From Arachnia rubra (GTDB lineage Bacteria; Actinomycetota; Actinomycetes; Propionibacteriales; Propionibacteriaceae), in assembly GCF_019973735.1 (NCBI RefSeq), contig NZ_AP024463.1, forward strand, positions 3,252,973 through 3,316,972: a stretch of 64,000 nt of DNA, written 5' to 3'. Below the pieces are notes generated by a model. It made no database searches and was not told the DNA's origin. It saw only the letters and a program-made list of their open reading frames with translations. Shown here one piece after another: positions 1 through 64,000 of this stretch. Position numbers and translations under genes: made by a program. Each line of letters begins with the position of its first letter. Position 1 is the stretch's first letter.

Positions 1-98
1 ACCCATGAATTACGGTCCAAAACCTCACCTCACCACTTCAACCTTATGCCATTTATAAGTATGTAGACTTTTAAGTAGCATCCAGCCAGGCTAGGGAC

Positions 99-320
99 GT
101 GACTCAGGGCGATCTCCAACGAACGGTGGGCGCGAATCTGCGCGCCTGGAGATTGAAACGTGGCCTGAGTCAAGAGGAGTTCGCTGAGATATTTGATTTT
201 CACCGCACTTACATGGGAGGCATCGAGCGCGGTGAACGGAACCTCTCTTTGAAGAGTTTGGAACGCATCGCCGAGGTACTAAAAGTGGATCCCAGGGAGT
301 TGCTAGACCCAACGAGGTGA
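99..320 (+). CDS. Small XRE-family helix-turn-helix regulator
   Basis: A 73-residue protein consisting almost entirely of a Cro/C1-type HTH domain (residues about 8-66). The segment GLSQEEFAEIFDFHRTYMGG followed by IERGERNLSLKSLERIAEVL is the classic pattern: helix 2, recognition helix, then the conserved 'IERGxRN' turn. Proteins of this size and sequence type are known as controller proteins of restriction-modification systems or as small phage and mobile-element repressors; no methylase or endonuclease gene is visible beside it. The start is a GTG at 99. It sits next to a broken lysin-like fragment and a ribbon-helix-helix gene, so this edge of the window reads as mobile-element remains. 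The family call is firm; the target is unknown. Confidence 0.75.
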   Translation: MTQGDLQRTVGANLRAWRLKRGLSQEEFAEIFDFHRTYMGGIERGERNLSLKSLERIAEVLKVDPRELLDPTR

Positions 321-369
321 GCAGCCCGTTCGAGCTCCATCCTTCGCGCCGGGCCCGAACTGCTTGTGG

Positions 370-818
370 CTAGGCCATTCTTAGCGAAGTGCTGAGGGTG
401 GCGGGACTAGCTAGCTGGTGGGGGGTGTAGGAGAAGCCCAACCACCCCTGGAGTTCCTTGATCGTACGGTCTCCCTCAACAAGGGATACATAGGAGGTGT
501 TCCCAAACCACACCTGAAGATATTCGATGGTTTGTGGGCCCATGATGCCGTCGACGGTAAGCCCGTAACCCGACTGATTCATATGCTTTTGAAAGGCTTG
601 GATGGTGGTGGAGCCGGACGCGTCGCTCCATTCCCAGCCAAACGATCGACTTTCATGGCGGGATCGCCCATGTGATCAGGCGAGCTCGTCATCCAGACGT
701 TGTCATCCATCTCCATGCGGCTGGCCATATGAATCTCACGACGGGCCTCGGACCACACCTCGCTGAGCACTGGGACCAAGCGGTGCGACCAGGTGCGTTC
801 AAGGTTGATGTCGGTCAT
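370..818 (-). pseudogene. Broken phage-lysin-like gene with a peptidoglycan-binding-like tail
   Basis: Read leftward, the 3' part (about 664 to 370) encodes a stretch beginning GWEWSDASGSTTIQAFQKH and continuing GLTVDGIMGPQTIEYLQ. The 'VDGxxGPxTIxxLQ' pattern is that of PG_binding_1-like repeats found at the C-termini of phage endolysins. A second half-repeat with RTIKELQGWLG follows. The upstream part (818 to about 600, starting MTDINLERTWSHRLVPVL) lies in a different frame, and a TGA blocks the lysin frame just upstream, so the two pieces cannot make one protein. I read this as a decayed endolysin or phage structural fragment. The catalytic domain is absent, and the functional call is tentative. 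Confidence 0.4.
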
Positions 819-942
819 GGCAACTCCTTTCGTTGATCACATGTGCGACACGCATATTGTGCAGTAGTACCAGCACAGGCGGTGGTGTGGGGCAGATGCA
901 CCCAAACCGCCGTCTGCTGGTCTATGCAGAGAAGGTTAACGA

Positions 943-1179
943 ATGCCCACCAAGGAACCAGAGCTCAAAGCGCTTAAAGTGCGCAACGTATCGGTCAGAT
1001 TGCCGGAAGATATCTTCGAGACGCTCGTGTCGGTTGCCCGCGTCGACGGCGAGACGATGGGTGAAGTCATCCGCAAGGCCATCAACAGTTATGCGGCTGA
1101 CAGAAAATCCTCAGAAGACTGGGCTGAGAAGGTTCACGAACTTCAGCGACAGTTGAAGGCTGTGCTTCCACATGTCTGA
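943..1179 (+). CDS. Ribbon-helix-helix (CopG/Arc-like) DNA-binding protein
   Basis: A 78-residue protein. Residues about 13-50 (VRNVSVRLPEDIFETLVSVA followed by GETMGEVIRKAINSYAADRK) have the beta-strand then two-helix pattern of ribbon-helix-helix repressors, which dimerise through the strand and bind DNA with it. Such proteins are commonly plasmid regulators or antitoxins. No toxin gene lies in the 20 bp before the convergent GH81 gene, nor in the roughly 120 bp upstream, so this looks like a solitary copy. The C-terminal 25 residues are charged and probably helical. The start ATG at 943 fits the domain. Confidence 0.65.
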   Translation: MPTKEPELKALKVRNVSVRLPEDIFETLVSVARVDGETMGEVIRKAINSYAADRKSSEDWAEKVHELQRQLKAVLPHV

Positions 1180-1196
1180 GTGGAGTGAACCGGGAC

Positions 1197-3167
1197 TCAG
1201 GCCTTCAGCGAGTACAGCCAGGCCAGCAGGAGGGAACGTGTGAAGCCATCGTCGGAAGGAACTTCGTCCACCAGGGTGAGTGCCTTCGCGCGAGCCTCCT
1301 CGCCGGCCAGGGCTGAGTAGGCCAGCAGGATGTCGCCGTAGGTGCGGGAGAACGTGTCAGCCGTCAGGGCGTTGTCGATGTTGGTCGCGACCCGGTCCGG
1401 GTCCCTGCCCAGATAGGTGGACGCCGGGGTCACGGGGAGGACCTGGATGGCCAGTCCGGCCTCCGGGTCGGGCGAGAACCAGGTGGCAAAGTCTCGTTTG
1501 CCACCGAAGTTGAGGGGCAGGTAGCTGTACTCCAGCGGCGCGTACAGCGGATCGCTCTTGTTGAAATTCAACCAGTACGCCAGGGCCGCGTTGGCCTCAT
1601 TGGACTGCATCCAGGTGCCCTGATCCGCCATGGCCTGGTCGCCGCTGACTTCACCCCACAGCCGCAGACCCACCCAGGCCGCCACGGCCTCACTGGTGGA
1701 CTCCTGGTTGTTGGCATCAGCGAACGGGGAGGTCCCGGAGGCCCACGAATGGGAGGCATAGGCGTCATAGACACGCAGAGCCGGGAACCGGTCCGAGGCC
1801 ACAGGACGGGCGATGTCAGAGGACAGCAGAGTCATCACCGGCGCCATCTCGGAGACCAGATTGGGATCGTCCATTGCGACGAGGGCAGCGGCATACAGGA
1901 AATAGCCGTAGTGGAAATGATGATCGTTGAACTCGTCGCTGCCGAAGGTCGCCACCAGCCCGACCACACCATGATTGTTCTGGTCGTAGAAGAAGCAGCG
2001 GGCCGCCCCAGGCGTGGCGCATCCCGCCGGGTTCGTCCAGGTCCGCATCTCGGGCACCAGACGGTTGCGGACCGTCGCAGCCAGGTCATCGCGGCCGAGG
2101 GTCTTCGCCAGCTGCAGGAGCTGGGCATCCCTCGCGAGGGCCTTCCCTGCGAAATAGGTGTCCGCGGGGTAGGCGGGAAGATGCTGGACGTCCGTTTCAA
2201 GATGCGTGATGAGGTTCGCGCGACCGGCCTCGTCCAGCTTCCCCAGGTCGTAGGTTGCCGGCGCCGGCAGCTTCGGCGCCCCCCAGGTGACCGACGACCT
2301 CAGGCACGCCTTGAGCTCGCCATAGACGCTCTTGAAAGTGCCCAGGCGGCAGTCCTGGTCGGTGTCCGACTCCGTCTGATGGGGCATGGTGGCCACCAGG
2401 GTGGGGGCTCCGTCGGCGGTCTGCCACGTGATGGTCGTGAAGGTCTTCTCATCGTCGACCTGCCACGACAGGGCGGACCCCGTCACCGGATGGACCTGGC
2501 CGAGCACCTCGGCCTTCGATGCCCCGTCGGGGATCGCGACCCAGGTCACGGACTGCCCCTCCGCGATCTGGGTGGCGCCAGAACCGGACTCGGGCACCAT
2601 GCCGAAATGCTCGGGCAGCGAAGAGGTCTCCAGCGTCACCGCACTCGACGCGGTGAATGTGACCTGGGGTGACCCCTGGGCCAGCGTGACGCGCCCCACG
2701 GGACCGTCCGCACCTCGCGCCTCGACGACGACAGTGGCCGTGTCATAGGCCACCACCTGCCAGCCTGTGATCCCGGGCACGGTGACGGATACCTCCGGCC
2801 GGTGCCCGCCGAACAAGGTCTTCTCGGTGGACTGCACCTCTGGCAGCCCAAAATTGAACCCGGTGGCCGTCAGCTGGAAGCTCAGCGGCAGGGGATAGAC
2901 CGGCAGGGGCTCCGGCCCGAAGACCAGACCAGAGAACCACCGGTTGGTCGGGGGGTTGAGCCCCTCTGCGAGGCGTTCGGGTTTGAGATCCTTGCCTGGG
3001 TTTTGAGCCACCACATTGAGGGCTGCCGCCTCACCGGGCAGCTCACGCGGCCGGGTTGGGTCAGGCAATGACGGACGATCAGGCTGGATCCGGGGAACGC
3101 TGCCTGGCAGCAACACGACGGCCACCAGGCAGACAGTCCCCAGCAGGAGGCTGAAGGCCCGCCTCAA
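1197..3167 (-). CDS. Secreted glycoside hydrolase family 81, endo-beta-1,3-glucanase
   Basis: A 656-residue protein with an N-terminal signal or anchor (basic MRR, hydrophobic to about residue 25), then a GH81 domain over most of the chain. The beta-sandwich entry motif NPPTNRWFSGLVF (71-83) is typical. The catalytic region contains DEFNDHHFHYGY (411-422) and NNQESTSEAVAAW (486-498), matching the Asp and paired-Glu motifs of the family. GH81 enzymes cleave internal beta-1,3-glucosidic bonds by inversion. The gene overlaps the adaptor gene by 4 bp and is last of three, so it is probably co-expressed with the glycan synthase. By analogy with endoglucanases of cellulose-synthase operons, it may trim or release a nascent beta-1,3-containing polymer rather than digest food. 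The family call is strong; the role is inferred. Confidence 0.85.
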   Translation of the reverse strand: MRRAFSLLLGTVCLVAVVLLPGSVPRIQPDRPSLPDPTRPRELPGEAAALNVVAQNPGKDLKPERLAEGLNPPTNRWFSGLVFGPEPLPVYPLPLSFQLTATGFNFGLPEVQSTEKTLFGGHRPEVSVTVPGITGWQVVAYDTATVVVEARGADGPVGRVTLAQGSPQVTFTASSAVTLETSSLPEHFGMVPESGSGATQIAEGQSVTWVAIPDGASKAEVLGQVHPVTGSALSWQVDDEKTFTTITWQTADGAPTLVATMPHQTESDTDQDCRLGTFKSVYGELKACLRSSVTWGAPKLPAPATYDLGKLDEAGRANLITHLETDVQHLPAYPADTYFAGKALARDAQLLQLAKTLGRDDLAATVRNRLVPEMRTWTNPAGCATPGAARCFFYDQNNHGVVGLVATFGSDEFNDHHFHYGYFLYAAALVAMDDPNLVSEMAPVMTLLSSDIARPVASDRFPALRVYDAYASHSWASGTSPFADANNQESTSEAVAAWVGLRLWGEVSGDQAMADQGTWMQSNEANAALAYWLNFNKSDPLYAPLEYSYLPLNFGGKRDFATWFSPDPEAGLAIQVLPVTPASTYLGRDPDRVATNIDNALTADTFSRTYGDILLAYSALAGEEARAKALTLVDEVPSDDGFTRSLLLAWLYSLKA

Positions 3168-3907
3168 CGCAGACCAATCTTCAACAGGAAGTCGTAGACA
3201 GCCTGCGTAGGACCAGCCAACGGACCGTCGTCGCGCAGCGTCATGATCGCGGTGACGGGCGTGCCACGCCGGGTGAGCAGCATGAGGTCCTCTGCCTGCA
3301 GAGCATCGCTGGAGACCGTCACCTCGGTGACGGTGTTACTGGTGGCTGAATCTGTGGCGATGTTGACGCTCATCACTTGCCCCTCCACAAGTTGGCCATT
3401 CGGTAGATGGATGGTCACTTTCCCGTTCGGTTCAATTCTTCCATAGTCCGAGGGATTGAGCTGGAACCTCGCCACCACGGTCTTGTTCGCGCTGGAGACG
3501 ATCTCAGCCAGGGACTCAGCGCTGTTGACGTAGCTTCCCTGGACGGCCGTGAAGCTGTCCAGGTAGCCAGCGATGGTGGCGAAGAAGGTGATGGTGCCGT
3601 CCTCCAGGCTGATCTTGTATCCCTCGGTGCTGTTGGGTTGCGTGCCCTGGCTGGCCATGTCCTTCAGGTTGGCGCTGGTGATGGTGAAGAGCTCCTCACC
3701 AGCTGACACGTATTCGCCAGGATTGTGGTTCTGCTTTGTGACCAGACCCCCGTAAGGCGAGGCTATCACCGTGCGGGGAGCCTCGACGTGGGCCGTGATG
3801 CTGGCCACCTGATTCTGCCGCTGGTTGAACAACACGGTCAGCAGCCCGAGGATGAGAACGACGACAATGAGGCCGCCGAGGAGCTTGAGACGATTGAGGA
3901 AGGACAC
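3164..3907 (-). CDS. HlyD-like membrane-anchored adaptor of the polysaccharide operon
   Basis: A 247-residue protein with one N-terminal membrane helix (residues about 10-28) and an outside domain. The segment TVIASPYGGLVTKQNHNPGE followed by YVSAGEELFTI is the biotinyl-lipoyl-like hairpin fold of membrane-fusion proteins, and a second beta-rich lobe (about 130-235) follows. In other bacteria such adaptors accompany GT2 polysaccharide synthases (Alg44-type) and help pass the glycan outward. There is no PilZ domain. The gene starts 3 bp downstream of the GT2 stop codon and overlaps the GH81 gene by 4 bp, which argues for tight translational coupling. No RND or ABC exporter partner lies nearby, so the synthase is the likely partner. 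Confidence 0.7.
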   Translation of the reverse strand: MSFLNRLKLLGGLIVVVLILGLLTVLFNQRQNQVASITAHVEAPRTVIASPYGGLVTKQNHNPGEYVSAGEELFTITSANLKDMASQGTQPNSTEGYKISLEDGTITFFATIAGYLDSFTAVQGSYVNSAESLAEIVSSANKTVVARFQLNPSDYGRIEPNGKVTIHLPNGQLVEGQVMSVNIATDSATSNTVTEVTVSSDALQAEDLMLLTRRGTPVTAIMTLRDDGPLAGPTQAVYDFLLKIGLR

Positions 3908-3910
3908 GGG

Positions 3911-5761
3911 TTAACCCTTTCGGTCATAAAGCTCGGGTAGGGCGGCAAGGGAGTCCTTGGCGGCTTGGGCACCCAGGATGGCCTCGGCGGTCAGGGGCTC
4001 AGTCGTCTGCTTGTCGGCCAGGGCGGATGTCCTCCGCGAGGACGCCAGCTCCGGTTCCATGCCGTGTTTGGGACGCGACGGATCCCCGCCACGTTTGCTG
4101 TTCCTCTTCTTCTGGCGATTCTCCAGGAAAGCAGTCACGACGAATGCCCCGAGGAAGAAGGCATTCAGGACGCACCAGAAGGTGGCGATATTGACGTGCC
4201 CCATCAGGTAGTCCCGGTAGATCGACATGATAGAGGTGCCGACCATGAGCACGAATGCCCACACCTGCACCATGATGAAGTTGAAGGCCGACGTCCTGCC
4301 GCCCGTGGTTCCCGTGGCAGACCACTTCGTGTCCACCTTGAGCAGGGCATTGAAGAATGCCTTGATGTAGATGGGGAAGGAGTTGGCGGCCAGCAGAAGG
4401 ACCTCCCAGCGGAAAGTGCCTGCGATCACCGCAGCCAGCACGATCTGCATGACGTAGAAACCGGGATAGAACAACGCCCACTCGTACCATTTCACCGCCA
4501 AGGTCATGGGCCGCAGGTCGAAGAACACCTCCATGACCGGAACCAGCATGAGGAGGCCCGGCGCTATACCCGTGAAATAGAACGTGCATGTGACGAAATA
4601 CATGAGCCGCTGGTCCATGTGGAGACGACGGCGCGGGCTGAGCGGGTTGTGCGTGAACAGGATCTCAAAGCCACCGGTGGCCCAGCGGAGCTGCTGCTTG
4701 CTGTAGGCCTCGATGGTGTCGGGGGTCTCACCGATGGCAAGCTCCTTGGGCTGGAAGATCGACCGCCAGCCGCGTTCATGCATGAGGATCGAGGTCCAGA
4801 TGTCCTCCGACTTGGACTGCGTGTAGATCCCGCCGACGTCCTTGACCGCGGCACGGCGGAACAGCACGTTGGTGCCGACGCAGAAGGCAGCATTGAATTC
4901 ATTGCGCCCAGGCTGGATAAACCGGTAGAAAACCATCTGGATAAAGCCAGCGCCCCGGGAGACAATGTTATTGAGATTGCCATATACCTGAGGCGCCTGG
5001 ACGAATGCCACATTCGGATCCTCCATGAACGGTATCGTCTCGTAGAGGAATTCGGGCCTGGCAACAAAATCAGCATCAAAGATAACGAAGAACTCGGATT
5101 TGGCTAAAGATAATGCGTTGTTGACATTGCCCGCCTTGGCGCCAGAGCTGCCGAGTCGCCGCACATAGTTACAGCCGAGGGTCTTGGCCAGCTCGCGCAC
5201 CTCGTCCGAATCCCCATCATCCAGAATCCAGGTGGTGTGGAGGCCCTGCATCGCCATGGCCGCTTTGACCGTGGTCGTGATGACGTCCAGCGACTCACCG
5301 TAGACCGTGATGAGGACGTCCACATCGATCTGGCGGCCATTCAGGTACATCGGCCACTTTGTGGGATCGTCGCTGACATCCAGCTGATAGTTGGCCTCTG
5401 GGTCGAACAGCCTCGCCTGGGCGGCCTGGAACCTGTAGTTGGGCTGGCGCCCGTAGCCCGAGAGCATCGTCCACAGGGCCATGGAGGCCTGGAAGATGAG
5501 GATCAGCTCGCATGTGATGACGATGAGCCAGGGGATGAGATCGCCCCGGAAGTTCGGGTTGAGGAGGAAGCCCGCGTAGGCCAGCACCCCGATTGAGGCG
5601 AGCACGGCAACCAGGAGCAGAGTGGGGGAATAACGGCCTGATATCGAGGCTCGGCGTTCCTCGGGATCAATGCCGTCAACGAGCGCGAGTTCGGTATTGG
5701 CGTTGACGGCTGACAGGTCAACCTTCGAGCGACGTCGCCGAGACCGGCGTGACGATGACAC
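3911..5761 (-). CDS. Family 2 glycosyltransferase, cellulose/curdlan-synthase-like
   Basis: A 616-residue processive GT2. Two membrane helices lie at about 47-68 and 75-100; the cytosolic GT-A domain carries DDGD (181-184), DAD (229-231), a SED variant of the TED motif (318-320) and QQLRW (356-360), the full D,D,D,QxxRW set of BcsA-type synthases. At least four more helices follow. These enzymes polymerise UDP-sugars and extrude the chain through their own channel. No PilZ domain is present (the C-terminus is a charged tail), so direct c-di-GMP gating as in BcsA is unlikely. Translation starts at a GTG 4 bp after GGAGG. It is the first gene of a three-gene operon with an adaptor and a GH81 beta-1,3-glucanase, which points to a beta-1,3-glucan product; cellulose or a mixed-linkage glucan remain possible. 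Confidence 0.85.
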   Translation of the reverse strand: MSSSRRSRRRRSKVDLSAVNANTELALVDGIDPEERRASISGRYSPTLLLVAVLASIGVLAYAGFLLNPNFRGDLIPWLIVITCELILIFQASMALWTMLSGYGRQPNYRFQAAQARLFDPEANYQLDVSDDPTKWPMYLNGRQIDVDVLITVYGESLDVITTTVKAAMAMQGLHTTWILDDGDSDEVRELAKTLGCNYVRRLGSSGAKAGNVNNALSLAKSEFFVIFDADFVARPEFLYETIPFMEDPNVAFVQAPQVYGNLNNIVSRGAGFIQMVFYRFIQPGRNEFNAAFCVGTNVLFRRAAVKDVGGIYTQSKSEDIWTSILMHERGWRSIFQPKELAIGETPDTIEAYSKQQLRWATGGFEILFTHNPLSPRRRLHMDQRLMYFVTCTFYFTGIAPGLLMLVPVMEVFFDLRPMTLAVKWYEWALFYPGFYVMQIVLAAVIAGTFRWEVLLLAANSFPIYIKAFFNALLKVDTKWSATGTTGGRTSAFNFIMVQVWAFVLMVGTSIMSIYRDYLMGHVNIATFWCVLNAFFLGAFVVTAFLENRQKKRNSKRGGDPSRPKHGMEPELASSRRTSALADKQTTEPLTAEAILGAQAAKDSLAALPELYDRKG

Positions 5762-5763
5762 AT

Positions 5764-6226
5764 GACCTCCTATCGGAGTTCTTTCGGCTACTACGCCGAA
5801 TGGGGACCAGTTGAGTTGATTGAAGACAAAAGGTTAACCACTGTTAACTTCCGCCTGTGGGAACACTATATGTTGGAGAGGGTCGAACTTGCGATAAAAC
5901 CCGTGTCATCCTTTATCTGTGGCGTGACGCCGGCAGAGGTCGAGGAGCCAGCGCGTTCCGGGGATGACGCCCGAGGCGCCCTCCGCGACCAACCGGCTGC
6001 AGAGGCATCGTCGATACACGGTTCCAGTGGGCCTTCCCACACCTCACCACGACGCACCGGAACCGGGAGGCTTATCCACGGACAGTCGACGAGGTCACGG
6101 CCCCCTTGCCGACGCCAGCATGTCATGAGCTATGAACAAGCTTCCGGAAGTCGTTTATTTAATTGGCGGCAGGATCTCCAGGCGTGGCACATTGCCGTCC
6201 GAGTAGTGATAAGTCAAAGTCAGACA
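5764..6226. other. Intergenic region upstream of the GT2 operon, paired GTTAAC sites
   Basis: About 460 bp between the divergent GT2 and MBL genes. It holds two copies of the palindrome GTTAAC at 5833-5838 and 5843-5848 (10 bp centre to centre, one helical turn), about 75 bp upstream of the GT2 start; this is a plausible operator for the polysaccharide operon. An open frame runs through the whole stretch in phase with the MBL gene, but it lacks recognisable domain sequence and the MBL family begins at 6227. I see no RNA gene. Confidence 0.35.
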
Positions 6227-7087
6227 ATGAGCATTTCTGTCGAGGTTTTGCATACCGGAACGGTGATCGTGGACGAGGCGCTGCCTTTCCACCGGCCGAC
6301 CGATCGCCCGATGGCATGGACCCACGCATTGCGTTCGAAGAGACATCTGATCGAAGCGCCGGTTTCCTGCTACCTGATCAGCACTGACCATGGCCTGATA
6401 CTCCTCGACACCGGCTGGCATCCCATCAATCGCACCAGGTGGGGACAGATCAAGAATCTGCTGCATCAGTATCCAGTCAACAAAGCCGTACTGCCTCAGG
6501 GGCAAGCCATCAATGAGCAGCTCGAGGAACGCGGCATCAGGGTAGGTGACCTGGATATGGTGTTGATGAGCCACCTGCACTGTGACCATGCCGATGGCCT
6601 GCGGCTTGTCCGCGAGGCACCCCGGATCATGGTCTCCGCCCCCGAGCTGAGGGCCGCAGAGCAGGACCGGCTGCGCTATCTGCCACACGAATGGGCTGGC
6701 GTGGACATGCAGGCTTTCAGCTGGAATGGCCGCCTGGGACCGGCTAGGCGCTCCTTCGATGTATACGGGGACGGAACTGTCACCATGATCAACACCCCAG
6801 GACACTCCTGGGGCCTGTGCGCCACCTTGATTCGGAAAGAGAGAACAATTGCTGGTGATTTCCCCGAGGACTGCCCACTGGGCAGCGACCCGCGAGAGGC
6901 GATCCTGCTGATAAGCGACGTCGGCTATGGCCAGCCGTCGTTAAAAGAAGGCTTACGCCCATCAGTGGTGGTCAACGCTGAGGACGCAGAGAAATCCCTG
7001 ACCTGGGTACGCTCGGTCATGAACGACCCTCGCGTCACCCACGTCATTGCCAACCATGACCCCACCATCAATCCAGGTCTCCTATAG
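6227..7087 (+). CDS. Metallo-beta-lactamase-fold hydrolase (N-acyl-homoserine-lactonase-like)
   Basis: A 286-residue MBL-fold protein. The metal-binding signature HLHCDH (116-121) is complete, and downstream TPGHS, an Asp in GDF, and NHDP supply the other ligands expected for a dinuclear zinc site. The order of elements and the strand-forming CYLISTDHGLILLDTGW (49-64) resemble AiiA/AttM-type lactonases, which open the lactone of N-acyl homoserine lactones. Many relatives hydrolyse other lactones or thioesters, so the substrate cannot be assigned from sequence. I chose the ATG at 6227 because the family N-terminus starts here; the longer in-frame extension has no domain similarity and no good ribosome-binding site. 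It is a single gene, not obviously in an operon. Confidence 0.7.
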   Translation: MSISVEVLHTGTVIVDEALPFHRPTDRPMAWTHALRSKRHLIEAPVSCYLISTDHGLILLDTGWHPINRTRWGQIKNLLHQYPVNKAVLPQGQAINEQLEERGIRVGDLDMVLMSHLHCDHADGLRLVREAPRIMVSAPELRAAEQDRLRYLPHEWAGVDMQAFSWNGRLGPARRSFDVYGDGTVTMINTPGHSWGLCATLIRKERTIAGDFPEDCPLGSDPREAILLISDVGYGQPSLKEGLRPSVVVNAEDAEKSLTWVRSVMNDPRVTHVIANHDPTINPGLL

Positions 7088-7272
7088 AACCAGAATTCCC
7101 CGAGCCACCAGACGGATGAACCCCAGCGGACAAGAGTCCGGAATTCCATTCCCAGCTCTCGCCTTTGCCACGGCATCCGCCCCAGAGCCACGGCCTGACG
7201 AACATCCGGCGCACGACACCGGCTCAGGCATCCTTGGTCCCATTAGGTCAGTGTCTGCTGTATAGTCACTGC

Positions 7273-7656
7273 ATGCTGACTCTTGCTTCCCGTGTCGACG
7301 TGATGAACCGGCTGGGCCGGGCAATGGCCGATGCGACACGGTCACGGATCCTGCTATTGCTGCTGGACGCACCGGGATACCCGGCCCAGCTCGCCCGCGA
7401 CCTGAACCTGACACGAACCAACGTCTCGAACCATCTCGCCTGTCTTCGTGGCTGTGGGATCGTGGTCGCGGTCCCGGAGGGACGCAGAACCCGGTATGAG
7501 ATCGCTGACCCGCACCTGACGCAGGCGCTACGGACTGTGGTCGATGTGGTCCTGGCCGTCGATGACGGACAGTCCTGCCTCGATGCGGACTGCGACGTCC
7601 CGATGTGCTGTGGCCCAGGATCTAGCCGCGCCAGCCAAGGCGAGGAGGAACGGTGA
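7273..7656 (+). CDS. cmtR: CmtR-type ArsR/SmtB metal-sensing repressor
   Basis: A 127-residue winged-helix repressor. The core RTNVSNHLACLRGCGIVVAV and the following EGRRTRYEIADP match the recognition helix and wing of the Mycobacterium tuberculosis CmtR type, including the 'CLRGCG' cysteines that in CmtR bind Cd(II) or Pb(II). The C-terminus is rich in Cys (SCLDADCDVPMCC) and may supply the remaining ligand. The ATG at 7273 is supported by family length; a longer upstream frame lacks similarity. The gene overlaps the P-type ATPase gene by 4 bp (GTGA), so sensor and exporter are made together. A short dyad CAGTG...CACTG just before the start could be the operator. Confidence 0.85.
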   Translation: MLTLASRVDVMNRLGRAMADATRSRILLLLLDAPGYPAQLARDLNLTRTNVSNHLACLRGCGIVVAVPEGRRTRYEIADPHLTQALRTVVDVVLAVDDGQSCLDADCDVPMCCGPGSSRASQGEEER

Positions 7657-9692
7657 GCAGGGAATGCTGCGGTGATGACCGGCCCACAACCGCCACACAG
7701 GTCGATGCGTGCTGTGGTGGCCAGGAGTCAGCTGACGGCCACGCCTCCTGCGGCCATGAGGGACACGAGGAATCTGTGCCCTGGTGGCGTGACCGCGAGC
7801 TGCTGCTGCCGATGGCCTCCGGCATGTTCTGGGTAGCTGGACTGGTCCTGGACTGGACCGGCTCCGGGTCCCTGGCGCTCATCGGGTATGCGCTTGGACT
7901 ACTGGCTGGCGCCTGGACGTTCGCGCCAGGCGCATTCAGGCGCCTGTTCACCTCGCGGGGACGTTCCCGGCTGGGCGTCGGGCTCCTGATGACCATCGCG
8001 GCCATCGGGGCGGTCCTGCTGGGTCACGTCGGCGAGGCCGCGGCCCTGGCCTTCCTGTTCTCCATCGCAGAGGCCCTGGAGGACCGGGCCATGGACCGTG
8101 CCCGGGAGGGGCTGAGATCCCTGCTGTCGCTGATCCCCGAGACGGCCCGTGTCTCCAGGCCGGACGGAGAAGACGTGATCCCAGCCGCCGAGGTGCGGCA
8201 GGATGATGTCCTCGTGGTCGGTGCTGGAGAGCGAGTGGCGACGGACGGCGTGGTCGTCAGGGGACGCTCATGGCTGGACACCTCGGCGATCACGGGGGAG
8301 TCGATCCCCGTTGAGGCCGGCCCCGGCAGCCCGGTGCTGGCTGGGTCGGTCAACGGTGCAGGCACCCTGCGGATCACAGCCACCTCGGATGGCCGGGACA
8401 ACTCCCTAACGCAGATCGTCCGGCTCGTCGAGCAGGCGCATGCGGCCAAGGGAGAGCGGGCCCGGCTGGCCGACAGGATTGCCCGGCCGCTGGTGCCGCT
8501 AGTCCTGATTGCATCCGTCCTGGTGATGGCATTCGGGGTCATGACCGGTGATCCAGCACTCTGGACCGAGAGGGCGCTGGTGGTGCTGGTGGCAGCCTCT
8601 CCGTGCGCCCTGGCGATCGCGGTGCCGGTGACGGTGATCTGCGCCATCGGCTCCGCAAGCAGGTTCGGCGTGGTCATCAAGTCGGGGGCCGCCTTTGAAC
8701 AGCTGGGGACGATCCGCGCCATCGCCTTCGACAAGACCGGGACACTGACCCGCAACAGGCCTCGGGTCGTCGCCGTACACACAGTTGCGGAGTTCTCGCG
8801 CGACGAGGTGTTGGCGACGGCAGCGGCATTGGAGGCCAGCTCAGCACACCCACTGGCAGAGGCAATCACCGCGGCTGCACCGGACAGGGCCGTGGCAGAC
8901 GAAGTGGTTGAGCACCCTGGCCAGGGAATCACCGGCCGGGTCGGTGGGAGATCCGTCCGGCTGGGCAGTCCGAGATGGATTGGCCCAGCCTCCCTCGGTG
9001 AGCAGGCCCAGGGAATGGCCAGCGAGGGAATGAGCGTTGTCGTCATCGAGATCAACGGGCACGCGGCTGGGGTCATCGGCGTCCGCGATGAACTGCGTCC
9101 GGAGGCGGCCGAGACCATCGCTGCACTCCGGCGGCAGGCGATCCACAGCGTGATGCTCACCGGCGACAACGCCGTCACAGCCCAGACGATAGCCTCCGAA
9201 GCTGGGATAGATCAGGTATATGCCGAGCAGCTGCCCGCCGACAAGGCACGCCATGTCCAGCGCCTGGCAAGTGAAACGCCCACGGCAATGATCGGCGACG
9301 GGATCAACGACGCGCCTGCGCTGGCGTCGGCGAGTGTGGGCATCGCGATGGGGGTCACAGGAAGTGCAGCCGCCGTCGAGTCAGCAGATGTCGCCTTCAC
9401 CGGCACCGACCTGCGACTCATCCCAGCAGCGCTGGCCCATGCCCGGCGGGGACGGCGAATCATGACCAGCAACATCGGGCTCGCGCTGGCGATCATCGTC
9501 GTCTTGTTTCCGCTGGCGCTGTCCGGGGTGCTTGGCCTTGCCGCGGTCGTCCTGGTCCACGAGGTCGCTGAGGTGGTCGTCATCGGCAACGGGCTCAGAG
9601 CTGCAGCCACCGTGAGGTGGCCCGGGATGAAGGGGTCCGCATCATCGGATGGCGTCCCTCGCCAAAGCCACACGGTGGAAGTAACCGAGTAA
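7653..9692 (+). CDS. P1B-type heavy-metal-translocating ATPase (Cd/Pb/Zn exporter type)
   Basis: A 679-residue P-type ATPase with all motifs: TGES (214-217, actuator), SPC (316-318, metal path in the membrane), DKTGT (360-364, phosphorylated Asp), the HP dipeptide in SSAHPLAEA, and GDGINDAP (548-555). SPC puts it among Cu or Zn/Cd/Pb pumps; coupling to a CmtR-type sensor favours Cd/Pb/Zn export. The N-terminus has no folded ferredoxin-like metal domain. Instead residues 5-40 are disordered with two CC pairs and several His, which may act as a soft-metal sponge. Translation starts at a GTG overlapping cmtR. Membrane helices surround the cytosolic domains as in CadA-type pumps. Confidence 0.88.
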   Translation: MSRECCGDDRPTTATQVDACCGGQESADGHASCGHEGHEESVPWWRDRELLLPMASGMFWVAGLVLDWTGSGSLALIGYALGLLAGAWTFAPGAFRRLFTSRGRSRLGVGLLMTIAAIGAVLLGHVGEAAALAFLFSIAEALEDRAMDRAREGLRSLLSLIPETARVSRPDGEDVIPAAEVRQDDVLVVGAGERVATDGVVVRGRSWLDTSAITGESIPVEAGPGSPVLAGSVNGAGTLRITATSDGRDNSLTQIVRLVEQAHAAKGERARLADRIARPLVPLVLIASVLVMAFGVMTGDPALWTERALVVLVAASPCALAIAVPVTVICAIGSASRFGVVIKSGAAFEQLGTIRAIAFDKTGTLTRNRPRVVAVHTVAEFSRDEVLATAAALEASSAHPLAEAITAAAPDRAVADEVVEHPGQGITGRVGGRSVRLGSPRWIGPASLGEQAQGMASEGMSVVVIEINGHAAGVIGVRDELRPEAAETIAALRRQAIHSVMLTGDNAVTAQTIASEAGIDQVYAEQLPADKARHVQRLASETPTAMIGDGINDAPALASASVGIAMGVTGSAAAVESADVAFTGTDLRLIPAALAHARRGRRIMTSNIGLALAIIVVLFPLALSGVLGLAAVVLVHEVAEVVVIGNGLRAAATVRWPGMKGSASSDGVPRQSHTVEVTE

Positions 9693-9751
9693 AACCCACC
9701 AGTCCGGCGACCTCTTCCACCCGGCATCAACCCTGAGAGCCTGCCCTTGCC

Positions 9752-9774
9752 GTCACGGCTTTACCGGCCGTGAC
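9752..9774 (+). terminator. Hairpin after the metal ATPase gene
   Basis: GTCACGGC at 9752-9759 pairs with GCCGTGAC at 9767-9774 across a 7-nt loop, 60 bp after the ATPase stop. There is no strong U-run, so termination is likely but not certain. Confidence 0.4.
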
Positions 9775-10124
9775 AACACAACTAAGGGATTTATTCACAA
9801 GGAACCTTCAGGTCACTAAAATCCCTTGTCAGCCAAGGTTTGCTTGTGGTCGTGATAACCTATCGAGAGATACCGCCGATAGGGAACACCCAGCCTACGG
9901 CGCTCGGATCATCCAGTACGATCCACAGCCAGGAATCATTTCATGGCCTCCTATGGTCTTGTCCAAACTTCAGGACGTGATTTCCACTTCCGGCCCGTCG
10001 TATTTGGCTCTGTTGCCCGCTCTGTAACAATGGATGTAGCCAGATCACTGGCGACTGCTTCGCGTTCCGGGGGGAACGACAGCGATTACTTGTCGACAGA
10101 CATGGACGTGTCAGGGGAGAAACC
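9775..10124. other. Intergenic region with a short repeat-like segment
   Basis: About 350 bp without a supportable gene. The segment 9786-9865 shares strings with the gene-poor region near 35.4-35.6 kb (an ATTCACRAAGGA-like string, and a GGTTTGCTTGTGGTCGTGA stretch resembling GGTTGCTTGCGGTTGTAA), and AAAATCCCTTGTCAG occurs both at about 9819 and at about 25663. I read it as remains of a dispersed repeat. A good ribosome-binding site (AGGGGAG) precedes the next gene. Confidence 0.3.
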
Positions 10125-11393
10125 GTGGTTGCCGCATGGAATGTGGGGGTCAGTGATGTGGGTATCCTGGTCAGCCGGATATTCGATTCGTCCCGCGATG
10201 GCGCTTTAGTCGTGGTGTCGCCAGCCAGTGACACAAATCGTCCGCGAATAGACCCGGATCTGCTGGCCCGGTATCTGGTTGCCGGCACCGAATTGGCCGT
10301 TCTCGACAGCATGACGGCATCTGAGCGGCTATCCGACACCGTCGATCCTCAATTCCAGGTTTATGGCGGCGGTATCCGCGTGATTCTCGCTGGCGCAGTG
10401 CGGACGGACCACTGGCGTCGGCACCGGCTGTTCCGCGTCTACCCTGGCGATGACGCAGAGCGGGCATGTCGTCAGATAGCGGAGTTCGTCGAGGCCCACC
10501 AGGGAGGCGGAAGGTCCCGCCAGGTGGGGACGAGCGCTGCCAAGCCAGCGCTGACCGACGACCAGGTGGCAGCTCTCAACCGGTTCAGGTCCTCCCTGGA
10601 CATCACACCGGCTGCTCCTGAATCCATCGCCAAACCCATGAAATCAGGACTGACAAGCTCGGCGACACCAAAACCCGGGGTAATTCCCAAACCCCGCCCG
10701 TATCGTCCGGCCGCTGACACCGCACTGAAACCGGCCGATACCACGACGGCTACCACCCCTGCCGAATCCGTTGTCACGGGTATTGGCGCAGCCGAACTAA
10801 AAGCCCTGCTGAATAACCAGACCGACCGCATAGCGAACAAGCTTCGCCGTTCCATCATCGACGACCTGATGCTTCTTCTCGACACCGACCATGAATCCCT
10901 GGCCAGGGAACGCTCCCGCGCAGACGCAGCGGAAGAGGAACTGGATCAGCTGCGCCGCCGAATGGCAGACCAGGAAGAGCAGCGCGGATATCCCCAGGTC
11001 TTTGGTGATCCGGAGAAACAACTGCGCTGGGAAGTGGATTATGAATGGCTGACCGGAACACCCGAGGAGGAACGCGACGATTCACTGACCCCCTACGTAT
11101 TGAGCGAGGGTTTCCTGGAGTCCATGGAAAGGGACCTGCTAAGGGGCAGGGCAAAGATCATCCAGGTGATCGTCGATATCGTTTCAGGACACGCCTGGGA
11201 CCGCCGGAAAACCCATCAGTTCATCATCCCGGGCAGGTCGGTGATCCAGAAGTCCCTGCCCGAGGGCGCCGTCCCCTGGCGGACCTACGTGAAACGCGGC
11301 GCACCGGGCGCCCCCAGGCTCACCTGGTGGCAGCATCGTGACGGCGTCATCGAGCTGGCGCACGTCGGCCACCACGACGATCTGCTGCGCTGA
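10125..11393 (+). CDS. Uncharacterised coiled-coil protein, two conserved-looking ends
   Basis: A 422-residue cytosolic protein that I do not recognise. Three parts are visible: an N-terminal domain (1-122) with DPDLLARYLVAGTELAVLDS and VDPQFQVYGGGIRVILAGAV; a low-complexity Pro/Ala/Thr/Lys linker (130-215); a predicted coiled coil (about 222-287, with ERSRADAAEEELDQLRRRM); and a C-terminal domain (295-422) ending in a basic, Trp-rich stretch (HQFIIPGRSVIQ, then PRLTWWQHRDG). There is no signal peptide or membrane helix. The start is a GTG at 10125 preceded by AGGGGAG. No partner gene overlaps it. The architecture suggests a nucleic-acid-associated or scaffold protein, but no function can be assigned. 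Confidence 0.7.
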   Translation: MVAAWNVGVSDVGILVSRIFDSSRDGALVVVSPASDTNRPRIDPDLLARYLVAGTELAVLDSMTASERLSDTVDPQFQVYGGGIRVILAGAVRTDHWRRHRLFRVYPGDDAERACRQIAEFVEAHQGGGRSRQVGTSAAKPALTDDQVAALNRFRSSLDITPAAPESIAKPMKSGLTSSATPKPGVIPKPRPYRPAADTALKPADTTTATTPAESVVTGIGAAELKALLNNQTDRIANKLRRSIIDDLMLLLDTDHESLARERSRADAAEEELDQLRRRMADQEEQRGYPQVFGDPEKQLRWEVDYEWLTGTPEEERDDSLTPYVLSEGFLESMERDLLRGRAKIIQVIVDIVSGHAWDRRKTHQFIIPGRSVIQKSLPEGAVPWRTYVKRGAPGAPRLTWWQHRDGVIELAHVGHHDDLLR

Positions 11394-11445
11394 GCAGCCT
11401 CAGCGGTTGTGGCCCAGGGTGGTGACTTGCCGGGCGGGGATGGGA

Positions 11446-12135
11446 TCAGCTGGGTTTTACCGGTTTGACGTGGACTGCCTCGGCGACCGGCGCGCTGAGC
11501 TCGACCTCGGTCTCTAAGAGCCCGACGGTCATGAGCCCCGCGCCGGAGAGCCGCGACAATACCCGCAGCCGCGTCCCGATGGCGATACCCCGCTCCGCCA
11601 GGAAGCGCAGGATGTCGGGGTTGGCATCGGAGACCCGCACCACCTGGACGTCGGTTCCCGCGGCCACGCTGCTCATCAGGACGACACCGCTGCGGCTGGG
11701 ATCGTGGTCGCGGGGGATGGGGTCTCCGTGCGGGTCGGCGTCAGGATGTCCGAGGGCCTCGTCCATCCGCTCGACGAGTGCCTCTGAGGCCGCGTGCTCC
11801 AGCCGGTCGGCCTCGTCGTGAACCTGATCCCAGGGCATGCCCAGCGACTTGGCCAGGTAGGTCTCGATGATGCGGTGGCGACGCACCACCGCACGCCCGA
11901 TCCGTTCCCCCTCCTCGGTCAGTTCGATGGTCCCGTAAGGACGGTATTTGATCATCCCCTCCCGCGCCAGGCGCTTCAGGCTGGCTGAGACGGTGGATGC
12001 GGTGACCCCCAGGGCTGCGGCGAGCTCAGTGGTGTTGGGGTGGCGTCCGTCGTCGGGCCATTCGCAGGCCTTCCAGATCAGCGCCAGGTAGTCCTCCGTG
12101 ACCCGGGTCACGTCAGCTCCGCCGGTGGCCGTCAT
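11446..12135 (-). CDS. mntR: DtxR/MntR-family metal-dependent repressor
   Basis: A 229-residue protein: an N-terminal winged helix (VTEDYLALIWKACEW, then TTELAAALGVTASTVSASLK), a dimerisation and metal-binding domain with RRHRIIETYLAKSLGM and an HDEADRLEHAASE helix, and a C-terminal SH3/FeoA-like domain (about 145-225). This is the three-domain layout of DtxR, IdeR and actinobacterial MntR. Its placement divergent from mntP argues for manganese control. I prefer the second of two adjacent ATGs (12135) because AGAAGG then lies at a normal 4-nt spacing; starting 3 bp upstream is possible. The upstream dyad and repeats at 12278-12340 are candidate targets. Confidence 0.85.
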   Translation of the reverse strand: MTATGGADVTRVTEDYLALIWKACEWPDDGRHPNTTELAAALGVTASTVSASLKRLAREGMIKYRPYGTIELTEEGERIGRAVVRRHRIIETYLAKSLGMPWDQVHDEADRLEHAASEALVERMDEALGHPDADPHGDPIPRDHDPSRSGVVLMSSVAAGTDVQVVRVSDANPDILRFLAERGIAIGTRLRVLSRLSGAGLMTVGLLETEVELSAPVAEAVHVKPVKPS

Positions 12136-12277
12136 CATTCCTTCTTCTGGGTCAATCGTCTGGTGACGGCAACAGCCGTCGTCGCCAGAGTGCGGCATCG
12201 CAGGCATGGATGTCCACTCTCAAGGACGATTTTCCCGGGAAAAACCGGCGTGTTGCAGCAATGTCCTAGTGTCGCAA

Positions 12278-12340
12278 AAAGTGTGGTCAGACACACTTTC
12301 AGTTACCTGTAGACACACTTTCAGTTACCTGTAGACACAC
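12278..12340. promoter_or_regulatory. Dyad plus tandem 22-bp repeats between mntR and mntP
   Basis: AAAGTGTG (12278-12285) and CACACTTT (12292-12299) form a perfect 8-bp dyad with a 6-bp spacer. Directly after, a 22-bp unit beginning AGACACACTTTC is repeated exactly at 12289-12310 and 12311-12332, and its first 8 bp recur at 12333-12340. Every unit thus brings another CACACTTT-type half-site. Position about 100 bp upstream of mntP and 150 bp from mntR suggests an operator array for MntR or another regulator, or an element in the mntP leader. The sequence is not the classical DtxR consensus. Confidence 0.5.
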
Positions 12341-12438
12341 CAGACCCGCCGGTTTCACAGTATTTCGCAGGAGCTGTTTTCCCCTGGGAAATCAGCTTGA
12401 CAGAAATGATTCTCAATAAGAAGTCGGGAAGGCGTCTC

Positions 12439-13011
12439 ATGTCCCTCTGGTCTATCTGGATGATTGGTCTCGGCGTGTCCGCGGACGCCTTCGCCGCCTC
12501 GCTCACCAGTGGCCTGAAGATGGGCCGGTTCAACTACCGTCACGCCCTGGCGATCGCCTTGACCTTCGCCGGTTTCCAGGCCGCGATGCCGTTGTTCGGC
12601 TGGCTCCTGGCCGCGAACTTCACCAGCGTCCTCGACCCCTACGACCACTGGATCGCCTTCCTGCTGCTCATCGGCATCGGCGGCAAGATGACGTGGGAGG
12701 CCTTCCAGGCCGAGGACGAGGAGGACGACGAGCACCGGGGCCGGCTCAACCTGCGCCGACTGTTGATCCTCGGCGTAGCGACCAGCATCGATGCGGCAGC
12801 CGTCGGCGTGTCTTTCGCAATGCTGGAGGTCTCCATCCTCCACGCGATCCTCTGCATCGGACTGGTGACGCTGGCGACGTCGTTCGCTGCAGTCGGCATC
12901 GGGCACCGGATCGGGGTCAAGTTCCGCAAGCCAGCGGAGTTCCTGGGTGGGGCCGTGCTGATCATCATCGGCGTGCGCATCCTGCTGCAAGGACTCGGCC
13001 TGCTGGCCTGA
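12439..13011 (+). CDS. mntP: MntP-type manganese efflux pump
   Basis: A 190-residue, six-helix membrane protein of the MntP (former DUF204) family. Both internal repeats show the family motif with conserved acidic residues in the membrane: GLGVSADAFAASLTSGLKMG in the first half and GVATSIDAAAVGVSFAML in the second. Family members export Mn(II). A charged loop (EDEEDDEHRGR) separates the halves. The ATG at 12439 follows GGGAAGG at good spacing; an upstream in-frame ATG would add 14 polar residues not typical of the family. It is divergent from a DtxR/MntR regulator. Confidence 0.9.
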   Translation: MSLWSIWMIGLGVSADAFAASLTSGLKMGRFNYRHALAIALTFAGFQAAMPLFGWLLAANFTSVLDPYDHWIAFLLLIGIGGKMTWEAFQAEDEEDDEHRGRLNLRRLLILGVATSIDAAAVGVSFAMLEVSILHAILCIGLVTLATSFAAVGIGHRIGVKFRKPAEFLGGAVLIIIGVRILLQGLGLLA

Positions 13012-13113
13012 CCTAGCCTCCTGGGCGACGCGAGGGCCCAGACCCCTGGGATCGGCGTCCGGACGGGTTACGCTGACGCCATCGTCACGTCATCCGCATC
13101 CCGGAGGGGCAGT

Positions 13114-14085
13114 ATGGAACGCAACACTGAACTGCTGCTGCGGGTGGCGCGCATGTATCACGTCCAGGCCGAGACGATGGAGGCTATCGCCCATCACCTC
13201 GGGGTATCCCGCTCAACAGTGTCGCGGCTGCTGAAAGAGGCCCGGGAGCGGGGACTGGTGCGCATCACCATCACCGACCCAGGCCGCCCCATGAACCGCC
13301 TGACCGAGATTTTCCGCAATAGTTTCCACGTCCAGACGCACCTGGTCAACGTACGCCCCGGCTCCAGTTCTGTGCTGCGCCTCGAACAGGTCGCCAAGGT
13401 GGCCGCGCGACTGCTCGACGAGAGCGTCACCGACGGCGACGTCGTCGGAGTGGCGTGGGGCACCACGGTCTCCGCCGTCGCACAGCAGCTGCGTCCCCGC
13501 GACTTAAGTGGTGTGACCGTAGTCAGCCTGAACGGCGGCGCGAACCACCGCACGACGGGACTGCCGTACGTCGGCTCGATCCTGCAGCGCTTCGCCGCCG
13601 CGTTCCACGGTGATGAACAGCTCCTCGCGCTGCCGGCGTTCTTCGACGACCCCAGCACCCGCACCGCCATGTGGGCGGAGCGATCCACCCGGCACATGCT
13701 GCAGGTGCGATCCGCCTGCACCAAGGCGATCTTCGGGGTGGGGGGCCTCGGCTCCGGTCTCCAGTCGCACGTGTACTCCGCCAACTACCTCGACGAGACC
13801 GACCTCGACCACCTGAAAGCCGCTGGTGTCGTCGGGGACGTCTGCACCGTGATGCTGCGGGCCGACGGCTCCTGGAGTGGCATCCCCATCAATGACCGCG
13901 CCACCGGCATGACACCGGCGGAACTCCAGATGATCCCGCGCCGCATCTGCGTGGTCAGCGGACCCGGTAAGGCGGTCGCGGTGCTGGGCGCGCTGCGCGC
14001 CAGGGTCGCGACAGACCTGGTGATCGACGAGGAGACCGCCCGGGCAGTGCTACACGAGATGCGCCCAGGGTCGCAGACCGACTGA
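13114..14085 (+). CDS. SorC/DeoR-type sugar-responsive transcriptional regulator
   Basis: A 323-residue protein with an N-terminal HTH (MEAIAHHLGVSRSTVSRLLK, residues 18-37) and a C-terminal SorC sugar-binding domain (about 55-315) containing GVAWGTTVSAVA, SLNGGA and FGVGGLGSG, the phosphate-binding loops of the NagB-like fold. SorC proteins respond to phosphorylated sugars and usually sit beside the operon they control. No sugar transporter or kinase is adjacent here, so it is an orphan whose target lies elsewhere. Confidence 0.85.
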   Translation: MERNTELLLRVARMYHVQAETMEAIAHHLGVSRSTVSRLLKEARERGLVRITITDPGRPMNRLTEIFRNSFHVQTHLVNVRPGSSSVLRLEQVAKVAARLLDESVTDGDVVGVAWGTTVSAVAQQLRPRDLSGVTVVSLNGGANHRTTGLPYVGSILQRFAAAFHGDEQLLALPAFFDDPSTRTAMWAERSTRHMLQVRSACTKAIFGVGGLGSGLQSHVYSANYLDETDLDHLKAAGVVGDVCTVMLRADGSWSGIPINDRATGMTPAELQMIPRRICVVSGPGKAVAVLGALRARVATDLVIDEETARAVLHEMRPGSQTD

Positions 14086-14149
14086 GAGAATCACATCACT
14101 GGGGAAGCGCCAACGCACACAGGCGCCATGATTCTCGATCGCATCTCGG

Positions 14150-14359
14150 TTAAGAACCACGGCGCAGGAGATAGTCGATAAGAACTGGAAGTGCAGTCGA
14201 GGGGACTGGCCCTACCTGGCAGGGAGCAAGTCCTGGATCAGCCTGCAAAGCGCGGCGGCAAGCTGCATCATGCGACGCGACGAGTACCCGGCGACGTTCT
14301 TGTCTAGGCTGTCTACCTCTACCGGCTCTACCAGCCCGGCCCCGGGACTTCGGGTTCAT
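14150..14359 (-). pseudogene. Truncated rloB-like partner of the RloA ATPase
   Basis: A 69-codon frame starting with an ATGA overlap on the RloA stop codon, so it is translationally coupled. It begins MNPKSRGRAGRAGRGRQP followed by RQERRRVLVAS. A basic Arg-rich leader followed by a hydrophobic strand after 'RRR' is the typical start of RloB proteins, but the 'CEGxxTEPxYF' motif and the remaining 150 or so residues are absent; the frame runs into unrelated sequence and stops. This is best read as the 5' stub left by a deletion. If real, the RloAB pair (AbiL-like) is now incomplete. Confidence 0.4.
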
Positions 14360-15654
14360 GCGCCGAGCAGGTTGGTGATCAGACTTGGGGCAGGGGCGGG
14401 AATCGCACCGTAGCGACCCGTCAGGTAGCGGCGCGCGACGTTGGCGTCTTTGTGTCGCTTGAAATCGGCCAGACTGTAGAGCTCGCTGGAACCATCACGT
14501 TCCTTCTCCGTGAACCACACCTGTTCCGGCTCCAGCGTGACGCTGGCCAGGGGTGACAGCAGATAGGTGTCATGACTGGTGAAGATCAGCTGGGCACCAA
14601 ATCGGTTGATCTCCGGATCAGCGAACCACCCCAGGAGAACCTCCATCAGGTGGGAGTGCAGGCTGGCATCAATCTCATCGACGACCATCACATTCCCACG
14701 ACGCAGGCACTGCACGGCATAGAGCGCCAGCGACAGCCAGGCAAGCGTGCCATTGCTCTCGTCGTAGATGGTGAATGTATAGCGTCTGTCGCCCGAACCC
14801 AGATGCGTGAACTCTAGGTTCCGCACCACCATCTCCGTCTGCTCCTCAGACAGCCGGATCTGAGCCCCAGCGTCGCCTTCCGGCTCCTCGGACAACAAGT
14901 TCTTGAAGCGCCTCAGGAACTCGGCGAGTTCCGGCGTAATCTGATCCTCTCGCACACTGAGACCACAAATACCGACGTCCGCCACCTGAAGCAGGACCCG
15001 GACCAGCTCCTCTCTGATCTCTCCCGAGGCCACCGACTCTGCGATGTCCTGCGTCCGGTGGCTATGTACCGTGTCACCGAAAGGAACCACCTTGGTTTCG
15101 TTTAGAGCTCGTGTGATGGGGGTGAGTCTTGGATGCTCCAACAATGCCGCACGGCTCAGGGCAAGTTCACGACGGCTAAGCGGCCCGATCGAGCCAACCC
15201 CGGGGGCAAGCTTGATATCGGTTCCCCGGCGTAAGAGCAATGACCGGAATCGGCTCCCGGGCAGGTCGCGCAGCCACTCCGATTCAATGCCGCCACCTCC
15301 CAGCTCAAAACCGTACTGGTAACGGGTCTCACCGACCACAAAGTCGAACTCGTAGCAGCTGGGCTTCCCGGGATGTACCTCATCCAGAGCGAAAGGCACG
15401 TGAGGCACGGTGTCGTACTGCTGCCATTCACCTGCCGAGAATTCCACGACCGCGAGGGCGTAGCGCAGGGCGTCGAGCACCGTCGACTTGCCCGACGCAT
15501 TCGCCCCGAAGATACCGGCTACCGGATAGACCTGCTGATTCCACCCCTCACCCTCGCGGGGACGCAGCGTACGCAGGGTAGGACGTGTCAGATCCAAGAC
15601 CGCTTCGTCACGCAGGCTCTTGTGGTTCGTTGCAGAGAATCTCAGCAGCAACAT
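14356..15654 (-). CDS. RloA/AbiLi-like AAA15-family ATPase
   Basis: A 432-residue ABC-type (SMC-like) ATPase. Near the N-terminus, FSATNHKSLRDEAVLDL then GIFGANASGKST (47-58) is a Walker A in the form usual for AAA15/AAA21 anti-phage ATPases; MVVDEIDASLHSHLMEVLLG gives Walker B and D-loop, and LIFTSHDTYLL supplies the switch His. Relatives form pairs with RloB-like proteins (AbiL abortive infection, RloAB in restriction loci). The ATG at 15654 fits the family start, MLLLRF; an upstream TTG would add seven residues. The downstream partner appears truncated, so function may be lost or altered. Confidence 0.75.
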   Translation of the reverse strand: MLLLRFSATNHKSLRDEAVLDLTRPTLRTLRPREGEGWNQQVYPVAGIFGANASGKSTVLDALRYALAVVEFSAGEWQQYDTVPHVPFALDEVHPGKPSCYEFDFVVGETRYQYGFELGGGGIESEWLRDLPGSRFRSLLLRRGTDIKLAPGVGSIGPLSRRELALSRAALLEHPRLTPITRALNETKVVPFGDTVHSHRTQDIAESVASGEIREELVRVLLQVADVGICGLSVREDQITPELAEFLRRFKNLLSEEPEGDAGAQIRLSEEQTEMVVRNLEFTHLGSGDRRYTFTIYDESNGTLAWLSLALYAVQCLRRGNVMVVDEIDASLHSHLMEVLLGWFADPEINRFGAQLIFTSHDTYLLSPLASVTLEPEQVWFTEKERDGSSELYSLADFKRHKDANVARRYLTGRYGAIPAPAPSLITNLLGA

Positions 15655-15884
15655 AACGCCTGATCCTATACCCAATGGACCAATTTGCGCGGAAATCGTG
15701 CTAAAAATACCTCTCCGCCGCTAAAAACCGTCGGAAAGGGCCGGTTGCATGCATCCACCGCTGCTCGCCGTCGGCCCGGTCGTCGCCCCATCCGCCTGGG
15801 TGGCGGTCCCAGCATGGCCGCTTCTGACCACACCACCCAGGACATGAGGGTGAGAACCATACACAGACCTCATAGGCTGTTCTC

Positions 15885-16803
15885 ATGACAGATCTTCTCG
15901 TCACCACCCTGGACGACGGGGGTCGCGACTCTCACACTTAACCGTCCCAGCGCCATCAACTCCCTCAATCTCGAGATGCTCCAGGCAGCCAGCGAGATTC
16001 TGACGTCATGGGCCCACGACGACTCCGTCCGGGAGGTCGTGCTCCGCGGCGAGGGAACCCGCGGTTTCAGCGCAGGGGCCGATGTCCGTGAACTGTCGAA
16101 GACAGTCAGCGACAACGGCCCCTGGCTGCATTTCTTAGAGGTCGAATACCTGCTTGACCTGATCGTCGCCCAGTTCCCAAAGCACATCACCGCGCACCTG
16201 AACGGCATCACGATGGGTGGCGGCCTCGGCTTGACGGCGAACGCGGACCGCCGGATAGTCGACTCGACGACGCTGATGGCCATGCCGGAGACGAAGATCG
16301 GGTTCTTCCCCGACGCGGGTGTGATGTATTGGCTGGCCAGGGCAGGGGCGCTCGGCACCCACATGGCGCTGACGTCCGGGACGATCGGCGGCGGCGACGC
16401 CCTGCGCATCAAACTGGCCGACGAGTCGGCGGACGGTGACCTAGCAGCTCCTCTCTGCGATGCCGCTTGGATCCAGGACTGCTACGCCGGCGACGACGCG
16501 GTGGAGATCGCACACCGCCTTGAGGAGCACACCGACCCGGCCGCCCAGCAGGCAGGCCGCGAGTTGCGGGCCCGTTCGCCCTTCTCGGTGCACATCGCGT
16601 TGCGGGCACTGCGCCGCGCCGCCACCCTCGACCTGAACGGGGTGCTGCACCAGGACCTGCGGCTGGCGGAGCACATGATCCCCGTCGACTTCGTGGAGGG
16701 CGTGCGCGCACTCCTGATCGACAAAGACAACCAGCCCGCCTGGCGCTACGCCACCCTGGAGGACGTCCCCGCCCAGGTCATCGACGACGTCTTCTCCTAC
16801 TGA
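15885..16803 (+). pseudogene. 3-hydroxyisobutyryl-CoA-hydrolase-like gene with a single-base frameshift
   Basis: The gene starts at the ATG at 15885 (MTDLLVTTLDDG) but a run of five G at 15918-15922 throws it out of frame and it stops at a TAA 20 codons in. With one G fewer it continues as VATLTLNRPSAINSLNLEML and joins the open frame to 16803, giving about 305 residues. The body has crotonase motifs: GFSAGADVREL (oxyanion hole), MGGGLGL, and MPETKIGFFPDAGVMYWL, which is characteristic of 3-hydroxyisobutyryl-CoA hydrolases of valine breakdown. It is shorter than typical. The extra G could be a sequencing error, phase variation, or true inactivation. Confidence 0.75.
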
Positions 16804-16900
16804 CGACTGACGGTATCAGGAGCGCCCACCGGCCAAGTCCGCCAGTCACGGCCGGCGCTGGGACCGAAACCGAATACCCGCGTCCCACCTGATGTGTCTG

Positions 16901-17062
16901 GTGCTGTGTGGTGGGAGTTTGTCAGTGGGAGGCGGTTCCGGGGCGGATGCGTCGCGAGGCAACCGAGTGAAACGCTACCGGGTCGTACCGTGAGCGAGGT
17001 GAACGACGCGAGGCGCCGCATCCGGGAGCGAAAAACACCGGCGAACTCACACCACACGGCAC
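16901..17062. repeat. 162-bp inverted-repeat element (MITE-like), best-preserved copy
   Basis: The two ends are imperfect inverted repeats over at least 27 bp: the left end starts GTGCTGTGTGGTGGGAGTTT (16901-16920), and the right end read backward from 17062 starts GTGCCGTGTGGTGTGAGTTC. Similarity continues inward through CGGGGCGGATGC and its partner GCGCCGCATCC, so the whole element can fold on itself. It contains no gene. Similar copies recur at 28269, 29195, 29683, 32641, 33613 and 34073. I find no convincing target-site duplication. It ends 12 bp before the peptidase start codon, so it provides that gene's leader. Confidence 0.7.
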
Positions 17063-17074
17063 TAAGCTCGGCCC

Positions 17075-19192
17075 ATGAGCGATCACCACCCTCACACCCC
17101 TGGCCTGCCTGCCCACGACGGTTCCACGGATCCCTGGCTGCATCTCGAGGACATCGCTGGCCAGGATGCCCTGGAGTGGGTGCGCGAACACAACGTACGC
17201 ACGTCGGAGGAGCTCAACGCCGACGGTGAGGTGACGGCCCTGGCCGCGGACCTGAAGGCGATCCTCGACTCCCCAGCGAGTATCCCGAATGTGGTGCGCC
17301 GCGGCGGGCAGCTCTACAACTTCTGGACCGACGCGGACCATCCCCGGGGCCTGTGGCGGCGCACGTCGCTGGAGTCATACCGCACGGAGGAGCCCGACTG
17401 GGAGGTGCTGATCGACGTCGACGCCCTCAACGCGGCGGAGCAGCAGGACTGGGTCTGGCACGGCGCCACCGTCCTGCGGCCCGAGGAGGGCCAGCCGTGG
17501 CGGCATGCGCTGATCGCCCTGTCACACGGCGGCTCCGACTCCGACGTCACCCGCGAGTTCGACCTCGTCGCCAAGCGATTCGTGCCACCTGCCGAGGGAG
17601 GCTTCGAGCGTCCCGACGCGAAGGGCACTCTCAGCTGGATCGACGCCGACACCGTGTTCGTCACCACCGACTTCGGACCCGACACCGTGAGCAGCTCCGG
17701 CTATCCGTTGCAGGCGCGGCGGTGGCGCCGGGGCACCCCGATGTCCGAAGCCGAGATCGTCTTCCAGGGCGACCCGGCGGACATGCAGGTCGGCACGGAC
17801 CGCGAGCACGACCCCGGTTTCGTGCGCGACTGGGTGTACCAGGTCCGCGACTTCTACGACTACGACCTGCTCCTGCTGAACCCCGATGGCTCCCTGAGCC
17901 TGATCGAGGTTCCCGCCGACTGCACTGCCGTGCCCCACCGCGACCTGCTGCTGCTCACACCCCGCACCGACTGGGAGGTCGACGACGTGCTCGTGCCCGC
18001 GGGGTCGCTGGCGGTGGCTCCGCTGGCATCCTTCCTACCGGGCTGGGAGGGACAGGGACCGAGGGTCAAAGTGCTGTTCTCCCCGTCGGAGTCGACCTCG
18101 ATCGCCGACTTCTTCGTCACGCGGAACTTCATCGTGGTCACGGCGCAGGAGGACGTGCGGCACTACCTGCTGACGTTCTACCACGACGGCGACCAGTGGC
18201 AGTCGCGGCGCATCCACCGCGACCTGCCTGGGTCGGTGTGGGCGTCCGCCGTCGACGACGTCGAGGGCGATGAGCTGTGGATCACCGCGACGGGGTTCCT
18301 GCAGCCGCCGACGCTGTATCTCAGCGACCTGGCCCCCCTTCTCGACGACCAGGATCCGTCGCCGCTGGTCAGGATGAAGGCGGAGCCGTCGCACTTCGAC
18401 GCCGCCGGGCTGGCGGTCAGCCAGCATTTCGCCATTAGCGACGACGGCACGCGCGTCCCCTACTTCCAGATCAGCCGCGACGACCTGCCCCCAGCCGGGG
18501 AGAACCCGACGCTGCTGAACGGCTATGGAGGATTTGAGGTGTCGATGGCGCCACAGTATGGCCCGCTGACCGGCAAGGCCTGGCTGGAGCGAGGCGGCAC
18601 CTATGTGGTCGCGAACATCCGTGGCGGCGGCGAGTACGGCCCCAGCTGGCATCAGGCCGCACTGAAAGAGAACCGGCACCGCGCCTATGAGGACTTCGCG
18701 GCGGTCGCGCGGGACCTCGTCGCCCGGGGCGTGACCATCCGGGAGCGCCTGGCGTGCCTCGGCGGGTCGAACGGCGGATTGCTGACCGGCAACATGCTCA
18801 CCCAGTACCCGGACCTGTTCGGGGCGGTGGTGATCCAGGTCCCGCTGCTGGACATGCGCCGCTACACCAAGCTCCTGGCCGGGGCGTCATGGAAGGCCGA
18901 GTACGGCGACCCCGACACCGGCGACTGGGACTACATTCGCACCTTCAGCCCCTACCACCTGCTCGACGAGTCGGTGGAGTACCCGGCGACGCTGGTGACC
19001 ACCTCCACCCGCGACGACCGCGTCCACCCAGGGCACGCCCGCAAGTTCACGGCGGCGCTGGAGTCGATCGGGGCGGACGTCCGCTACTGGGAGAACACCG
19101 AGGGCGGACACGGGGGTGCGGCCGACAATGCGCAGACAGCCTGGATGAACGCCCTGATCTGGACCTTCCTGCGACGGACCATCGGGGCCTGA
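17075..19192 (+). CDS. S9 prolyl-oligopeptidase family serine peptidase
   Basis: A 705-residue protein with the two-domain layout of S9A: an N-terminal beta-propeller starting DPWLHLEDIAGQDALEWV and a C-terminal alpha/beta hydrolase. The nucleophile motif is GGSNGG, the acid lies in TRDDRVHPGHA, and the His in EGGHGGAA. YQVRDFYDYDLLLL and similar strands form the propeller. Family members cleave short peptides after Pro or basic residues. No signal peptide is seen, so it is cytosolic. The start at 17075 matches the family N-terminus but has no Shine-Dalgarno sequence; the upstream 162-bp element makes up the leader. Confidence 0.88.
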   Translation: MSDHHPHTPGLPAHDGSTDPWLHLEDIAGQDALEWVREHNVRTSEELNADGEVTALAADLKAILDSPASIPNVVRRGGQLYNFWTDADHPRGLWRRTSLESYRTEEPDWEVLIDVDALNAAEQQDWVWHGATVLRPEEGQPWRHALIALSHGGSDSDVTREFDLVAKRFVPPAEGGFERPDAKGTLSWIDADTVFVTTDFGPDTVSSSGYPLQARRWRRGTPMSEAEIVFQGDPADMQVGTDREHDPGFVRDWVYQVRDFYDYDLLLLNPDGSLSLIEVPADCTAVPHRDLLLLTPRTDWEVDDVLVPAGSLAVAPLASFLPGWEGQGPRVKVLFSPSESTSIADFFVTRNFIVVTAQEDVRHYLLTFYHDGDQWQSRRIHRDLPGSVWASAVDDVEGDELWITATGFLQPPTLYLSDLAPLLDDQDPSPLVRMKAEPSHFDAAGLAVSQHFAISDDGTRVPYFQISRDDLPPAGENPTLLNGYGGFEVSMAPQYGPLTGKAWLERGGTYVVANIRGGGEYGPSWHQAALKENRHRAYEDFAAVARDLVARGVTIRERLACLGGSNGGLLTGNMLTQYPDLFGAVVIQVPLLDMRRYTKLLAGASWKAEYGDPDTGDWDYIRTFSPYHLLDESVEYPATLVTTSTRDDRVHPGHARKFTAALESIGADVRYWENTEGGHGGAADNAQTAWMNALIWTFLRRTIGA

Positions 19193-19250
19193 GTCCGAAA
19201 GGACCCACCTGCGCCGCACCGACGACGGCGCGACAGGCAGTCGCCGGGCG

Positions 19251-19562
19251 CTATCCGGCGATGCCCAGGACCCTGACGAGGGCGGCAGCAGCGGCACCCA
19301 GCAGCACGACCAGCAGGAACGGTGCCCGCAGCCGCAGCGCGATGATGGCGACCACCAAGGCCGCCAGGCGGGCGTCGACCAGAATCGTGCTGCCGGTGGT
19401 GAAGGTGGAGATGCCAATCAGCCCGGCCAGCACCCCGATGGTCATGCCCGCCATGGTCAGCACGGTGCGTTCGTCGTCGAAGAGGCGGCGCGGCACCAGG
19501 AGGCCCGCCATCTTGGTCGCGCAGCATGCGAGGGACGCCACCAGCACCCAGCCCCACATCAC
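19251..19562 (-). CDS. azlD: AzlD-family small subunit of a branched-chain amino acid exporter
   Basis: A 103-residue protein, almost entirely hydrophobic, with about four membrane helices and the family-type DDERTVLTMAGMTIGVLAGL segment. AzlD proteins form a two-part exporter with AzlC. The gene starts at a GTG overlapping the azlC stop by a few bases (an ATG follows immediately), showing coupling. It is third in the tetR-azlC-azlD operon. Confidence 0.75.
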   Translation of the reverse strand: MMWGWVLVASLACCATKMAGLLVPRRLFDDERTVLTMAGMTIGVLAGLIGISTFTTGSTILVDARLAALVVAIIALRLRAPFLLVVLLGAAAAALVRVLGIAG

Positions 19563-20242
19563 CGCGTCCCCTCGGCCCGGGCGGAGCGCCGGATCTGATG
19601 CCAGGCCGCCCCGCCACCGACCACGACCGCCGACAGGACCGGCAGCCCAGCCGGCAGCACCGGCACCAGGGCGACCGTCACGACGGCTGCGACGACGGCG
19701 GTTGCGACCGCGTCACGCGCGACCAGGCGCGGCCACAGCAGCCCACAGAACGCGGCGATGGCGGCACCGTCGAGTCCCCAGGCCTTCGGATCGCCCATGA
19801 GGTTGCCCAGCAGCGCCCCGGCGAGCGTCATCACGTTCCACAGCGTGAACACCCCGACCCCGGTGGCCCAGAAACCCAGCTTCCGCAGCCGCTGGTCCGG
19901 CTGGGCGGCAGCCACCGCCGCCGACTCGTCGGTGGTGACGTGCGCCATCAGGATCCGCTGGGCGAGCCGGGGATGGAACCAGGAGTTCACCTGCATCACG
20001 TAGACGGCATTCCGCAGCCCGACGAGCACGGCCGCTCCGGCGGCGGGCAGCCCACCGCCGGCGAGCGCTCCGACGAAGGCGAACTGCGATCCTCCCGTGT
20101 ACATCAGCAGGCTCAGCACCATTGTCTGCCAGACGTCGAGCCCGGCCGCGACCGCGAGCGCACCGAAGGACACCCCGTAGGCTCCCGTCGCCACGCTGAC
20201 GGACAGTGCCATCCGCCAAGTGGCAGCGATCTGCGAGGTCAA
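19559..20242 (-). CDS. azlC: AzlC-family large subunit of a branched-chain amino acid exporter
   Basis: A 227-residue membrane protein. The early motif GAYGVSFGALAVAAGLDVWQ and LLMYTGGSQFAFVGALAGGG are hallmarks of AzlC/YgaZ proteins, which export branched-chain amino acids or related compounds together with AzlD/YgaH. The annotated TTG start overlaps the tetR stop (TTGA); an ATG 30 bp downstream is an alternative that keeps the domain intact. Control by the co-transcribed TetR protein is likely. Confidence 0.8.
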   Translation of the reverse strand: MTSQIAATWRMALSVSVATGAYGVSFGALAVAAGLDVWQTMVLSLLMYTGGSQFAFVGALAGGGLPAAGAAVLVGLRNAVYVMQVNSWFHPRLAQRILMAHVTTDESAAVAAAQPDQRLRKLGFWATGVGVFTLWNVMTLAGALLGNLMGDPKAWGLDGAAIAAFCGLLWPRLVARDAVATAVVAAVVTVALVPVLPAGLPVLSAVVVGGGAAWHQIRRSARAEGTR

Positions 20243-20841
20243 CGATCCCCGCCGGTGATTCCTGCGACGAGGCCCCGGGCCGCTTTCTCGCCCAAGTCGA
20301 CGACCACGTCGACAGGCATCCCCGTGTCGAGCTGGCGGAAACCAGCCTCCAGGAGACCGCGGGTCAGTCCGGCGGCGATCCGCAGCTGCGTGGGGTCCTT
20401 GACGAGGGCCGCCCAGGCCTGGGCGATCGCGTCACGCATCACCGCATGTGAGTCGTCCATCACCTTCGCCGTGGCGGGCGACGGCGCGATGGATCGGCTG
20501 AGCCCCATCAGCCAGCCATGCCCGGTCCGGGCGGCCTGCTGAAGATTGGCGCGCACCCACACGACGATACGCTCCGCGGGGTCGTCGACGGCCTCCAGCT
20601 CGGCGGCGACGGCGTCGATCCAGGCTGGCAGATGACGGGCCAGCACGAGCCCACGTAAGTCATCCACAGAATCGACATAGCGATAAATGCTGTTGCGCGC
20701 GATCCCAGCTGCGGAGGTGACAGCGCCAGCTGTCAGCCTCTGGGGTTCGCCGGAGCGCATGATCTCCTCAGCGGCATCAATCAGTCGGCGCTGAACCATT
20801 GCGCGATGCTGAGCAACGGTAGGGGCTGCGATCTTCGGCAC
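20239..20841 (-). CDS. TetR-family repressor of the azlCD operon
   Basis: A 200-residue protein. The N-terminal HTH (AEEIMRSGEPQRLTAGAV then TSAAGIARNSIYRYVDSVDD) is typical of TetR, followed by a helical ligand domain. The GTG at 20841, preceded by AGGAAGGA at ideal spacing, is the best start; a frame extending to 20970 lacks similarity. It is first gene of the tetR-azlC-azlD operon with overlapping coding ends, so it probably represses its own operon and responds to the exported compound. It is divergent from trxB. Confidence 0.82.
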   Translation of the reverse strand: MPKIAAPTVAQHRAMVQRRLIDAAEEIMRSGEPQRLTAGAVTSAAGIARNSIYRYVDSVDDLRGLVLARHLPAWIDAVAAELEAVDDPAERIVVWVRANLQQAARTGHGWLMGLSRSIAPSPATAKVMDDSHAVMRDAIAQAWAALVKDPTQLRIAAGLTRGLLEAGFRQLDTGMPVDVVVDLGEKAARGLVAGITGGDR

Positions 20842-21011
20842 GCGGATCCTTCCTGAGTCTTTGGCGACCAATATTAGGACTTCGTCGCGAAACCGCACCA
20901 GACCCGATCGTGGTTCACTGCCAAATGCGCCGCTGACATGCCCTTCGAACCATCGATGTGGCCGGGCCACCTCACCTAGACTAGAGCGGCACGACTGATT
21001 TGAGGGGAACC

Positions 21012-21944
21012 ATGACCGTCCACGAACTGATCATCATCGGCTCCGGCCCAGCCGGCTACACCGCCGCCATCTACGCGGCCCGTGCCGCGCTGAACCCCAT
21101 CGTCTTCGAGGGCGCCCTCGACGGCGGTGGCGCGCTGATGAACACCACCGAGGTGGAGAATTTCCCCGGCTTCCCCGATGGCGTGATGGGACCGGACCTG
21201 ATGGGCAAGATGCGTTCCCAGGCTGAGAAGTTCGGCGCCACGCTGATCACCGACGACGCTGAGGCCGTCGACCTGACCGGCAGGGTCAAGCACGTCACCG
21301 ACTCCGCGGGCAAGGTCTGGGAGGCGAAGGCCGTGATCCTGGCCATGGGGTCGGGCTACCGCAAGCTGGGCGTCGACGGGGAGGAGCGCCTCTCGGGACG
21401 TGGCGTGTCCTGGTGCGCGACCTGCGACGGCGCATTCTTCCGTGACAAGCCCATCGCGGTGATCGGCGGCGGCGACTCGGCGGTGGAGGAGGCCACTTTC
21501 CTGACCCGTTTCGGCTCCAGCGTCACACTCGTCCACCGCCGCGACGAGCTGCGGGCGTCGAAGGCAATGGCCGCCCGCGCGGAGAAGGACCCGAAGCTAG
21601 ACTTCGCATGGAACTCGGTGGTGGAGTCCATGAACGGCGACAACCGGGTGGAGTCCCTCACCCTGCGCGACACCGTCACGGGCCAGAGGAGGCAGTTGGA
21701 CGTCGCCGGGGTGTTCGTCGCCATCGGCCACGACCCGCGCAGCGCGCTGGTCAAGGGGCAGGTGGACCTCGACGAGGCGGGCTATGTGAAGGTCGCCGAC
21801 GGGTCCCAGGCAACGAACCTGCCAGGCGTGTTCGCCTGCGGCGACCTGGTGGACCACACCTACCGCCAGGCCATCACCGCCGCCGGCACCGGATGCCAGG
21901 CGGCCCTTGACGCTGAGCGCTGGCTGGCCGCGAGCGATGCGTGA
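21012..21944 (+). CDS. trxB: Thioredoxin reductase
   Basis: A 310-residue FAD/NADPH enzyme. [16 protein letters not shown] is the FAD Rossmann motif, CATC (in [11 protein letters not shown]) the redox-active disulfide, [10 protein letters not shown] the NADPH fold, and [20 protein letters not shown] the C-terminal FAD contact. It transfers electrons from NADPH to thioredoxin, whose gene follows 33 bp downstream. Start ATG at 21012 follows GAGGGG. Confidence 0.95.
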
Positions 21945-21977
21945 CCGTAGACTCGCCAGGAAAGCAAGGAGAGTGAA

Positions 21978-22298
21978 ATGGCCGTTGTCGATGTGACCGA
22001 GGCGACCTTTGCCGACGAGGTGCTACTGGCTCAGGAACTAGTGGTGGTGGACTACTGGGCCGATTGGTGCGCCCCATGTAAGCAATTGGCACCGATCCTC
22101 GAGGAGCTGGCCCGTGAGTATGAGGGCCGCGTGAAATTCACGAAACTGGACACCTCCATCTATGCCAGTTTCGCTGCACAGCAGGGCATCCTCAGCCTGC
22201 CCACCCTGGAGTTCTACAAAGCCGGACGAGTAGAGAAATCCCTGGTGGGAGGCAAGTCGAAGAACGCGCTCAAGAAGGTCATCGACGAGCTCGCCTGA
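21978..22298 (+). CDS. trxA: Thioredoxin
   Basis: A 106-residue thioredoxin fold with the active site WCAPCK, and the cis-Pro loop SLPTLEFYKAG. It reduces protein disulfides in the cytosol and is recharged by the adjacent TrxB. The start ATG at 21978 follows AAGGAGAG. Its stop codon overlaps the ATG of the next gene by 1 bp (TGATG), so three genes form one operon. Confidence 0.93.
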   Translation: MAVVDVTEATFADEVLLAQELVVVDYWADWCAPCKQLAPILEELAREYEGRVKFTKLDTSIYASFAAQQGILSLPTLEFYKAGRVEKSLVGGKSKNALKKVIDELA

Positions 22299-23134
22299 TG
22301 GCCGGTCATTCCCCGCGTTATGGCGAGGTGCCCCCTCGCCGTAGTGCGAGCAGCCCCGAGTCGCCTCTGGAGCCGGAGTTCCCGGCTCCGAGGCGGACGG
22401 CGGAGAGCGTCCCGACACCTCCCAGGTTCACAGGACCGCGGCGCAGCGCCGTCAGCCCGGAGAGCCCGGACAAGACCACTGTCTTCAGGCGCATAACGGC
22501 CCCGATTCCCCGCAGGTCCGCCGCCTCGCCATTCTCACCGGACGAAGAACCCGCTGGGTGGCGCAACGTCCCGAGGGATGAGGCCGGGGACGGCGAGGAC
22601 GACGAACACAGCACAGACGAGACGCCGGCCACCCAGCCACATCACCAGCCGCCACCCATCCCCAGGTTCGTGAAGGTCGCGGGCGTGATCGCGGCGGTCG
22701 TCCTGCTGGTGGTCGCAGGCTGGATAGGCCTGACACTGGGCAAACCAAGCCCAGAGGCATCACCGACATGGGAGCTGAAGCTCCCGGTGCAGGTGGGCGA
22801 CTTCGTGGCCGGCGAGGCCAAGGAGTCCCCGGCACCCGACGGCAAAAGTTCCATCATCCGGGCGACCTACTCCGATGGCAACACCAAATTCGTGCTGCTG
22901 TTCCAGCGGCCAGGGCCGGCCTCGAACCTGGACTCCTATCTGGGGGAGGTCGGCATCTCCGACATCTCCCAGGTCCACGATGCATCATGTGGCATCTTCG
23001 TGGACTCGAAGAACCCGGTGTGCGCCCGCGTCCTCGACTCGACCGCCATCATGGTCATGGGCTTGAGTAACCAGGACAACGAGTCGCTCGCCGGGCTGAT
23101 CGACACCGTCTACGCGACGGTCAAGAAGCAGTGA
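22298..23134 (+). CDS. Single-pass membrane protein with a repetitive disordered N-terminus
   Basis: A 278-residue protein that I do not recognise. Residues 1-120 are disordered, rich in Arg/Ser/Pro, with repeats of the kind 'PRRSAxSPESP' (at least three, e.g. RRSASSPESP, RRSAVSPESP, RRSAASPFSP). One membrane helix follows (about 124-148, VAGVIAAVVLLVVAGWIGL), and then an outside domain of about 130 residues with a single Cys pair (CGIF, PVCAR). It is coupled to trxA (1-bp overlap). A cell-envelope role is plausible. The Ser-Pro repeats could be kinase targets, but that is speculation. Confidence 0.75.
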   Translation: MAGHSPRYGEVPPRRSASSPESPLEPEFPAPRRTAESVPTPPRFTGPRRSAVSPESPDKTTVFRRITAPIPRRSAASPFSPDEEPAGWRNVPRDEAGDGEDDEHSTDETPATQPHHQPPPIPRFVKVAGVIAAVVLLVVAGWIGLTLGKPSPEASPTWELKLPVQVGDFVAGEAKESPAPDGKSSIIRATYSDGNTKFVLLFQRPGPASNLDSYLGEVGISDISQVHDASCGIFVDSKNPVCARVLDSTAIMVMGLSNQDNESLAGLIDTVYATVKKQ

Positions 23135-23216
23135 CCCTGCTGCACCCGTCTCACAGATTTCACAGACGGCGGCCGCGGCTATCCGCAGTGCCTGTGTTCC
23201 AGCTAGCCTATGCCGG

Positions 23217-24515
23217 ATGAACTCCATGCGCCACGACACCCGCCTCGATCCGTTCGTCGAGCACTATTCGGCTCGCGCCCAGGGTCTGAGGGTGTCGGCG
23301 GTACGGGCGCTGTTCGCGGTGGCCAACCGTCCGGAGATCGTCTCGCTGGCCGGCGGGATGCCGAATATCAAGGACCTGCCACTGGATGAGATCAGCGACC
23401 ACATCGCCCGCATGATCCGCGACCACGGCATGCAGGTGATGCAGTACGGCTCCGGGCAGGGAGAACCGCGGATCCGGGAGCAGATCTGCGAGGTGATGGC
23501 GGAGGAGAGCAGCGTCGCAGACCCCGACGACATCACGATCACCGCGGGCTCCCAGCAGGCCCTCGACCTGGTCACGCGCATCTTCTGCGACCCAGGAGAC
23601 GTGATCCTGGCAGAGTCGCCGTCATATGTGGGAGCGCTCGGTACATTCCAGAGCTATCAGGCCGAGGTGGTGCACGTCGCCTGCGACGGCGACGGCCTGA
23701 TCCCCGAGGCCATCACCGAGACCGCCAGCAGGCTCCGTGAGCAGGGGAAGCGCATCAAATTCCTGTATACGATCCCGAACTTCAACAATCCGTCGGGGGT
23801 CACGCAACCCGTGGAACGCAGGCGCCGGATCATTGAGTGCTGCGCCGACGCCGGGGTGCTGGTGGTGGAGGACAATCCGTACGGCCTGCTGACCCTGGAC
23901 GCCGACCCGCTTCCGGCGATGCGTTCCCTCGACCCCAGCGTCATCTACCTGGGGTCCTTCTCCAAGACCTTCGCACCGGGTTTCCGCGTGGGCTGGGTGT
24001 GCGCCCCGCACGGGGTGCGGGAGAAGCTGGTGCTGGCCCAGGAGTCGGCGACGCTGTGCCCACCGGTGTTCTCGCAGTTCGCCATCAGCGACTACCTGGA
24101 GAACTCCGACTGGCGCGGCCAGATCAGGGTTTTCCGCGACATGTACCGGGTACGCCGTGACACGATGCTCGCAACGCTGGAGCGCGAGATGCCAGAGGGC
24201 TGCTCCTGGACTCGTCCCGCAGGTGGTTTCTTCGTGTGGGTAACGCTGCCGGAGGGCCTCGACGCGTCCGCGATGCTGCCACGTGGGGTGAACGCCCGGG
24301 TGGCCTTCGTACCCGGTCCTGCGTTCTTCGCTGACGGACAGGGCTCACGTAACGTGCGGCTGTCCTACTGTTTCCCACCACCAGACCGGATCGCGATGGG
24401 GGTGGAGCGCTTCGCCCAGGTGGTGCGGGGCGAGCTGGAGATCCTGAAGACCTTCGGCATGCACACTCCATCGCACACCAACCCAACCACCGGACCCGGC
24501 CCGGACCTGACATGA
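23217..24515 (+). CDS. PLP-dependent class I/II aminotransferase (LysN/2-aminoadipate type)
   Basis: A 432-residue fold-type I aminotransferase. The PLP lysine lies in SFSKTFAPGFRVGW, preceded by NFNNPSGVTQP and by VVEDNPYGLL, the motif set shared with MocR-like domains and 2-aminoadipate aminotransferases. VSLAGGMPN marks the N-terminal substrate loop. There is no HTH domain, so it is an enzyme, not a MocR regulator. The likely substrates are aliphatic or aromatic amino acids; exact specificity is not decidable. An alternative ATG lies 9 bp downstream of the start. Confidence 0.85.
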   Translation: MNSMRHDTRLDPFVEHYSARAQGLRVSAVRALFAVANRPEIVSLAGGMPNIKDLPLDEISDHIARMIRDHGMQVMQYGSGQGEPRIREQICEVMAEESSVADPDDITITAGSQQALDLVTRIFCDPGDVILAESPSYVGALGTFQSYQAEVVHVACDGDGLIPEAITETASRLREQGKRIKFLYTIPNFNNPSGVTQPVERRRRIIECCADAGVLVVEDNPYGLLTLDADPLPAMRSLDPSVIYLGSFSKTFAPGFRVGWVCAPHGVREKLVLAQESATLCPPVFSQFAISDYLENSDWRGQIRVFRDMYRVRRDTMLATLEREMPEGCSWTRPAGGFFVWVTLPEGLDASAMLPRGVNARVAFVPGPAFFADGQGSRNVRLSYCFPPPDRIAMGVERFAQVVRGELEILKTFGMHTPSHTNPTTGPGPDLT

Positions 24516-24588
24516 CCCAGCTGCCAGCGGACGGGAACGATGAACGGCGGCCGGCCGCTGTTCGCAACCACCATGAGAGACTGATCCC

Positions 24589-25527
24589 ATGACTGTATTC
24601 GTGATCGCCGGGGGCCTGAGCCACGAGCGCGAGGTGTCGCTACGCTCCGGGAAGCGCCTGGCGGCGGCACTCCGGAAGCAGGGCCTCGGTGTGGAGGAGG
24701 TCGACGTGAACGCCGAGCTCGTCTCCCAGCTGCTGGACGCCGCCGACCCCGTCGCCGTGCCGGTGCTGCACGGCGGGCTGGGTGAGGACGGCGCGTTGCG
24801 GGAGGCCCTGTGGACACTTGGGGTGCCTTTCGTCGGCAGCGACGGGGCGAGTTCCCGGCGCACCTTCGACAAGTCGGTCGCGACACGTCTGGTCAAATCC
24901 GCCGGGCTGGCGACCCCGCGGCAGGTGGCGCTGCCCGACGACATCTTCCGGGAGCTCGGAGCCCAGGCGATCATGTCGGCGATCGGGGACCGGCTCGGTT
25001 TCCCGTTGATGGTCAAGCCCGCCCGGTCCGGGTCGGCGCTGGGGGCCACGAAAGTGGACTCGGCCGATGAGCTGCCGTCGGCTCTCGTCGGTACCTTCGC
25101 ATACGGGAAGATGGCGGTGATCGAGGAGTTCATCACGGGGACGGAGCTGGCCGTCACCGTCATCGACGACGAGACTGGGTCGCGTGCGTTGCCGCCCGTC
25201 GAGATCAGGCCCACGTCGAACGTCTACGACTACGAGGCCCGTTACACCGCGGGAGCAACCCGTTTCGTCACCCCAGGGGACCTGCCCGACGAGCTGCTCG
25301 AAGCCGCTGGCCGGCTCGCGGTCCAGACGCATGAGGTCCTGGGACACCGGGACATTTCCCGCGTGGACATGATCGTGCGCGACGGGGTTCCGGTGTTCCT
25401 GGAGAGCAATGTGGCCCCGGGACTGACGGACACCTCGCTGGTGCCGCTGGCGTTCGAGGCGGCGGACCTCGACCTGGGTGAGGTGTTCGCACGCCTGGTC
25501 GAGCGTGCACGGCTGCGCAGCCACTAA
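24589..25527 (+). CDS. ddl: D-alanine--D-alanine ligase-like ATP-grasp enzyme
   Basis: A 312-residue ATP-grasp protein with Ddl features: GGLSHEREVSLRSGK at the N-terminus, PVLHGGLGEDGALRE, FPLMVKPARSGSALGATKV (ATP and substrate lid), and DMIVRDGVPVFLESNVAPGLT, where Asp/Glu/Asn bind Mg. It joins two D-Ala for peptidoglycan. The typical 'NTxPG(M/L)T' is here NVAPGLT. It is shorter than many actinobacterial Ddl proteins (about 360-370), closer to the DdlB size, so this may be a second ligase or the only one. Confidence 0.82.
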   Translation: MTVFVIAGGLSHEREVSLRSGKRLAAALRKQGLGVEEVDVNAELVSQLLDAADPVAVPVLHGGLGEDGALREALWTLGVPFVGSDGASSRRTFDKSVATRLVKSAGLATPRQVALPDDIFRELGAQAIMSAIGDRLGFPLMVKPARSGSALGATKVDSADELPSALVGTFAYGKMAVIEEFITGTELAVTVIDDETGSRALPPVEIRPTSNVYDYEARYTAGATRFVTPGDLPDELLEAAGRLAVQTHEVLGHRDISRVDMIVRDGVPVFLESNVAPGLTDTSLVPLAFEAADLDLGEVFARLVERARLRSH

Positions 25528-25762
25528 GCCGCGTCCGAGGCAGGGAGAACCGACGGCGGGAGAATGACCTGGGAGGACCAAGACCCCAGTCCAGCTCCTA
25601 GGGAGGGGCCTACCTTTTCCTCGTCCTTGGGATGGCTGCGCTCATTTTGCCTCTCAGGCAAAATCCCTTGTCAGAAGCACGGGAGTCAACCTCAGCTCTT
25701 AAAAACCCGCTTTATCGACATAACTGCTAAGAGCTACATCGTTTAGCGCGTCGTCTACGCTG

Positions 25763-26683
25763 TCATGGCTCGACGGTGCGCCCGTCAATCACAGCCATGA
25801 TCCGGTCCAAGTCGTCGGCAGAGGCAAACTCGATGGTGATCTTGCCCTTGTTCTTACCGATGGCAACCTTCACCCGGGTATCAAAATGGTCGGAGAGCAC
25901 AGCCGCGACCGCGGCTTCACGTTCTGAGGGCAACCGCCGGACACGCTGCGTCGGTTCCTCGTCCGTTGGGACGTTGCCGAGCCGGACCATTTCCTCTGTG
26001 CTGCGCACTGAGAGCCCCTCGGCGACAACGCGCTCAGCAAGCAGCTCTTGCGCTCGCTGATTCGTCAATCCCAGCAGTGCTCGTGCATGCCCGGCGGAAA
26101 GCACACCGGCAGCCACCTTGGTCTGCACGGTGGAGGGGAGGCTCAGGAGCCTGAGGGTGTTCGAGATCTGCGGCCGGCTACGGTGAATCTTCTGGGAGAG
26201 CTGTTCTTTGGTGCAGTTGAAGTCTCCCAGGAGCTGCTGGTACGCGAGGGCTTCCTCCAGGGGATTGAGGTTGGCCCGGTGAAGGTTCTCCAGAAGCGCA
26301 TCACGCAGCAGGGCATCATCATCGGTGCCACGGACAATAGCTGGAATCGTCTCCTTGTCCGCAAGTTTGGAGGCGCGGAACCGGCGTTCGCCCATGATCA
26401 ACTCATAGTGATCGGGCTCCACCTCACGCACCACGACGGGCTGCAGCACCCCGAACTCTTTAATGGAGGCAGCCAATTCGTTGAGATCATCCTCATCGAA
26501 GACGTGACGTGGCTGCCGGGGGTTGGGTACGATCTGCTCCAGCGGCAGCTCCACAAAGTAGGAGCCATCCCGGAGCCGCTCGGAGGGAGCAGCAGGCTTG
26601 CTCTGGGTTTCCGGTTCGTCGGTCCGGGCGAAAAGATCCCCGAGGCCCTTTCCAAGACCAACGTGCTGTTTTGCTCTGGCCAT
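25763..26683 (-). CDS. parB: Chromosome-partitioning protein ParB
   Basis: A 306-residue ParB. The N-terminus carries a ParA-stimulating basic stretch (LGKGLGDLF). The CTPase/clamp boxes GERRFRAS and ENLHRANLNPLEEA are intact, followed by the HTH CTKEQLSQKIHRSRPQISNT that reads parS, and a C-terminal dimerisation domain (about 245-306). ParB loads at GTTTCACGTGAAAC sites, slides as a CTP clamp and recruits SMC. Its ATG overlaps the parA stop by 1 bp (TGATG). A decayed inverted piece of this gene lies at 30026-30176. Confidence 0.95.
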   Translation of the reverse strand: MARAKQHVGLGKGLGDLFARTDEPETQSKPAAPSERLRDGSYFVELPLEQIVPNPRQPRHVFDEDDLNELAASIKEFGVLQPVVVREVEPDHYELIMGERRFRASKLADKETIPAIVRGTDDDALLRDALLENLHRANLNPLEEALAYQQLLGDFNCTKEQLSQKIHRSRPQISNTLRLLSLPSTVQTKVAAGVLSAGHARALLGLTNQRAQELLAERVVAEGLSVRSTEEMVRLGNVPTDEEPTQRVRRLPSEREAAVAAVLSDHFDTRVKVAIGKNKGKITIEFASADDLDRIMAVIDGRTVEP

Positions 26684-27693
26684 CAGGCTGCTCCTTCAGT
26701 CTCGATGGATCGGGCGATCTCTTCGGCGGCCTTGAGGTAGGCGACAGCGCCAGGAGACTTGGGGTAGTAGGTGAGGACGCTCTGGCCATAGGACGGGGCC
26801 TCAGCGATCCGCACCGAACGTGGGATTTCCACGTCAAGCGTTTCCTCCCTGAAATGCGACCGTACCTCGGTGGCTACCTCATGGGAGAGGTTCGTGCGAT
26901 TGTCAAACATCGTCAGGAGCACCGTCGTCAACTGTAGTTGATCATTCAGGTTTCCCTTGACCCGTTGGATAGTACGCATCAGCTGGGAGACACCCTCGAG
27001 AGCGTAGTACTCGCATTGAATGGGCACCATGATCTCGGTAGAGGCAACGAGAGCGTTGAGCGTGAGAAGCCCCAGCGAAGGGGGACAGTCGAAAAAGACG
27101 TAGTCAACCCCAGATTCCTCGATATATTGAGCCAGCGCCCTCTTCATTCTGGACTCACGGCCGGACTCATTGACGAGTTCCAGTTCCGCGGTGGAAAGGT
27201 CGATCGTGGCGGGGAGGACGTGCAGATTCGGCGTGTGGGGAGACTGGACGGCGAGGTCCTGGATCCGTTCTCCACGAAGCAGTACCTCGTAGGTTCCCGG
27301 GGTTCCAGGGTCATGTTCGACGCCGAGAGCAGTGGATGCGTTGCCCTGTGGATCGATGTCAATCACAAGCACGTTGAGGCCGCCAAAGGCGAGGGCGGCA
27401 GCGATGTTCACGGTCGTGGTCGTCTTCCCGACGCCGCCCTTTTGGTTGGCGACCACGAAAATGCGGGGTTCTTCCGGACTCGGCAGCGCTGACATCTGAG
27501 TCTCGTCCCCGTACTCAGCGCCATACTCGTCATCAGCCACCCAGTCGTCATCGGCACGATCAAAGTAAGCGCGCCGCGGTCCGATGGGGGTCTGGATGGC
27601 CGTTTCACGTGAAACGCTCTCGTGGTCCTTCCAAGGCTCGACTTCTGCGTCTTGTTTCGGAGTACGCTTGCGCTTGCGAAAGAACAGGGCCAT
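26683..27693 (-). CDS. parA: Chromosome-partitioning ATPase ParA
   Basis: A 336-residue Walker-type ATPase with the deviant Walker A KGGVGKTTTTVN, the switch DPQGNAST, and FFDCPPSLGLLTLNAL. A 75-residue N-terminal extension precedes the ATPase domain and is disordered and acidic. Codons in it for SVSRETA contain a perfect parS at 27602-27615, so the gene is also part of the centromere. ParA forms a nucleoid-bound gradient that moves ParB-parS. The parAB operon is separated from rsmG by about 8.3 kb, where most bacteria have them adjacent. Confidence 0.95.
   Translation of the reverse strand: MALFFRKRKRTPKQDAEVEPWKDHESVSRETAIQTPIGPRRAYFDRADDDWVADDEYGAEYGDETQMSALPSPEEPRIFVVANQKGGVGKTTTTVNIAAALAFGGLNVLVIDIDPQGNASTALGVEHDPGTPGTYEVLLRGERIQDLAVQSPHTPNLHVLPATIDLSTAELELVNESGRESRMKRALAQYIEESGVDYVFFDCPPSLGLLTLNALVASTEIMVPIQCEYYALEGVSQLMRTIQRVKGNLNDQLQLTTVLLTMFDNRTNLSHEVATEVRSHFREETLDVEIPRSVRIAEAPSYGQSVLTYYPKSPGAVAYLKAAEEIARSIETEGAA
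27602..27615. promoter_or_regulatory. parS site 1 (inside parA)
   Basis: A perfect GTTTCACGTGAAAC lies in the parA coding sequence; symmetry extends by 1 bp to 16 bp. Confidence 0.92.
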
Positions 27694-27761
27694 GTAGTCC
27701 TCCTCCTTTGATGCTCACCAACTTTAGCTTGAGTCAATGACGCGGACTGAAACTCAACGGC

Positions 27762-27775
27762 GTTTCACGTGAAAC
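27762..27775. promoter_or_regulatory. parS site 2 (upstream of parA)
   Basis: A perfect GTTTCACGTGAAAC lies 69 bp upstream of the parA start, where ParB binding could control the parAB promoter. No extra symmetry. Confidence 0.93.
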
Positions 27776-27823
27776 AGAATGCGCAGATCCGAATGGATGA
27801 CGTTGTCGCCGACACCTCGAGAC

Positions 27824-27861
27824 TGGTACCAGTGCGTTTCACGTGAAACGCACTGGTACCA
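27824..27861. promoter_or_regulatory. parS site 3 in a perfect 38-bp palindrome
   Basis: The parS core is 27836-27849. Perfect two-fold symmetry extends from 27824 to 27861, with arms TGGTACCAGTGC outside the core on the left and its complement on the right. This is the longest parS palindrome in the window. Confidence 0.93.
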
Positions 27862-28268
27862 CAAAGCCTTGTACCTGCGATCCTGTGACCAAGGCAAGTA
27901 CGGGATCCCGCCGGCAGGGGCGGGGGTGAGGTGAAAGAACTCCGGACTCATCCATCGCAGATCACCCCGCCGGACGCAGCGCATTGCACTTCACGGCAAG
28001 GGTCTGGTGGGGGTTGGCTGTGTCTACCGCCAGGAGATCCCCGGCAACATCAGTAGCTCTCACAAGGAATCACGAAGAGACCGGGACCAACCAAGGCATT
28101 GTGAATCAACAATCACCATCACCTATCAGACACCCGACGCCGGTGAGATATGGACCACACCTCGCGGCAGCAGACTCATCCTGACAAGATGGTCTTACCG
28201 ACGAATCTCTATACCCTGATATCAACTTAGAGATTCCGCCGGAACGCATGGGCGTTGCGTGTAATCTT

Positions 28269-28424
28269 GCGCAGCGGGTCGTCGTTTCGCCGGTTTTCCA
28301 GCCACGGATGCGTGGTGCCTCGCATCGTTCACCTCACCCAGGACACGACCCAGTCCAGTTTCATTCGATTGTCTTGGCAATACCCCTTCCAGAACTACTT
28401 CTCGCTAAGTTCCACACACGACAC
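28269..28424 (-). repeat. Decayed copy of the 162-bp element, reverse orientation
   Basis: Matches the reverse of the copy at 16901-17062 in order: GTTTCGCCGGTTTTCC, CGGATGCG, GCCTCGCATCGTTCACCTCA, ACACGACCC, GTTTCATTCG, TCTTGGCA, and the terminal CCACACACGACAC. Many transitions and small gaps. Confidence 0.6.
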
Positions 28425-29194
28425 AGGTGCCGCTGGCAGAAGCTCAGCGAAGGTAGGTGCTCCCGGAACGCTGTGAGAGAGGTGACGTCCAGCAGAGGCG
28501 TCAGAGAGAAGAAAAGCACTCGGGTAAATCTGACACTCGACTGGCAGGTGCTCCTGACCTCGGCAAGGGGCGCTGCCAGCGATACCCCGAGACCAGATGA
28601 TGCCTGCATGCTACGAGTCGACTAGTTCTTACCTGGTCTTCGTATCATCTGCTCAAGAATCCCCAGACGATTCCATTACCTGGGACCGCTTCCGAACGCG
28701 CAGAACATCCGATGGCTCTGGGCAGGCATAAGGAGATGCTAGGCACCGCTACACCGGACAACTGGGACCACACCATGAGCGATCTTGGTTCGTCCCTGCT
28801 CTGACCAGCTCCGGTAACCTCCTTGCGATAGCCAGCAAAACCATCGAAACCCACGAGGTCGCGATGCATAACAAGTGCCCATGAGAAAGCGAGTCAGCCA
28901 GGCCAGGGTGGGGTCAGGTTCTTTGGGCAGCAACCGTGGCTGGAGGTTTGACTGTCGTAACCAAGCCTATTAAATGTTATAGCGATATATAAATATCTCT
29001 GTATCTGGGTATTTCTACGGGCTATGTGAGCCACCAGCTTTGCGTAGAAGCCCCCAACGACGGATGTGAGGGAAGCGACGCTCAACCCCATGGGTAAGGT
29101 GCAAGGGAAGAGGCATGCAAGCAACGATGATCCGAAGCCAAGACAGCGGATAGGCAATGCGAGCCAACTTGGCTCTCCCAGACGAACTGACAGA

Positions 29195-29350
29195 TGGGCC
29201 TAACCCTGGCCATCAGTCGCATGTCGGGGAGAGGTCGTTCCGGGGCGGATGCTATGCCAAGGCAGCCAGGCAAAACGTCATGGGCACCCCGTGGGCAAGG
29301 CGGGGTTTAGCTCCGGGGCCTCTGCGGGTGCAAGCACCACAGCACCATAC
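29195..29350 (+). repeat. Strongly decayed copy of the 162-bp element
   Basis: The segment GTTCCGGGGCGGATGCTATG (29237-29256) followed by CCAAGGCAGCCAGGCAAAACG matches the left half; the right half is barely recognisable and the ends are approximate. Confidence 0.4.
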
Positions 29351-29642
29351 TGCTCCCGCAGACAGCGATGCAGACTATCTACGTCGTAGATATACACACC
29401 TCAAGGTCATCTGTCGCTGGCCATCAGCAGCGAGACAAGAAGGCATTTGTAGGTCTCCCCGTGAGGGGTCGGTTGCCCAGTTACCATCCATGCTTCGGGC
29501 ACCGGTCAATACACACGCCCATACATGAGGCTCCCACGGCGGAACTAGAAGCTATTCGCTCCTAGGAGCTCCGATCAGTCCTTCGGCATCAAGTCGAGGC
29601 ATCCATTTCCTTTCGATGGAGGGGACTTTTCTAACCCGTTGT

Positions 29643-29676
29643 GGCTGTCTGCGTTTCACGTGAAACGCAGACAGCC
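29643..29676. promoter_or_regulatory. parS site 4 in a perfect 34-bp palindrome
   Basis: The parS core is 29653-29666; the arms GGCTGTCTGC and GCAGACAGCC extend the perfect palindrome to 34 bp. It lies 7 bp from a 162-bp-type repeat copy. Confidence 0.93.
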
Positions 29677-29682
29677 TTGCTA

Positions 29683-29842
29683 GTCGTGTACCGGGAGTTC
29701 GTTAGTAGGAGGCAACCCTGGGGCGGATGCTGTGCCAAGATGACCGAGTGAAACTGCTACTAGACGTGCTGTGAGCAAGGTGAGCGAAGCGAGACGCCGC
29801 ATCCAGGATCGAAAACACCCATGAACTAACGCCACACAGCGC
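29683..29842 (+). repeat. Copy of the 162-bp element beside parS 4
   Basis: Aligns along its whole length with the copy at 16901-17062: GGGAGTTCGTTAGTAGGAGG, GGGGCGGATGCTGTGCCAAG, ACCGAGTGAAAC, GTGAGC, GAAGCGAGACGCCGCATCCA, GAACTAACGCCACACAGC. Differences are mostly C/T and G/A transitions. Confidence 0.65.
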
Positions 29843-30025
29843 TAGAGTCGTAGGCCCGGGAAGTCATTAGCAAAGACAGCAACCACGGACTACGTAGACA
29901 CCTGATCAAGGCGGATCCGAACAGTACAGGACCTACAGATCGATGATGACCGCCACCAGCCAGGATGAATTAGAGCACTTGCCGACTGAGTATCTGTCGT
30001 TTCTACCCCACAGTAGTCAAGGCCA

Positions 30026-30176
30026 GCTATTGTCCGTGGCATCGACGATGATGCTCTGCTGCGTGATGCGCTTCTGGAGAACCTTCACTGAGCCACCTCC
30101 CCTGAGGAAGTCGCGTATTAGCAGCTCCCGGGAGACTTCAACTGCACCAAAGAACAGTTTTCCCAGAAGATCCAGC
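30026..30176 (+). pseudogene. Inverted, decayed fragment of parB
   Basis: The first 64 bp from AGCTATTGTCCGTGGCA match the sense strand of parB (counterpart about 26342 down to 26279) with only three mismatches, all transitions. The match resumes after small deletions through CTCCCGGGAGACTTCAACTG and CACCAAAGAACAG. The orientation is opposite to parB. It covers the region encoding the CTPase box and the start of the HTH; in the parB frame a TGA follows CTTCAC. It cannot make a protein. Confidence 0.8.
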
Positions 30177-30763
30177 AGCAGGCATGAGTAGAGCGCTGGT
30201 CGGGAGCTCACAGCACCCACTCACCCAGCAGTGCTTCCACCAGCATCATGGTTATTAAGAGGTCCCTCAATGGAATCGGGTAGCACCAAGCTCGGCACTG
30301 TACTGTTCATTGTCGACGCGAACCGGAGCGTGTATCGCTTGCCCGAGTTGCCGCCGTGACGGAACACGGCCTGCAACACACCTACATCGGCGGGGCCCGC
30401 CCCCATAGCTGAAGATATCCGGCGAATGTATGAGGCGCGGCACAAGGATCCGCTGACGTTCAGCTGACCTCTATCTGGTTTGCCTTGCGCTCGATTACTC
30501 GAACAGCATCTGTCGGGACCGATTCTCCGGCATGAAGTTGACTGTAACCAGCGTCCAGAGGCTTCGCCCACCCTACTAGCGTCGGTTCCTGTCATTTCAC
30601 CGATGTTCTCCAGCCTCCAGTGCACCGTTTGACTTCGTTCAAGGAAAGCCCCCAGACCCCGGATCACCGTCGATACCAGGCTCGTAGAGGATTCTTCCCG
30701 CCGCATCACCGCAGCCGGGCGCATTCGGGTGGTCCTGACTGATGAGCTTAAGAAGGAATAACC

Positions 30764-30781
30764 CCGTTTCACGTGAAACGG
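30764..30781. promoter_or_regulatory. parS site 5
   Basis: The parS core is 30766-30779, extended to an 18-bp perfect palindrome CCGTTTCACGTGAAACGG. Confidence 0.92.
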
Positions 30782-31486
30782 AGCGGTGTACAGCTACCAA
30801 GCGCAAAGCCAGCAAATAGAGGTAACTCAGATCGAGCACAAATGCATCACGGACCATACAAGATAGTCTTCGTTCTCGGCGATGCTGCTCTCCCCGCATG
30901 GGTTCCCTGATCTTCTTGAGTGCTCTGCACGATAGGGCCGCAGGGGTCCACGGTGCTGCCCAGCCCTCAGGCGACTGCATGCCGGGTGCCCCTTCCCAAA
31001 TTTCCAGCGCATTGGTCACAGCGTCGCCTTGGAACTCCAGTATGTCAGGCAAGGAGTTGTAACCAGTTCTCAGAGGTCCCACCTGTGGTGGTGAGGCAGC
31101 GTCAATACCGTGCTGGCAAAGTCGAGGGGTCTGCCAGTCCGGTCCGGCAAGGCCACATAACCAGGATGATGTCTGGATGTTGCGAGTCAATCAGACTCTC
31201 ATTAGCGGGATCCCCCCACGTCATAGCTTTTGAGCTCCGCTTGTATGGCTACCGGCTGGGTCAGGGCAGCGCGTCCCCTGGCCTCACCTGAAGACTTGCC
31301 GCTACCCGGCAATCTTTATCTTTCAGCCCTTTGATTCTGGATTATCCGCTGAGCACCTTGGGTTTAGAGTACGGGATCCGTGGAATTCGCATATGCCACA
31401 GCCCCAGCAGACAGCCGCCATGTTTTACGGTAAAGCACCTGACGAAGCCAGCCGCTCAGGAATTCCCCCGGCCATCATCGAGAGTT

Positions 31487-31516
31487 TCGCTGCCGTTTCA
31501 CGTGAAACGGCAGCGA
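31487..31516. promoter_or_regulatory. parS site 6 in a perfect 30-bp palindrome
   Basis: The parS core is 31495-31508; outer arms TCGCTGCC and GGCAGCGA make 30 bp of perfect symmetry. Confidence 0.93.
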
Positions 31517-32640
31517 GTAGGCCCATTGCCTAGGGGTGATACCGGCATGCGGCGCTACAGACAAAGACCTGGCGGAGGTGAGCTGGAGATTTGGAAATGA
31601 CACGATACCCACTCGAAGCTCTACGAGGTCGATCAACAGCCGCGCTCCCATCCTGCTCACTAGACACCCAAGAAGCTCTCGCTCAACGGGCAAGCGACGC
31701 CCACACTCACTGTCACGATAGAAGCAAGGTGGCATTTGATCCCGTAACGCTGTCTCCAAGCACCTCACACTCTCTACCGCAAGGATTCTCTCAGCCCGAC
31801 GATTCCACGGCCGAATCTGTGCCGACAAGCACGCAACGTATACAGCCGCTCAATAGCCCGCAGGATAAGGCGGCATGATGGTGCATGTCGTACTTAAGCT
31901 CTTCACGAGCTTCAGATCCCGCTCATAGGCGGGTGGTGGGCAAGCAACGTCCACCACGTCCGTCGATTTCGCCGTGAAAATACGCTGAATCATGCGCCGC
32001 TCCCTACCCCCCACCAGGGGCCTGGGTGCCACGTCAGCTAAACCCCCTCAGTAGGTCCGTGCGACCCCTTCGATCGCACCTGCCAAGCTCAAGGCATCGT
32101 CATGGGTGTAGCAAGGTAGTGTTCGCATGGCAGCTCCCACCTCAGACCTGACGAGTGAATTTGGCGGTAATAAGGGGACCCGGGCTTTCTGGAGTCTCCC
32201 TGCAGCTCTTCCGAAGTCCTGAAACCGGGCGGAAGCCCAGCAGGAGCACTAGTCCTATCGGCTGATTCTGATTGAATTCGACCACGTGACACAGAAGTAG
32301 AAGCTCCGTGACGAGGCACTCTCTGGAAGCTAGTCCACCGTGATGGCCACCTTACCTATGACTCGGGCTCTCTTGGGTATGCCAACCCGGATCAGTGCAG
32401 CCCAGCCATTGACGATTTCATTGCGATGGTCAGCGTACAGCACAGCGCTCTTATCATGCCTTGTCAGAGCGGATTCTGGAGCGGCTCGTATCACAACACC
32501 ACGGCATCGGAGTTATTTCTAAATTCCTATCTGCCTCAAGCCATATATAGGTAAGTAGGCAAAACTATTTATCTTTTAGAGGTCTGGAGGCCATCGTCGT
32601 CTACCGTGGCTGGGGCTGGTTCCGGACCTTGAAGAGCCTT

Positions 32641-32801
32641 ATGCCGTGTGTCGGGAGGTTCCCCAGTAAGTCGGCTCCGGGGTGGATGCTGCGCCAAGAC
32701 AACCGAGCGAAACGCTACCGGGGCGTACCGCGAGCAAAGTGAACGAAGCGAGCGCCGCATCCAGAGCCAATAGACACCGGCGAACTAACGCCACACGACA
32801 C
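32641..32801 (+). repeat. Copy of the 162-bp element
   Basis: GCCGTGTGTCGGGAGGTTCC at the left end, GGCTCCGGGGTGGATGCTGC, CAAGACAACCGAGCGAAACG, CTACCGGGGCGTACCGCGAG, GTGAACGAAGCGAGCGCCGC and GGCGAACTAACGCCACACGA follow the order of the copy at 16901-17062 and are well conserved. Confidence 0.68.
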
Positions 32802-33418
32802 CAGCTTTCCTTCCTGGTCTCACTACGCGCTCTCTCCGTTCACCAGGTAGGTTTCCTCGGTCAAGACAAGGTCAGCCCCTCATGGTATGAGGGGTCCAGG
32901 GATTTCAGAGCCCAGCCATGGCTCGAAGCAGGTGTTGAGGCACACCACCAAAAACAATCCTCTACGACGGCCTATACACCTTCCCACGGACACAAGCATT
33001 GAACCCGACTGGGAACACACCAGCATGTGTGGGAAGTCCCTTCTCAGCGGTTCTCCCCTCCGCGGGGATGACGCATCAAGCAGGCGGTTACTAGCATCAT
33101 GCAAGACGTAAGAAAACACAGTAAACATGGCATCGGGTGTCCCGTCGGGTGCTTCCGGCCCCGGATACGGTCACCTCCTCGCCTGCGGCACCCCTAGTGT
33201 TGCGTGACTCAACTACCTCGCGAAACATCCACTCTGGAACCAGCCCTCGCTGACGAGCCTCCGATACACGACTCCAGGGCTAGCCGCAACGTGTGCCCAT
33301 CCATCAGCGAATCTCTATCCTGCTACGATCCACCAGTCCACACACCGCTATGTACTGACGCGTTTTCTCTACGTCAGGAGCGCAGCCGCAATGGTGGGGG
33401 TAAGTCCATTGATCGGTC

Positions 33419-33432
33419 GTTTCACGTGAAAC
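33419..33432. promoter_or_regulatory. parS site 7
   Basis: A perfect GTTTCACGTGAAAC, symmetry 16 bp in total. Confidence 0.92.
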
Positions 33433-33612
33433 GCCCTCCGCCCCACTCCACATCAGACAGCTGATCTGCACGACGTGCAAGAGCCTCCGAGAAACATGCA
33501 ACACAGTAGTCAGATCGTCTTCAAGTTGTACCGATAAAGCAATATACATATAAATACTCTCCAAGGTCGCTGTCGACGATTTCCCGAGGATCTTCGTTGT
33601 GGCTGGGCCGGC

Positions 33613-33777
33613 TCTGATGGCATGCAAAAGTTCGTCAGTAGCAGTAAGAGGCAGGTCCGGAACAGATGCTGCGACGAGGAAACCAGGCGAAATGATGAAG
33701 GTCATACCCACACCACGAGCAAGGCACGCCAGAGAGAACATCCGGCACAAAGACGAAGACACGCATCACCACTGTGA
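33613..33777 (+). repeat. Decayed copy of the 162-bp element
   Basis: AAGTTCGTCAGTAG, GAGGCAGGTCCGG, GATGCTGCG, AAACCAGGCGAAA, ACCACGAGCAAGGCACGCCA and CATCCGGCAC occur in the expected order. Ends are approximate. Confidence 0.45.
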
Positions 33778-34072
33778 ATCACCCGACTCGCATGGCTAAA
33801 ATCCTGCTCTAACGTGAAGCCATGATGTTGACCATCGTCGGTGGGCGTCTTTGCCGCGGAAGTTTACCGATGGCAGCTCTGGAGAACCTGACGATATGAA
33901 GCAACAAACCAAGCGCCCTTTGGCCAGCCGACCGGGTGGTGCATCGATGATTACAAGCAGACAGTGACTGCGATGCGTTCCCTGGACAAATCGCTCATAA
34001 CCTCGTGAATAACCAGGATCCCCAAAAAACCTGCGCTGCACCCATCCCCTACCCATCCGCCGCAACGCCCTG

Positions 34073-34245
34073 GTACCTGGTCACGTGTCATCATTCACCG
34101 GTGACTTCCGGCTCCGGATGCAGCACCTCGCTTCGGTCACCTCTCTCACGGTACGGATACAATCTGGTAGTGCTTCCTCCACCCGGCCACGTTGGCACAG
34201 CATCCGGTCTGGCTACCTCTCGTTGACGAACGTCCGGCGCAGTCA
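34073..34245 (-). repeat. Copy of the 162-bp element, reverse orientation
   Basis: Reading forward: ACCGGTGACTTCCGGCTCCG, GATGCAGCACCTCGCTTCGG, TCACCTCTCTCACGGTACGG, then GGCACAGCATCCGGTCTGG and TTGACGAACG. This is the reverse of the element order. It lies about 30 bp from parS 8. Confidence 0.55.
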
Positions 34246-34274
34246 TCAGGGGCATGCAAGCTTGACTCTGCGGT

Positions 34275-34294
34275 TGCGTTTCACGTGAAACGCA
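34275..34294. promoter_or_regulatory. parS site 8
   Basis: The parS core is 34278-34291, extended to a 20-bp perfect palindrome; the flanks show one more matching pair beyond a mismatch. Confidence 0.92.
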
Positions 34295-35419
34295 CCGCTA
34301 CTCTCCCAGGCGAAGAATCTAAAAGAGAAAAATCCTCACCATATAGCGACGCTGAAGCTCATTCACGGATAGCCGGGAAGACAGTGAAACCCCTTGCCGG
34401 AGCCAGATTGTCCGAGGCGATGAATAAGCCTTGCCGGTCAGGTCAGCACGTGGCATGAAGCTATCCCTTACCCGCCAGCCAGTATCCTCGTCTTTGCCAG
34501 TCGGTGTCTGGCAGAGATAACTCACGGTTCTGCTAGCGAGGATTTCCGCGTAATCCCGAGGCGGCGGACCGGCATCACTATGCCGTCAGCGTGTGGCCCC
34601 AGCATCTCTTCCGATGCGGCCCACCTCACACAACTGCCCATGACAGCGGCAATGCTTCTCATCCCCTAGCCTGACCGGTGTCTCACCAAATCGAGAACTC
34701 AACTCAACAACCTGGAGACCTCCGCCACGAGGATGACGACGAGGCAGGCCACTCTAGACACCATCGCGGTGAACCACAGCCACGATGCACATTGGCATGT
34801 GTCGATGATGAATAAAGTCCAAAACACCTGACGTGCACCATGTCAGCCGACTCTCTCAACAGGATTGTGTGAGTACACCCACGACGCTGGCAATAGTCTG
34901 ATGGAACGACGATCAGATCCTGCTGCTGCCGCATTGCACGAAGGACTGTCACCGACGAGATCAGAGAAAACACCCGCTGCCTTGCACCCGCTAATGCATA
35001 GCAGCAATACTCTCGCAATTTATGCCATACGGGCGACTTGCAATAGCCCAAAATGCCTTGTCAGCCGCAGACGATGATGAGTCACATGGAAATTTTCCGG
35101 GCAAACTGAGCCGAAGCCGCGACATGAAGCCGCCCCGTGGATACATCTCAGCTCCATGCTCCGGGCAACCTCGTTGCCCTCGAAGTGGGGACGCCACCCT
35201 CGTCGTCTCAGCCACCGCGCCACAGCAGAGCCGCTAGGCGCTAGGCGCAGGGTGTCCTCGGCCGCGATCACATCAGCCGCTACCAGGGCCTCGTGCAACA
35301 TAAGACTGGCGAGGAAATTACTTGCAATGAGTCTCTACGTCAGGGTCAGGAGGGTTACTCATGAATTACTCCATCCGTGACATCTCCCCTTGTCAAGCGC
35401 GGGTTGCCAGGGACTCAGC

Positions 35420-35645
35420 AGCATTGCTGAATAAGCCTCTAGAGTTGCTTGCAGTCGTGAACGAACTACTAAGGAGACTATTCACGAAGGACTTTCAGTC
35501 CGGTTCCGGTAATCCCTCTATCAATCCTGGAGGCTTATTCGCGCCTACAAAAGACTCCTCGCAACGAGGGGCTCTGTTACCTTGCAGACCACCATGGATA
35601 AGCCTCCAAGGTTGCTTGCGGTTGTAATCAGCTTCCTGACTCCAT
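35420..35645. repeat. Short degenerate repeat units
   Basis: AATAAGCCTCTAGAGTTGCT followed by TGCAGTCGTGAA (from 35431) and ATAAGCCTCCAAGGTTGCTT followed by GCGGTTGTAA (from 35597) are two related units; the block CTAAGGAGACTATTCACGAA (35469) resembles CTAAGGGATTTATTCACAAG near 9782. A second decayed repeat family is likely, but its borders are not definable by eye. Confidence 0.35.
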
Positions 35646-36007
35646 GGTAGTACCCCATGTGGGGTAATGGTAATTCCTTTGCCGACCTTTAGCCATCCGC
35701 TACCCCACACTCCTGGATGCTCTTATTTATAGCTACCGCCACGAGGAGTTCTGTTGCCCCGAAGATCACCCGTAAATATAACCCTCTTGGTTGCGTATAT
35801 GGATACCTCGTCAATGAAAAACGTTTCCAGCGGATATCATGACGCCTCTGCTCGATTTGGTACGCCCGGCCCAGTGAATACACTCAGTCACGGGAAACGA
35901 GGCACCGAAGACGGACGGTACGCCTCAGCTAACACGACGGCCAAAATACCATCTGACAAGGCTATCTGTCTCAGAGATAGAGCACCAATCGTTCAAGAGA
36001 TTTGTCG

Positions 36008-36655
36008 CTAAATTGATTTAATCACTCGTATGGCGCGTGTTCCCTCGACCTCCGGAGCAGCACGGACCTGAAGCACCTGGGCAGTCAGCTGGTATCCGTT
36101 CAAGCGCTTACCGGCTTTCGCGATCTCCTCCTCCGCACCAGCCCCTTTCAAGGCGAGTAGCTCACCGTCAGGGAAAAACATCGGGGTGGTCCATTTCAGC
36201 AATTTCTCCAGAGGAGCCACGGCACGGCATATCACCGCATCAAATACCTCGTCGCAGTCTTCGGCGCGCAGCCGCTGCACTTCCACCTGGTCTGCGAGAC
36301 CGAGTTCCTCGACAGCGATATTCAGGAAGTTGAAGCGCCGTAGCAAAGGCTCCAGCAAGACCACCCTAAGATCAGGGCGGCACAGCGCCAGCGGAATTCC
36401 GGGAAGACCAGCGCCGGAACCGATATCCGCCGCGTCCACTCCCTGCCCCAGGACATCGACCAGGGCTAGGGAGTTGGAGATATGGCGACTCCAGACTTTG
36501 TCCGCCTCGCGCGGCCCCAACAGGCCCCATTCAATGCCGCGGTTACGCAGAATTCCGGCGTAGGCCTCCAGCCTGTCAGCCCCTTGCGGGAATCTCCTCC
36601 TCAGGGCATCCCGTGCGACCTGTTCGGCAGCGCCCTGATCCTCTGTCTCCTGCAT
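36008..36655 (-). CDS. rsmG: 16S rRNA (guanine-N7)-methyltransferase RsmG
   Basis: A 215-residue SAM-dependent methyltransferase (GidB). VWSRHISNSLALVDVL and the SAM loop DIGSGAGLPGIPLALCRPDL are diagnostic; VICRAVAPLEKLL completes the fold. It methylates G527 of 16S rRNA. It is last gene of the leftward rpmH-rnpA-yidD-yidC-jag-rsmG cluster, with the gene-poor centromere region directly downstream instead of parA. Confidence 0.93.
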   Translation of the reverse strand: MQETEDQGAAEQVARDALRRRFPQGADRLEAYAGILRNRGIEWGLLGPREADKVWSRHISNSLALVDVLGQGVDAADIGSGAGLPGIPLALCRPDLRVVLLEPLLRRFNFLNIAVEELGLADQVEVQRLRAEDCDEVFDAVICRAVAPLEKLLKWTTPMFFPDGELLALKGAGAEEEIAKAGKRLNGYQLTAQVLQVRAAPEVEGTRAIRVIKSI

Positions 36656-36699
36656 ATAGATCGGTATCCGCTCTTCTGCTTTGCTACCGAGATCGCTCG

Positions 36700-37170
36700 T
36701 CAGGGTTTGGAGACCACCACGCGGCGGAAGGGAGGCTCGCCCTCCGACTCGCTGGTCAGGCCAGCCGCGGCCACCTCGTCATGGATGATCTTGCGCTCGT
36801 AGGCATTCAGCGGTGCCATTCTGACGGGCTCGCCATTCTCCAGCACCTCCGCGACCGCGTCCTTCGCGAGCGCCACCAGCTCAAGACGCCGCCGCTCCCG
36901 GAAACCGCCGATGTCCAGGGTGAGCCGGGAGCGATGTCCCGTCTCGGTCATCACGACCAGGCGGGACAGCTCCTGCAGTGCGTCGAGCACCTGGCCGTCC
37001 TTGCCGACCAGGCGGTCGTCCTCGGTGTCGATGACGATGTAAGCACGCTTGTTGCTGACGGAGTTCTCGATATCACCGTCGAGATCTGCGATGTCCAGCA
37101 GCTCTTCGAGATAGTCAGCCACCAGGTCGCCCTCGGCGAGGAGGGTCTCGTTGTCGGTCTTCTCACTCAT
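36700..37170 (-). CDS. jag: Jag/KhpB RNA-binding protein (KH and R3H domains)
   Basis: A 156-residue protein: an acidic N-terminus, a KH domain (about 40-90, with DDRLVGKDGQVLDALQELSR, where GKDG replaces the GxxG loop), and a C-terminal R3H domain with MAPLNAYERKIIHDEVA. It binds RNA and is linked to cell elongation and division in Gram-positives. It lacks the long Jag_N domain of Firmicutes, as is usual in actinobacteria. Confidence 0.9.
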   Translation of the reverse strand: MSEKTDNETLLAEGDLVADYLEELLDIADLDGDIENSVSNKRAYIVIDTEDDRLVGKDGQVLDALQELSRLVVMTETGHRSRLTLDIGGFRERRRLELVALAKDAVAEVLENGEPVRMAPLNAYERKIIHDEVAAAGLTSESEGEPPFRRVVVSKP

Positions 37171-37206
37171 GTCACTCCGATCGGATCGCCCCCGCAGGGA
37201 CCGGAT

Positions 37207-38298
37207 TCACTTCTTCTTACGAACAGACCGACTGGTGTTGCGGGGCTGGCGACGCACCTGGCTCTGCCCTCCCGACCCGTTCGAGCTGTCGGTTTTCAAG
37301 GTCGTGCGGCTGACCTGCTGGCGCACGACGCGACGGCGTCCGTTCTCGTCGGCCTCCGGCTGGGCAACCGCCATAGCAGGCCGCCTGTTCTTGCGGCGTT
37401 TCGCGTTCCGCGCCTCCATGATGGCCTTCGGGTTTTTGCCCTGGGCACGCATCCGCTCCTCCCAATCGATGTAGGCGGGCGTGTTGGGTGTTGGATTGTT
37501 GCGGATGAGGATTCCCTGCTGAGCCATCGTCCAGAAGTTGCTGACCGTCCAGTAGATGAGCACACCGATCGGAAGCACCGCCGACGAGGCCGCATACATG
37601 ATCGGGAAGAAGTAGAGCATCATCTTCTGCGTCTGTGCCATGGGACCGGTCAACGCCTCCGGCGGCATGTTCTTGCGCATCAGCTGAAGCTGCGTCAGGA
37701 ATAGCGTGGTCACCAGTAGGGCGATCAGGACGACGCCCAGCAGCTGGGTGGGACCAAAACTGTCCATAGGGAAAATGCGGCCCGACAGCCTCGCACCGGA
37801 AAGGCTCGCCTCCTGCAGCGACGTCACGAGATCCGGGTTGACGTGGAACCAGTAGCCCCGCACCTGATGGTCCGCGACGCCCTGCAACACCCGGTACAGG
37901 GACAGGAAGACCGGCGCCTGCAGCAGCATTGGGAGACAGGAGGCCGTCGGGTTGACCCCCTCCTCCGCATAGAGCCGCTGCATCTCTTGTGCGAGGCGCT
38001 GCTGGTCTGCGCCGTACTTCTTCCGCAGATCCTGGATCTTAGGCTGCAGCAGTTGTAGAGCCCGCGAGGAATTGATCTGCTTGACGAACAACGGGACCAT
38101 CAGGGTCCGCACCATCAAGGTCAGGCAGACGATGGACAACGCCCATGAGATCCCGGAGTCTGGCCCGAACAGCGGGCTCCAGAGCCAATGGAACAGCACC
38201 AGCAGTCCGGAGATGGCCCAGTACAGGGGCTGCATCATCGCGGAGAGCATTCCATAGATGCTGTCCCAGATGGACAGCGGCACCATGAGGTCGATCAT
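37207..38298 (-). CDS. yidC: Membrane protein insertase YidC
   Basis: A 363-residue YidC/Oxa1 protein. Membrane helices flank LMVRTLMVPLFVKQINSSRA and the coiled cytosolic loop (LQPKIQDLRKKYGADQQRLA), followed by GVNPTASCLPMLLQAPVFLS and two more helix pairs; the C-terminal tail is basic and disordered (KKK end) and may touch the ribosome. The conserved Arg in the hydrophilic groove is in MVRTLMVP. It inserts membrane proteins with or without SecYEG. It abuts yidD with no gap. Confidence 0.93.
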   Translation of the reverse strand: MIDLMVPLSIWDSIYGMLSAMMQPLYWAISGLLVLFHWLWSPLFGPDSGISWALSIVCLTLMVRTLMVPLFVKQINSSRALQLLQPKIQDLRKKYGADQQRLAQEMQRLYAEEGVNPTASCLPMLLQAPVFLSLYRVLQGVADHQVRGYWFHVNPDLVTSLQEASLSGARLSGRIFPMDSFGPTQLLGVVLIALLVTTLFLTQLQLMRKNMPPEALTGPMAQTQKMMLYFFPIMYAASSAVLPIGVLIYWTVSNFWTMAQQGILIRNNPTPNTPAYIDWEERMRAQGKNPKAIMEARNAKRRKNRRPAMAVAQPEADENGRRRVVRQQVSRTTLKTDSSNGSGGQSQVRRQPRNTSRSVRKKK

Positions 38299-38589
38299 CT
38301 AGGACACCTTCTGCCCGGAGAACACCCGGGCCTCGTCTCGTCGGACTTCCTCGGCCCATGTGGCGGCCTCGGGAGTCCCGGGAACATATTCGACTCCACC
38401 TGCCGACCATGGATGGCAGCGCGCGATGCGGTGCACGATCAGGAAAGCCCCCTTGATCCCACCGTGAAACTCGACCGCGCGCTCGCCGTAGGCGGAGCAG
38501 CTGGGATGAAACTTGCAGACCTCCCCATACAGCGGGGAAATAAACTTGCGCCAGGCCCGGATGAACCAGAGCATCGGGTATTTCAACAC
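38299..38589 (-). CDS. yidD: Membrane protein insertion efficiency factor YidD
   Basis: A 96-residue protein with the family signature: an amphipathic N-terminus [16 protein letters not shown] and [16 protein letters not shown], then [17 protein letters not shown]. The Cys residues are conserved. It overlaps rnpA by 7 bp and directly precedes yidC, the usual arrangement. Confidence 0.92.
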
Positions 38590-38927
38590 GTCGCCCTCGT
38601 GAAAGCTCGCTTCCAGGCGGACTCGAGGTCGCCGGACAGTCTCTCGGGTTCCATGGCGGCGGATGGCAGGGCCCGCACCACCACGTCAGCGGCAAACGGG
38701 ACAGGAAGACCGCCGACGAGATGTCGCAGACGGCGTTTCACCCGGTTGCGGGTCACCGCATTCCCGACTGCCTTGGACACAACAAAACCCACCCGAGTCT
38801 CCTCGGGTGGATTCTGGGTGCTCACTGCTACGTGAACCACAACACTCGGGGTGCCGGCCCGCACACCCTGCCGGAACGTCGCGGTGAAGTCACCGGAACG
38901 ACGCAGGCGGCGGGATCGGGGCAGCAC
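38583..38927 (-). CDS. rnpA: Ribonuclease P protein component
   Basis: A 114-residue basic protein. [13 protein letters not shown] at the N-terminus, [20 protein letters not shown] and RRLRHLV are the RNase P protein signature (the RNR motif contacts the RNA subunit). The start is a GTG at 38927. It matures tRNA 5' ends with the rnpB RNA. Confidence 0.92.
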
Positions 38928-38935
38928 TACCAGGG

Positions 38936-39073
38936 TCAGGCAGACAGTTCCACACGACCCTTGCGACGGCGGGCACTCAGGATGGCGCGACCGGCGCGGG
39001 TGCGCATGCGGGCACGGAAACCGTGCGTGCGGCTACGACGACGGTTGCTCGGCTGGAAGGTGCGCTTGCTCAT
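38936..39073 (-). CDS. rpmH: 50S ribosomal protein L34
   Basis: A 45-residue basic protein beginning [20 protein letters not shown], the near-invariant L34 start, and ending in an Arg/Lys-rich tail. ATG is at 39071-39073 (reverse) and the stop at 38936-38938. It marks the left side of the dnaA promoter region. Confidence 0.96.
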
Positions 39074-39422
39074 GGCGATGACTCCGTAAGGTGATCTTCA
39101 ACTCAAGGGCCCCGAGGGGTCCCGGGGAAGGTCCGCTCCCTTCGGCAGCGGCTGTCCAACGATACGCGCAGCGTGGGATTTCCACAAACCGTGACGACGC
39201 ACTCCCAGGCGCAGCAAATTACATCATTGTAGTCCACGAAAAGGGCGTTTCCCGTGTTGCGGATGGCTTCCAGGAGCACTAGTTTCATGTTCCACGCGGC
39301 TGGCTTATCCACAGTGCTCGGCGGCCGCCGTCCAGGGTGGGGGGACTTATACCCTGTTGTGGACAACCCTGTGGAATACCGTTCTGCCCTGGGCAGAGTG
39401 CCTCGTCAGGAAGGAGTCGCCC
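39074..39422. promoter_or_regulatory. Divergent rpmH/dnaA promoter region with DnaA boxes
   Basis: About 350 bp between the divergent genes. A perfect DnaA box TTATCCACA lies at 39305-39313; related sequences are TTTCCACAAA near 39179 and TTGTGGACAA near 39357. This suggests that DnaA binds its own promoter. AGGAAGGAG precedes the GTG start of dnaA by 7 nt. Confidence 0.65.
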
Positions 39423-40790
39423 GTGTCCGTACCCCCCGTGCCCGAGCTGGACGCCATGTGGGAACGGATCGTTGGCGAAGTCCCCATCTCCTCCCGGGCC
39501 TGGCTGCGCCGCACCAAGCCTCTCGCGATGCACAGCAACACCGTGATGCTGGCCGTCTCCGACGAGACCACCCGCGAGCGCATCGAAACCAAGCTACGCA
39601 CCGAGATCGAAACCAGACTCAGCACCGTGACAGGAACCAGGACCTACCTGGCGTTCGTCATCGACCCGGAGTTGCACGTCGAGGCGCCCGAGCAGAAAGC
39701 CACGCCCGCTCCGAAACTCATCGACGAGAAGGTCCAGCACCGCCGCCCTCCCAGCGCGAACTCCGACCTCAAACTGAATCCCCGTTACACGTTTGAGTCC
39801 TTCGTCGCTGGATCCTCAAACCGCTTCGCCCATGCCGCGGCAGCTGCCGTCGCAGAGCAGCCCGGCAAGTCCTATAACCCGCTGATGATCTATGGGCCGT
39901 CCGGGTTGGGGAAAACGCATCTGCTCCATGCGATCGGGCACTACGTCCGCAGCTATTACGAGAACCTACGTGTGCGTTACGTGTCTACCGAGGAGCTCAC
40001 CAACGACTTCATCAACGCCATCTCGGACAACCGGACGGCCGAGTTCCGGCGGGCCTACCGCGACGTGGACGTACTGCTGGTCGACGACATCCAGTTCCTG
40101 GAGGCGAAAATCCAGACGCAGGAGGAGTTCTTCCACACGTTCAACACACTCCACAACGCACAGAAGCAGATCGTGATGTCCTCCGACCGTCCCCCACGAC
40201 TATTGGAGGCGCTCGAACCGCGTCTTCGATCCCGTTTCGAGTGGGGCCTGATGACCGACATCCAGCCCCCCGACCTGGAAACACGCATCGCCATCCTCCG
40301 GAAGAAGGCGGCATCACAGCGGCTGACCGCCGGTACGGAGGTGCTGGAGCACATCGCGTCCCACATCACCACCAATATCCGCGAGATCGAGGGCGCCCTG
40401 ACCCGCGTCGCTGCCCTGGCCAGTCTCAACCAACAGGAGATCACCCTCGAGCTGACAGAACGGGTGTTGCGGGATCTGATGCCCGACGGCAACGACATCC
40501 ACGTCGACGCCGACTCGATCATCTCCGCAACCTGTGACTACTTTGGCATCTCAGCCGACGAGTTGACGGGCGCCAGCCGGGTCGCCGCCCTGGCCCGGGC
40601 CCGGCAGATCGCCATGTATCTATGCCGGGAGCTGACCGATCTGTCACTGCCGAAGATCGGCTCCCGCTTCGGGGGCCGCGACCACACCACCGTCATGCAC
40701 TCAGTGAAGAAGATCGACACGAAGATGGGCGAAGACCGCCAGCTCTTCGATCAGGTGACCGAGCTCACCAACCGCATCAAGCAGAACTAA
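39423..40790 (+). CDS. dnaA: Chromosomal replication initiator DnaA
   Basis: A 455-residue DnaA from the GTG at 39423 (after AGGAAGGAG). Domain I is residues 1-85; the linker is short and charged; domain III has Walker [10 protein letters not shown], Walker [13 protein letters not shown] and sensor MSSDRPPR; domain IV ends with the DnaA-box-reading signature [15 protein letters not shown]. The linker (domain II) is only about 40 residues, much shorter than in Streptomyces. Confidence 0.96.
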
Positions 40791-41322
40791 GCAGATCCTC
40801 AGCCCCGCAGCGACCCCATGCCTGGGGGCGCCGGATGCTGCCCGCACGGCAGGCGGTGAACAGCAGGCGCAAGACATCCGTCGAATGGATGCAGCCTCCC
40901 ATGAGTTATCCACACATCTGTTTAGTTCGTGGTGGACACCGCGGTGGACAGGGAGCAGGTGGAAAGTAACCCACAGATCCTCCCCGTGTAGTTTTCGAGT
41001 AATCCACACCCTATCCACACCCAGAATAGTGCTCTGACAAGGTGTTTCAACAGTTTTCCACAGCTTCCACAGGCGTTACTACGAGTATGAGGATGTAATT
41101 ACAGAAAAACCATCAAAGTCACACCGGTGGAAGTGTGGAAGACCTCCGGTCACGCCAGGACCAAACGGCTGACGCGGCCGGACCGCATCCACTGGCAGGA
41201 TGAAGCCGTCCGGCAGGCTGACTGAACTGGGACCTGTGAATCCATGTTGATCCGGGTTTCTACCGGTATGCTGACGGGAAACCACGCCGTGGTGGCTGGT
41301 GTCAAATACTGAAGGGGACGAT
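40791..41322. other. oriC: Chromosomal replication origin (oriC), dnaA-dnaN intergenic
   Basis: About 530 bp without a gene, carrying a cluster of DnaA boxes: a perfect TTATCCACA at 40906-40914 and one-mismatch boxes TAATCCACA (41000-41008), CTATCCACA (41011-41019) and TTTTCCACA (41054-41062). TAACCCACA near 40967 is weaker. The stretch 41074-41120 (TTACTACGAGTATGAGGATG then TAATTACAGAAAAACC) is AT-rich in this GC-rich setting and is a candidate unwinding element. Location between dnaA and dnaN fits actinobacterial origins. Confidence 0.88.
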
Positions 41323-42483
41323 GTGAAGATTCGAGTGGAGCGCGACGCATTGGCCGACGCCGTTGCCTGGGTGGCTCGCAGCTTGCCGAATCGTCCCACG
41401 GCCCCGATCCTCGCGGGGCTGCTGATGAACGCCTCCGGCGATGAGGTGACACTCTCTAGCTTCGACTCCACCACGTCGGCGCAGGTGACGATGCCGGCCG
41501 AGGTCACCGACGAGGGGACGGTGCTGGTGTCGGGGCGCCTGCTCAATGAGATCGCGCGTTCCCTGCCCAACAAGCCTGTCGACATGACCGCCGACCACTC
41601 CCAGGTCGAGCTGACGTGTGGTTCCGCACGGTTCAGCCTCCAGACCCTGCCCGTCGACGAATACCCGACGCTTCCTGAGATGCCGACCCAGACCGGTCTC
41701 GTCGACGCCTCCGTCTTCGAGAAGTCTGTCAGCCAGGTGGTGATCGCCGCCGGGCGCGACGAGCTGCTCAACGTCTTCACCGGCGTTCGGGTGGAAATCA
41801 ACGGCGACCAGCTCTCGCTGCTGGCCACCGATCGCTACCGGATGGCCCTAAAAGAGCTCACCTGGCAGCCGTCGTCACCGGACATCGAGGGTGCCGTGCT
41901 CGTACCGGGACGTGTATTGGCCGATACCGCGAAGTCGCTGACCTCCGGCAAGACGGTGACGGTGTCGCTGTCGACCACAGAGTCCGAGGGTGAGGGTCTG
42001 GTCGGTTTTATTGGCGAGGGTACGAGGGGACGGCGGGAGGCCACTACCCGGCTGCTGAACCAGGCCTTCCCGAAGGTCCGTCACTTGATGGATGTCGTCG
42101 GCACTGTGACCGTGCGTGTCCCCACCGCCGACCTGCTGGCTGCTGTCAAGCGCGTCTCGCTTGTCGCGGAGCGCAACACACCGTTGCGGATGATCATCGA
42201 GGACGACCACATTGCCCTTGAGGCCGCTACCGGCGACCAGGCGCACGCGTCCGAGGCTATCGAGGCGCAGGTTGAGGTCACCGGCGAGGAGAAGTCCATT
42301 GAGGCTGCCGGGTTCAACCCGCACTACCTGCTCGACGCCCTCGGGGCTCTCGATGCTCCCTACGCGCACTTCTCCTTCACCGCTCCTGGCAAGCCGTGCC
42401 TCATCACGGGCCTGGCGACGATCGACGGTGATCAGCTGTTCGATTATCGTCACGTCATTATGCTCATGCGCCTGCCCAGCTGA
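41323..42483 (+). CDS. dnaN: DNA polymerase III beta subunit (sliding clamp)
   Basis: A 386-residue clamp from the GTG at 41323 (AAGGGGAC upstream); family N-terminus VKIRVERDALADAVAWVARS fits. Three similar domains; LLATDRYRMALKEL and the C-terminal YRHVIMLMRLPS are hallmark segments. It encircles DNA and tethers polymerase. Confidence 0.95.
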   Translation: MKIRVERDALADAVAWVARSLPNRPTAPILAGLLMNASGDEVTLSSFDSTTSAQVTMPAEVTDEGTVLVSGRLLNEIARSLPNKPVDMTADHSQVELTCGSARFSLQTLPVDEYPTLPEMPTQTGLVDASVFEKSVSQVVIAAGRDELLNVFTGVRVEINGDQLSLLATDRYRMALKELTWQPSSPDIEGAVLVPGRVLADTAKSLTSGKTVTVSLSTTESEGEGLVGFIGEGTRGRREATTRLLNQAFPKVRHLMDVVGTVTVRVPTADLLAAVKRVSLVAERNTPLRMIIEDDHIALEAATGDQAHASEAIEAQVEVTGEEKSIEAAGFNPHYLLDALGALDAPYAHFSFTAPGKPCLITGLATIDGDQLFDYRHVIMLMRLPS

Positions 42484-42622
42484 TATTGCAGGAATAAATA
42501 ATTTAAAGATCTTCTTTTCCGCCTGGCATATCTGGCTTGAACCAATGGCCGACACACCCCCTGTGGCGCTTGGCTTCGTGATCGCTTAGCCTGGTGTTCA
42601 GGCATACGAAAGGAAAAGACAC

Positions 42623-42856
42623 ATGATCTCCCTTGGAGGCCTTCTCATCCTTCTCGGCTTCGGATCACTGATTCTGCCGATTTTCAACCTCCAGTTCAAG
42701 CTATTGTTTTTTGTCGAGGGAATGCAACCTTGGTTCGGGATAATCCTGGGAATTATAGGAATCATTCTCGTGGTGCTTGGTTTTATGCAAAACAACAAGC
42801 AGGAGCAGCCCCAGCAGTCTTACCCACCTCAGCAGGGTCAGCCGCCACAGCAGTGA
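42623..42856 (+). CDS. Small two-helix membrane protein
   Basis: A 77-residue protein that I do not recognise. Two hydrophobic helices (about 3-23 and 36-57) flank a short loop, followed by a Gln/Pro-rich tail (QPQQSYPPQQGQPPQQ). Preceded by GAAAGGAAAAG and followed by a strong terminator at 42874, so it has its own transcription end inside the dnaN-recF interval. Function unknown; the tail might mediate protein contacts. Confidence 0.65.
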   Translation: MISLGGLLILLGFGSLILPIFNLQFKLLFFVEGMQPWFGIILGIIGIILVVLGFMQNNKQEQPQQSYPPQQGQPPQQ

Positions 42857-42873
42857 GCTGAGGTCCAATGTTC

Positions 42874-42902
42874 GGGAGGGAGCGGTTGCTCCCTCCCTTT
42901 TT
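42874..42902 (+). terminator. Rho-independent terminator
   Basis: GGGAGGGAGC (42874-42883), loop GGTT, GCTCCCTCCC (42888-42897), then TTTTT: a perfect 10-bp stem with a U-run. It separates the small membrane gene from recF. Confidence 0.9.
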
Positions 42903-42973
42903 CATGCGGCGCTACGAGTGTCAACGGGTGGCTAGCTTCTTCCGGTGAGATCTGCCCGTAGGATTTGAAGACG

Positions 42974-44143
42974 ATGTTCGTCACTCACCTGTCAGTCACC
43001 GACTTCCGCAACTACAGTGCCGCTGAGCTGAATCTCGTCGCCGGCGTGAATGTGTTCGTCGGATCAAACGGGCAGGGTAAGACCAACTTGGTGGAGGCCG
43101 TCGAATACCTCTCGACAATGTCGTCTCACCGTGTCTCCGCCACCGCACCTCTGATCCGCGCCGGCGCTGAGTCCGCGATCCTGCGAGCCAGGGTGCAGGC
43201 CTCTCGTGGCGACGAGCGTCTCATCACGCTCGAACTTGAGGTAACCAACGGCCGCAGCAATGTCGCGCGCCTCAACCGGGCTCCCCTGGCGCGCCCTCGT
43301 GATCTCATCGGGGCGCTGCGCACCGTCGTCTTCTCGCCCATAGACCTGGCCATCGTGCGCGGTGATCCATCGGACCGCCGGGCCTGGCTGGACACCCTCG
43401 TCACCACTCGCTGGCCGCGCATGGCCGGAGTGCGTGCCGACCTGGAGAAGGTCCTGCGGCAGCGCAATTCACTGCTCAAGGCGATGTCCGGGAAGTCGAT
43501 GCGGCAGGCGGCGACCGAGGAAGAGACAACACTACAGGCCTGGAATGAGGCACTCGCGCGGATCGGCGCCGAACTGCTGCACGCCCGCCTCGACACCTTA
43601 GCCGACGTTCTGCCGCACGCTGCCGCGGCCTACGAGACCATCGCCCCGGTGAACAACCAGATCTCGGCGCAGTACAAGACCTCCCTTGACCTGTCCGGCA
43701 TCCCCGTCGACGCCGTCCGCGGCACCCTTGAGGCGCGACTGCTGGAGGCCATGGCGCAGCGGCGGCGCGACGAGATCGCCCGCGGGGTCACCCTCGTCGG
43801 GCCGCAGCGCGACGACGTCACCTTGTCCATCGGCTCCCTACCGGCCAAGGGGTACGCCTCCCACGGGGAATCGTGGTCCCTCGCGCTGGCGCTGAAGCTA
43901 GGTGGTTTCGCCCTGGTCCGCGCCGACGGCATCGAGCCCGTCCTGGTCCTCGACGACGTCTTCTCAGAACTCGACGCCACCCGCCGGGAACGCCTAGCCG
44001 GAGCTGTGGCCGACGCAGAGCAGGTGCTCATCACGGCCGCCGTCGGGGCGGATGTCCCCGATTTCCCGTCGGCGCTACGCTTTCAGGTACACGACGGCAC
44101 CGTGCGGCCGGCTGGCGAGGCAGCGGAGGTGACAGATGACTGA
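42974..44143 (+). CDS. recF: DNA replication and repair protein RecF
   Basis: A 389-residue SMC-like ATPase. LSVTDFRNYSAAELNL and the Walker A FVGSNGQGKTNLVEAVEYLS are diagnostic; signature YASHGESWSLALALKL and Walker B PVLVLDDVFSELD complete the site. It loads RecA at gaps with RecOR. ATG at 42974; a TTG 9 bp upstream is possible. The gene ends 8 bp into dciA. Confidence 0.94.
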   Translation: MFVTHLSVTDFRNYSAAELNLVAGVNVFVGSNGQGKTNLVEAVEYLSTMSSHRVSATAPLIRAGAESAILRARVQASRGDERLITLELEVTNGRSNVARLNRAPLARPRDLIGALRTVVFSPIDLAIVRGDPSDRRAWLDTLVTTRWPRMAGVRADLEKVLRQRNSLLKAMSGKSMRQAATEEETTLQAWNEALARIGAELLHARLDTLADVLPHAAAAYETIAPVNNQISAQYKTSLDLSGIPVDAVRGTLEARLLEAMAQRRRDEIARGVTLVGPQRDDVTLSIGSLPAKGYASHGESWSLALALKLGGFALVRADGIEPVLVLDDVFSELDATRRERLAGAVADAEQVLITAAVGADVPDFPSALRFQVHDGTVRPAGEAAEVTDD

Positions 44144-44687
44144 ACCGGTTAGTGACGACGACCTGCCCGCGGAGGACGTCTACGACCCGACCGGGCTGGA
44201 GCTGGCCAGTGAGATCGCGCACCAGACGGCGCGCACCTCCCCCCTGCTGCCGGAGGTCCCGGCGCTGCCCCCGAAAATCCCGAAACGCCGGCGCTGGGCC
44301 GGGGAGCAACGATCCGGCGCCCACCCCGACGACCGCGACCCGCAGCCGATCGGCAGCGTCCTGGACGCCGTCGCAAAAAGACGTGGCTGGCACCGCCAGA
44401 TCTCCCTGGCCACCGTGCTGCGCGACTGGTCCGGGCTCGTCGGCGCCGTGAACGCTCAGCATTCCGTCCCCGTCGAGTTCCATGACGGGACCCTGACCAT
44501 CCAGTGCGACTCCACCGCCTGGTCCTCGGCGATGAAATACAGCGCCGGGCCGCTGGTCGCCAGACTCAATCAGGCCCTCGGTGACCGGATGGTCCTGCGC
44601 ATCGAGGTCCTGGGCCCGCGCGCGCCGAACTGGCGGCGCGGCCGCCGCTCCATCCAAGGCCGGGGACCCAGGGACACCTATGGATAA
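44136..44687 (+). CDS. dciA: DciA-like replicative helicase loader (DUF721)
   Basis: A 183-residue protein. The C-terminal half (about 70-165) is the DUF721/DciA KH-like domain with WSGLVGAVNAQHSVPVEFHD and LTIQCDSTAWSSAMKYSAGP; the N-terminal half is disordered. DciA loads DnaB helicase in bacteria without DnaC. It overlaps recF by 8 bp, the usual actinobacterial order recF-dciA-gyrB. Confidence 0.85.
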   Translation: MTEPVSDDDLPAEDVYDPTGLELASEIAHQTARTSPLLPEVPALPPKIPKRRRWAGEQRSGAHPDDRDPQPIGSVLDAVAKRRGWHRQISLATVLRDWSGLVGAVNAQHSVPVEFHDGTLTIQCDSTAWSSAMKYSAGPLVARLNQALGDRMVLRIEVLGPRAPNWRRGRRSIQGRGPRDTYG

Positions 44688-44740
44688 TCTCAACCGGTAT
44701 GAACGGATCCTGATGGTCTCGGATCATCGCCGTGACGCTC

Positions 44741-45238
44741 TCACCAGATGGCCACGATGACACTGTGACCGTGGTCTCTTGCCTGGCGATAGAAGTCACG
44801 GAGCTGATGGAAATAGCCCGTCAGTTCGTCTCGCAGGAGCTCAGGGTCTTCATCCCATATGGCCGGGTAGACCCCGGCGGCCTCGAAGGCCTGGAAATCC
44901 GCTGCTCGGATGAGGGCATTGATGTCGACCAGCTCTATCGCATCGGCGATACGCGCGACATCCGCTGCCGGGATGCCGCTGGCGAAGTAGTAGCCAATTT
45001 TCAGCGGTTTGATCCCGAGGATCACCTCGCTGTGCAGGCCCTCTTCAACGGCATCTTGTGTCCTGATGCCGGTGAGTAGGTAGTGCAACCCATCCCAGAG
45101 CTTGCCCAGGTCGCAGGAGGGGACATCGTCCTTCTTTTCCAGTTCGGCTATCTGTACGGGAAGCTTTTCCTTGTTCAGAAAGCTGATCTGTTTGAAAGTT
45201 TCGTCGTCAACGGCTGTATAGACTCCGTACACGCCCAT
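44741..45238 (-). CDS. DUF1877 (YfbM-like) protein on the opposite strand
   Basis: A 165-residue protein starting MGVYGVYTAVDDETFKQI, the typical DUF1877 N-terminus, with SCDLGKLWDGLHYLLTG and GYYFASGIPAADVARIADAI in the middle. The family is small, cytosolic and of unknown function. I chose the ATG at 45238 on family grounds and CGGAG upstream. It lies between dciA and gyrB in the opposite direction, so it is an insertion into the usual origin gene order. Confidence 0.78.
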   Translation of the reverse strand: MGVYGVYTAVDDETFKQISFLNKEKLPVQIAELEKKDDVPSCDLGKLWDGLHYLLTGIRTQDAVEEGLHSEVILGIKPLKIGYYFASGIPAADVARIADAIELVDINALIRAADFQAFEAAGVYPAIWDEDPELLRDELTGYFHQLRDFYRQARDHGHSVIVAIW

Positions 45239-47611
<2,373 letters not shown>

Positions 47612-47640
47612 CCCGCCCGAGACGAGAGAAGGAGCTTGGA

Positions 47641-50280
47641 GTGGCTGACGAGACCACGGAGCGCCCCGAGGGCGTCGATGAAGAACTTGAGGCCGAGGCG
47701 CAGGGCCTGGAGAAGCTGGCGGGACACACCACCCCTGTCGACCTCCAGGTGGAGATCCAGAAGTCCTACCTTGACTACGCCATGTCGGTGATCGTCGGGC
47801 GTGCACTGCCCGACGTCCGGGACGGCCTGAAGCCCGTGCACCGGCGGGTTCTGTATGCCATGTGGGATGGCGGCTACCGGCCCGACCGGGGCTGGAACAA
47901 GTGCTCCCGCGTGGTTGGTGAGGTGATGGGTCTCTACCACCCCCACGGCGACAGCGCGATCTACGACGCCTTGGTGCGCCTGGCCCAGCCGTGGGCGATG
48001 CGCTATCCTCTCGTCGCGGGTCAGGGGAACTTCGGTTCCCAGGGCAATGACAAAGCAGCGGCTATGCGCTATACCGAGTGCAAGATGGCGCCGCTGGCCG
48101 TCGAGATGGTCCGCGACATTGAGCAGGACACCGTCGACTTCAAACCCAACTACGACAATCGCGACTCCGAGCCGGTCGTATTGCCGTCGCGGTTCCCGAA
48201 CTTGCTGGTGAACGGGTCGACGGGCATCGCGGTCGGGATGGCGACCAACATCCCCACCCACAACCTGCGTGAGGTCAACGACGCCGTCCAGTGGGCCCTG
48301 ACCCACCCTGGTGCGACCAAGGAGGAGCTCCTCGAGGCCGCGATGGCCCGCATCCAGGGCCCCGACTTCCCCGGCGGTGGGCTGATCGTCGGCCGGCGAG
48401 GCATCGAGGACGCTTACCGCACGGGTCGCGGGTCGGTGGTCATGCGGGCCATGATGGAGCTGGAGGAGGACTCCTCCGGCCGCCAGATGATCGCCATCAC
48501 GCAGCTGCCCTACATGTGCAACCCGGACAACCTGGCGACGAAGATCGCTGAGCTGGTGAACGCGGGACGCCTGACGGGCATCTCAGACATCCGCGACGAC
48601 ACCTCCGCCCGCACCGGCCTGCGCCTGGTGATCGTCCTGAAACGCGACGCCCAGCCGCGGGTCGTGATGAACAACCTGTACAAGCACACCGCGCTGCAGG
48701 ACACCTTCGGCTGCAACATGCTGGCGCTCGTCGATGATGTGCCCCGCACCCTCAGGCTTGACCAGTTCATCGCGCAGTGGGTCAAGCACCAGATCGAGGT
48801 CATCCGCCGCCGCACCGCTTTCCAGCTGGCGGAGGCCGAGAAGCGAGCCCACTTGGATCGCGGCCTGGTCAAGGCCCTCAACATGCTGGACGAGGTCATC
48901 GCGCTGATCCGGGCGTCGCGAACGGCCGAGGAGGCGTCCCAGGGACTCCAGGAGCTCCTCGACATCGACGAGCTGCAGGCCCGTTTCATCCTCGACCAGC
49001 AGCTGCGGCGGCTGGCGTCGATGGAGATCCAGAAGATCATCGACCGTCTGGCTGAGATCGAACGGCTGATCGCCGACCTGAAGGACATCCTCGCCTCTGA
49101 GGAGCGGCAGCGGGTCATCGTCGGCGAGGAGCTGCAGGAGATCACCGACAAGTACGGCGATGAGCGGCGCACCCGCATCGTCGCTGCCGACGGCGACTTC
49201 TCCGAGGAGGACTTCATCCCCGACGAGGACGTGGTGGTCACCATCACCCAGGGCGGCTACGCGAAACGCACCCGCGCCGACCAGTACCGGGTGCAGAAAC
49301 GCGGCGGCAAGGGTGTCCGCGGCGCCACGCTGCGGGCCGACGACGAGGTGGCGCACCTGTTCAAGGCAACCAACCACGAGTGGCTGCTGTTCTTCACCAA
49401 CCTGGGACGTGTGTACCGTACGAAGGTATGGCAGCTGCCCGAGGCGGGGCGTGACGCCAAGGGTGGTCACGTCGCAGGACTGCTCAGCTTCCTGCCGGAC
49501 GAGCACATCGCGCAGGTGCTGACGCTGCGCTCCTACGACGATGAGCCTTATCTGTTGCTGGCGACTCGCAAGGGTTTTGTGAAGAAGACGGCACTCAACT
49601 CCTATGACTCGCCGCGCCAGGCGGGTGTGATCGCGATCAACTTCCGGGAGGAGGGCGATGAGCTGATCGGGGCCTCGCTGTGCTCGTCGATCGACGATGT
49701 GCTGCTGATCTCCCGCAAGGGCCAGGCCATCCGGTTCCAGGCCTCCGACGACCAGCTGCGACCCATGGGCCGCGCCACCTCGGGGGTCACCGGTATGCGG
49801 TTCCGCGACGGCGACGAGCTGTTGTCGATGGCGGTCCTGGGCGGTGACGCCGACCTGGGCGGGCGCTACGTGTTCACCGTCACCGACGGTGGTTTCGCGA
49901 AGCGCACCGCCGTCGCCGAGTACCGGCAGCAGGGCCGCGGTGGCCTTGGCATCAAGGCGATGCGCCTGTCCGACGGCCGCGGGTCCCTGGTCGGCGGGCT
50001 GATCGTCGCTGACGGCGATGAGGTGATCTCGATCAAGCAGTCGGGCCAGGTCGTGCGGTCCGCCGTCGCAGACGTGCCTGTCAAGGGCCGTGACACCATG
50101 GGGGTCAAGTTCGTGGGGCTCCGGGGTGAGGACGTCGTGGCTGCGATCGCCCGGTATCCGGAGTCCGAGGTCGCGGAACTCTCCGATGCGGGTGCCGAAA
50201 TGACTGCCGAACCGGGTACGGTGAACCAGACAGCAGTCGAGACGGCCGGAGTGGTCGAGGAGGTAAGCGGCGATGAGTGA
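47641..50280 (+). CDS. gyrA: DNA gyrase subunit A
   Basis: An 879-residue GyrA. The catalytic Tyr lies in [11 protein letters not shown], and the quinolone region reads [17 protein letters not shown], with Ser and Asp as in quinolone-susceptible enzymes. The C-terminal pinwheel has the GyrA box QKRGGKGV. A charged C-terminal tail ends in EEVSGDE. GTG start at 47641. It overlaps the next gene by 8 bp. Confidence 0.95.
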
Positions 50281-51451
50281 CAAGACTCCCCATTGGCCCG
50301 GTGCAGATGGGAAGCCAGGAGTTGACTTCGGACCCAAGCCGCTATCGACGAACAAAGACGACAAGAGATCCACTGAGGAGACTGCGCAGACCCCTGCGGT
50401 GAAGAAGTCCGAGACCGGGCAGAACAGGCAGGGAAACCAGAACAGGCAAGATGGGCAGAACAACAAAGCCCTGGCGGTGCCCGGCAAGAGCAGCAAGCAG
50501 ATGAGCCGGAACCCGGGCCAGTCCGGCAAGTCCTCGGGCCGGGGGAAGGGTCCGGCTCAGTCGGGGAAGCCCGCCGCGGTTGCCTCCAGGCCAGCTCCCC
50601 AGGCGCTGCCAGGGCCGGCCAGCCAGTCCTCCCGGCCCCAGGGCGGGAAGAAGCCAGGTCCGGATGGGAACCAGGCCGCTCCAGCCGGGCAGCAGCCAGC
50701 CCAGAAGGGGCAGCAGGGTCAGCAGCCGGGAAAGCAGCAGCCCGGTCCCACGTCCCTGCCCGGGCAGTCTCCCCAGGGCGGGAAGGGGTCCGCTGGGCAG
50801 CCTGCGAGTCAGCAGGCCGGTGGGCCTGCTGGTGGTAAAAAGCCCCAGGTAGCGACCGCGGCGGCCACTGCTGTGGCCGGTGGGGCCGCGGGTGCCGCGG
50901 CGGTCGGCGCGGGCCTGGCCGCCAAGTCAGCTGACAAGGCGGCAGAGGCAGCGGCTCCGGCGGCTGCTCCCTGGACGAGCCCGCCGGCTGGCTCCTCCAA
51001 CACTTCCACACCAGAGGCCGGGTCAGGAAGCAGGGACAAGTCCCACCGGCCGGAGGGGAGCCTGTCAAAAGCCGGTGAGGCGCGTCGCACCCGCAAGGCG
51101 CGGCTGCGTATCTCCCGCATCGACCCGTGGTCGGTGATGAAGACGACATTCCTGTTCTCCATCGCCTTCGGCATCATGCTGGTGGTCATCGTCGCAGTGC
51201 TGTGGGGCTTCGTCGCGGCGTCTGGGGCGCTCCAGTCCATCAATTCCATGATGACCCAGCTGATCGGCGACTCCGGCACACAGTTCCAGGTTGAGGACTA
51301 CATCAACGCTGGACGGGTGATCGGATTCGCCGCAGTCCTGGCCGCTCTCAACGTGGTAATCATCACGACGGTCGCAACTCTCTTCGCGTTCCTCTACAAC
51401 CTGGCGGCGGCCGTCATCGGTGGTCTTGAGGTCACCCTGGCCGAGGACTGA
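50273..51451 (+). CDS. DUF3566 membrane protein with a long disordered N-terminus
   Basis: A 392-residue protein. Residues 1-250 are low-complexity, rich in Gly/Gln/Pro/Lys/Ala (with repeats such as [20 protein letters not shown]). The C-terminal DUF3566 domain (about 262-392) starts [20 protein letters not shown] and has two membrane helices. Homologues follow gyrA in most actinobacteria. The function is not established; a link to cell-wall or division proteins is inferred from location only. It overlaps gyrA by 8 bp and is followed by tRNA-Ile. Confidence 0.85.
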
Positions 51452-51457
51452 GCGGAG

Positions 51458-51487
51458 TTGTCAGGTCAGCGATGGGTGCTGTAGAGT
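51458..51487 (+). promoter_or_regulatory. Putative promoter of tRNA-Ile
   Basis: TTGTCA (51458-51463) and TAGAGT (51482-51487), 18 bp apart, end 15 bp before the tRNA. A plausible sigma-A-type promoter. Confidence 0.45.
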
Positions 51488-51502
51488 TCACCGTCGTTGA
51501 GA

Positions 51503-51576
51503 GGGCCTATAGCTCAGGCGGTTAGAGCGCATCCCTGATAAGGATGAGGTCGCTGGTTCAAGTCCAGCTAGGCCCA
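51503..51576 (+). tRNA. tRNA-Ile (GAT)
   Basis: A 74-nt cloverleaf: acceptor GGGCCTA/TAGGCCC, D arm GCTC...GAGC, anticodon stem CATCC/GGATG with loop CTGATAA (anticodon GAT at 51537-51539), variable AGGTC, T arm GCTGG-TTCAAGT-CCAGC. No CCA is encoded. Location after gyrA and DUF3566 matches other actinobacteria. Confidence 0.96.
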
Positions 51577-52224
51577 CAGTCAATGCTTACACGAGTCAAT
51601 GGCTTTGTGGCTGCGGGCTGTGGTCGCGGTCTGACTGAGTCATTCTTCAGTCATCTAGAACTCAGCGAACTGTCGATGCGAGTGTGACGTATCGATGGAT
51701 CGCCCCTCGTAGCCGAGGCTGACAAGCCGCGGGGGTGTGTCAAGCATGCCGACATTATTGCACCACGCCGTATTTACGGATTTACGCTTTTGTGTAACTG
51801 CAATTCTGCTAGCCTGGGCATGCGAGACGATGGTCTCGTGTAACTCACGCCTAGCGTGGCTGCCCCTCGGTGTGGCCTCAGGGTTATGCCCTGGCACCCG
51901 CCCGAGGGAACCCCATCACACCCGCCCCGCCGTGTCCGCACGGCGGGGCACCCCATTTATCGCCCGGCTCCGCCATACCTTTCGGCATGGGGTAACAGAT
52001 CATCCTCGGTCTTCGGGTGTCCCAGTGTCAGTCGATTCGGTCGTGGAGATACGGCCTCTGCGAACTCTTGTCGGGCAGCCGGCCCAGAGTGCCGTCGAAA
52101 GCTGCTGATGGGACGGAACAGGGCCTGGTGTTCGTGGGATGGCCGAATCGTGTGCCTGGCGGTCGTCTCGCGGAATCTTGGATATCAGTTCTCATTACTC
52201 TGGAGATAACACTTAACTTCGTGT
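51577..52224. other. Intergenic stretch after tRNA-Ile
   Basis: About 650 bp. Apart from the GC-rich hairpin at 51924-51949 I see no gene, integrase or att-like duplication of the tRNA end. Short frames on both strands have no family similarity. Confidence 0.4.
51924..51949. terminator. GC-rich hairpin
   Basis: GCCCCGCCGTG (51924-51934), loop TCCG, CACGGCGGGGC (51939-51949): a perfect 11-bp stem with a tetraloop; no clear U-run follows, so it may be a terminator in either direction or an attenuator. Confidence 0.45.
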
Positions 52225-52400
52225 TACGCTCAGCGCGCGAACTGGTGGTGCATGGGCCCCATGCACCACGGAACCCGGTGGAAATCCGGGACTGACGCGC
52301 AGCGGTGAGGGTGACGAGACCGGCAGCAAGCCACTGGGAACTATCCCGGGAAGGTGCTGGTGGAGGACGATCCCAAGTCCGAAGACAGCCAGTTCGTGAT
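52225..52400 (+). ncRNA. Cobalamin riboswitch
   Basis: Carries the conserved core GGAACCCGGTGGAAATCCGG followed by GACTGACGCGCAGCGGTGAG (52270-52308), typical of AdoCbl riboswitches, then GGCAGCAAGCCACTGG, and the downstream GTCCGAAGACAGCCAGTTCG. A perfect 11-bp-arm hairpin (TGGTGCATGGG/CCCATGCACCA) sits just before the core. The start codon of the downstream lipoprotein gene is about 155 bp after the end. Cobalamin binding would switch off the operon. Confidence 0.85.
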
Positions 52401-52554
52401 GTCGACGGGCTTCGCGGTAAGGCTTCGGAGCGGCGATATCCCAGGTTGTGCATGCCGTGCGGCCTCGGGGACATCGTTATGGAGCAGCTGTGGCAGCACC
52501 GTCGGAGATCTGAGCACCTACAACGCCGCTACTCGACGAAAGGCTGCACCCCCC

Positions 52555-54093
52555 ATGCTCAAACGACCTGCCACCTGGCTGGCCGCGGCACTCACTGCCG
52601 TCGCCCTGCTCTTCAGCGCCTGCAGTGTGCCCTCGAACCAGGGCTCGGAGGGCAAGACCCTGAGGTTCATCACGGTCTACCCTGCCAACACCACCGATGC
52701 GCATCAAATCCAGGCCGCCTTTATCTTCAACTCCGGCACGGTTGAGACCCTGGTGGGCCTCGACCCGCAGACTCTGAAGCTCCGGCCTTGGCTCGCTGAG
52801 AAGTGGGACACCACCGATGCCCAGAACTGGACCTTCACCATCCGCAAGGGGGTCAAGTTCCACAACGGCACCGAGGTGACCGCCGAGAAGGTCAAGGCCA
52901 GCCTGGAGAACGCGGTCTCGGTCAACCCCGGCCTTAAGAAGGCCCTGCGGATCCAGTCCATGGAGGCATCGGACCAGTACACGCTCAAGGTCGTCACTGA
53001 GACCGTATACCCGGCGCTGCCCTCAAACCTCGTGCACTACAACTCCGTGATCGTGGACACCTCCGCCACGGATGCCAAGTTCCCCATCGGGACGGGTGCT
53101 TTCAAGTTCGAGAGCTTCGACATCGCCGGTGAGGCGGTGCTGGTGCGCAACGACGACTACTACGACGGCAAAGCGAAGCTTGACCGCGTGGTCATGACCG
53201 CCAACGAGGAGGCCCCCGCCCGCCTGCTCGCGCTGCAGTCCGGCGACGCCGATGTCATCTACCGCCCCGCCCTCGACTCACTGAGCACCATCGAGGGCGA
53301 TTCCAACCTCCAGGTTGATAGCCACCTCGGCACCCGCGTCTACCACCTGCTGTACAACTACACTGGCGCCAACGCCTCGCTGTGGAACAACGAGGAATTC
53401 CGCAAGGGCATCGACGCGCTCGTGGACCGAGAGTCCATCGTCAAGGACGTCATGGGCGGGCAGGCGAAGGTCGCCTACGACGTCTTCCCCGGTGACTACC
53501 CCATGTCCCCGAAGTCCGAGCCGCATCCCTTCGGCGCCGAGGAGGCCCTCAAGCACTTCGAGGCCGCCGGCCTGCAGGTGAGTGACGGCAAGGTGACCCA
53601 GAACGGGCAGCCGCTCTCCCTCAAGCTGGCCACCTACGACGCTCGCCCCGAGCTGCCGCAGATCGCGCAGGTCGTCCAGGACCAGGCCCGGAAGGTCGGC
53701 ATCGAGATGGAGATCAAGAAGGCCAGCAACATCGACGAGGAGCTCCCGAAGGGCGACTGGGACCTCGCGACCTACTCGTTGCTGACCATCACCCGCGGCG
53801 ACGGCTCCTTCTTCCTCAACAGCTCCTTCGGCAAGGACGCGGCTCAGAACCACGGTCATCTCGACGACCCGGAGCTGCTCGCCAAGCTTGAGAAGTACAA
53901 CATTGAGTTCGACGAGACCGCCCGCGCGACGCAGGCCAAGGAAATCGCCCAGTACGTCGAGAACAAGTACTACAACTCCTACATCACGGTGCCCTTCGAG
54001 TCCGCTGCGAGCAAGAAGACCGTGACCGGCTGGACGACACCTGGAAACGAGTTCGAGTTCCAGATGATCACCAAGGACCTGGACATCTCCTGA
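52555..54093 (+). CDS. Substrate-binding lipoprotein of a Nik/Opp-type ABC transporter
   Basis: A 512-residue SBP family 5 lipoprotein: signal to LLFSAC (Cys 23), then the domain with WTFTIRKGVKFHNGTEVTAE and IGTGAFKFESFDIAG, typical of peptide/nickel binding proteins. The gene is first after a cobalamin riboswitch. NikA-like proteins bind nickel or metal-metallophore complexes; under B12 control, cobalt is the more likely cargo. The substrate is not decidable from sequence alone. The frame is open upstream through the riboswitch, but MLKRPATWLA is the lipoprotein start. Confidence 0.8.
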   Translation: MLKRPATWLAAALTAVALLFSACSVPSNQGSEGKTLRFITVYPANTTDAHQIQAAFIFNSGTVETLVGLDPQTLKLRPWLAEKWDTTDAQNWTFTIRKGVKFHNGTEVTAEKVKASLENAVSVNPGLKKALRIQSMEASDQYTLKVVTETVYPALPSNLVHYNSVIVDTSATDAKFPIGTGAFKFESFDIAGEAVLVRNDDYYDGKAKLDRVVMTANEEAPARLLALQSGDADVIYRPALDSLSTIEGDSNLQVDSHLGTRVYHLLYNYTGANASLWNNEEFRKGIDALVDRESIVKDVMGGQAKVAYDVFPGDYPMSPKSEPHPFGAEEALKHFEAAGLQVSDGKVTQNGQPLSLKLATYDARPELPQIAQVVQDQARKVGIEMEIKKASNIDEELPKGDWDLATYSLLTITRGDGSFFLNSSFGKDAAQNHGHLDDPELLAKLEKYNIEFDETARATQAKEIAQYVENKYYNSYITVPFESAASKKTVTGWTTPGNEFEFQMITKDLDIS

Positions 54094-54096
54094 CCC

Positions 54097-55032
54097 ATGA
54101 CATGGTTAAAGAAGCTGGCTGAGGCCGCTGTCTTCCTCCTGTTGCTGACGCTGGTCAGCTTCATGGTGGTGAAGCTCGCGCCTGGTGATGCCGCTCGCTC
54201 GCTGCTGCGGATGGACACCATCGCAGTCACCGGGCAGGACATCGAGGCGCAGCGTGAGCAGCTCGGCCTCAACGCGCCCATCTGGGAGCAGTACCTCTCC
54301 TACATAGCGAACGTGGCGAGGCTGAACTTCGGCACTTCCACCATGAGCAGCAAACCAGTCGTCACGGAACTCGCCAATGCCTTCCCGGGGACGCTCCTGC
54401 TGGCCGGGTGGTCGCTGGTGGTGGCCCTGGTGATCACGGCTGTACTGGGCATCTTTGCCGCCCGCAATGCTGGGAAGTGGCAGGACCGCCTGGCCCAGGG
54501 ATTTTGTCTGGTCACATCCTCCCTGCCCGCCTTCTGGCTGGGCTTGCTGCTGCTGACCGTGTTCGCGGTCGGTCTCGGCTGGCTCCCTTCCCAGGGGTCG
54601 AGGCCCGGTGGGCTGATCCTGCCTGTCGTGTGCCTGGCCATCGTGATCGCACCCCCCTACGTGAAGGTGTTCCGCGGCAGCCTCGTCGAGGCCCAGGAGA
54701 TGGACTTCGTCCGGGCATCGCGTTCGCGGGGCCTGCACGAAGCGACGGTGTTCGGCAAGCACGTGCTGCGGGCCAGCCTCATCCCCCTGGTCACCATCAT
54801 GGGGATGAGCCTCGGCAGCCTCCTGGGAGGCACCGTGATCGTGGAGAAGATCTTCGCTATCCCGGGCATCGGCAAACTCGCCCTCGATGCCCTGACCAAA
54901 CGCGACTACGCCGTGATCCAGGCCTTCATCCTGTTCATCGGGATCGTGGTGTTCCTGATCAACGCCCTGGTGGACCTGTCCTACCGGTGGCTCGATCCCG
55001 CCATCGCGCTCAAAGAGAGGAAGAAGGCATGA
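54097..55032 (+). CDS. ABC transporter permease, NikB/OppB type
   Basis: A 311-residue permease with about six membrane helices: N-terminal LLTLVSFMVVKLAPGDAARS is the OppB/NikB hallmark, and the EAA loop is FVRASRSRGLHEATVFGKHV. It starts 4 bp after the SBP gene and overlaps the next permease by 4 bp. Confidence 0.88.
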   Translation: MTWLKKLAEAAVFLLLLTLVSFMVVKLAPGDAARSLLRMDTIAVTGQDIEAQREQLGLNAPIWEQYLSYIANVARLNFGTSTMSSKPVVTELANAFPGTLLLAGWSLVVALVITAVLGIFAARNAGKWQDRLAQGFCLVTSSLPAFWLGLLLLTVFAVGLGWLPSQGSRPGGLILPVVCLAIVIAPPYVKVFRGSLVEAQEMDFVRASRSRGLHEATVFGKHVLRASLIPLVTIMGMSLGSLLGGTVIVEKIFAIPGIGKLALDALTKRDYAVIQAFILFIGIVVFLINALVDLSYRWLDPAIALKERKKA

Positions 55033-55856
55033 GCAGGGGAAAGCGAATCGCGATGATCCTCCTCGCCGTCTTCCTGGTGTTGTTGATCATCGGGCCGTGG
55101 ATCGCGCCGCAGGATCCGAACCTGACCGCGACGGCCGACCGACTCCAGGGACCAAGCTTCGCCCACTGGTTCGGCACCGACCACTTGGGCCGGGACGTGT
55201 TCTCCCGGATCCTGACGGGCGGCCTCACCACCGTCGGGCTGAGTGCGCTGGCTCTCGGCCTGTCGATCCTCATCGGGATCCCGCTGGGGCTGCTGGCTGG
55301 TTACCTGGGCGGGCGGACCGATTGGGCCCTGATGCGGGTCGTCGACATCTTCCTGGCCCTACCGGAGTACATCGTCGCCATGGTCATCGTGGGCCTGATC
55401 GGTCCGGGGTTCCAGAACCTGCTGCTCGCCATCCTCGTCGTCAAGTGGGTGAGCTACACCCGCCTGGCCAGGAGCGTCGTCATGCAGGAGAAGGCGAAGG
55501 ATTACCTGATGGTCTCCACCATCTGCGGGGCCTCCACCTTCTCGATCATGCGGCGGCACCTGCTGCCGCATGTCGTGGGACCGACCCTGGCGCTAGCGAC
55601 GATGGACATCGGCAAGGTGATCATGCTGGTGGCGTCGCTGTCCTACCTGGGGCTGGGCGTCCAGCTCCCGGCTGCCGAGTGGGGCGCAATGCTGAACGAG
55701 GCCCAGACCTACTTCTCCAGGGCTCCGCACCTGATGCTGGCGCCCGGCCTGGCGATCTTCCTCGTGGTGTTCGCCGCCAACTGGCTCGGTGACCAGCTGC
55801 AGAGCATCTATGCCACCTCTGGGGAGCGACGGGAGGAAGTCAATGCCGCTGCTTGA
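55029..55856 (+). CDS. ABC transporter permease, NikC/OppC type
   Basis: A 275-residue permease. FGTDHLGRDVFSRILTGGLT is the diagnostic OppC/NikC segment; the EAA loop reads YTRLARSVVMQEKAKDYLM. The ATG at 55029 overlaps the previous stop (ATGA). Pairs with the NikB-like protein. Confidence 0.88.
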   Translation: MSRGKRIAMILLAVFLVLLIIGPWIAPQDPNLTATADRLQGPSFAHWFGTDHLGRDVFSRILTGGLTTVGLSALALGLSILIGIPLGLLAGYLGGRTDWALMRVVDIFLALPEYIVAMVIVGLIGPGFQNLLLAILVVKWVSYTRLARSVVMQEKAKDYLMVSTICGASTFSIMRRHLLPHVVGPTLALATMDIGKVIMLVASLSYLGLGVQLPAAEWGAMLNEAQTYFSRAPHLMLAPGLAIFLVVFAANWLGDQLQSIYATSGERREEVNAAA

Positions 55857-56655
55857 GATCGAGGAACTGCGGGTGAGGACCCGCCACAAGGAACTGGTGC
55901 ACGGCATCGACCTGGAGATCGAGGCCGGTGAGTGGCTGGCGGTCGTCGGCGAGAGCGGCTCGGGCAAGAGCCTGACGGCCTTCTCCATCGCCGACCTGCT
56001 GCCGCGCGGCCTCAGCCGCGACGCAAAGGTTCTGCGCTTCGGCGACCAGGACCTGCTGGGCATGCCGAAGAACGAGATGCGCGAGCTGCGCGGAGACGAC
56101 ATCGCCTACGTGTTCCAGGACTACCAGGCGGCGTTCTCGCCGTACTACCGGATCGGGCGGCAGCTTGACGAGGTGATGCGCAGCCACACCGCCTGGGACC
56201 CGAAGCGCCGCGACGAGCGGGCGGCGGAAGTCCTCGAACAGCTGAAACTCCCCGCGGAGCTGCTGAGACGCTACCCCTTCCAGGTCAGTGGCGGTCAGCT
56301 GCAACGCGCCGCCCTGGCGGCTGCGATCCTGCTCCAGCCGCGGCTGATCATCGCCGACGAGCCGACCACGGCTCTCGACGCGGTGAACGCGTCGCTGGTG
56401 CTGGAGCAGATCGCTGCCATCCAGGAACAGGAGGGCTGCGCGGTGCTGTTCATCACCCACAACCTGAGGGTGCTGAGCCGGTTTGCCGACCGGATGGTCA
56501 TCATGCAGAACGGCGAGATCAAGGAGCGGGGCGCCACCAGGGAGATCTTCGAGTCCCCGCAGGAGCAGATCACCCGCAACTTGATCGCGGCCATCCCGCC
56601 GCTCCGGGACATCCCAGCCCGCCTGCCCGTCTTCGCGGAAGGAGCCACCTCATGA
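55843..56655 (+). CDS. ABC transporter ATPase, NikD/OppD type
   Basis: A 270-residue ATPase: Walker A GESGSGKSLT, Q-loop VFQDYQAAFSP, signature VSGGQLQRAALA, Walker B LIIADEPTTALD and switch ITHN. The first ATPase of the pair; the ATG at 55843 overlaps the permease gene by 14 bp. Confidence 0.88.
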   Translation: MPLLEIEELRVRTRHKELVHGIDLEIEAGEWLAVVGESGSGKSLTAFSIADLLPRGLSRDAKVLRFGDQDLLGMPKNEMRELRGDDIAYVFQDYQAAFSPYYRIGRQLDEVMRSHTAWDPKRRDERAAEVLEQLKLPAELLRRYPFQVSGGQLQRAALAAAILLQPRLIIADEPTTALDAVNASLVLEQIAAIQEQEGCAVLFITHNLRVLSRFADRMVIMQNGEIKERGATREIFESPQEQITRNLIAAIPPLRDIPARLPVFAEGATS

Positions 56656-57479
56656 GCCAGCCTGTACCGGTGAGCCCGCCTGCGCCGGAGGCGAGCGCCC
56701 CCACCCCAGAGAATACATCCGTATTGGTGGTCAAGGATCTGCACAAGATCTACCCCGGTGGCACCCATGCGGTCAAGGGCGTCTCGTTCACGATCAACAA
56801 GGGTGAGTGCCTGGGGGTCGTCGGCGAGAGCGGTTCGGGGAAGTCGACACTGGCCCGCTGCCTGCTGACCCTGGAGCCTGCGACCTCCGGGGAGATCCTG
56901 CTGAACGGGGCGCCTGTCCTGGGGCTGGCGGGCACTGCCCTGAAGGACATGCGGCGGCGCCTCCAGGTGGTGTTCCAGAACCCGGCCAGCTCGTTCAACT
57001 CACGGTTAACCATGTACGAATCCCTCATGGAGCCGCTGCTCACCCGGGGCTTCCCGCAGCCGAGCTTCCTGAAGCCGGGGACGCCCCGGAAGGTGGCGGA
57101 GCAGCTCGTCGAGCTGGTGCATCTGCCCGTCGCCGCCCTGGACCGCAAACCCCACGAGCTCAGCGGTGGTGAGAAGCAGCGGGTCGCGATCGCGCGGGCG
57201 ATCAGCGTCGAGCCGACCCTCCTCGTCTTCGACGAGCCCACGGCCAGTCTCGATGTCTCCATCCAGGCCCGGGTGCTGAACCTGCTGCAGGAGCTGAAGG
57301 AGGAGCTCGGCCTGTCGTCGATGTTCATCTCCCACGACCTCAGCGCGGTGCAGTTCATGAGTGAGCGCTCGATTGTGCTGCGGGGCGGGGAGATCGTCGA
57401 CCGCTTCAGCCGCGACGAGCTGTTCGAGGAGGGCCGCGACACCTACACCAAGGACCTCATCAAGCTCTTCGAGGGTTGA
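56652..57479 (+). CDS. ABC transporter ATPase, NikE/OppF type
   Basis: A 275-residue ATPase: Walker A GESGSGKSTLARC, Q-loop VFQNPASSFN, signature LSGGEKQRVAIA, Walker B LLVFDEPTASLD. It overlaps the first ATPase by 4 bp and ends the B12-controlled operon at a strong hairpin (57493). Confidence 0.88.
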   Translation: MSQPVPVSPPAPEASAPTPENTSVLVVKDLHKIYPGGTHAVKGVSFTINKGECLGVVGESGSGKSTLARCLLTLEPATSGEILLNGAPVLGLAGTALKDMRRRLQVVFQNPASSFNSRLTMYESLMEPLLTRGFPQPSFLKPGTPRKVAEQLVELVHLPVAALDRKPHELSGGEKQRVAIARAISVEPTLLVFDEPTASLDVSIQARVLNLLQELKEELGLSSMFISHDLSAVQFMSERSIVLRGGEIVDRFSRDELFEEGRDTYTKDLIKLFEG

Positions 57480-57492
57480 TGCCTGGCGTGTC

Positions 57493-57526
57493 AGATGCCG
57501 CCATCCCATGCGGGATGGCGGCATCT
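57493..57526. terminator. Bidirectional terminator-like hairpin
   Basis: AGATGCCGCCATCCC (57493-57507), loop ATGC, GGGATGGCGGCATCT (57512-57526): a perfect 15-bp stem between two convergent operons. Confidence 0.8.
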
Positions 57527-57559
57527 GCTGTTGAAGGACTGGTTCTGCCGCGGGCTGGC

Positions 57560-58423
57560 TCAGGAGCGCGCCTGGTGGAGCCGGCGTTGGAGCAGCACCC
57601 CGCCGACCACGGCGAAGTACACGATGCCGTAGAACAGCGCCAGGCCTGAGGACGTGGACGCGTCGAGGATGTAGGCGCTCCAGAAGCCGACGACAGAGCA
57701 GACGAAGGTGATGCCGATGGTGATGACATACATGCCGCGGATGCTGTGGGCCAGCAGCTGCGCGATCGCCGCGGGGACGATCATCAGCGCCATCACCAGC
57801 ACCGCGCCGGCCGCGTTGAAGGCGGCGGTGATCGTCACCGACACCAGCAGCATCGTCAGGTGGCCCAGGCGCTTGACCGGGATGCCCATGGTCTGGGCCA
57901 GCTCCGGGTCGAAGGCGATCAGCTTGAGCCTGGTGTGCAGCAGCGTCAGGTATGCGACGTTGAGCAGCAGCACCCCGGTCATCACCCACAGGTACTGCGG
58001 GCCGAGCAGCAGGTTCCCGGCCTTCAAAGGCAGGAAGGCCGCCAGGTTCAGGTCGCCCACCAGCACCGCCGACTCCGAGATCTGGATCCCGTTGAAGCGG
58101 GTGCTCAGCAGCAGCACGCCGATGCTGAACAGGGCGGGGAACACCAGTCCCTGGGGACCATCCCCGGAGACCAGGCCCGTCGATTCGAGGAGCTCCGCGC
58201 CGAGCACCACGACCGTCCCCATCACGGCTGCTCCGACGATCGACCAGGGCGACTGGATAGTGCCCGTCGCCACAGCTGCGATGACGATGCCCGGCAGCAC
58301 CGCGTGGCTGATGGCGTCGGTCAGCATCGACTGTTTCCGCAGCACCAGCCAGATCCCGGGCAGGGCACAGGTGACGGCGGTGACGATCGCGAGGATCATC
58401 ACCCACAGGACGAAGATGGTCAT
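57560..58423 (-). CDS. Metal ABC transporter permease 2 (MntD/SitD-like)
   Basis: A 287-residue ABC-3 family permease from the ATG at 58423 (GGAGG upstream) with about eight helices. WLVLRKQSMLTDAISHAVLP and AFDPELAQTMGIPVKRLG are family motifs (the Asp-Pro-Glu pattern of Mn/Zn permeases). It overlaps the other permease by 4 bp. It forms a heterodimer with the adjacent permease. Confidence 0.83.
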   Translation of the reverse strand: MTIFVLWVMILAIVTAVTCALPGIWLVLRKQSMLTDAISHAVLPGIVIAAVATGTIQSPWSIVGAAVMGTVVVLGAELLESTGLVSGDGPQGLVFPALFSIGVLLLSTRFNGIQISESAVLVGDLNLAAFLPLKAGNLLLGPQYLWVMTGVLLLNVAYLTLLHTRLKLIAFDPELAQTMGIPVKRLGHLTMLLVSVTITAAFNAAGAVLVMALMIVPAAIAQLLAHSIRGMYVITIGITFVCSVVGFWSAYILDASTSSGLALFYGIVYFAVVGGVLLQRRLHQARS

Positions 58424-59325
58424 GCCGTCACCTCCTTGCGGTGACGGTGGCGTGCCAGGGCGACCAGCAGGATGCTGCGCTTGGGGGCGAACAGGATTGA
58501 GGCGAACGCGAAGACCGTCACCACCAGTACGATCATGGGACCGGTCGGGACGCGGCCGATGGAGACGGCCAGCCAGGATCCGATCACGGCGCTCACGGCT
58601 CCGATCAGTCCTGAGAGCAGCAGCATGCTTCCCACCCGGGTGGTCCACTGCCTGGCTGCGATCGGTGGGGCGATGGCCAGCGCCACCATGAGCACGAGGC
58701 CGACGGCCTTGAGCCCGATCACGATCGACAGCACCACCACCGCGTTCAGCAGCATTGACAGGAGCCGCGACGAGAAGCCGAGCGTTGCCGCGTATTCCGG
58801 GTCGAAGCAGCTGAGCTTCAGCTCCTTGAAGGCGATGGCGGCCAGCAGGAAGGTGGCGCCCGCGACGACGATGCTGGAGACGATGTCCTCGACGGTCAGG
58901 TGGGAGGCGTTGCCGAACAGGTACTCCGCGAGACCGCCCTTGCTCGGGTAGGGCCCGGCGAGGATGACGCGGTGCAGCACCATGCCGCCGCCGAAGAACA
59001 GCGCCAGCACGATCGCCATCGCCGCGTCCACCTTGGTCACGGACACCCGGGGCAGCCAGTCGACGAGCTGCACCGCCAGCAGGGAGATCGCCGCGGATCC
59101 GAGGATCAGCACCCAGTTGCTGCGGCCGTCGATCCCGAAGGTGCTGGCGATGATGAAGGCCAGCATCACCCCGCCGATTGAGGAGTGCGAGACGACGTCA
59201 GCCAGGAGGGTGCGTTTCCTGAGGTAGGCGAAGGTGCCGATGGCGCCGGTGGTGAATCCGATGATGACGGTGCCGAGCAGCATCATCCGGTAGGTGTGGT
59301 CGGCCAGGAGATCGAGGAAGCTCAT
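58420..59325 (-). CDS. Metal ABC transporter permease 1 (MntC/SitC-like)
   Basis: A 301-residue ABC-3 family permease. AYLRKRTLLADVVSHSSIGG and SCFDPEYAATLGFSSRLLSM give the family signature. It overlaps both neighbours by 4 bp. The two different permeases indicate a heterodimeric channel, as in Sit/Mts systems. Confidence 0.83.
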   Translation of the reverse strand: MSFLDLLADHTYRMMLLGTVIIGFTTGAIGTFAYLRKRTLLADVVSHSSIGGVMLAFIIASTFGIDGRSNWVLILGSAAISLLAVQLVDWLPRVSVTKVDAAMAIVLALFFGGGMVLHRVILAGPYPSKGGLAEYLFGNASHLTVEDIVSSIVVAGATFLLAAIAFKELKLSCFDPEYAATLGFSSRLLSMLLNAVVVLSIVIGLKAVGLVLMVALAIAPPIAARQWTTRVGSMLLLSGLIGAVSAVIGSWLAVSIGRVPTGPMIVLVVTVFAFASILFAPKRSILLVALARHRHRKEVTA

Positions 59326-60038
59326 GTTGTCGCCAACCCGTAGGCCTGCTTCACCGTCTCGTCATTGAACACCTCTGCGGTCGGCCCGAAGCTCATGACG
59401 GTGCGGTTCAGCAGGCAGGTCCAGTCGCACAGCGTCGGGACGGTGCTGAGGTCGTGGTGGACGATCACGATGGTGCGGCCCTCGTCCCGCAACCCGTGCA
59501 ATACGCTCGTAATGGCTTCTTGGCTCGCGGCGTCGACCCCGGCGAAGGGCTCGTCGAGCAGCAGTAGGTCGGACTGCTGGGCCAGCAGCCGTGCGAGGAA
59601 GGTGCGCTGGCGCTCACCGCCGGAGAGCTGGCTGATCGGGCGTTCCGCCAGGTGGGTGATCCCGACCCGCTCCAGCGCGGCTGCCGCCACGTCGCGTTCC
59701 TTGTGGCCTGGCCGGCGGAACCAGCCTAGCTGGCCGTAGGTGCCCATCAGCACGACGTCGCTGACCGTGGTCGGGAAGTCCCAGTCGACGCTGCTGGCCT
59801 GGCGCATGTAGCCGACGCGGCGGCGCACCTTCGACAGCGGCTCGCCGAAGAAACTGATGCTTCCCTTGCTGGGCCGCAGCAGGCCGACCACGACCTTGAG
59901 CAGCGTCGACTTTCCGGCCCCATTGGGGCCGACGATGCCGAGTATCACCCCCTGCGGGAGGTCGAAGGCGACCTCCCGCAGGACCAGGGAGTCCCGGTAG
60001 GCGAAACTCAGCCCGGAGACACTCAGGGCTGCTGTCAT
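59322..60038 (-). CDS. Metal ABC transporter ATPase (MntB/SitB-like)
   Basis: A 238-residue ATPase: Walker A GPNGAGKSTLLK, Q-loop YMRQASSVDWDFPTTVSDVV (the 'WDFP' string is typical of Mn/Zn transporters), signature LSGGERQRTFLARLLA, Walker B LLLLDEPFAGVD. It overlaps the SBP gene by 4 bp. Confidence 0.87.
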   Translation of the reverse strand: MTAALSVSGLSFAYRDSLVLREVAFDLPQGVILGIVGPNGAGKSTLLKVVVGLLRPSKGSISFFGEPLSKVRRRVGYMRQASSVDWDFPTTVSDVVLMGTYGQLGWFRRPGHKERDVAAAALERVGITHLAERPISQLSGGERQRTFLARLLAQQSDLLLLDEPFAGVDAASQEAITSVLHGLRDEGRTIVIVHHDLSTVPTLCDWTCLLNRTVMSFGPTAEVFNDETVKQAYGLATT

Positions 60039-61012
60039 GAGCTGAGTGCTCCGACGATGGTCTCGACGTTGTGCTTCATCACACCCAGGTAGGTGTCCAC
60101 ACCCGACTCGCTGCCGAGGGAGTCCGCGTAAAGCTCCTTGTCGGAGACCTCGACGGTCCAGCCCTTGGCTGCGACGGCCTCCTTGAGGGACTGGATGGCC
60201 TGGGGGTTCTTGAGATTGTCCTGGAAGATGACGGGCAGCTTGTGCGTCGCGATCAGGTCGGCGAGCTCGGAGATCTCGTCCGCGGACAGGTCTGCATCCG
60301 AGCTGACGAAGTCGGTGGCGTGGATCTCGATGTTGTAGGCCCGGCCGAAGTAGTTGAAGGCGTCGTGCCCCGTCACCAGCACCCGGCGGTCGGCCGGGAT
60401 CTTCTCGGTCTGCTCCTTGGCCCAGGTGTCGGTCTCCTGGATCTGCTTCTTGTAGGCCTCGGCGTTCTTGTCGTAGTCGGCGGACTTGCCCGGGTTGATG
60501 GTCTTGAGATGCTCGGCCATGAGCGTGACGACCTGCTGCCAGATCTTGGTGCTGTTCCAGATGTGCGGGTCGTGGAGATCGTTGCCCTGCTCGTCCTTCT
60601 CAGGCCAGGGCAGCAGCTCGCTCTGGTCGATCTTGTTTCCGACGGCGATGTGCTTGGAGCCCAGCGACTCAAGCTGGGTGAGCATCTTGGCCTCCAGGTG
60701 CACGCCGGAGGAGAAGACCGCGTCGGCAGACTGCATCTTCTCGATGTCCTGGGTGGTGGGCTCGTAGGTGTGGGGGTCGCCACCGGGCTTGACCATCGTC
60801 GTGATCTCGGCGGTGGGCTCAAGCATTTTGGCTGCGTCGGCCAGGTATCCGGTGGTCGCGAAGATCGCAAGCTTCTTTCCGCCATCGCCGGCACCTGAGC
60901 CGGAGCCCGAGGACTCGGCGGAGTTGTTGGCACAACCGGCAACGAGGGCAGCGGCAGAAGTGGCAGAGATCGCGGCGATGAAGGTGCGTCGCGTGAACGT
61001 GGCGGGTTTCAT
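60035..61012 (-). CDS. Metal-binding lipoprotein of an Mn/Zn ABC transporter
   Basis: A 325-residue cluster A-I (ZnuA/MntA) binding protein. It begins MKPATFTRRTFIAAISATSA and has the lipobox LVAGC; the twin-Arg RRTF start suggests Tat export. The metal-ligand positions are DPHTYEP, NKID/DPHIWNST, GHDAFNYFGRAYNI and an Asp near the C-terminus. DPHTYEPTTQD is the usual pattern. No His-rich loop is seen, favouring Mn over Zn. First gene of the operon; GGAGG precedes the ATG. Confidence 0.83.
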   Translation of the reverse strand: MKPATFTRRTFIAAISATSAAALVAGCANNSAESSGSGSGAGDGGKKLAIFATTGYLADAAKMLEPTAEITTMVKPGGDPHTYEPTTQDIEKMQSADAVFSSGVHLEAKMLTQLESLGSKHIAVGNKIDQSELLPWPEKDEQGNDLHDPHIWNSTKIWQQVVTLMAEHLKTINPGKSADYDKNAEAYKKQIQETDTWAKEQTEKIPADRRVLVTGHDAFNYFGRAYNIEIHATDFVSSDADLSADEISELADLIATHKLPVIFQDNLKNPQAIQSLKEAVAAKGWTVEVSDKELYADSLGSESGVDTYLGVMKHNVETIVGALSS

Positions 61013-61052
61013 GTTCCTCCTAGACAACACAAGGTGCGGCTGAGCCAACACC

Positions 61053-61070
61053 AATATGTGAGGAACCTAA
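61053..61070 (-). promoter_or_regulatory. Possible DtxR/MntR-type box upstream of the metal ABC operon
   Basis: On the reverse strand this reads TTAGGTTCCTCACATATT, with the TTAGGTT half of the DtxR/MntR consensus, 41 bp upstream of the lipoprotein start. The second half is poor. It is a candidate site for the regulator at 11446. Confidence 0.35.
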
Positions 61071-61588
61071 CATGCGAGGGGTTATCAGTATTAGTTGGGG
61101 TTGCATATGTTCATCCGGGGTGCAATCGAGCGGCGGCCGCGCCCCGGATATGGGTCAGTTCTTGCCGGTGAATCAGCTCGTGGGCACAACCATCAATCAC
61201 CGGCAGGGCAGTCAAAACCCAGCGACTGTCTGTTGGTGGTTTCGCCGGCAAGGTGCCAGTATCCAGAACCGTCCTGGCGGGATTCTGGTGAACGGGAAAC
61301 AACGATGTTGTGCTTCAGCGCCGACCCGCCAGGTGGGGTGCGAGCCTGTATCAGGCCGGTCACTATCTGACTCTGCATCTCGCTGACTCTGCATCTCGGC
61401 AGGATGCCCTGCCTTGGGTCCTGGGCTGTGCTCACTCACCACAATACGGTCGTAATGCTCGATCGTGGGCTTTCTCGCCCCGGCTGGGGATGGAAATCTG
61501 GCGCCTGATCGCGTCCGACTCCTATCCGGCTGGGCGTGGAGGTCCCGAGGGGTTCTGCCTGGGAGTCAGGCAGAACCCCAGCTCTTGC
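61071..61588. other. Intergenic stretch with a padR terminator hairpin
   Basis: About 520 bp without a supportable gene. A direct repeat of CTGACTCTGCATCTCG (61369-61384 and 61385-61400) lies in the middle. The hairpin GGGGTTCTGCCT (61549-61560)/AGGCAGAACCCC (61568-61579), a perfect 12-bp stem, is just beyond the padR end and probably terminates it. Confidence 0.5.
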
Positions 61589-62266
61589 TCACTCCTGTCC
61601 GGCAGGGGACTGCTCGTCTCCCGCGAGGATCAGGTAGATGCGGCGGCGGGCGTCGGTGAGCTCCTGCGCCGCCTGCTGGCGCTGGCCGTCGGTTCCAGTA
61701 CGCCCGACCTGGCGCACGGCCTCCCCCAGCGACTGCAGGAGCTCGCGCAGGCGGGGCCCGTCCTCGGTGGTCAAGGGGTTTGGCCATTCGGCGCGATGCT
61801 CCTCGACGTAGGCCCGCCCGGCCTCGGTCAGGGACACCTGTTTGCGGCCTCCGCTGGTGTCGATGCTGACGAGCCCTTCGTCCTCAAGCTGGCTGAGGGT
61901 CGGGTAGATGGCACCCGGACTTGGGGTCCAGGCCCCATCGGTGCGCTCGGCGATGGTCTGCATCAGCTGGTAGCCGTGCATCGACTCCTCGCCAAGCAGC
62001 AGCAGAACCGCGGTCCGGACGTCACCGCGACGCCGTCCGCGTCCGCCGTGCCGGTGATGGGGTCCCTCATCGAAGGGCGGACGGCCGCCGCGAGCCCGGA
62101 AACCGGGGCCTCCGGGCTGGGGCCTGCGGCCGCGGAATTCGTCGCCTTCCCCGTGTCCGCCGGGGATGGGGGGCTGTAGGACGGTGAACAGCTCCAGGAA
62201 TGGCGGGAATGGGATGCCGGGCCGAGGATCGGGCCGGAACCCGCGTGCATGACGATGCTTGGTCAT
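61589..62266 (-). CDS. PadR-family transcriptional regulator with a disordered N-terminus
   Basis: A 225-residue protein. Residues 1-80 are His/Pro/Gly/Arg-rich and disordered. The winged-helix domain (about 85-155) has the PadR pattern LLGEESMHGYQLMQTIAERT, then GAIYPTLSQLEDEGLVSI and GRKQVSLTEAGRAYV. The C-terminal helix dimerises. PadR proteins often control drug exporters. AAAGGATCG precedes the start. The dyad at 62280 is probably its own operator. Confidence 0.83.
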   Translation of the reverse strand: MTKHRHARGFRPDPRPGIPFPPFLELFTVLQPPIPGGHGEGDEFRGRRPQPGGPGFRARGGRPPFDEGPHHRHGGRGRRRGDVRTAVLLLLGEESMHGYQLMQTIAERTDGAWTPSPGAIYPTLSQLEDEGLVSIDTSGGRKQVSLTEAGRAYVEEHRAEWPNPLTTEDGPRLRELLQSLGEAVRQVGRTGTDGQRQQAAQELTDARRRIYLILAGDEQSPAGQE

Positions 62267-62279
62267 AATCGATCCTTTC

Positions 62280-62317
62280 TTTCGATACGTTTACGATATA
62301 TCGCGTTTGTGTCGAAA
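62280..62317. promoter_or_regulatory. Nested dyad upstream of padR
   Basis: TTTCGATAC (62280-62288) and GTGTCGAAA (62309-62317) are near-perfect inverted arms, and CGATATATCG (62294-62303) is a perfect inner palindrome; both share the centre 62298/62299. It lies 14 bp before the start codon, so it would block expression when bound. Confidence 0.6.
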
Positions 62318-62482
62318 TTAAGACCGCGCATTGCCGGATCCCACAAGTTGCCGGACCCCACCAGGCCGGGTGGGGTCGCCAGCGCGACGAATGACACACC
62401 AGGGCGGGCGTCAGCCGCGGCCTGGAAACCTGCTGTGCCCACAGGACCGTCGCCTGTTCTCGGCCTATCCTGGTGTGGGATA

Positions 62483-63493
62483 TCAGTTGCCGCGGAACTT
62501 GCCCGCGACCCAGCGCCCGATGCCGCCCACTCCGTCCCCCACGTCGCGCAGCAGTTTCGCGAGGGCGTCCTCGCTCTCGTTGAATGACTTCGTATACGAC
62601 TCCGCGGCGGCCGCGGCCTCGTCGGAGATCTTCGCGTCCTTGTCGTCGTCGCGTCTCGGATAGTTCCCGGCCAGGATGTCTGCGTAGGCGCCCGAATCGA
62701 CCCAGCGCCGCAGCTCCCCAGCCCGCACGACGTTCATCGGATGCGTCGCGCCCTCGACCAGCAGCAGTTTCATCAGCGAATCGCGCAGGTCCTCCGAGTC
62801 CTCGTACTCGCGGGCCTGGGTGAGGAACTCCGTCTGATCCAGGTCCTGCAGACGGCCACCGGAGGCCAGCTTCATGTGGACGCGGATGGCTGCCGGGAGG
62901 TCCTGTGTGGCCAGGAGACCGGCGCGGTCACTGCTGAGCTCCGATTTGCGCGCCCACTCGGCCAGGGCCACCCGGATGGCCTGTACCCCGAGGGCCCCGA
63001 ACGGCACCCCGGAGAGGGAGGTGGTCAGGGAGACCATGTAGGTCAGCAGCGTCCGGTAGAGGGCGTGACCGCTCAGGGCGTGGCCGAGTTCATGTCCCAG
63101 GACGAAGCGCAGCTCGTCGTCGTCCAGGAGGTCCAGGAGGCTGGAGTTCAACACGATCTTGGGGCTGTCGATCCCGATGGTGGTGGCGTTGTACGTCGGA
63201 TCGGCCTGCACATACAGCGATGGCAGGGACTGCGCATCGAGGGTCGTGGCAGCCTCGGAGTACAGCCGGTGCACTTGGGCGAACTGCCGCTCTGTGACCC
63301 GCACGCAGGAACCGAGCAGCTGCATCTTGACCATGCGCTCATTCAGAAAGCCTGAGAGTTTCCGGATGAAGGTGTCGAAGCCCTGCAGCCTCCGCAGCGC
63401 CACCAGCGCACCGCGGTCGGCTGGGTGTTCCCACGCCCGGCTGGAAATCCCCTTCAGCAGGAGTCGTTGACGGATTGGCTGGTTCTCGCTCAT
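62483..63493 (-). CDS. M48-family zinc metalloprotease
   Basis: A 336-residue protein with zinc motif HELGH (in VLGHELGHALSGHALYR) and the third ligand downstream in ELSSDRAGL. The order of these motifs is that of M48 peptidases (HtpX/Oma1 type). A mildly hydrophobic segment follows HELGH (MVSLTTSLSGVPFGALGV), but there is no N-terminal membrane helix. It may work in protein quality control. The ATG at 63493 gives MSENQPIRQRLL; an upstream extension lacks similarity. Confidence 0.78.
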   Translation of the reverse strand: MSENQPIRQRLLLKGISSRAWEHPADRGALVALRRLQGFDTFIRKLSGFLNERMVKMQLLGSCVRVTERQFAQVHRLYSEAATTLDAQSLPSLYVQADPTYNATTIGIDSPKIVLNSSLLDLLDDDELRFVLGHELGHALSGHALYRTLLTYMVSLTTSLSGVPFGALGVQAIRVALAEWARKSELSSDRAGLLATQDLPAAIRVHMKLASGGRLQDLDQTEFLTQAREYEDSEDLRDSLMKLLLVEGATHPMNVVRAGELRRWVDSGAYADILAGNYPRRDDDKDAKISDEAAAAAESYTKSFNESEDALAKLLRDVGDGVGGIGRWVAGKFRGN

Positions 63494-64000
63494 ACCCACC
63501 AGGATGCCTGCCCGGCGGGCCAGAGACGAGGACCCTGCCGGTGGCGGCGCGGACGAGTGGCGCGTCATGGTGCTCTGCCTGGGGACGAGGTTTGGCCGGG
63601 GGTTTCGTGGGTTAGCGATGGGGGTGCATCCTGCGCCGCCTCAGGGTTGGTGAGGCGTCGTCAGGGGGTCCGGCAAGAGGCCCGCCGCCGCTCGATTTGC
63701 ATCCTCCCGTGGAGGTGTGTAATGTTCTCTCTCGCCCCGGAAAGCGCTGAGAGGCGCGGCCCAGGGTCACTCCCCCGCCAACGAGCCTAGTGACGAGTGT
63801 GTGGTCAGTGAGATCCCACTCAAGGTCACAGGGTCTGCGGTGGCCGTCCGGAAGCATCTGAGAGATCGGATTTGCAAACGGTCGGGTCAGGGAGTAGCTT
63901 GGAGAAGCTGTCCGTGAGGGTGGTTGATTCAAGAGGTAAAATTCAATGCAGGAAAGCCGGATTTGAATATCCCGCCGGAATGCAATAGAGTTTACCGAGT
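63494..64000. other. Right-hand edge, no gene seen
   Basis: About 500 bp with no recognisable coding sequence, RNA gene or terminator; the last about 60 bp turn AT-rich (AAGAGGTAAAATTCAATG), which may be the start of a low-GC segment beyond the window. Confidence 0.4.

Follow-up and report, generated by a model that had tools for sequence, protein, structure and literature searches.

The window analysed here is a stretch of 64,000 nucleotides from a genome of 3,316,972 bases assembled as a single contig (G000, the source genome). As is typical of ParABS systems, it contains a parA-parB operon (25763-27693) near dnaA and oriC. An interval of 8.3 kb separates the operon from rsmG, and because dnaA starts at 39357 this block is near the presumed origin. 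Its GC content is 0.561, compared with 0.601 for 1.9 kb on the parA side. The block and its borders are as follows.

25763..26683, minus strand: parB (NCBIfam TIGR00180 parB_part, E 3.3e-58, above cut-off)
26683..27693, minus strand: parA, a ParA-type ATPase (several ParA-type NCBIfam models matched, all below their own cut-offs)
27694..36007, no strand: rsmG-parA interval, the gene-free parS block (by ORF-length test and Pfam)
36008..36655, minus strand: rsmG, right border (NCBIfam TIGR00138, E 2.6e-35, above cut-off)

A close relative of parA is present in all 39 genomes of the genus, along with a paralogue at about 41%.

The first-pass annotation found no recognisable gene in the block, and this is borne out. 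The longest ORF has 183 amino acids, compared with a mean of 188 and a maximum of 279 in Markov-1 sequence (P = 0.45, 40 simulations), and none of the ten block ORFs scanned against Pfam has a match above cut-off. A hidden gene is rejected on these two results. An Rfam scan of positions 25000-43000 at E values up to 1 gave no matches, and tandem repeats in parA and the parA-rsmG interval are limited to two short, unremarkable arrays. The decayed repeats mentioned in the same annotation can now be identified as genome-dispersed families and an inverted fragment of parB, which has 87% nucleotide identity over 161 alignment columns.

28286..28374, minus strand: partial copy of a repeat (about 160 bp) dispersed through the genome, 75%
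29693..29844, plus strand: copy of the same repeat, 77% to the copy at 16880-17080
30023..30178, plus strand: decayed inverted parB fragment, codons 114-168, 75% amino acid identity
32642..32801, plus strand: copy of the 160-bp repeat, 80%
34094..34155, minus strand: partial copy of the 160-bp repeat, 81%
35348..35442, no strand: second dispersed repeat of about 95 bp, matching six other genomic locations at 73-89%

The block contains all but one of the parS sites of the genome. A search of the window with TGTTTCACGTGAAACA finds eight sites with one or two mismatches and no further site at up to three (16-mer starts 27601, within parA, and 27761, 27835, 29652, 30765, 31494, 33418 and 34277), while 100 dinucleotide shuffles have a mean of 0.16 and a maximum of 1. 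The exact 14-mer GTTTCACGTGAAAC is contained in all eight. They match the inner part of the consensus TGTTNCACGTGAAACA, with outer bases C..G or C..A, not T..A. The rest of the genome has no 16-mer match at two or fewer mismatches, and GTTYCACGTGRAAC occurs only eight times genome-wide, seven times in the block and once in the adjoining parA, which agrees with the count first reported. None of the sites is assigned a strand.

27602..27615: parS within parA, about 90 bp from the parA start
27762..27775: parA-proximal parS, palindromic extension absent
27836..27849: parS at the centre of a perfect palindrome of 38 bp (27824-27861)
29653..29666: parS at the centre of a perfect palindrome of 34 bp (29643-29676)
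30766..30779: parS, palindrome extends 2 bp past the 14-mer
31495..31508: parS at the centre of a perfect palindrome of 30 bp (31487-31516)
33419..33432: parS, palindrome extends 1 bp past the 14-mer
34278..34291: parS at the centre of a perfect palindrome of 20 bp (34275-34294)

At the last of these the arm pairing continues if a one-base indel is permitted, as judged by eye.

Comparison within the genus shows that the architecture of the interval is kept across one clade and its sequence is not. Both borders are present in 33 of the 39 genomes, the others (G006, G011, G015, G019, G023 and G024) having contig breaks or a missing gene; the tree covers 32, since G008 has frameshifted genes and was also excluded. 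Interval length ranges from 90 bp to 9.7 kb. Seven of the 33 genomes have intervals of 3.3-9.7 kb with four to seven parS-family sites, and these seven form a single branch with FastTree support of 1.000. Outside this clade 25 of 26 intervals have one or two sites, and G014 has four. Genes are absent from the interval of G000, whereas for the clade it is better called gene-poor, as thrE lies within it in G004 and G005. The earlier proposal of a centromere expanded into a dedicated non-coding locus is supported in part: the multi-parS interval is real and a clade trait, and the absence of genes applies to G000 and not to G004 and G005. The 12 ORFs scanned in the intervals of relatives include thrE in two genomes, a GH3 enzyme in two and transposases in two. 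Among these ORFs there is no protein family that the intervals have in common; such a family had been named as the finding that would count against a non-coding locus.

The G000 block aligns with none of the 32 other intervals past about 100 bp (about 101 bp) adjoining parA, except for matches of 21-33 bp around parS sites. It is this, together with the clade-wide occurrence of multi-parS intervals, that separates architecture from sequence. The alignment of relatives suggested in the first-pass annotation recovers only two visibly conserved sites, the parA-proximal and the parA-internal parS. The parA-proximal site is aligned in G002, G004 and G005 and found at a similar distance in G018, G035 and G010, and an exact or 4/11-variant parA-internal site occurs near the same place in most genomes of the genus.

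An ordinary graveyard would be one explanation, in which the interval just gathers insertions, with the additional parS produced when parS-bearing pieces are copied, through duplication or as a small mobile palindrome. The dispersed repeats and the parB fragment show that the block has taken up DNA, relatives have transposase, thrE or GH3 genes in the interval, and interval length is correlated with site number (Spearman 0.67, n = 33, uncorrected for kinship). Three G000 sites share the 20-mer TGCGTTTCACGTGAAACGCA, which also occurs once each in G002, G004 and G005, but the flanks beyond it appear unrelated between sites. In addition, G020, G034 and G012 have long intervals outside the clade with only one or two sites, showing that length alone brings no parS. 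We consider this explanation quite improbable.

The spectrum of imperfect sites suggests that parS is under selection. The genus regions (346,854 bases) contain 93 exact parS. They also contain 15 sequences with one mismatch and 15 with two, and in each group 14 differ only at the symmetric position 4/11. Near-misses are otherwise almost absent, the only decayed intermediates in these regions being the 4/11 variants and two others, and it is this scarcity away from 4/11 that argues for selection. The idea of selection on parS is supported to this extent. Persistence in slowly drifting DNA cannot be shown, since individual sites cannot be followed through a block that aligns with no other interval past about 100 bp. 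Half-sites of 10 bases, which could be intermediates as parS arises or decays, number zero in clade intervals (shuffle mean 0.08) and one across all 33 intervals, a point against the template-switch explanation given below. A report on Pseudomonas aeruginosa describes ParB binding to the half-parS 7-mers GTTTCAC and GTTCCAC (PMC10419367), which are the arms of parS in this genus, the 4/11 variant included; unlike that half-site binding context, the clade intervals show no enrichment of the 7-mers (7, compared with 8.3 in shuffles).

Selection on parS alone, as first put forward, is too narrow, since three of the seven block sites have perfect arms that extend 8-12 bp past the 14-mer and differ between sites (palindromes of 30, 34 and 38 bp). 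The same is seen across the genus. Arms of at least 6 bp past the 14-mer are found at 13 of 121 parS-family sites, compared with a re-paired null mean of 0.41 and maximum of 5. At the other sites pairing is 0.270 and the null is 0.273, so the extended sites form a distinct subset. They are found deeper in the intervals, at 11 of 36 exact sites from seven genomes, and at none of the 18 exact sites within 130 bp of parA or the 26 in parA; this count leaves aside 13 of the 93 exact sites, on pieces without both borders, where no run exceeds 3. Although G018 belongs to the clade and its interval is 9.7 kb long, runs of at least 6 are absent from its sites. In 73,914 interval bases there are 23 gapless palindromes with arms of at least 10 bp, and 18 of these are exact parS, three are the variant GTTCCACGTGGAAC and two are neither. 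When palindromes with arms of at least 7 bp in the 33 intervals are compared, none of nine non-parS palindromes reaches 13, compared with 13 of 64 parS-family sites. As a control, a LexA-box-like consensus gave no arms of at least 4 bp past the box at 30 sites (30 of 50 places found). This comparison is weak, since the reversed pattern by itself has 17 matches and many of the places are therefore chance matches.

Sequencing libraries are known to contain short fold-back chimeras, and the palindromes might be artefacts of assembly or amplification. They occur in independent assemblies, including the single-contig G000, G004 and G005, and almost exclusively at parS, which makes this origin very improbable.

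Extended arms are not general among parS sites. In 80 other actinobacterial loci arms of at least 6 bp are found at 15 of 311 sites (null 0.61, maximum 4.1), including 12 of 168 intergenic sites, two of 54 at gene 5' ends and one of 90 within genes. The other families of the order have three of 85 (null 0.33, null maximum 4). In the genus of G040, where the locus was read in 110 of 215 genomes, runs of at least 9 occur at two of 293 sites, plus one 11-of-12 case, and a 29-genome part shows one extended site of 77 with a null of 1.55. Thus an excess of perfect arms over chance, the footprint sought for template switching, is present in the genus of G000 and absent from that of G040.

Few of the extended sites in the 80 loci have alignable orthologues. 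In the jag-rsmG parS of G040 the left arm retains the TCGAC of relatives, while the right arm departs from them and, over 12 bases, is the left arm's reverse complement. Similarly, in G092 the left arm is nearly that of its relative G122, and the difference lies in the right arm. Both cases would fit an ancestral arm opposite one overwritten as a block, but the DNA to the right of the palindrome is also rearranged in G040 and G074, and the rsmG frame from parS is not retained, so the overwritten tract is not isolated.

The main rival to template switching is selection for the arms themselves, in which parS palindromes would act as hairpins: they could be terminators or mRNA 3' ends that double as parS, or DNA cruciforms that aid ParB or SMC. 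Pairing is perfect while the sequence varies, and between G040 and G074 three paired positions have changed without loss of pairing, as selection on pairing would also produce. In the 80 loci a gene 3' end is found within 150 nt of seven of 12 extended intergenic sites, compared with 52 of 140 sites with runs of at most 2 (runs of 3-5 excluded), but the difference is not significant (Fisher P 0.22). The T tract that should follow a G+C-rich hairpin in an intrinsic terminator (at least 6 T in the 10 bases past the palindrome, on either strand) is found at only one of 32 extended sites. In G000 each of the three long palindromes is 4.5 kb or more away from the rsmG stop, and all of them lie upstream of parA by about 130 bp or more. 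Also, only a subset of sites is extended, with the other sites of the genus at the null. Overall, selected hairpins appear unlikely, though less so than a graveyard.

We give an even chance to the explanation that the block is a centromere at which ParB loads, expanded within DNA that is neutral and turns over rapidly, and that fold-back template switching has extended its sites and perhaps created them. Studied ParABS systems lead us to infer, by analogy, that ParB clamps are loaded at every parS, slide outward along the neighbouring DNA and bring in ParA and SMC. The parA-rsmG interval would have expanded to several kilobases with several sites in the ancestor of the clade. The intervening sequence would since have been replaced through insertions (repeats, gene fragments and sometimes genes), deletion and drift, while selection retained several good parS. 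Any advantage of gene-free DNA is conjectural. Sites without coding constraint may have been extended, newly made or perfected during replication. A self-complementary parS, or a half-site with a CACGTG centre, could allow the growing strand to fold onto itself and use its own flank as the template, and the product would be a perfect palindrome with locally derived arms that later decays. Two papers describe how a single template switch at quasipalindromes or RNA hairpins can make or perfect inverted-repeat arms (PMC8794818, PMC7202029); these concern RNA genes and E. coli mutations, while here the process is proposed for ParB sites.

Clusters of parS near the origin are known in other actinobacteria. 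Corynebacterium glutamicum has ten parS in one cluster, nine of them intergenic, that spans 35 kb and lies 73 kb from oriC, and a single site suffices (PMC7083940). The G000 locus resembles it in having ParB and clustered oriC-proximal parS, but its seven sites are in one gene-free 8.3 kb interval that is unalignable between relatives, and several have long arms. Streptomyces chromosomes have on average 22.8 predicted parS, about 45% of them in an origin island of about 50 kb with conserved synteny (PMC8743542). Many origin-near parS are a feature shared with G000.

The gain, loss and upkeep of ParB sites in bacterial centromeres are little explored in the literature searched. In this clade the putative centromere has turned into a separate gene-poor locus that keeps its architecture and not its sequence. 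The palindromic arms offer a molecular trace for laboratory tests of parS birth or repair, and they may bear on the origin of other palindromic protein-binding sites. A bolder extension, which we hold tentatively and lean against, is that template switching at parS is a means of mutational renewal: it would write long, unique, perfect palindromes, and where no gene imposes constraint a lineage could swap its whole set of parS and their flanks while the place of the centromere stays unchanged. If this is true, parS renewal would be a bacterial counterpart of fast-evolving centromeres.

The location and number of its parS sites argue strongly that the block between parA and rsmG is a putative centromere. 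Within 27601-34292 there are eight exact GTTTCACGTGAAAC sites, of which one falls inside parA and the other seven in the parA-rsmG interval, as the first-pass annotation had counted. The 3,316,972-base genome (G000) is a single contig with the window at its end, and a scan of the whole genome found no further parS 16-mer at up to two mismatches and no GTTYCACGTGRAAC outside the eight sites. The gene order is parB, parA, block, rsmG, jag, yidC, dnaA. A 20-mer, TGCGTTTCACGTGAAACGCA, occurs at three block sites (window 27833, 29650, and 34275) and once each in the corresponding intervals of three relatives (G002, G004, and G005).

The block (27694-36007) is non-coding and carries debris. Its longest ORF is no longer than in Markov sequence (P 0.45, 40 simulations), and ten block ORFs scanned against Pfam gave no match above cut-off; on these two grounds it is called non-coding, and the earlier claims that it holds no recognisable gene but decayed repeats both stand. 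Two repeat families were identified, one dispersed and of ~160 bp, with four copies or pieces in the block, and the other of ~95 bp. An inverted parB fragment is also present (75% protein and 87% DNA identity to parB). Genome-wide, the ~160-bp repeat has 33 matches of 71-100% identity, at window 16880-17080 and 32 other places, and some of these matches are only pieces.

The rsmG-parA interval with both borders was obtained from 33 of 39 genus genomes, and its length ranges from 90 to 9,732 bp. In a FastTree phylogeny of five proteins from 32 genomes, rooted at the midpoint, the seven genomes with intervals of 3.3-9.7 kb and 4-7 parS-family sites form a single branch with support of 1.000. The remaining 26 genomes have one or two such sites apiece, except G014 with four. 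Site number rises with interval length (Spearman 0.67, n=33, without correction for kinship). Clade members have a ParA 73-92% identical to that of G000. The first-pass annotation had proposed aligning the interval in relatives and comparing parS with its flanks. Such an alignment matched the G000 interval to the others over only ~101 bp adjoining parA, and only in G002, G004, and G005; the remaining matches were 21-33 bp long and lay around parS sites. Other intervals contain thrE (G004 and G005), a gene for a GH3 enzyme (G026 and G034), or transposases (G020 and G012), and the 9.7-kb interval of G018 has no ORF exceeding Markov expectation. G034 and G021 (loci L133 and L134), two species nearly identical by protein, have intervals that differ by ~3.7 kb, a segment that carries a GH3 gene in G034, and 1.8 kb of the remaining interval is just ~79% alike.

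The parS sites come close to all-or-none, as would be expected were each one either selected or lost quickly. Genus regions totaling 346,854 bases contain 93 exact sites, 15 sequences with one mismatch, and 15 with two, and 14 of 15 in each near-miss class differ only at symmetric position 4/11. The published consensus, TGTTNCACGTGAAACA (PMC7022226), leaves one side free at position 4/11. Half-sites are not enriched in the intervals, where their chance expectation is itself low. Six genomes (G001, G009, G014, G017, G028, and G062; L138-L142 and L154) lack exact GTTTCACGTGAAAC sites and have the symmetric variant GTTCCACGTGGAAC; in G009 this variant lies within a 40-bp perfect palindrome.

In the block, three of seven sites sit at the centre of perfect palindromes (38, 34, and 30 bp) whose arms share no sequence past the first bases. 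Arms of at least 6 bp also flank exact sites in G002 (two), G005 (two), G004, G010, G027, and G035, and the variant in G009 and G017; G018 has none. Gapless palindromes with arms of at least 10 bp number 23 in 73,914 interval bases, and 21 of them have parS or its variant at their centre. When left and right flanks were re-paired between different sites, 0.41 sites with unbroken pairing of at least 6 bp were expected (at most 5 sites), and 13 of 121 genus sites have it. Without those 13, flank pairing equals the null (0.270 and 0.273). By place, such runs occur at 11 of 36 exact sites deeper in intervals, at none of 18 within 130 bp of parA, and at none of 26 in parA. A set of 80 further actinobacterial loci shows them at 15 of 311 sites, 12 of which are intergenic. 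Such runs are rare both in other families of the order, with 3 of 85 (null maximum 4), and in the G040 genus. In the latter, 29 genomes gave 1 of 77 (null 1.55), and 110 genomes gave 2 of 293 with runs of at least 9, plus one case pairing at 11 of 12 positions. The arm excess is thus strong in this genus and also seen across the wider set, but it is not universal.

Two sites suggest how arms change. In G040, the parS between jag and rsmG has a left arm with the bases found in relatives; its right arm deviates from theirs and, over 12 bases, is the reverse complement of the left arm. In G074, the nearest relative of G040, 11 of 12 arm positions pair, with three paired differences from G040. The parA-side parS of G092 is a palindrome with 18 of 20 positions paired; compared with G122, whose core itself deviates from parS, its left arm is nearly identical and its right arm different. 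Both cases fit block overwrite of one arm, of the kind made by template switching (PMC8794818), and could also reflect selection for pairing. The chief rival is that the arms are kept by selection for hairpins, but extended sites show no significant tendency toward gene 3' ends (7/12 vs 52/140, P 0.22), and T-rich tails are rare (1/32). Fold-back template switching as the source of the arms is a tentative hypothesis, somewhat more likely wrong than right. Among the papers listed by literature searches, no title or abstract opening deals with palindromic parS arms or template switching at parS. In many G040-genus species (L175-L204), a reading frame that may be the rsmG start begins at a GTG within the right parS half at the jag-rsmG junction; G040 and G074 do not keep this frame and have an ATG farther downstream.

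Overall, the centromere would have expanded into neutral DNA in one clade, where its parS sites may have been retained through selection and lengthened via fold-back template switching.
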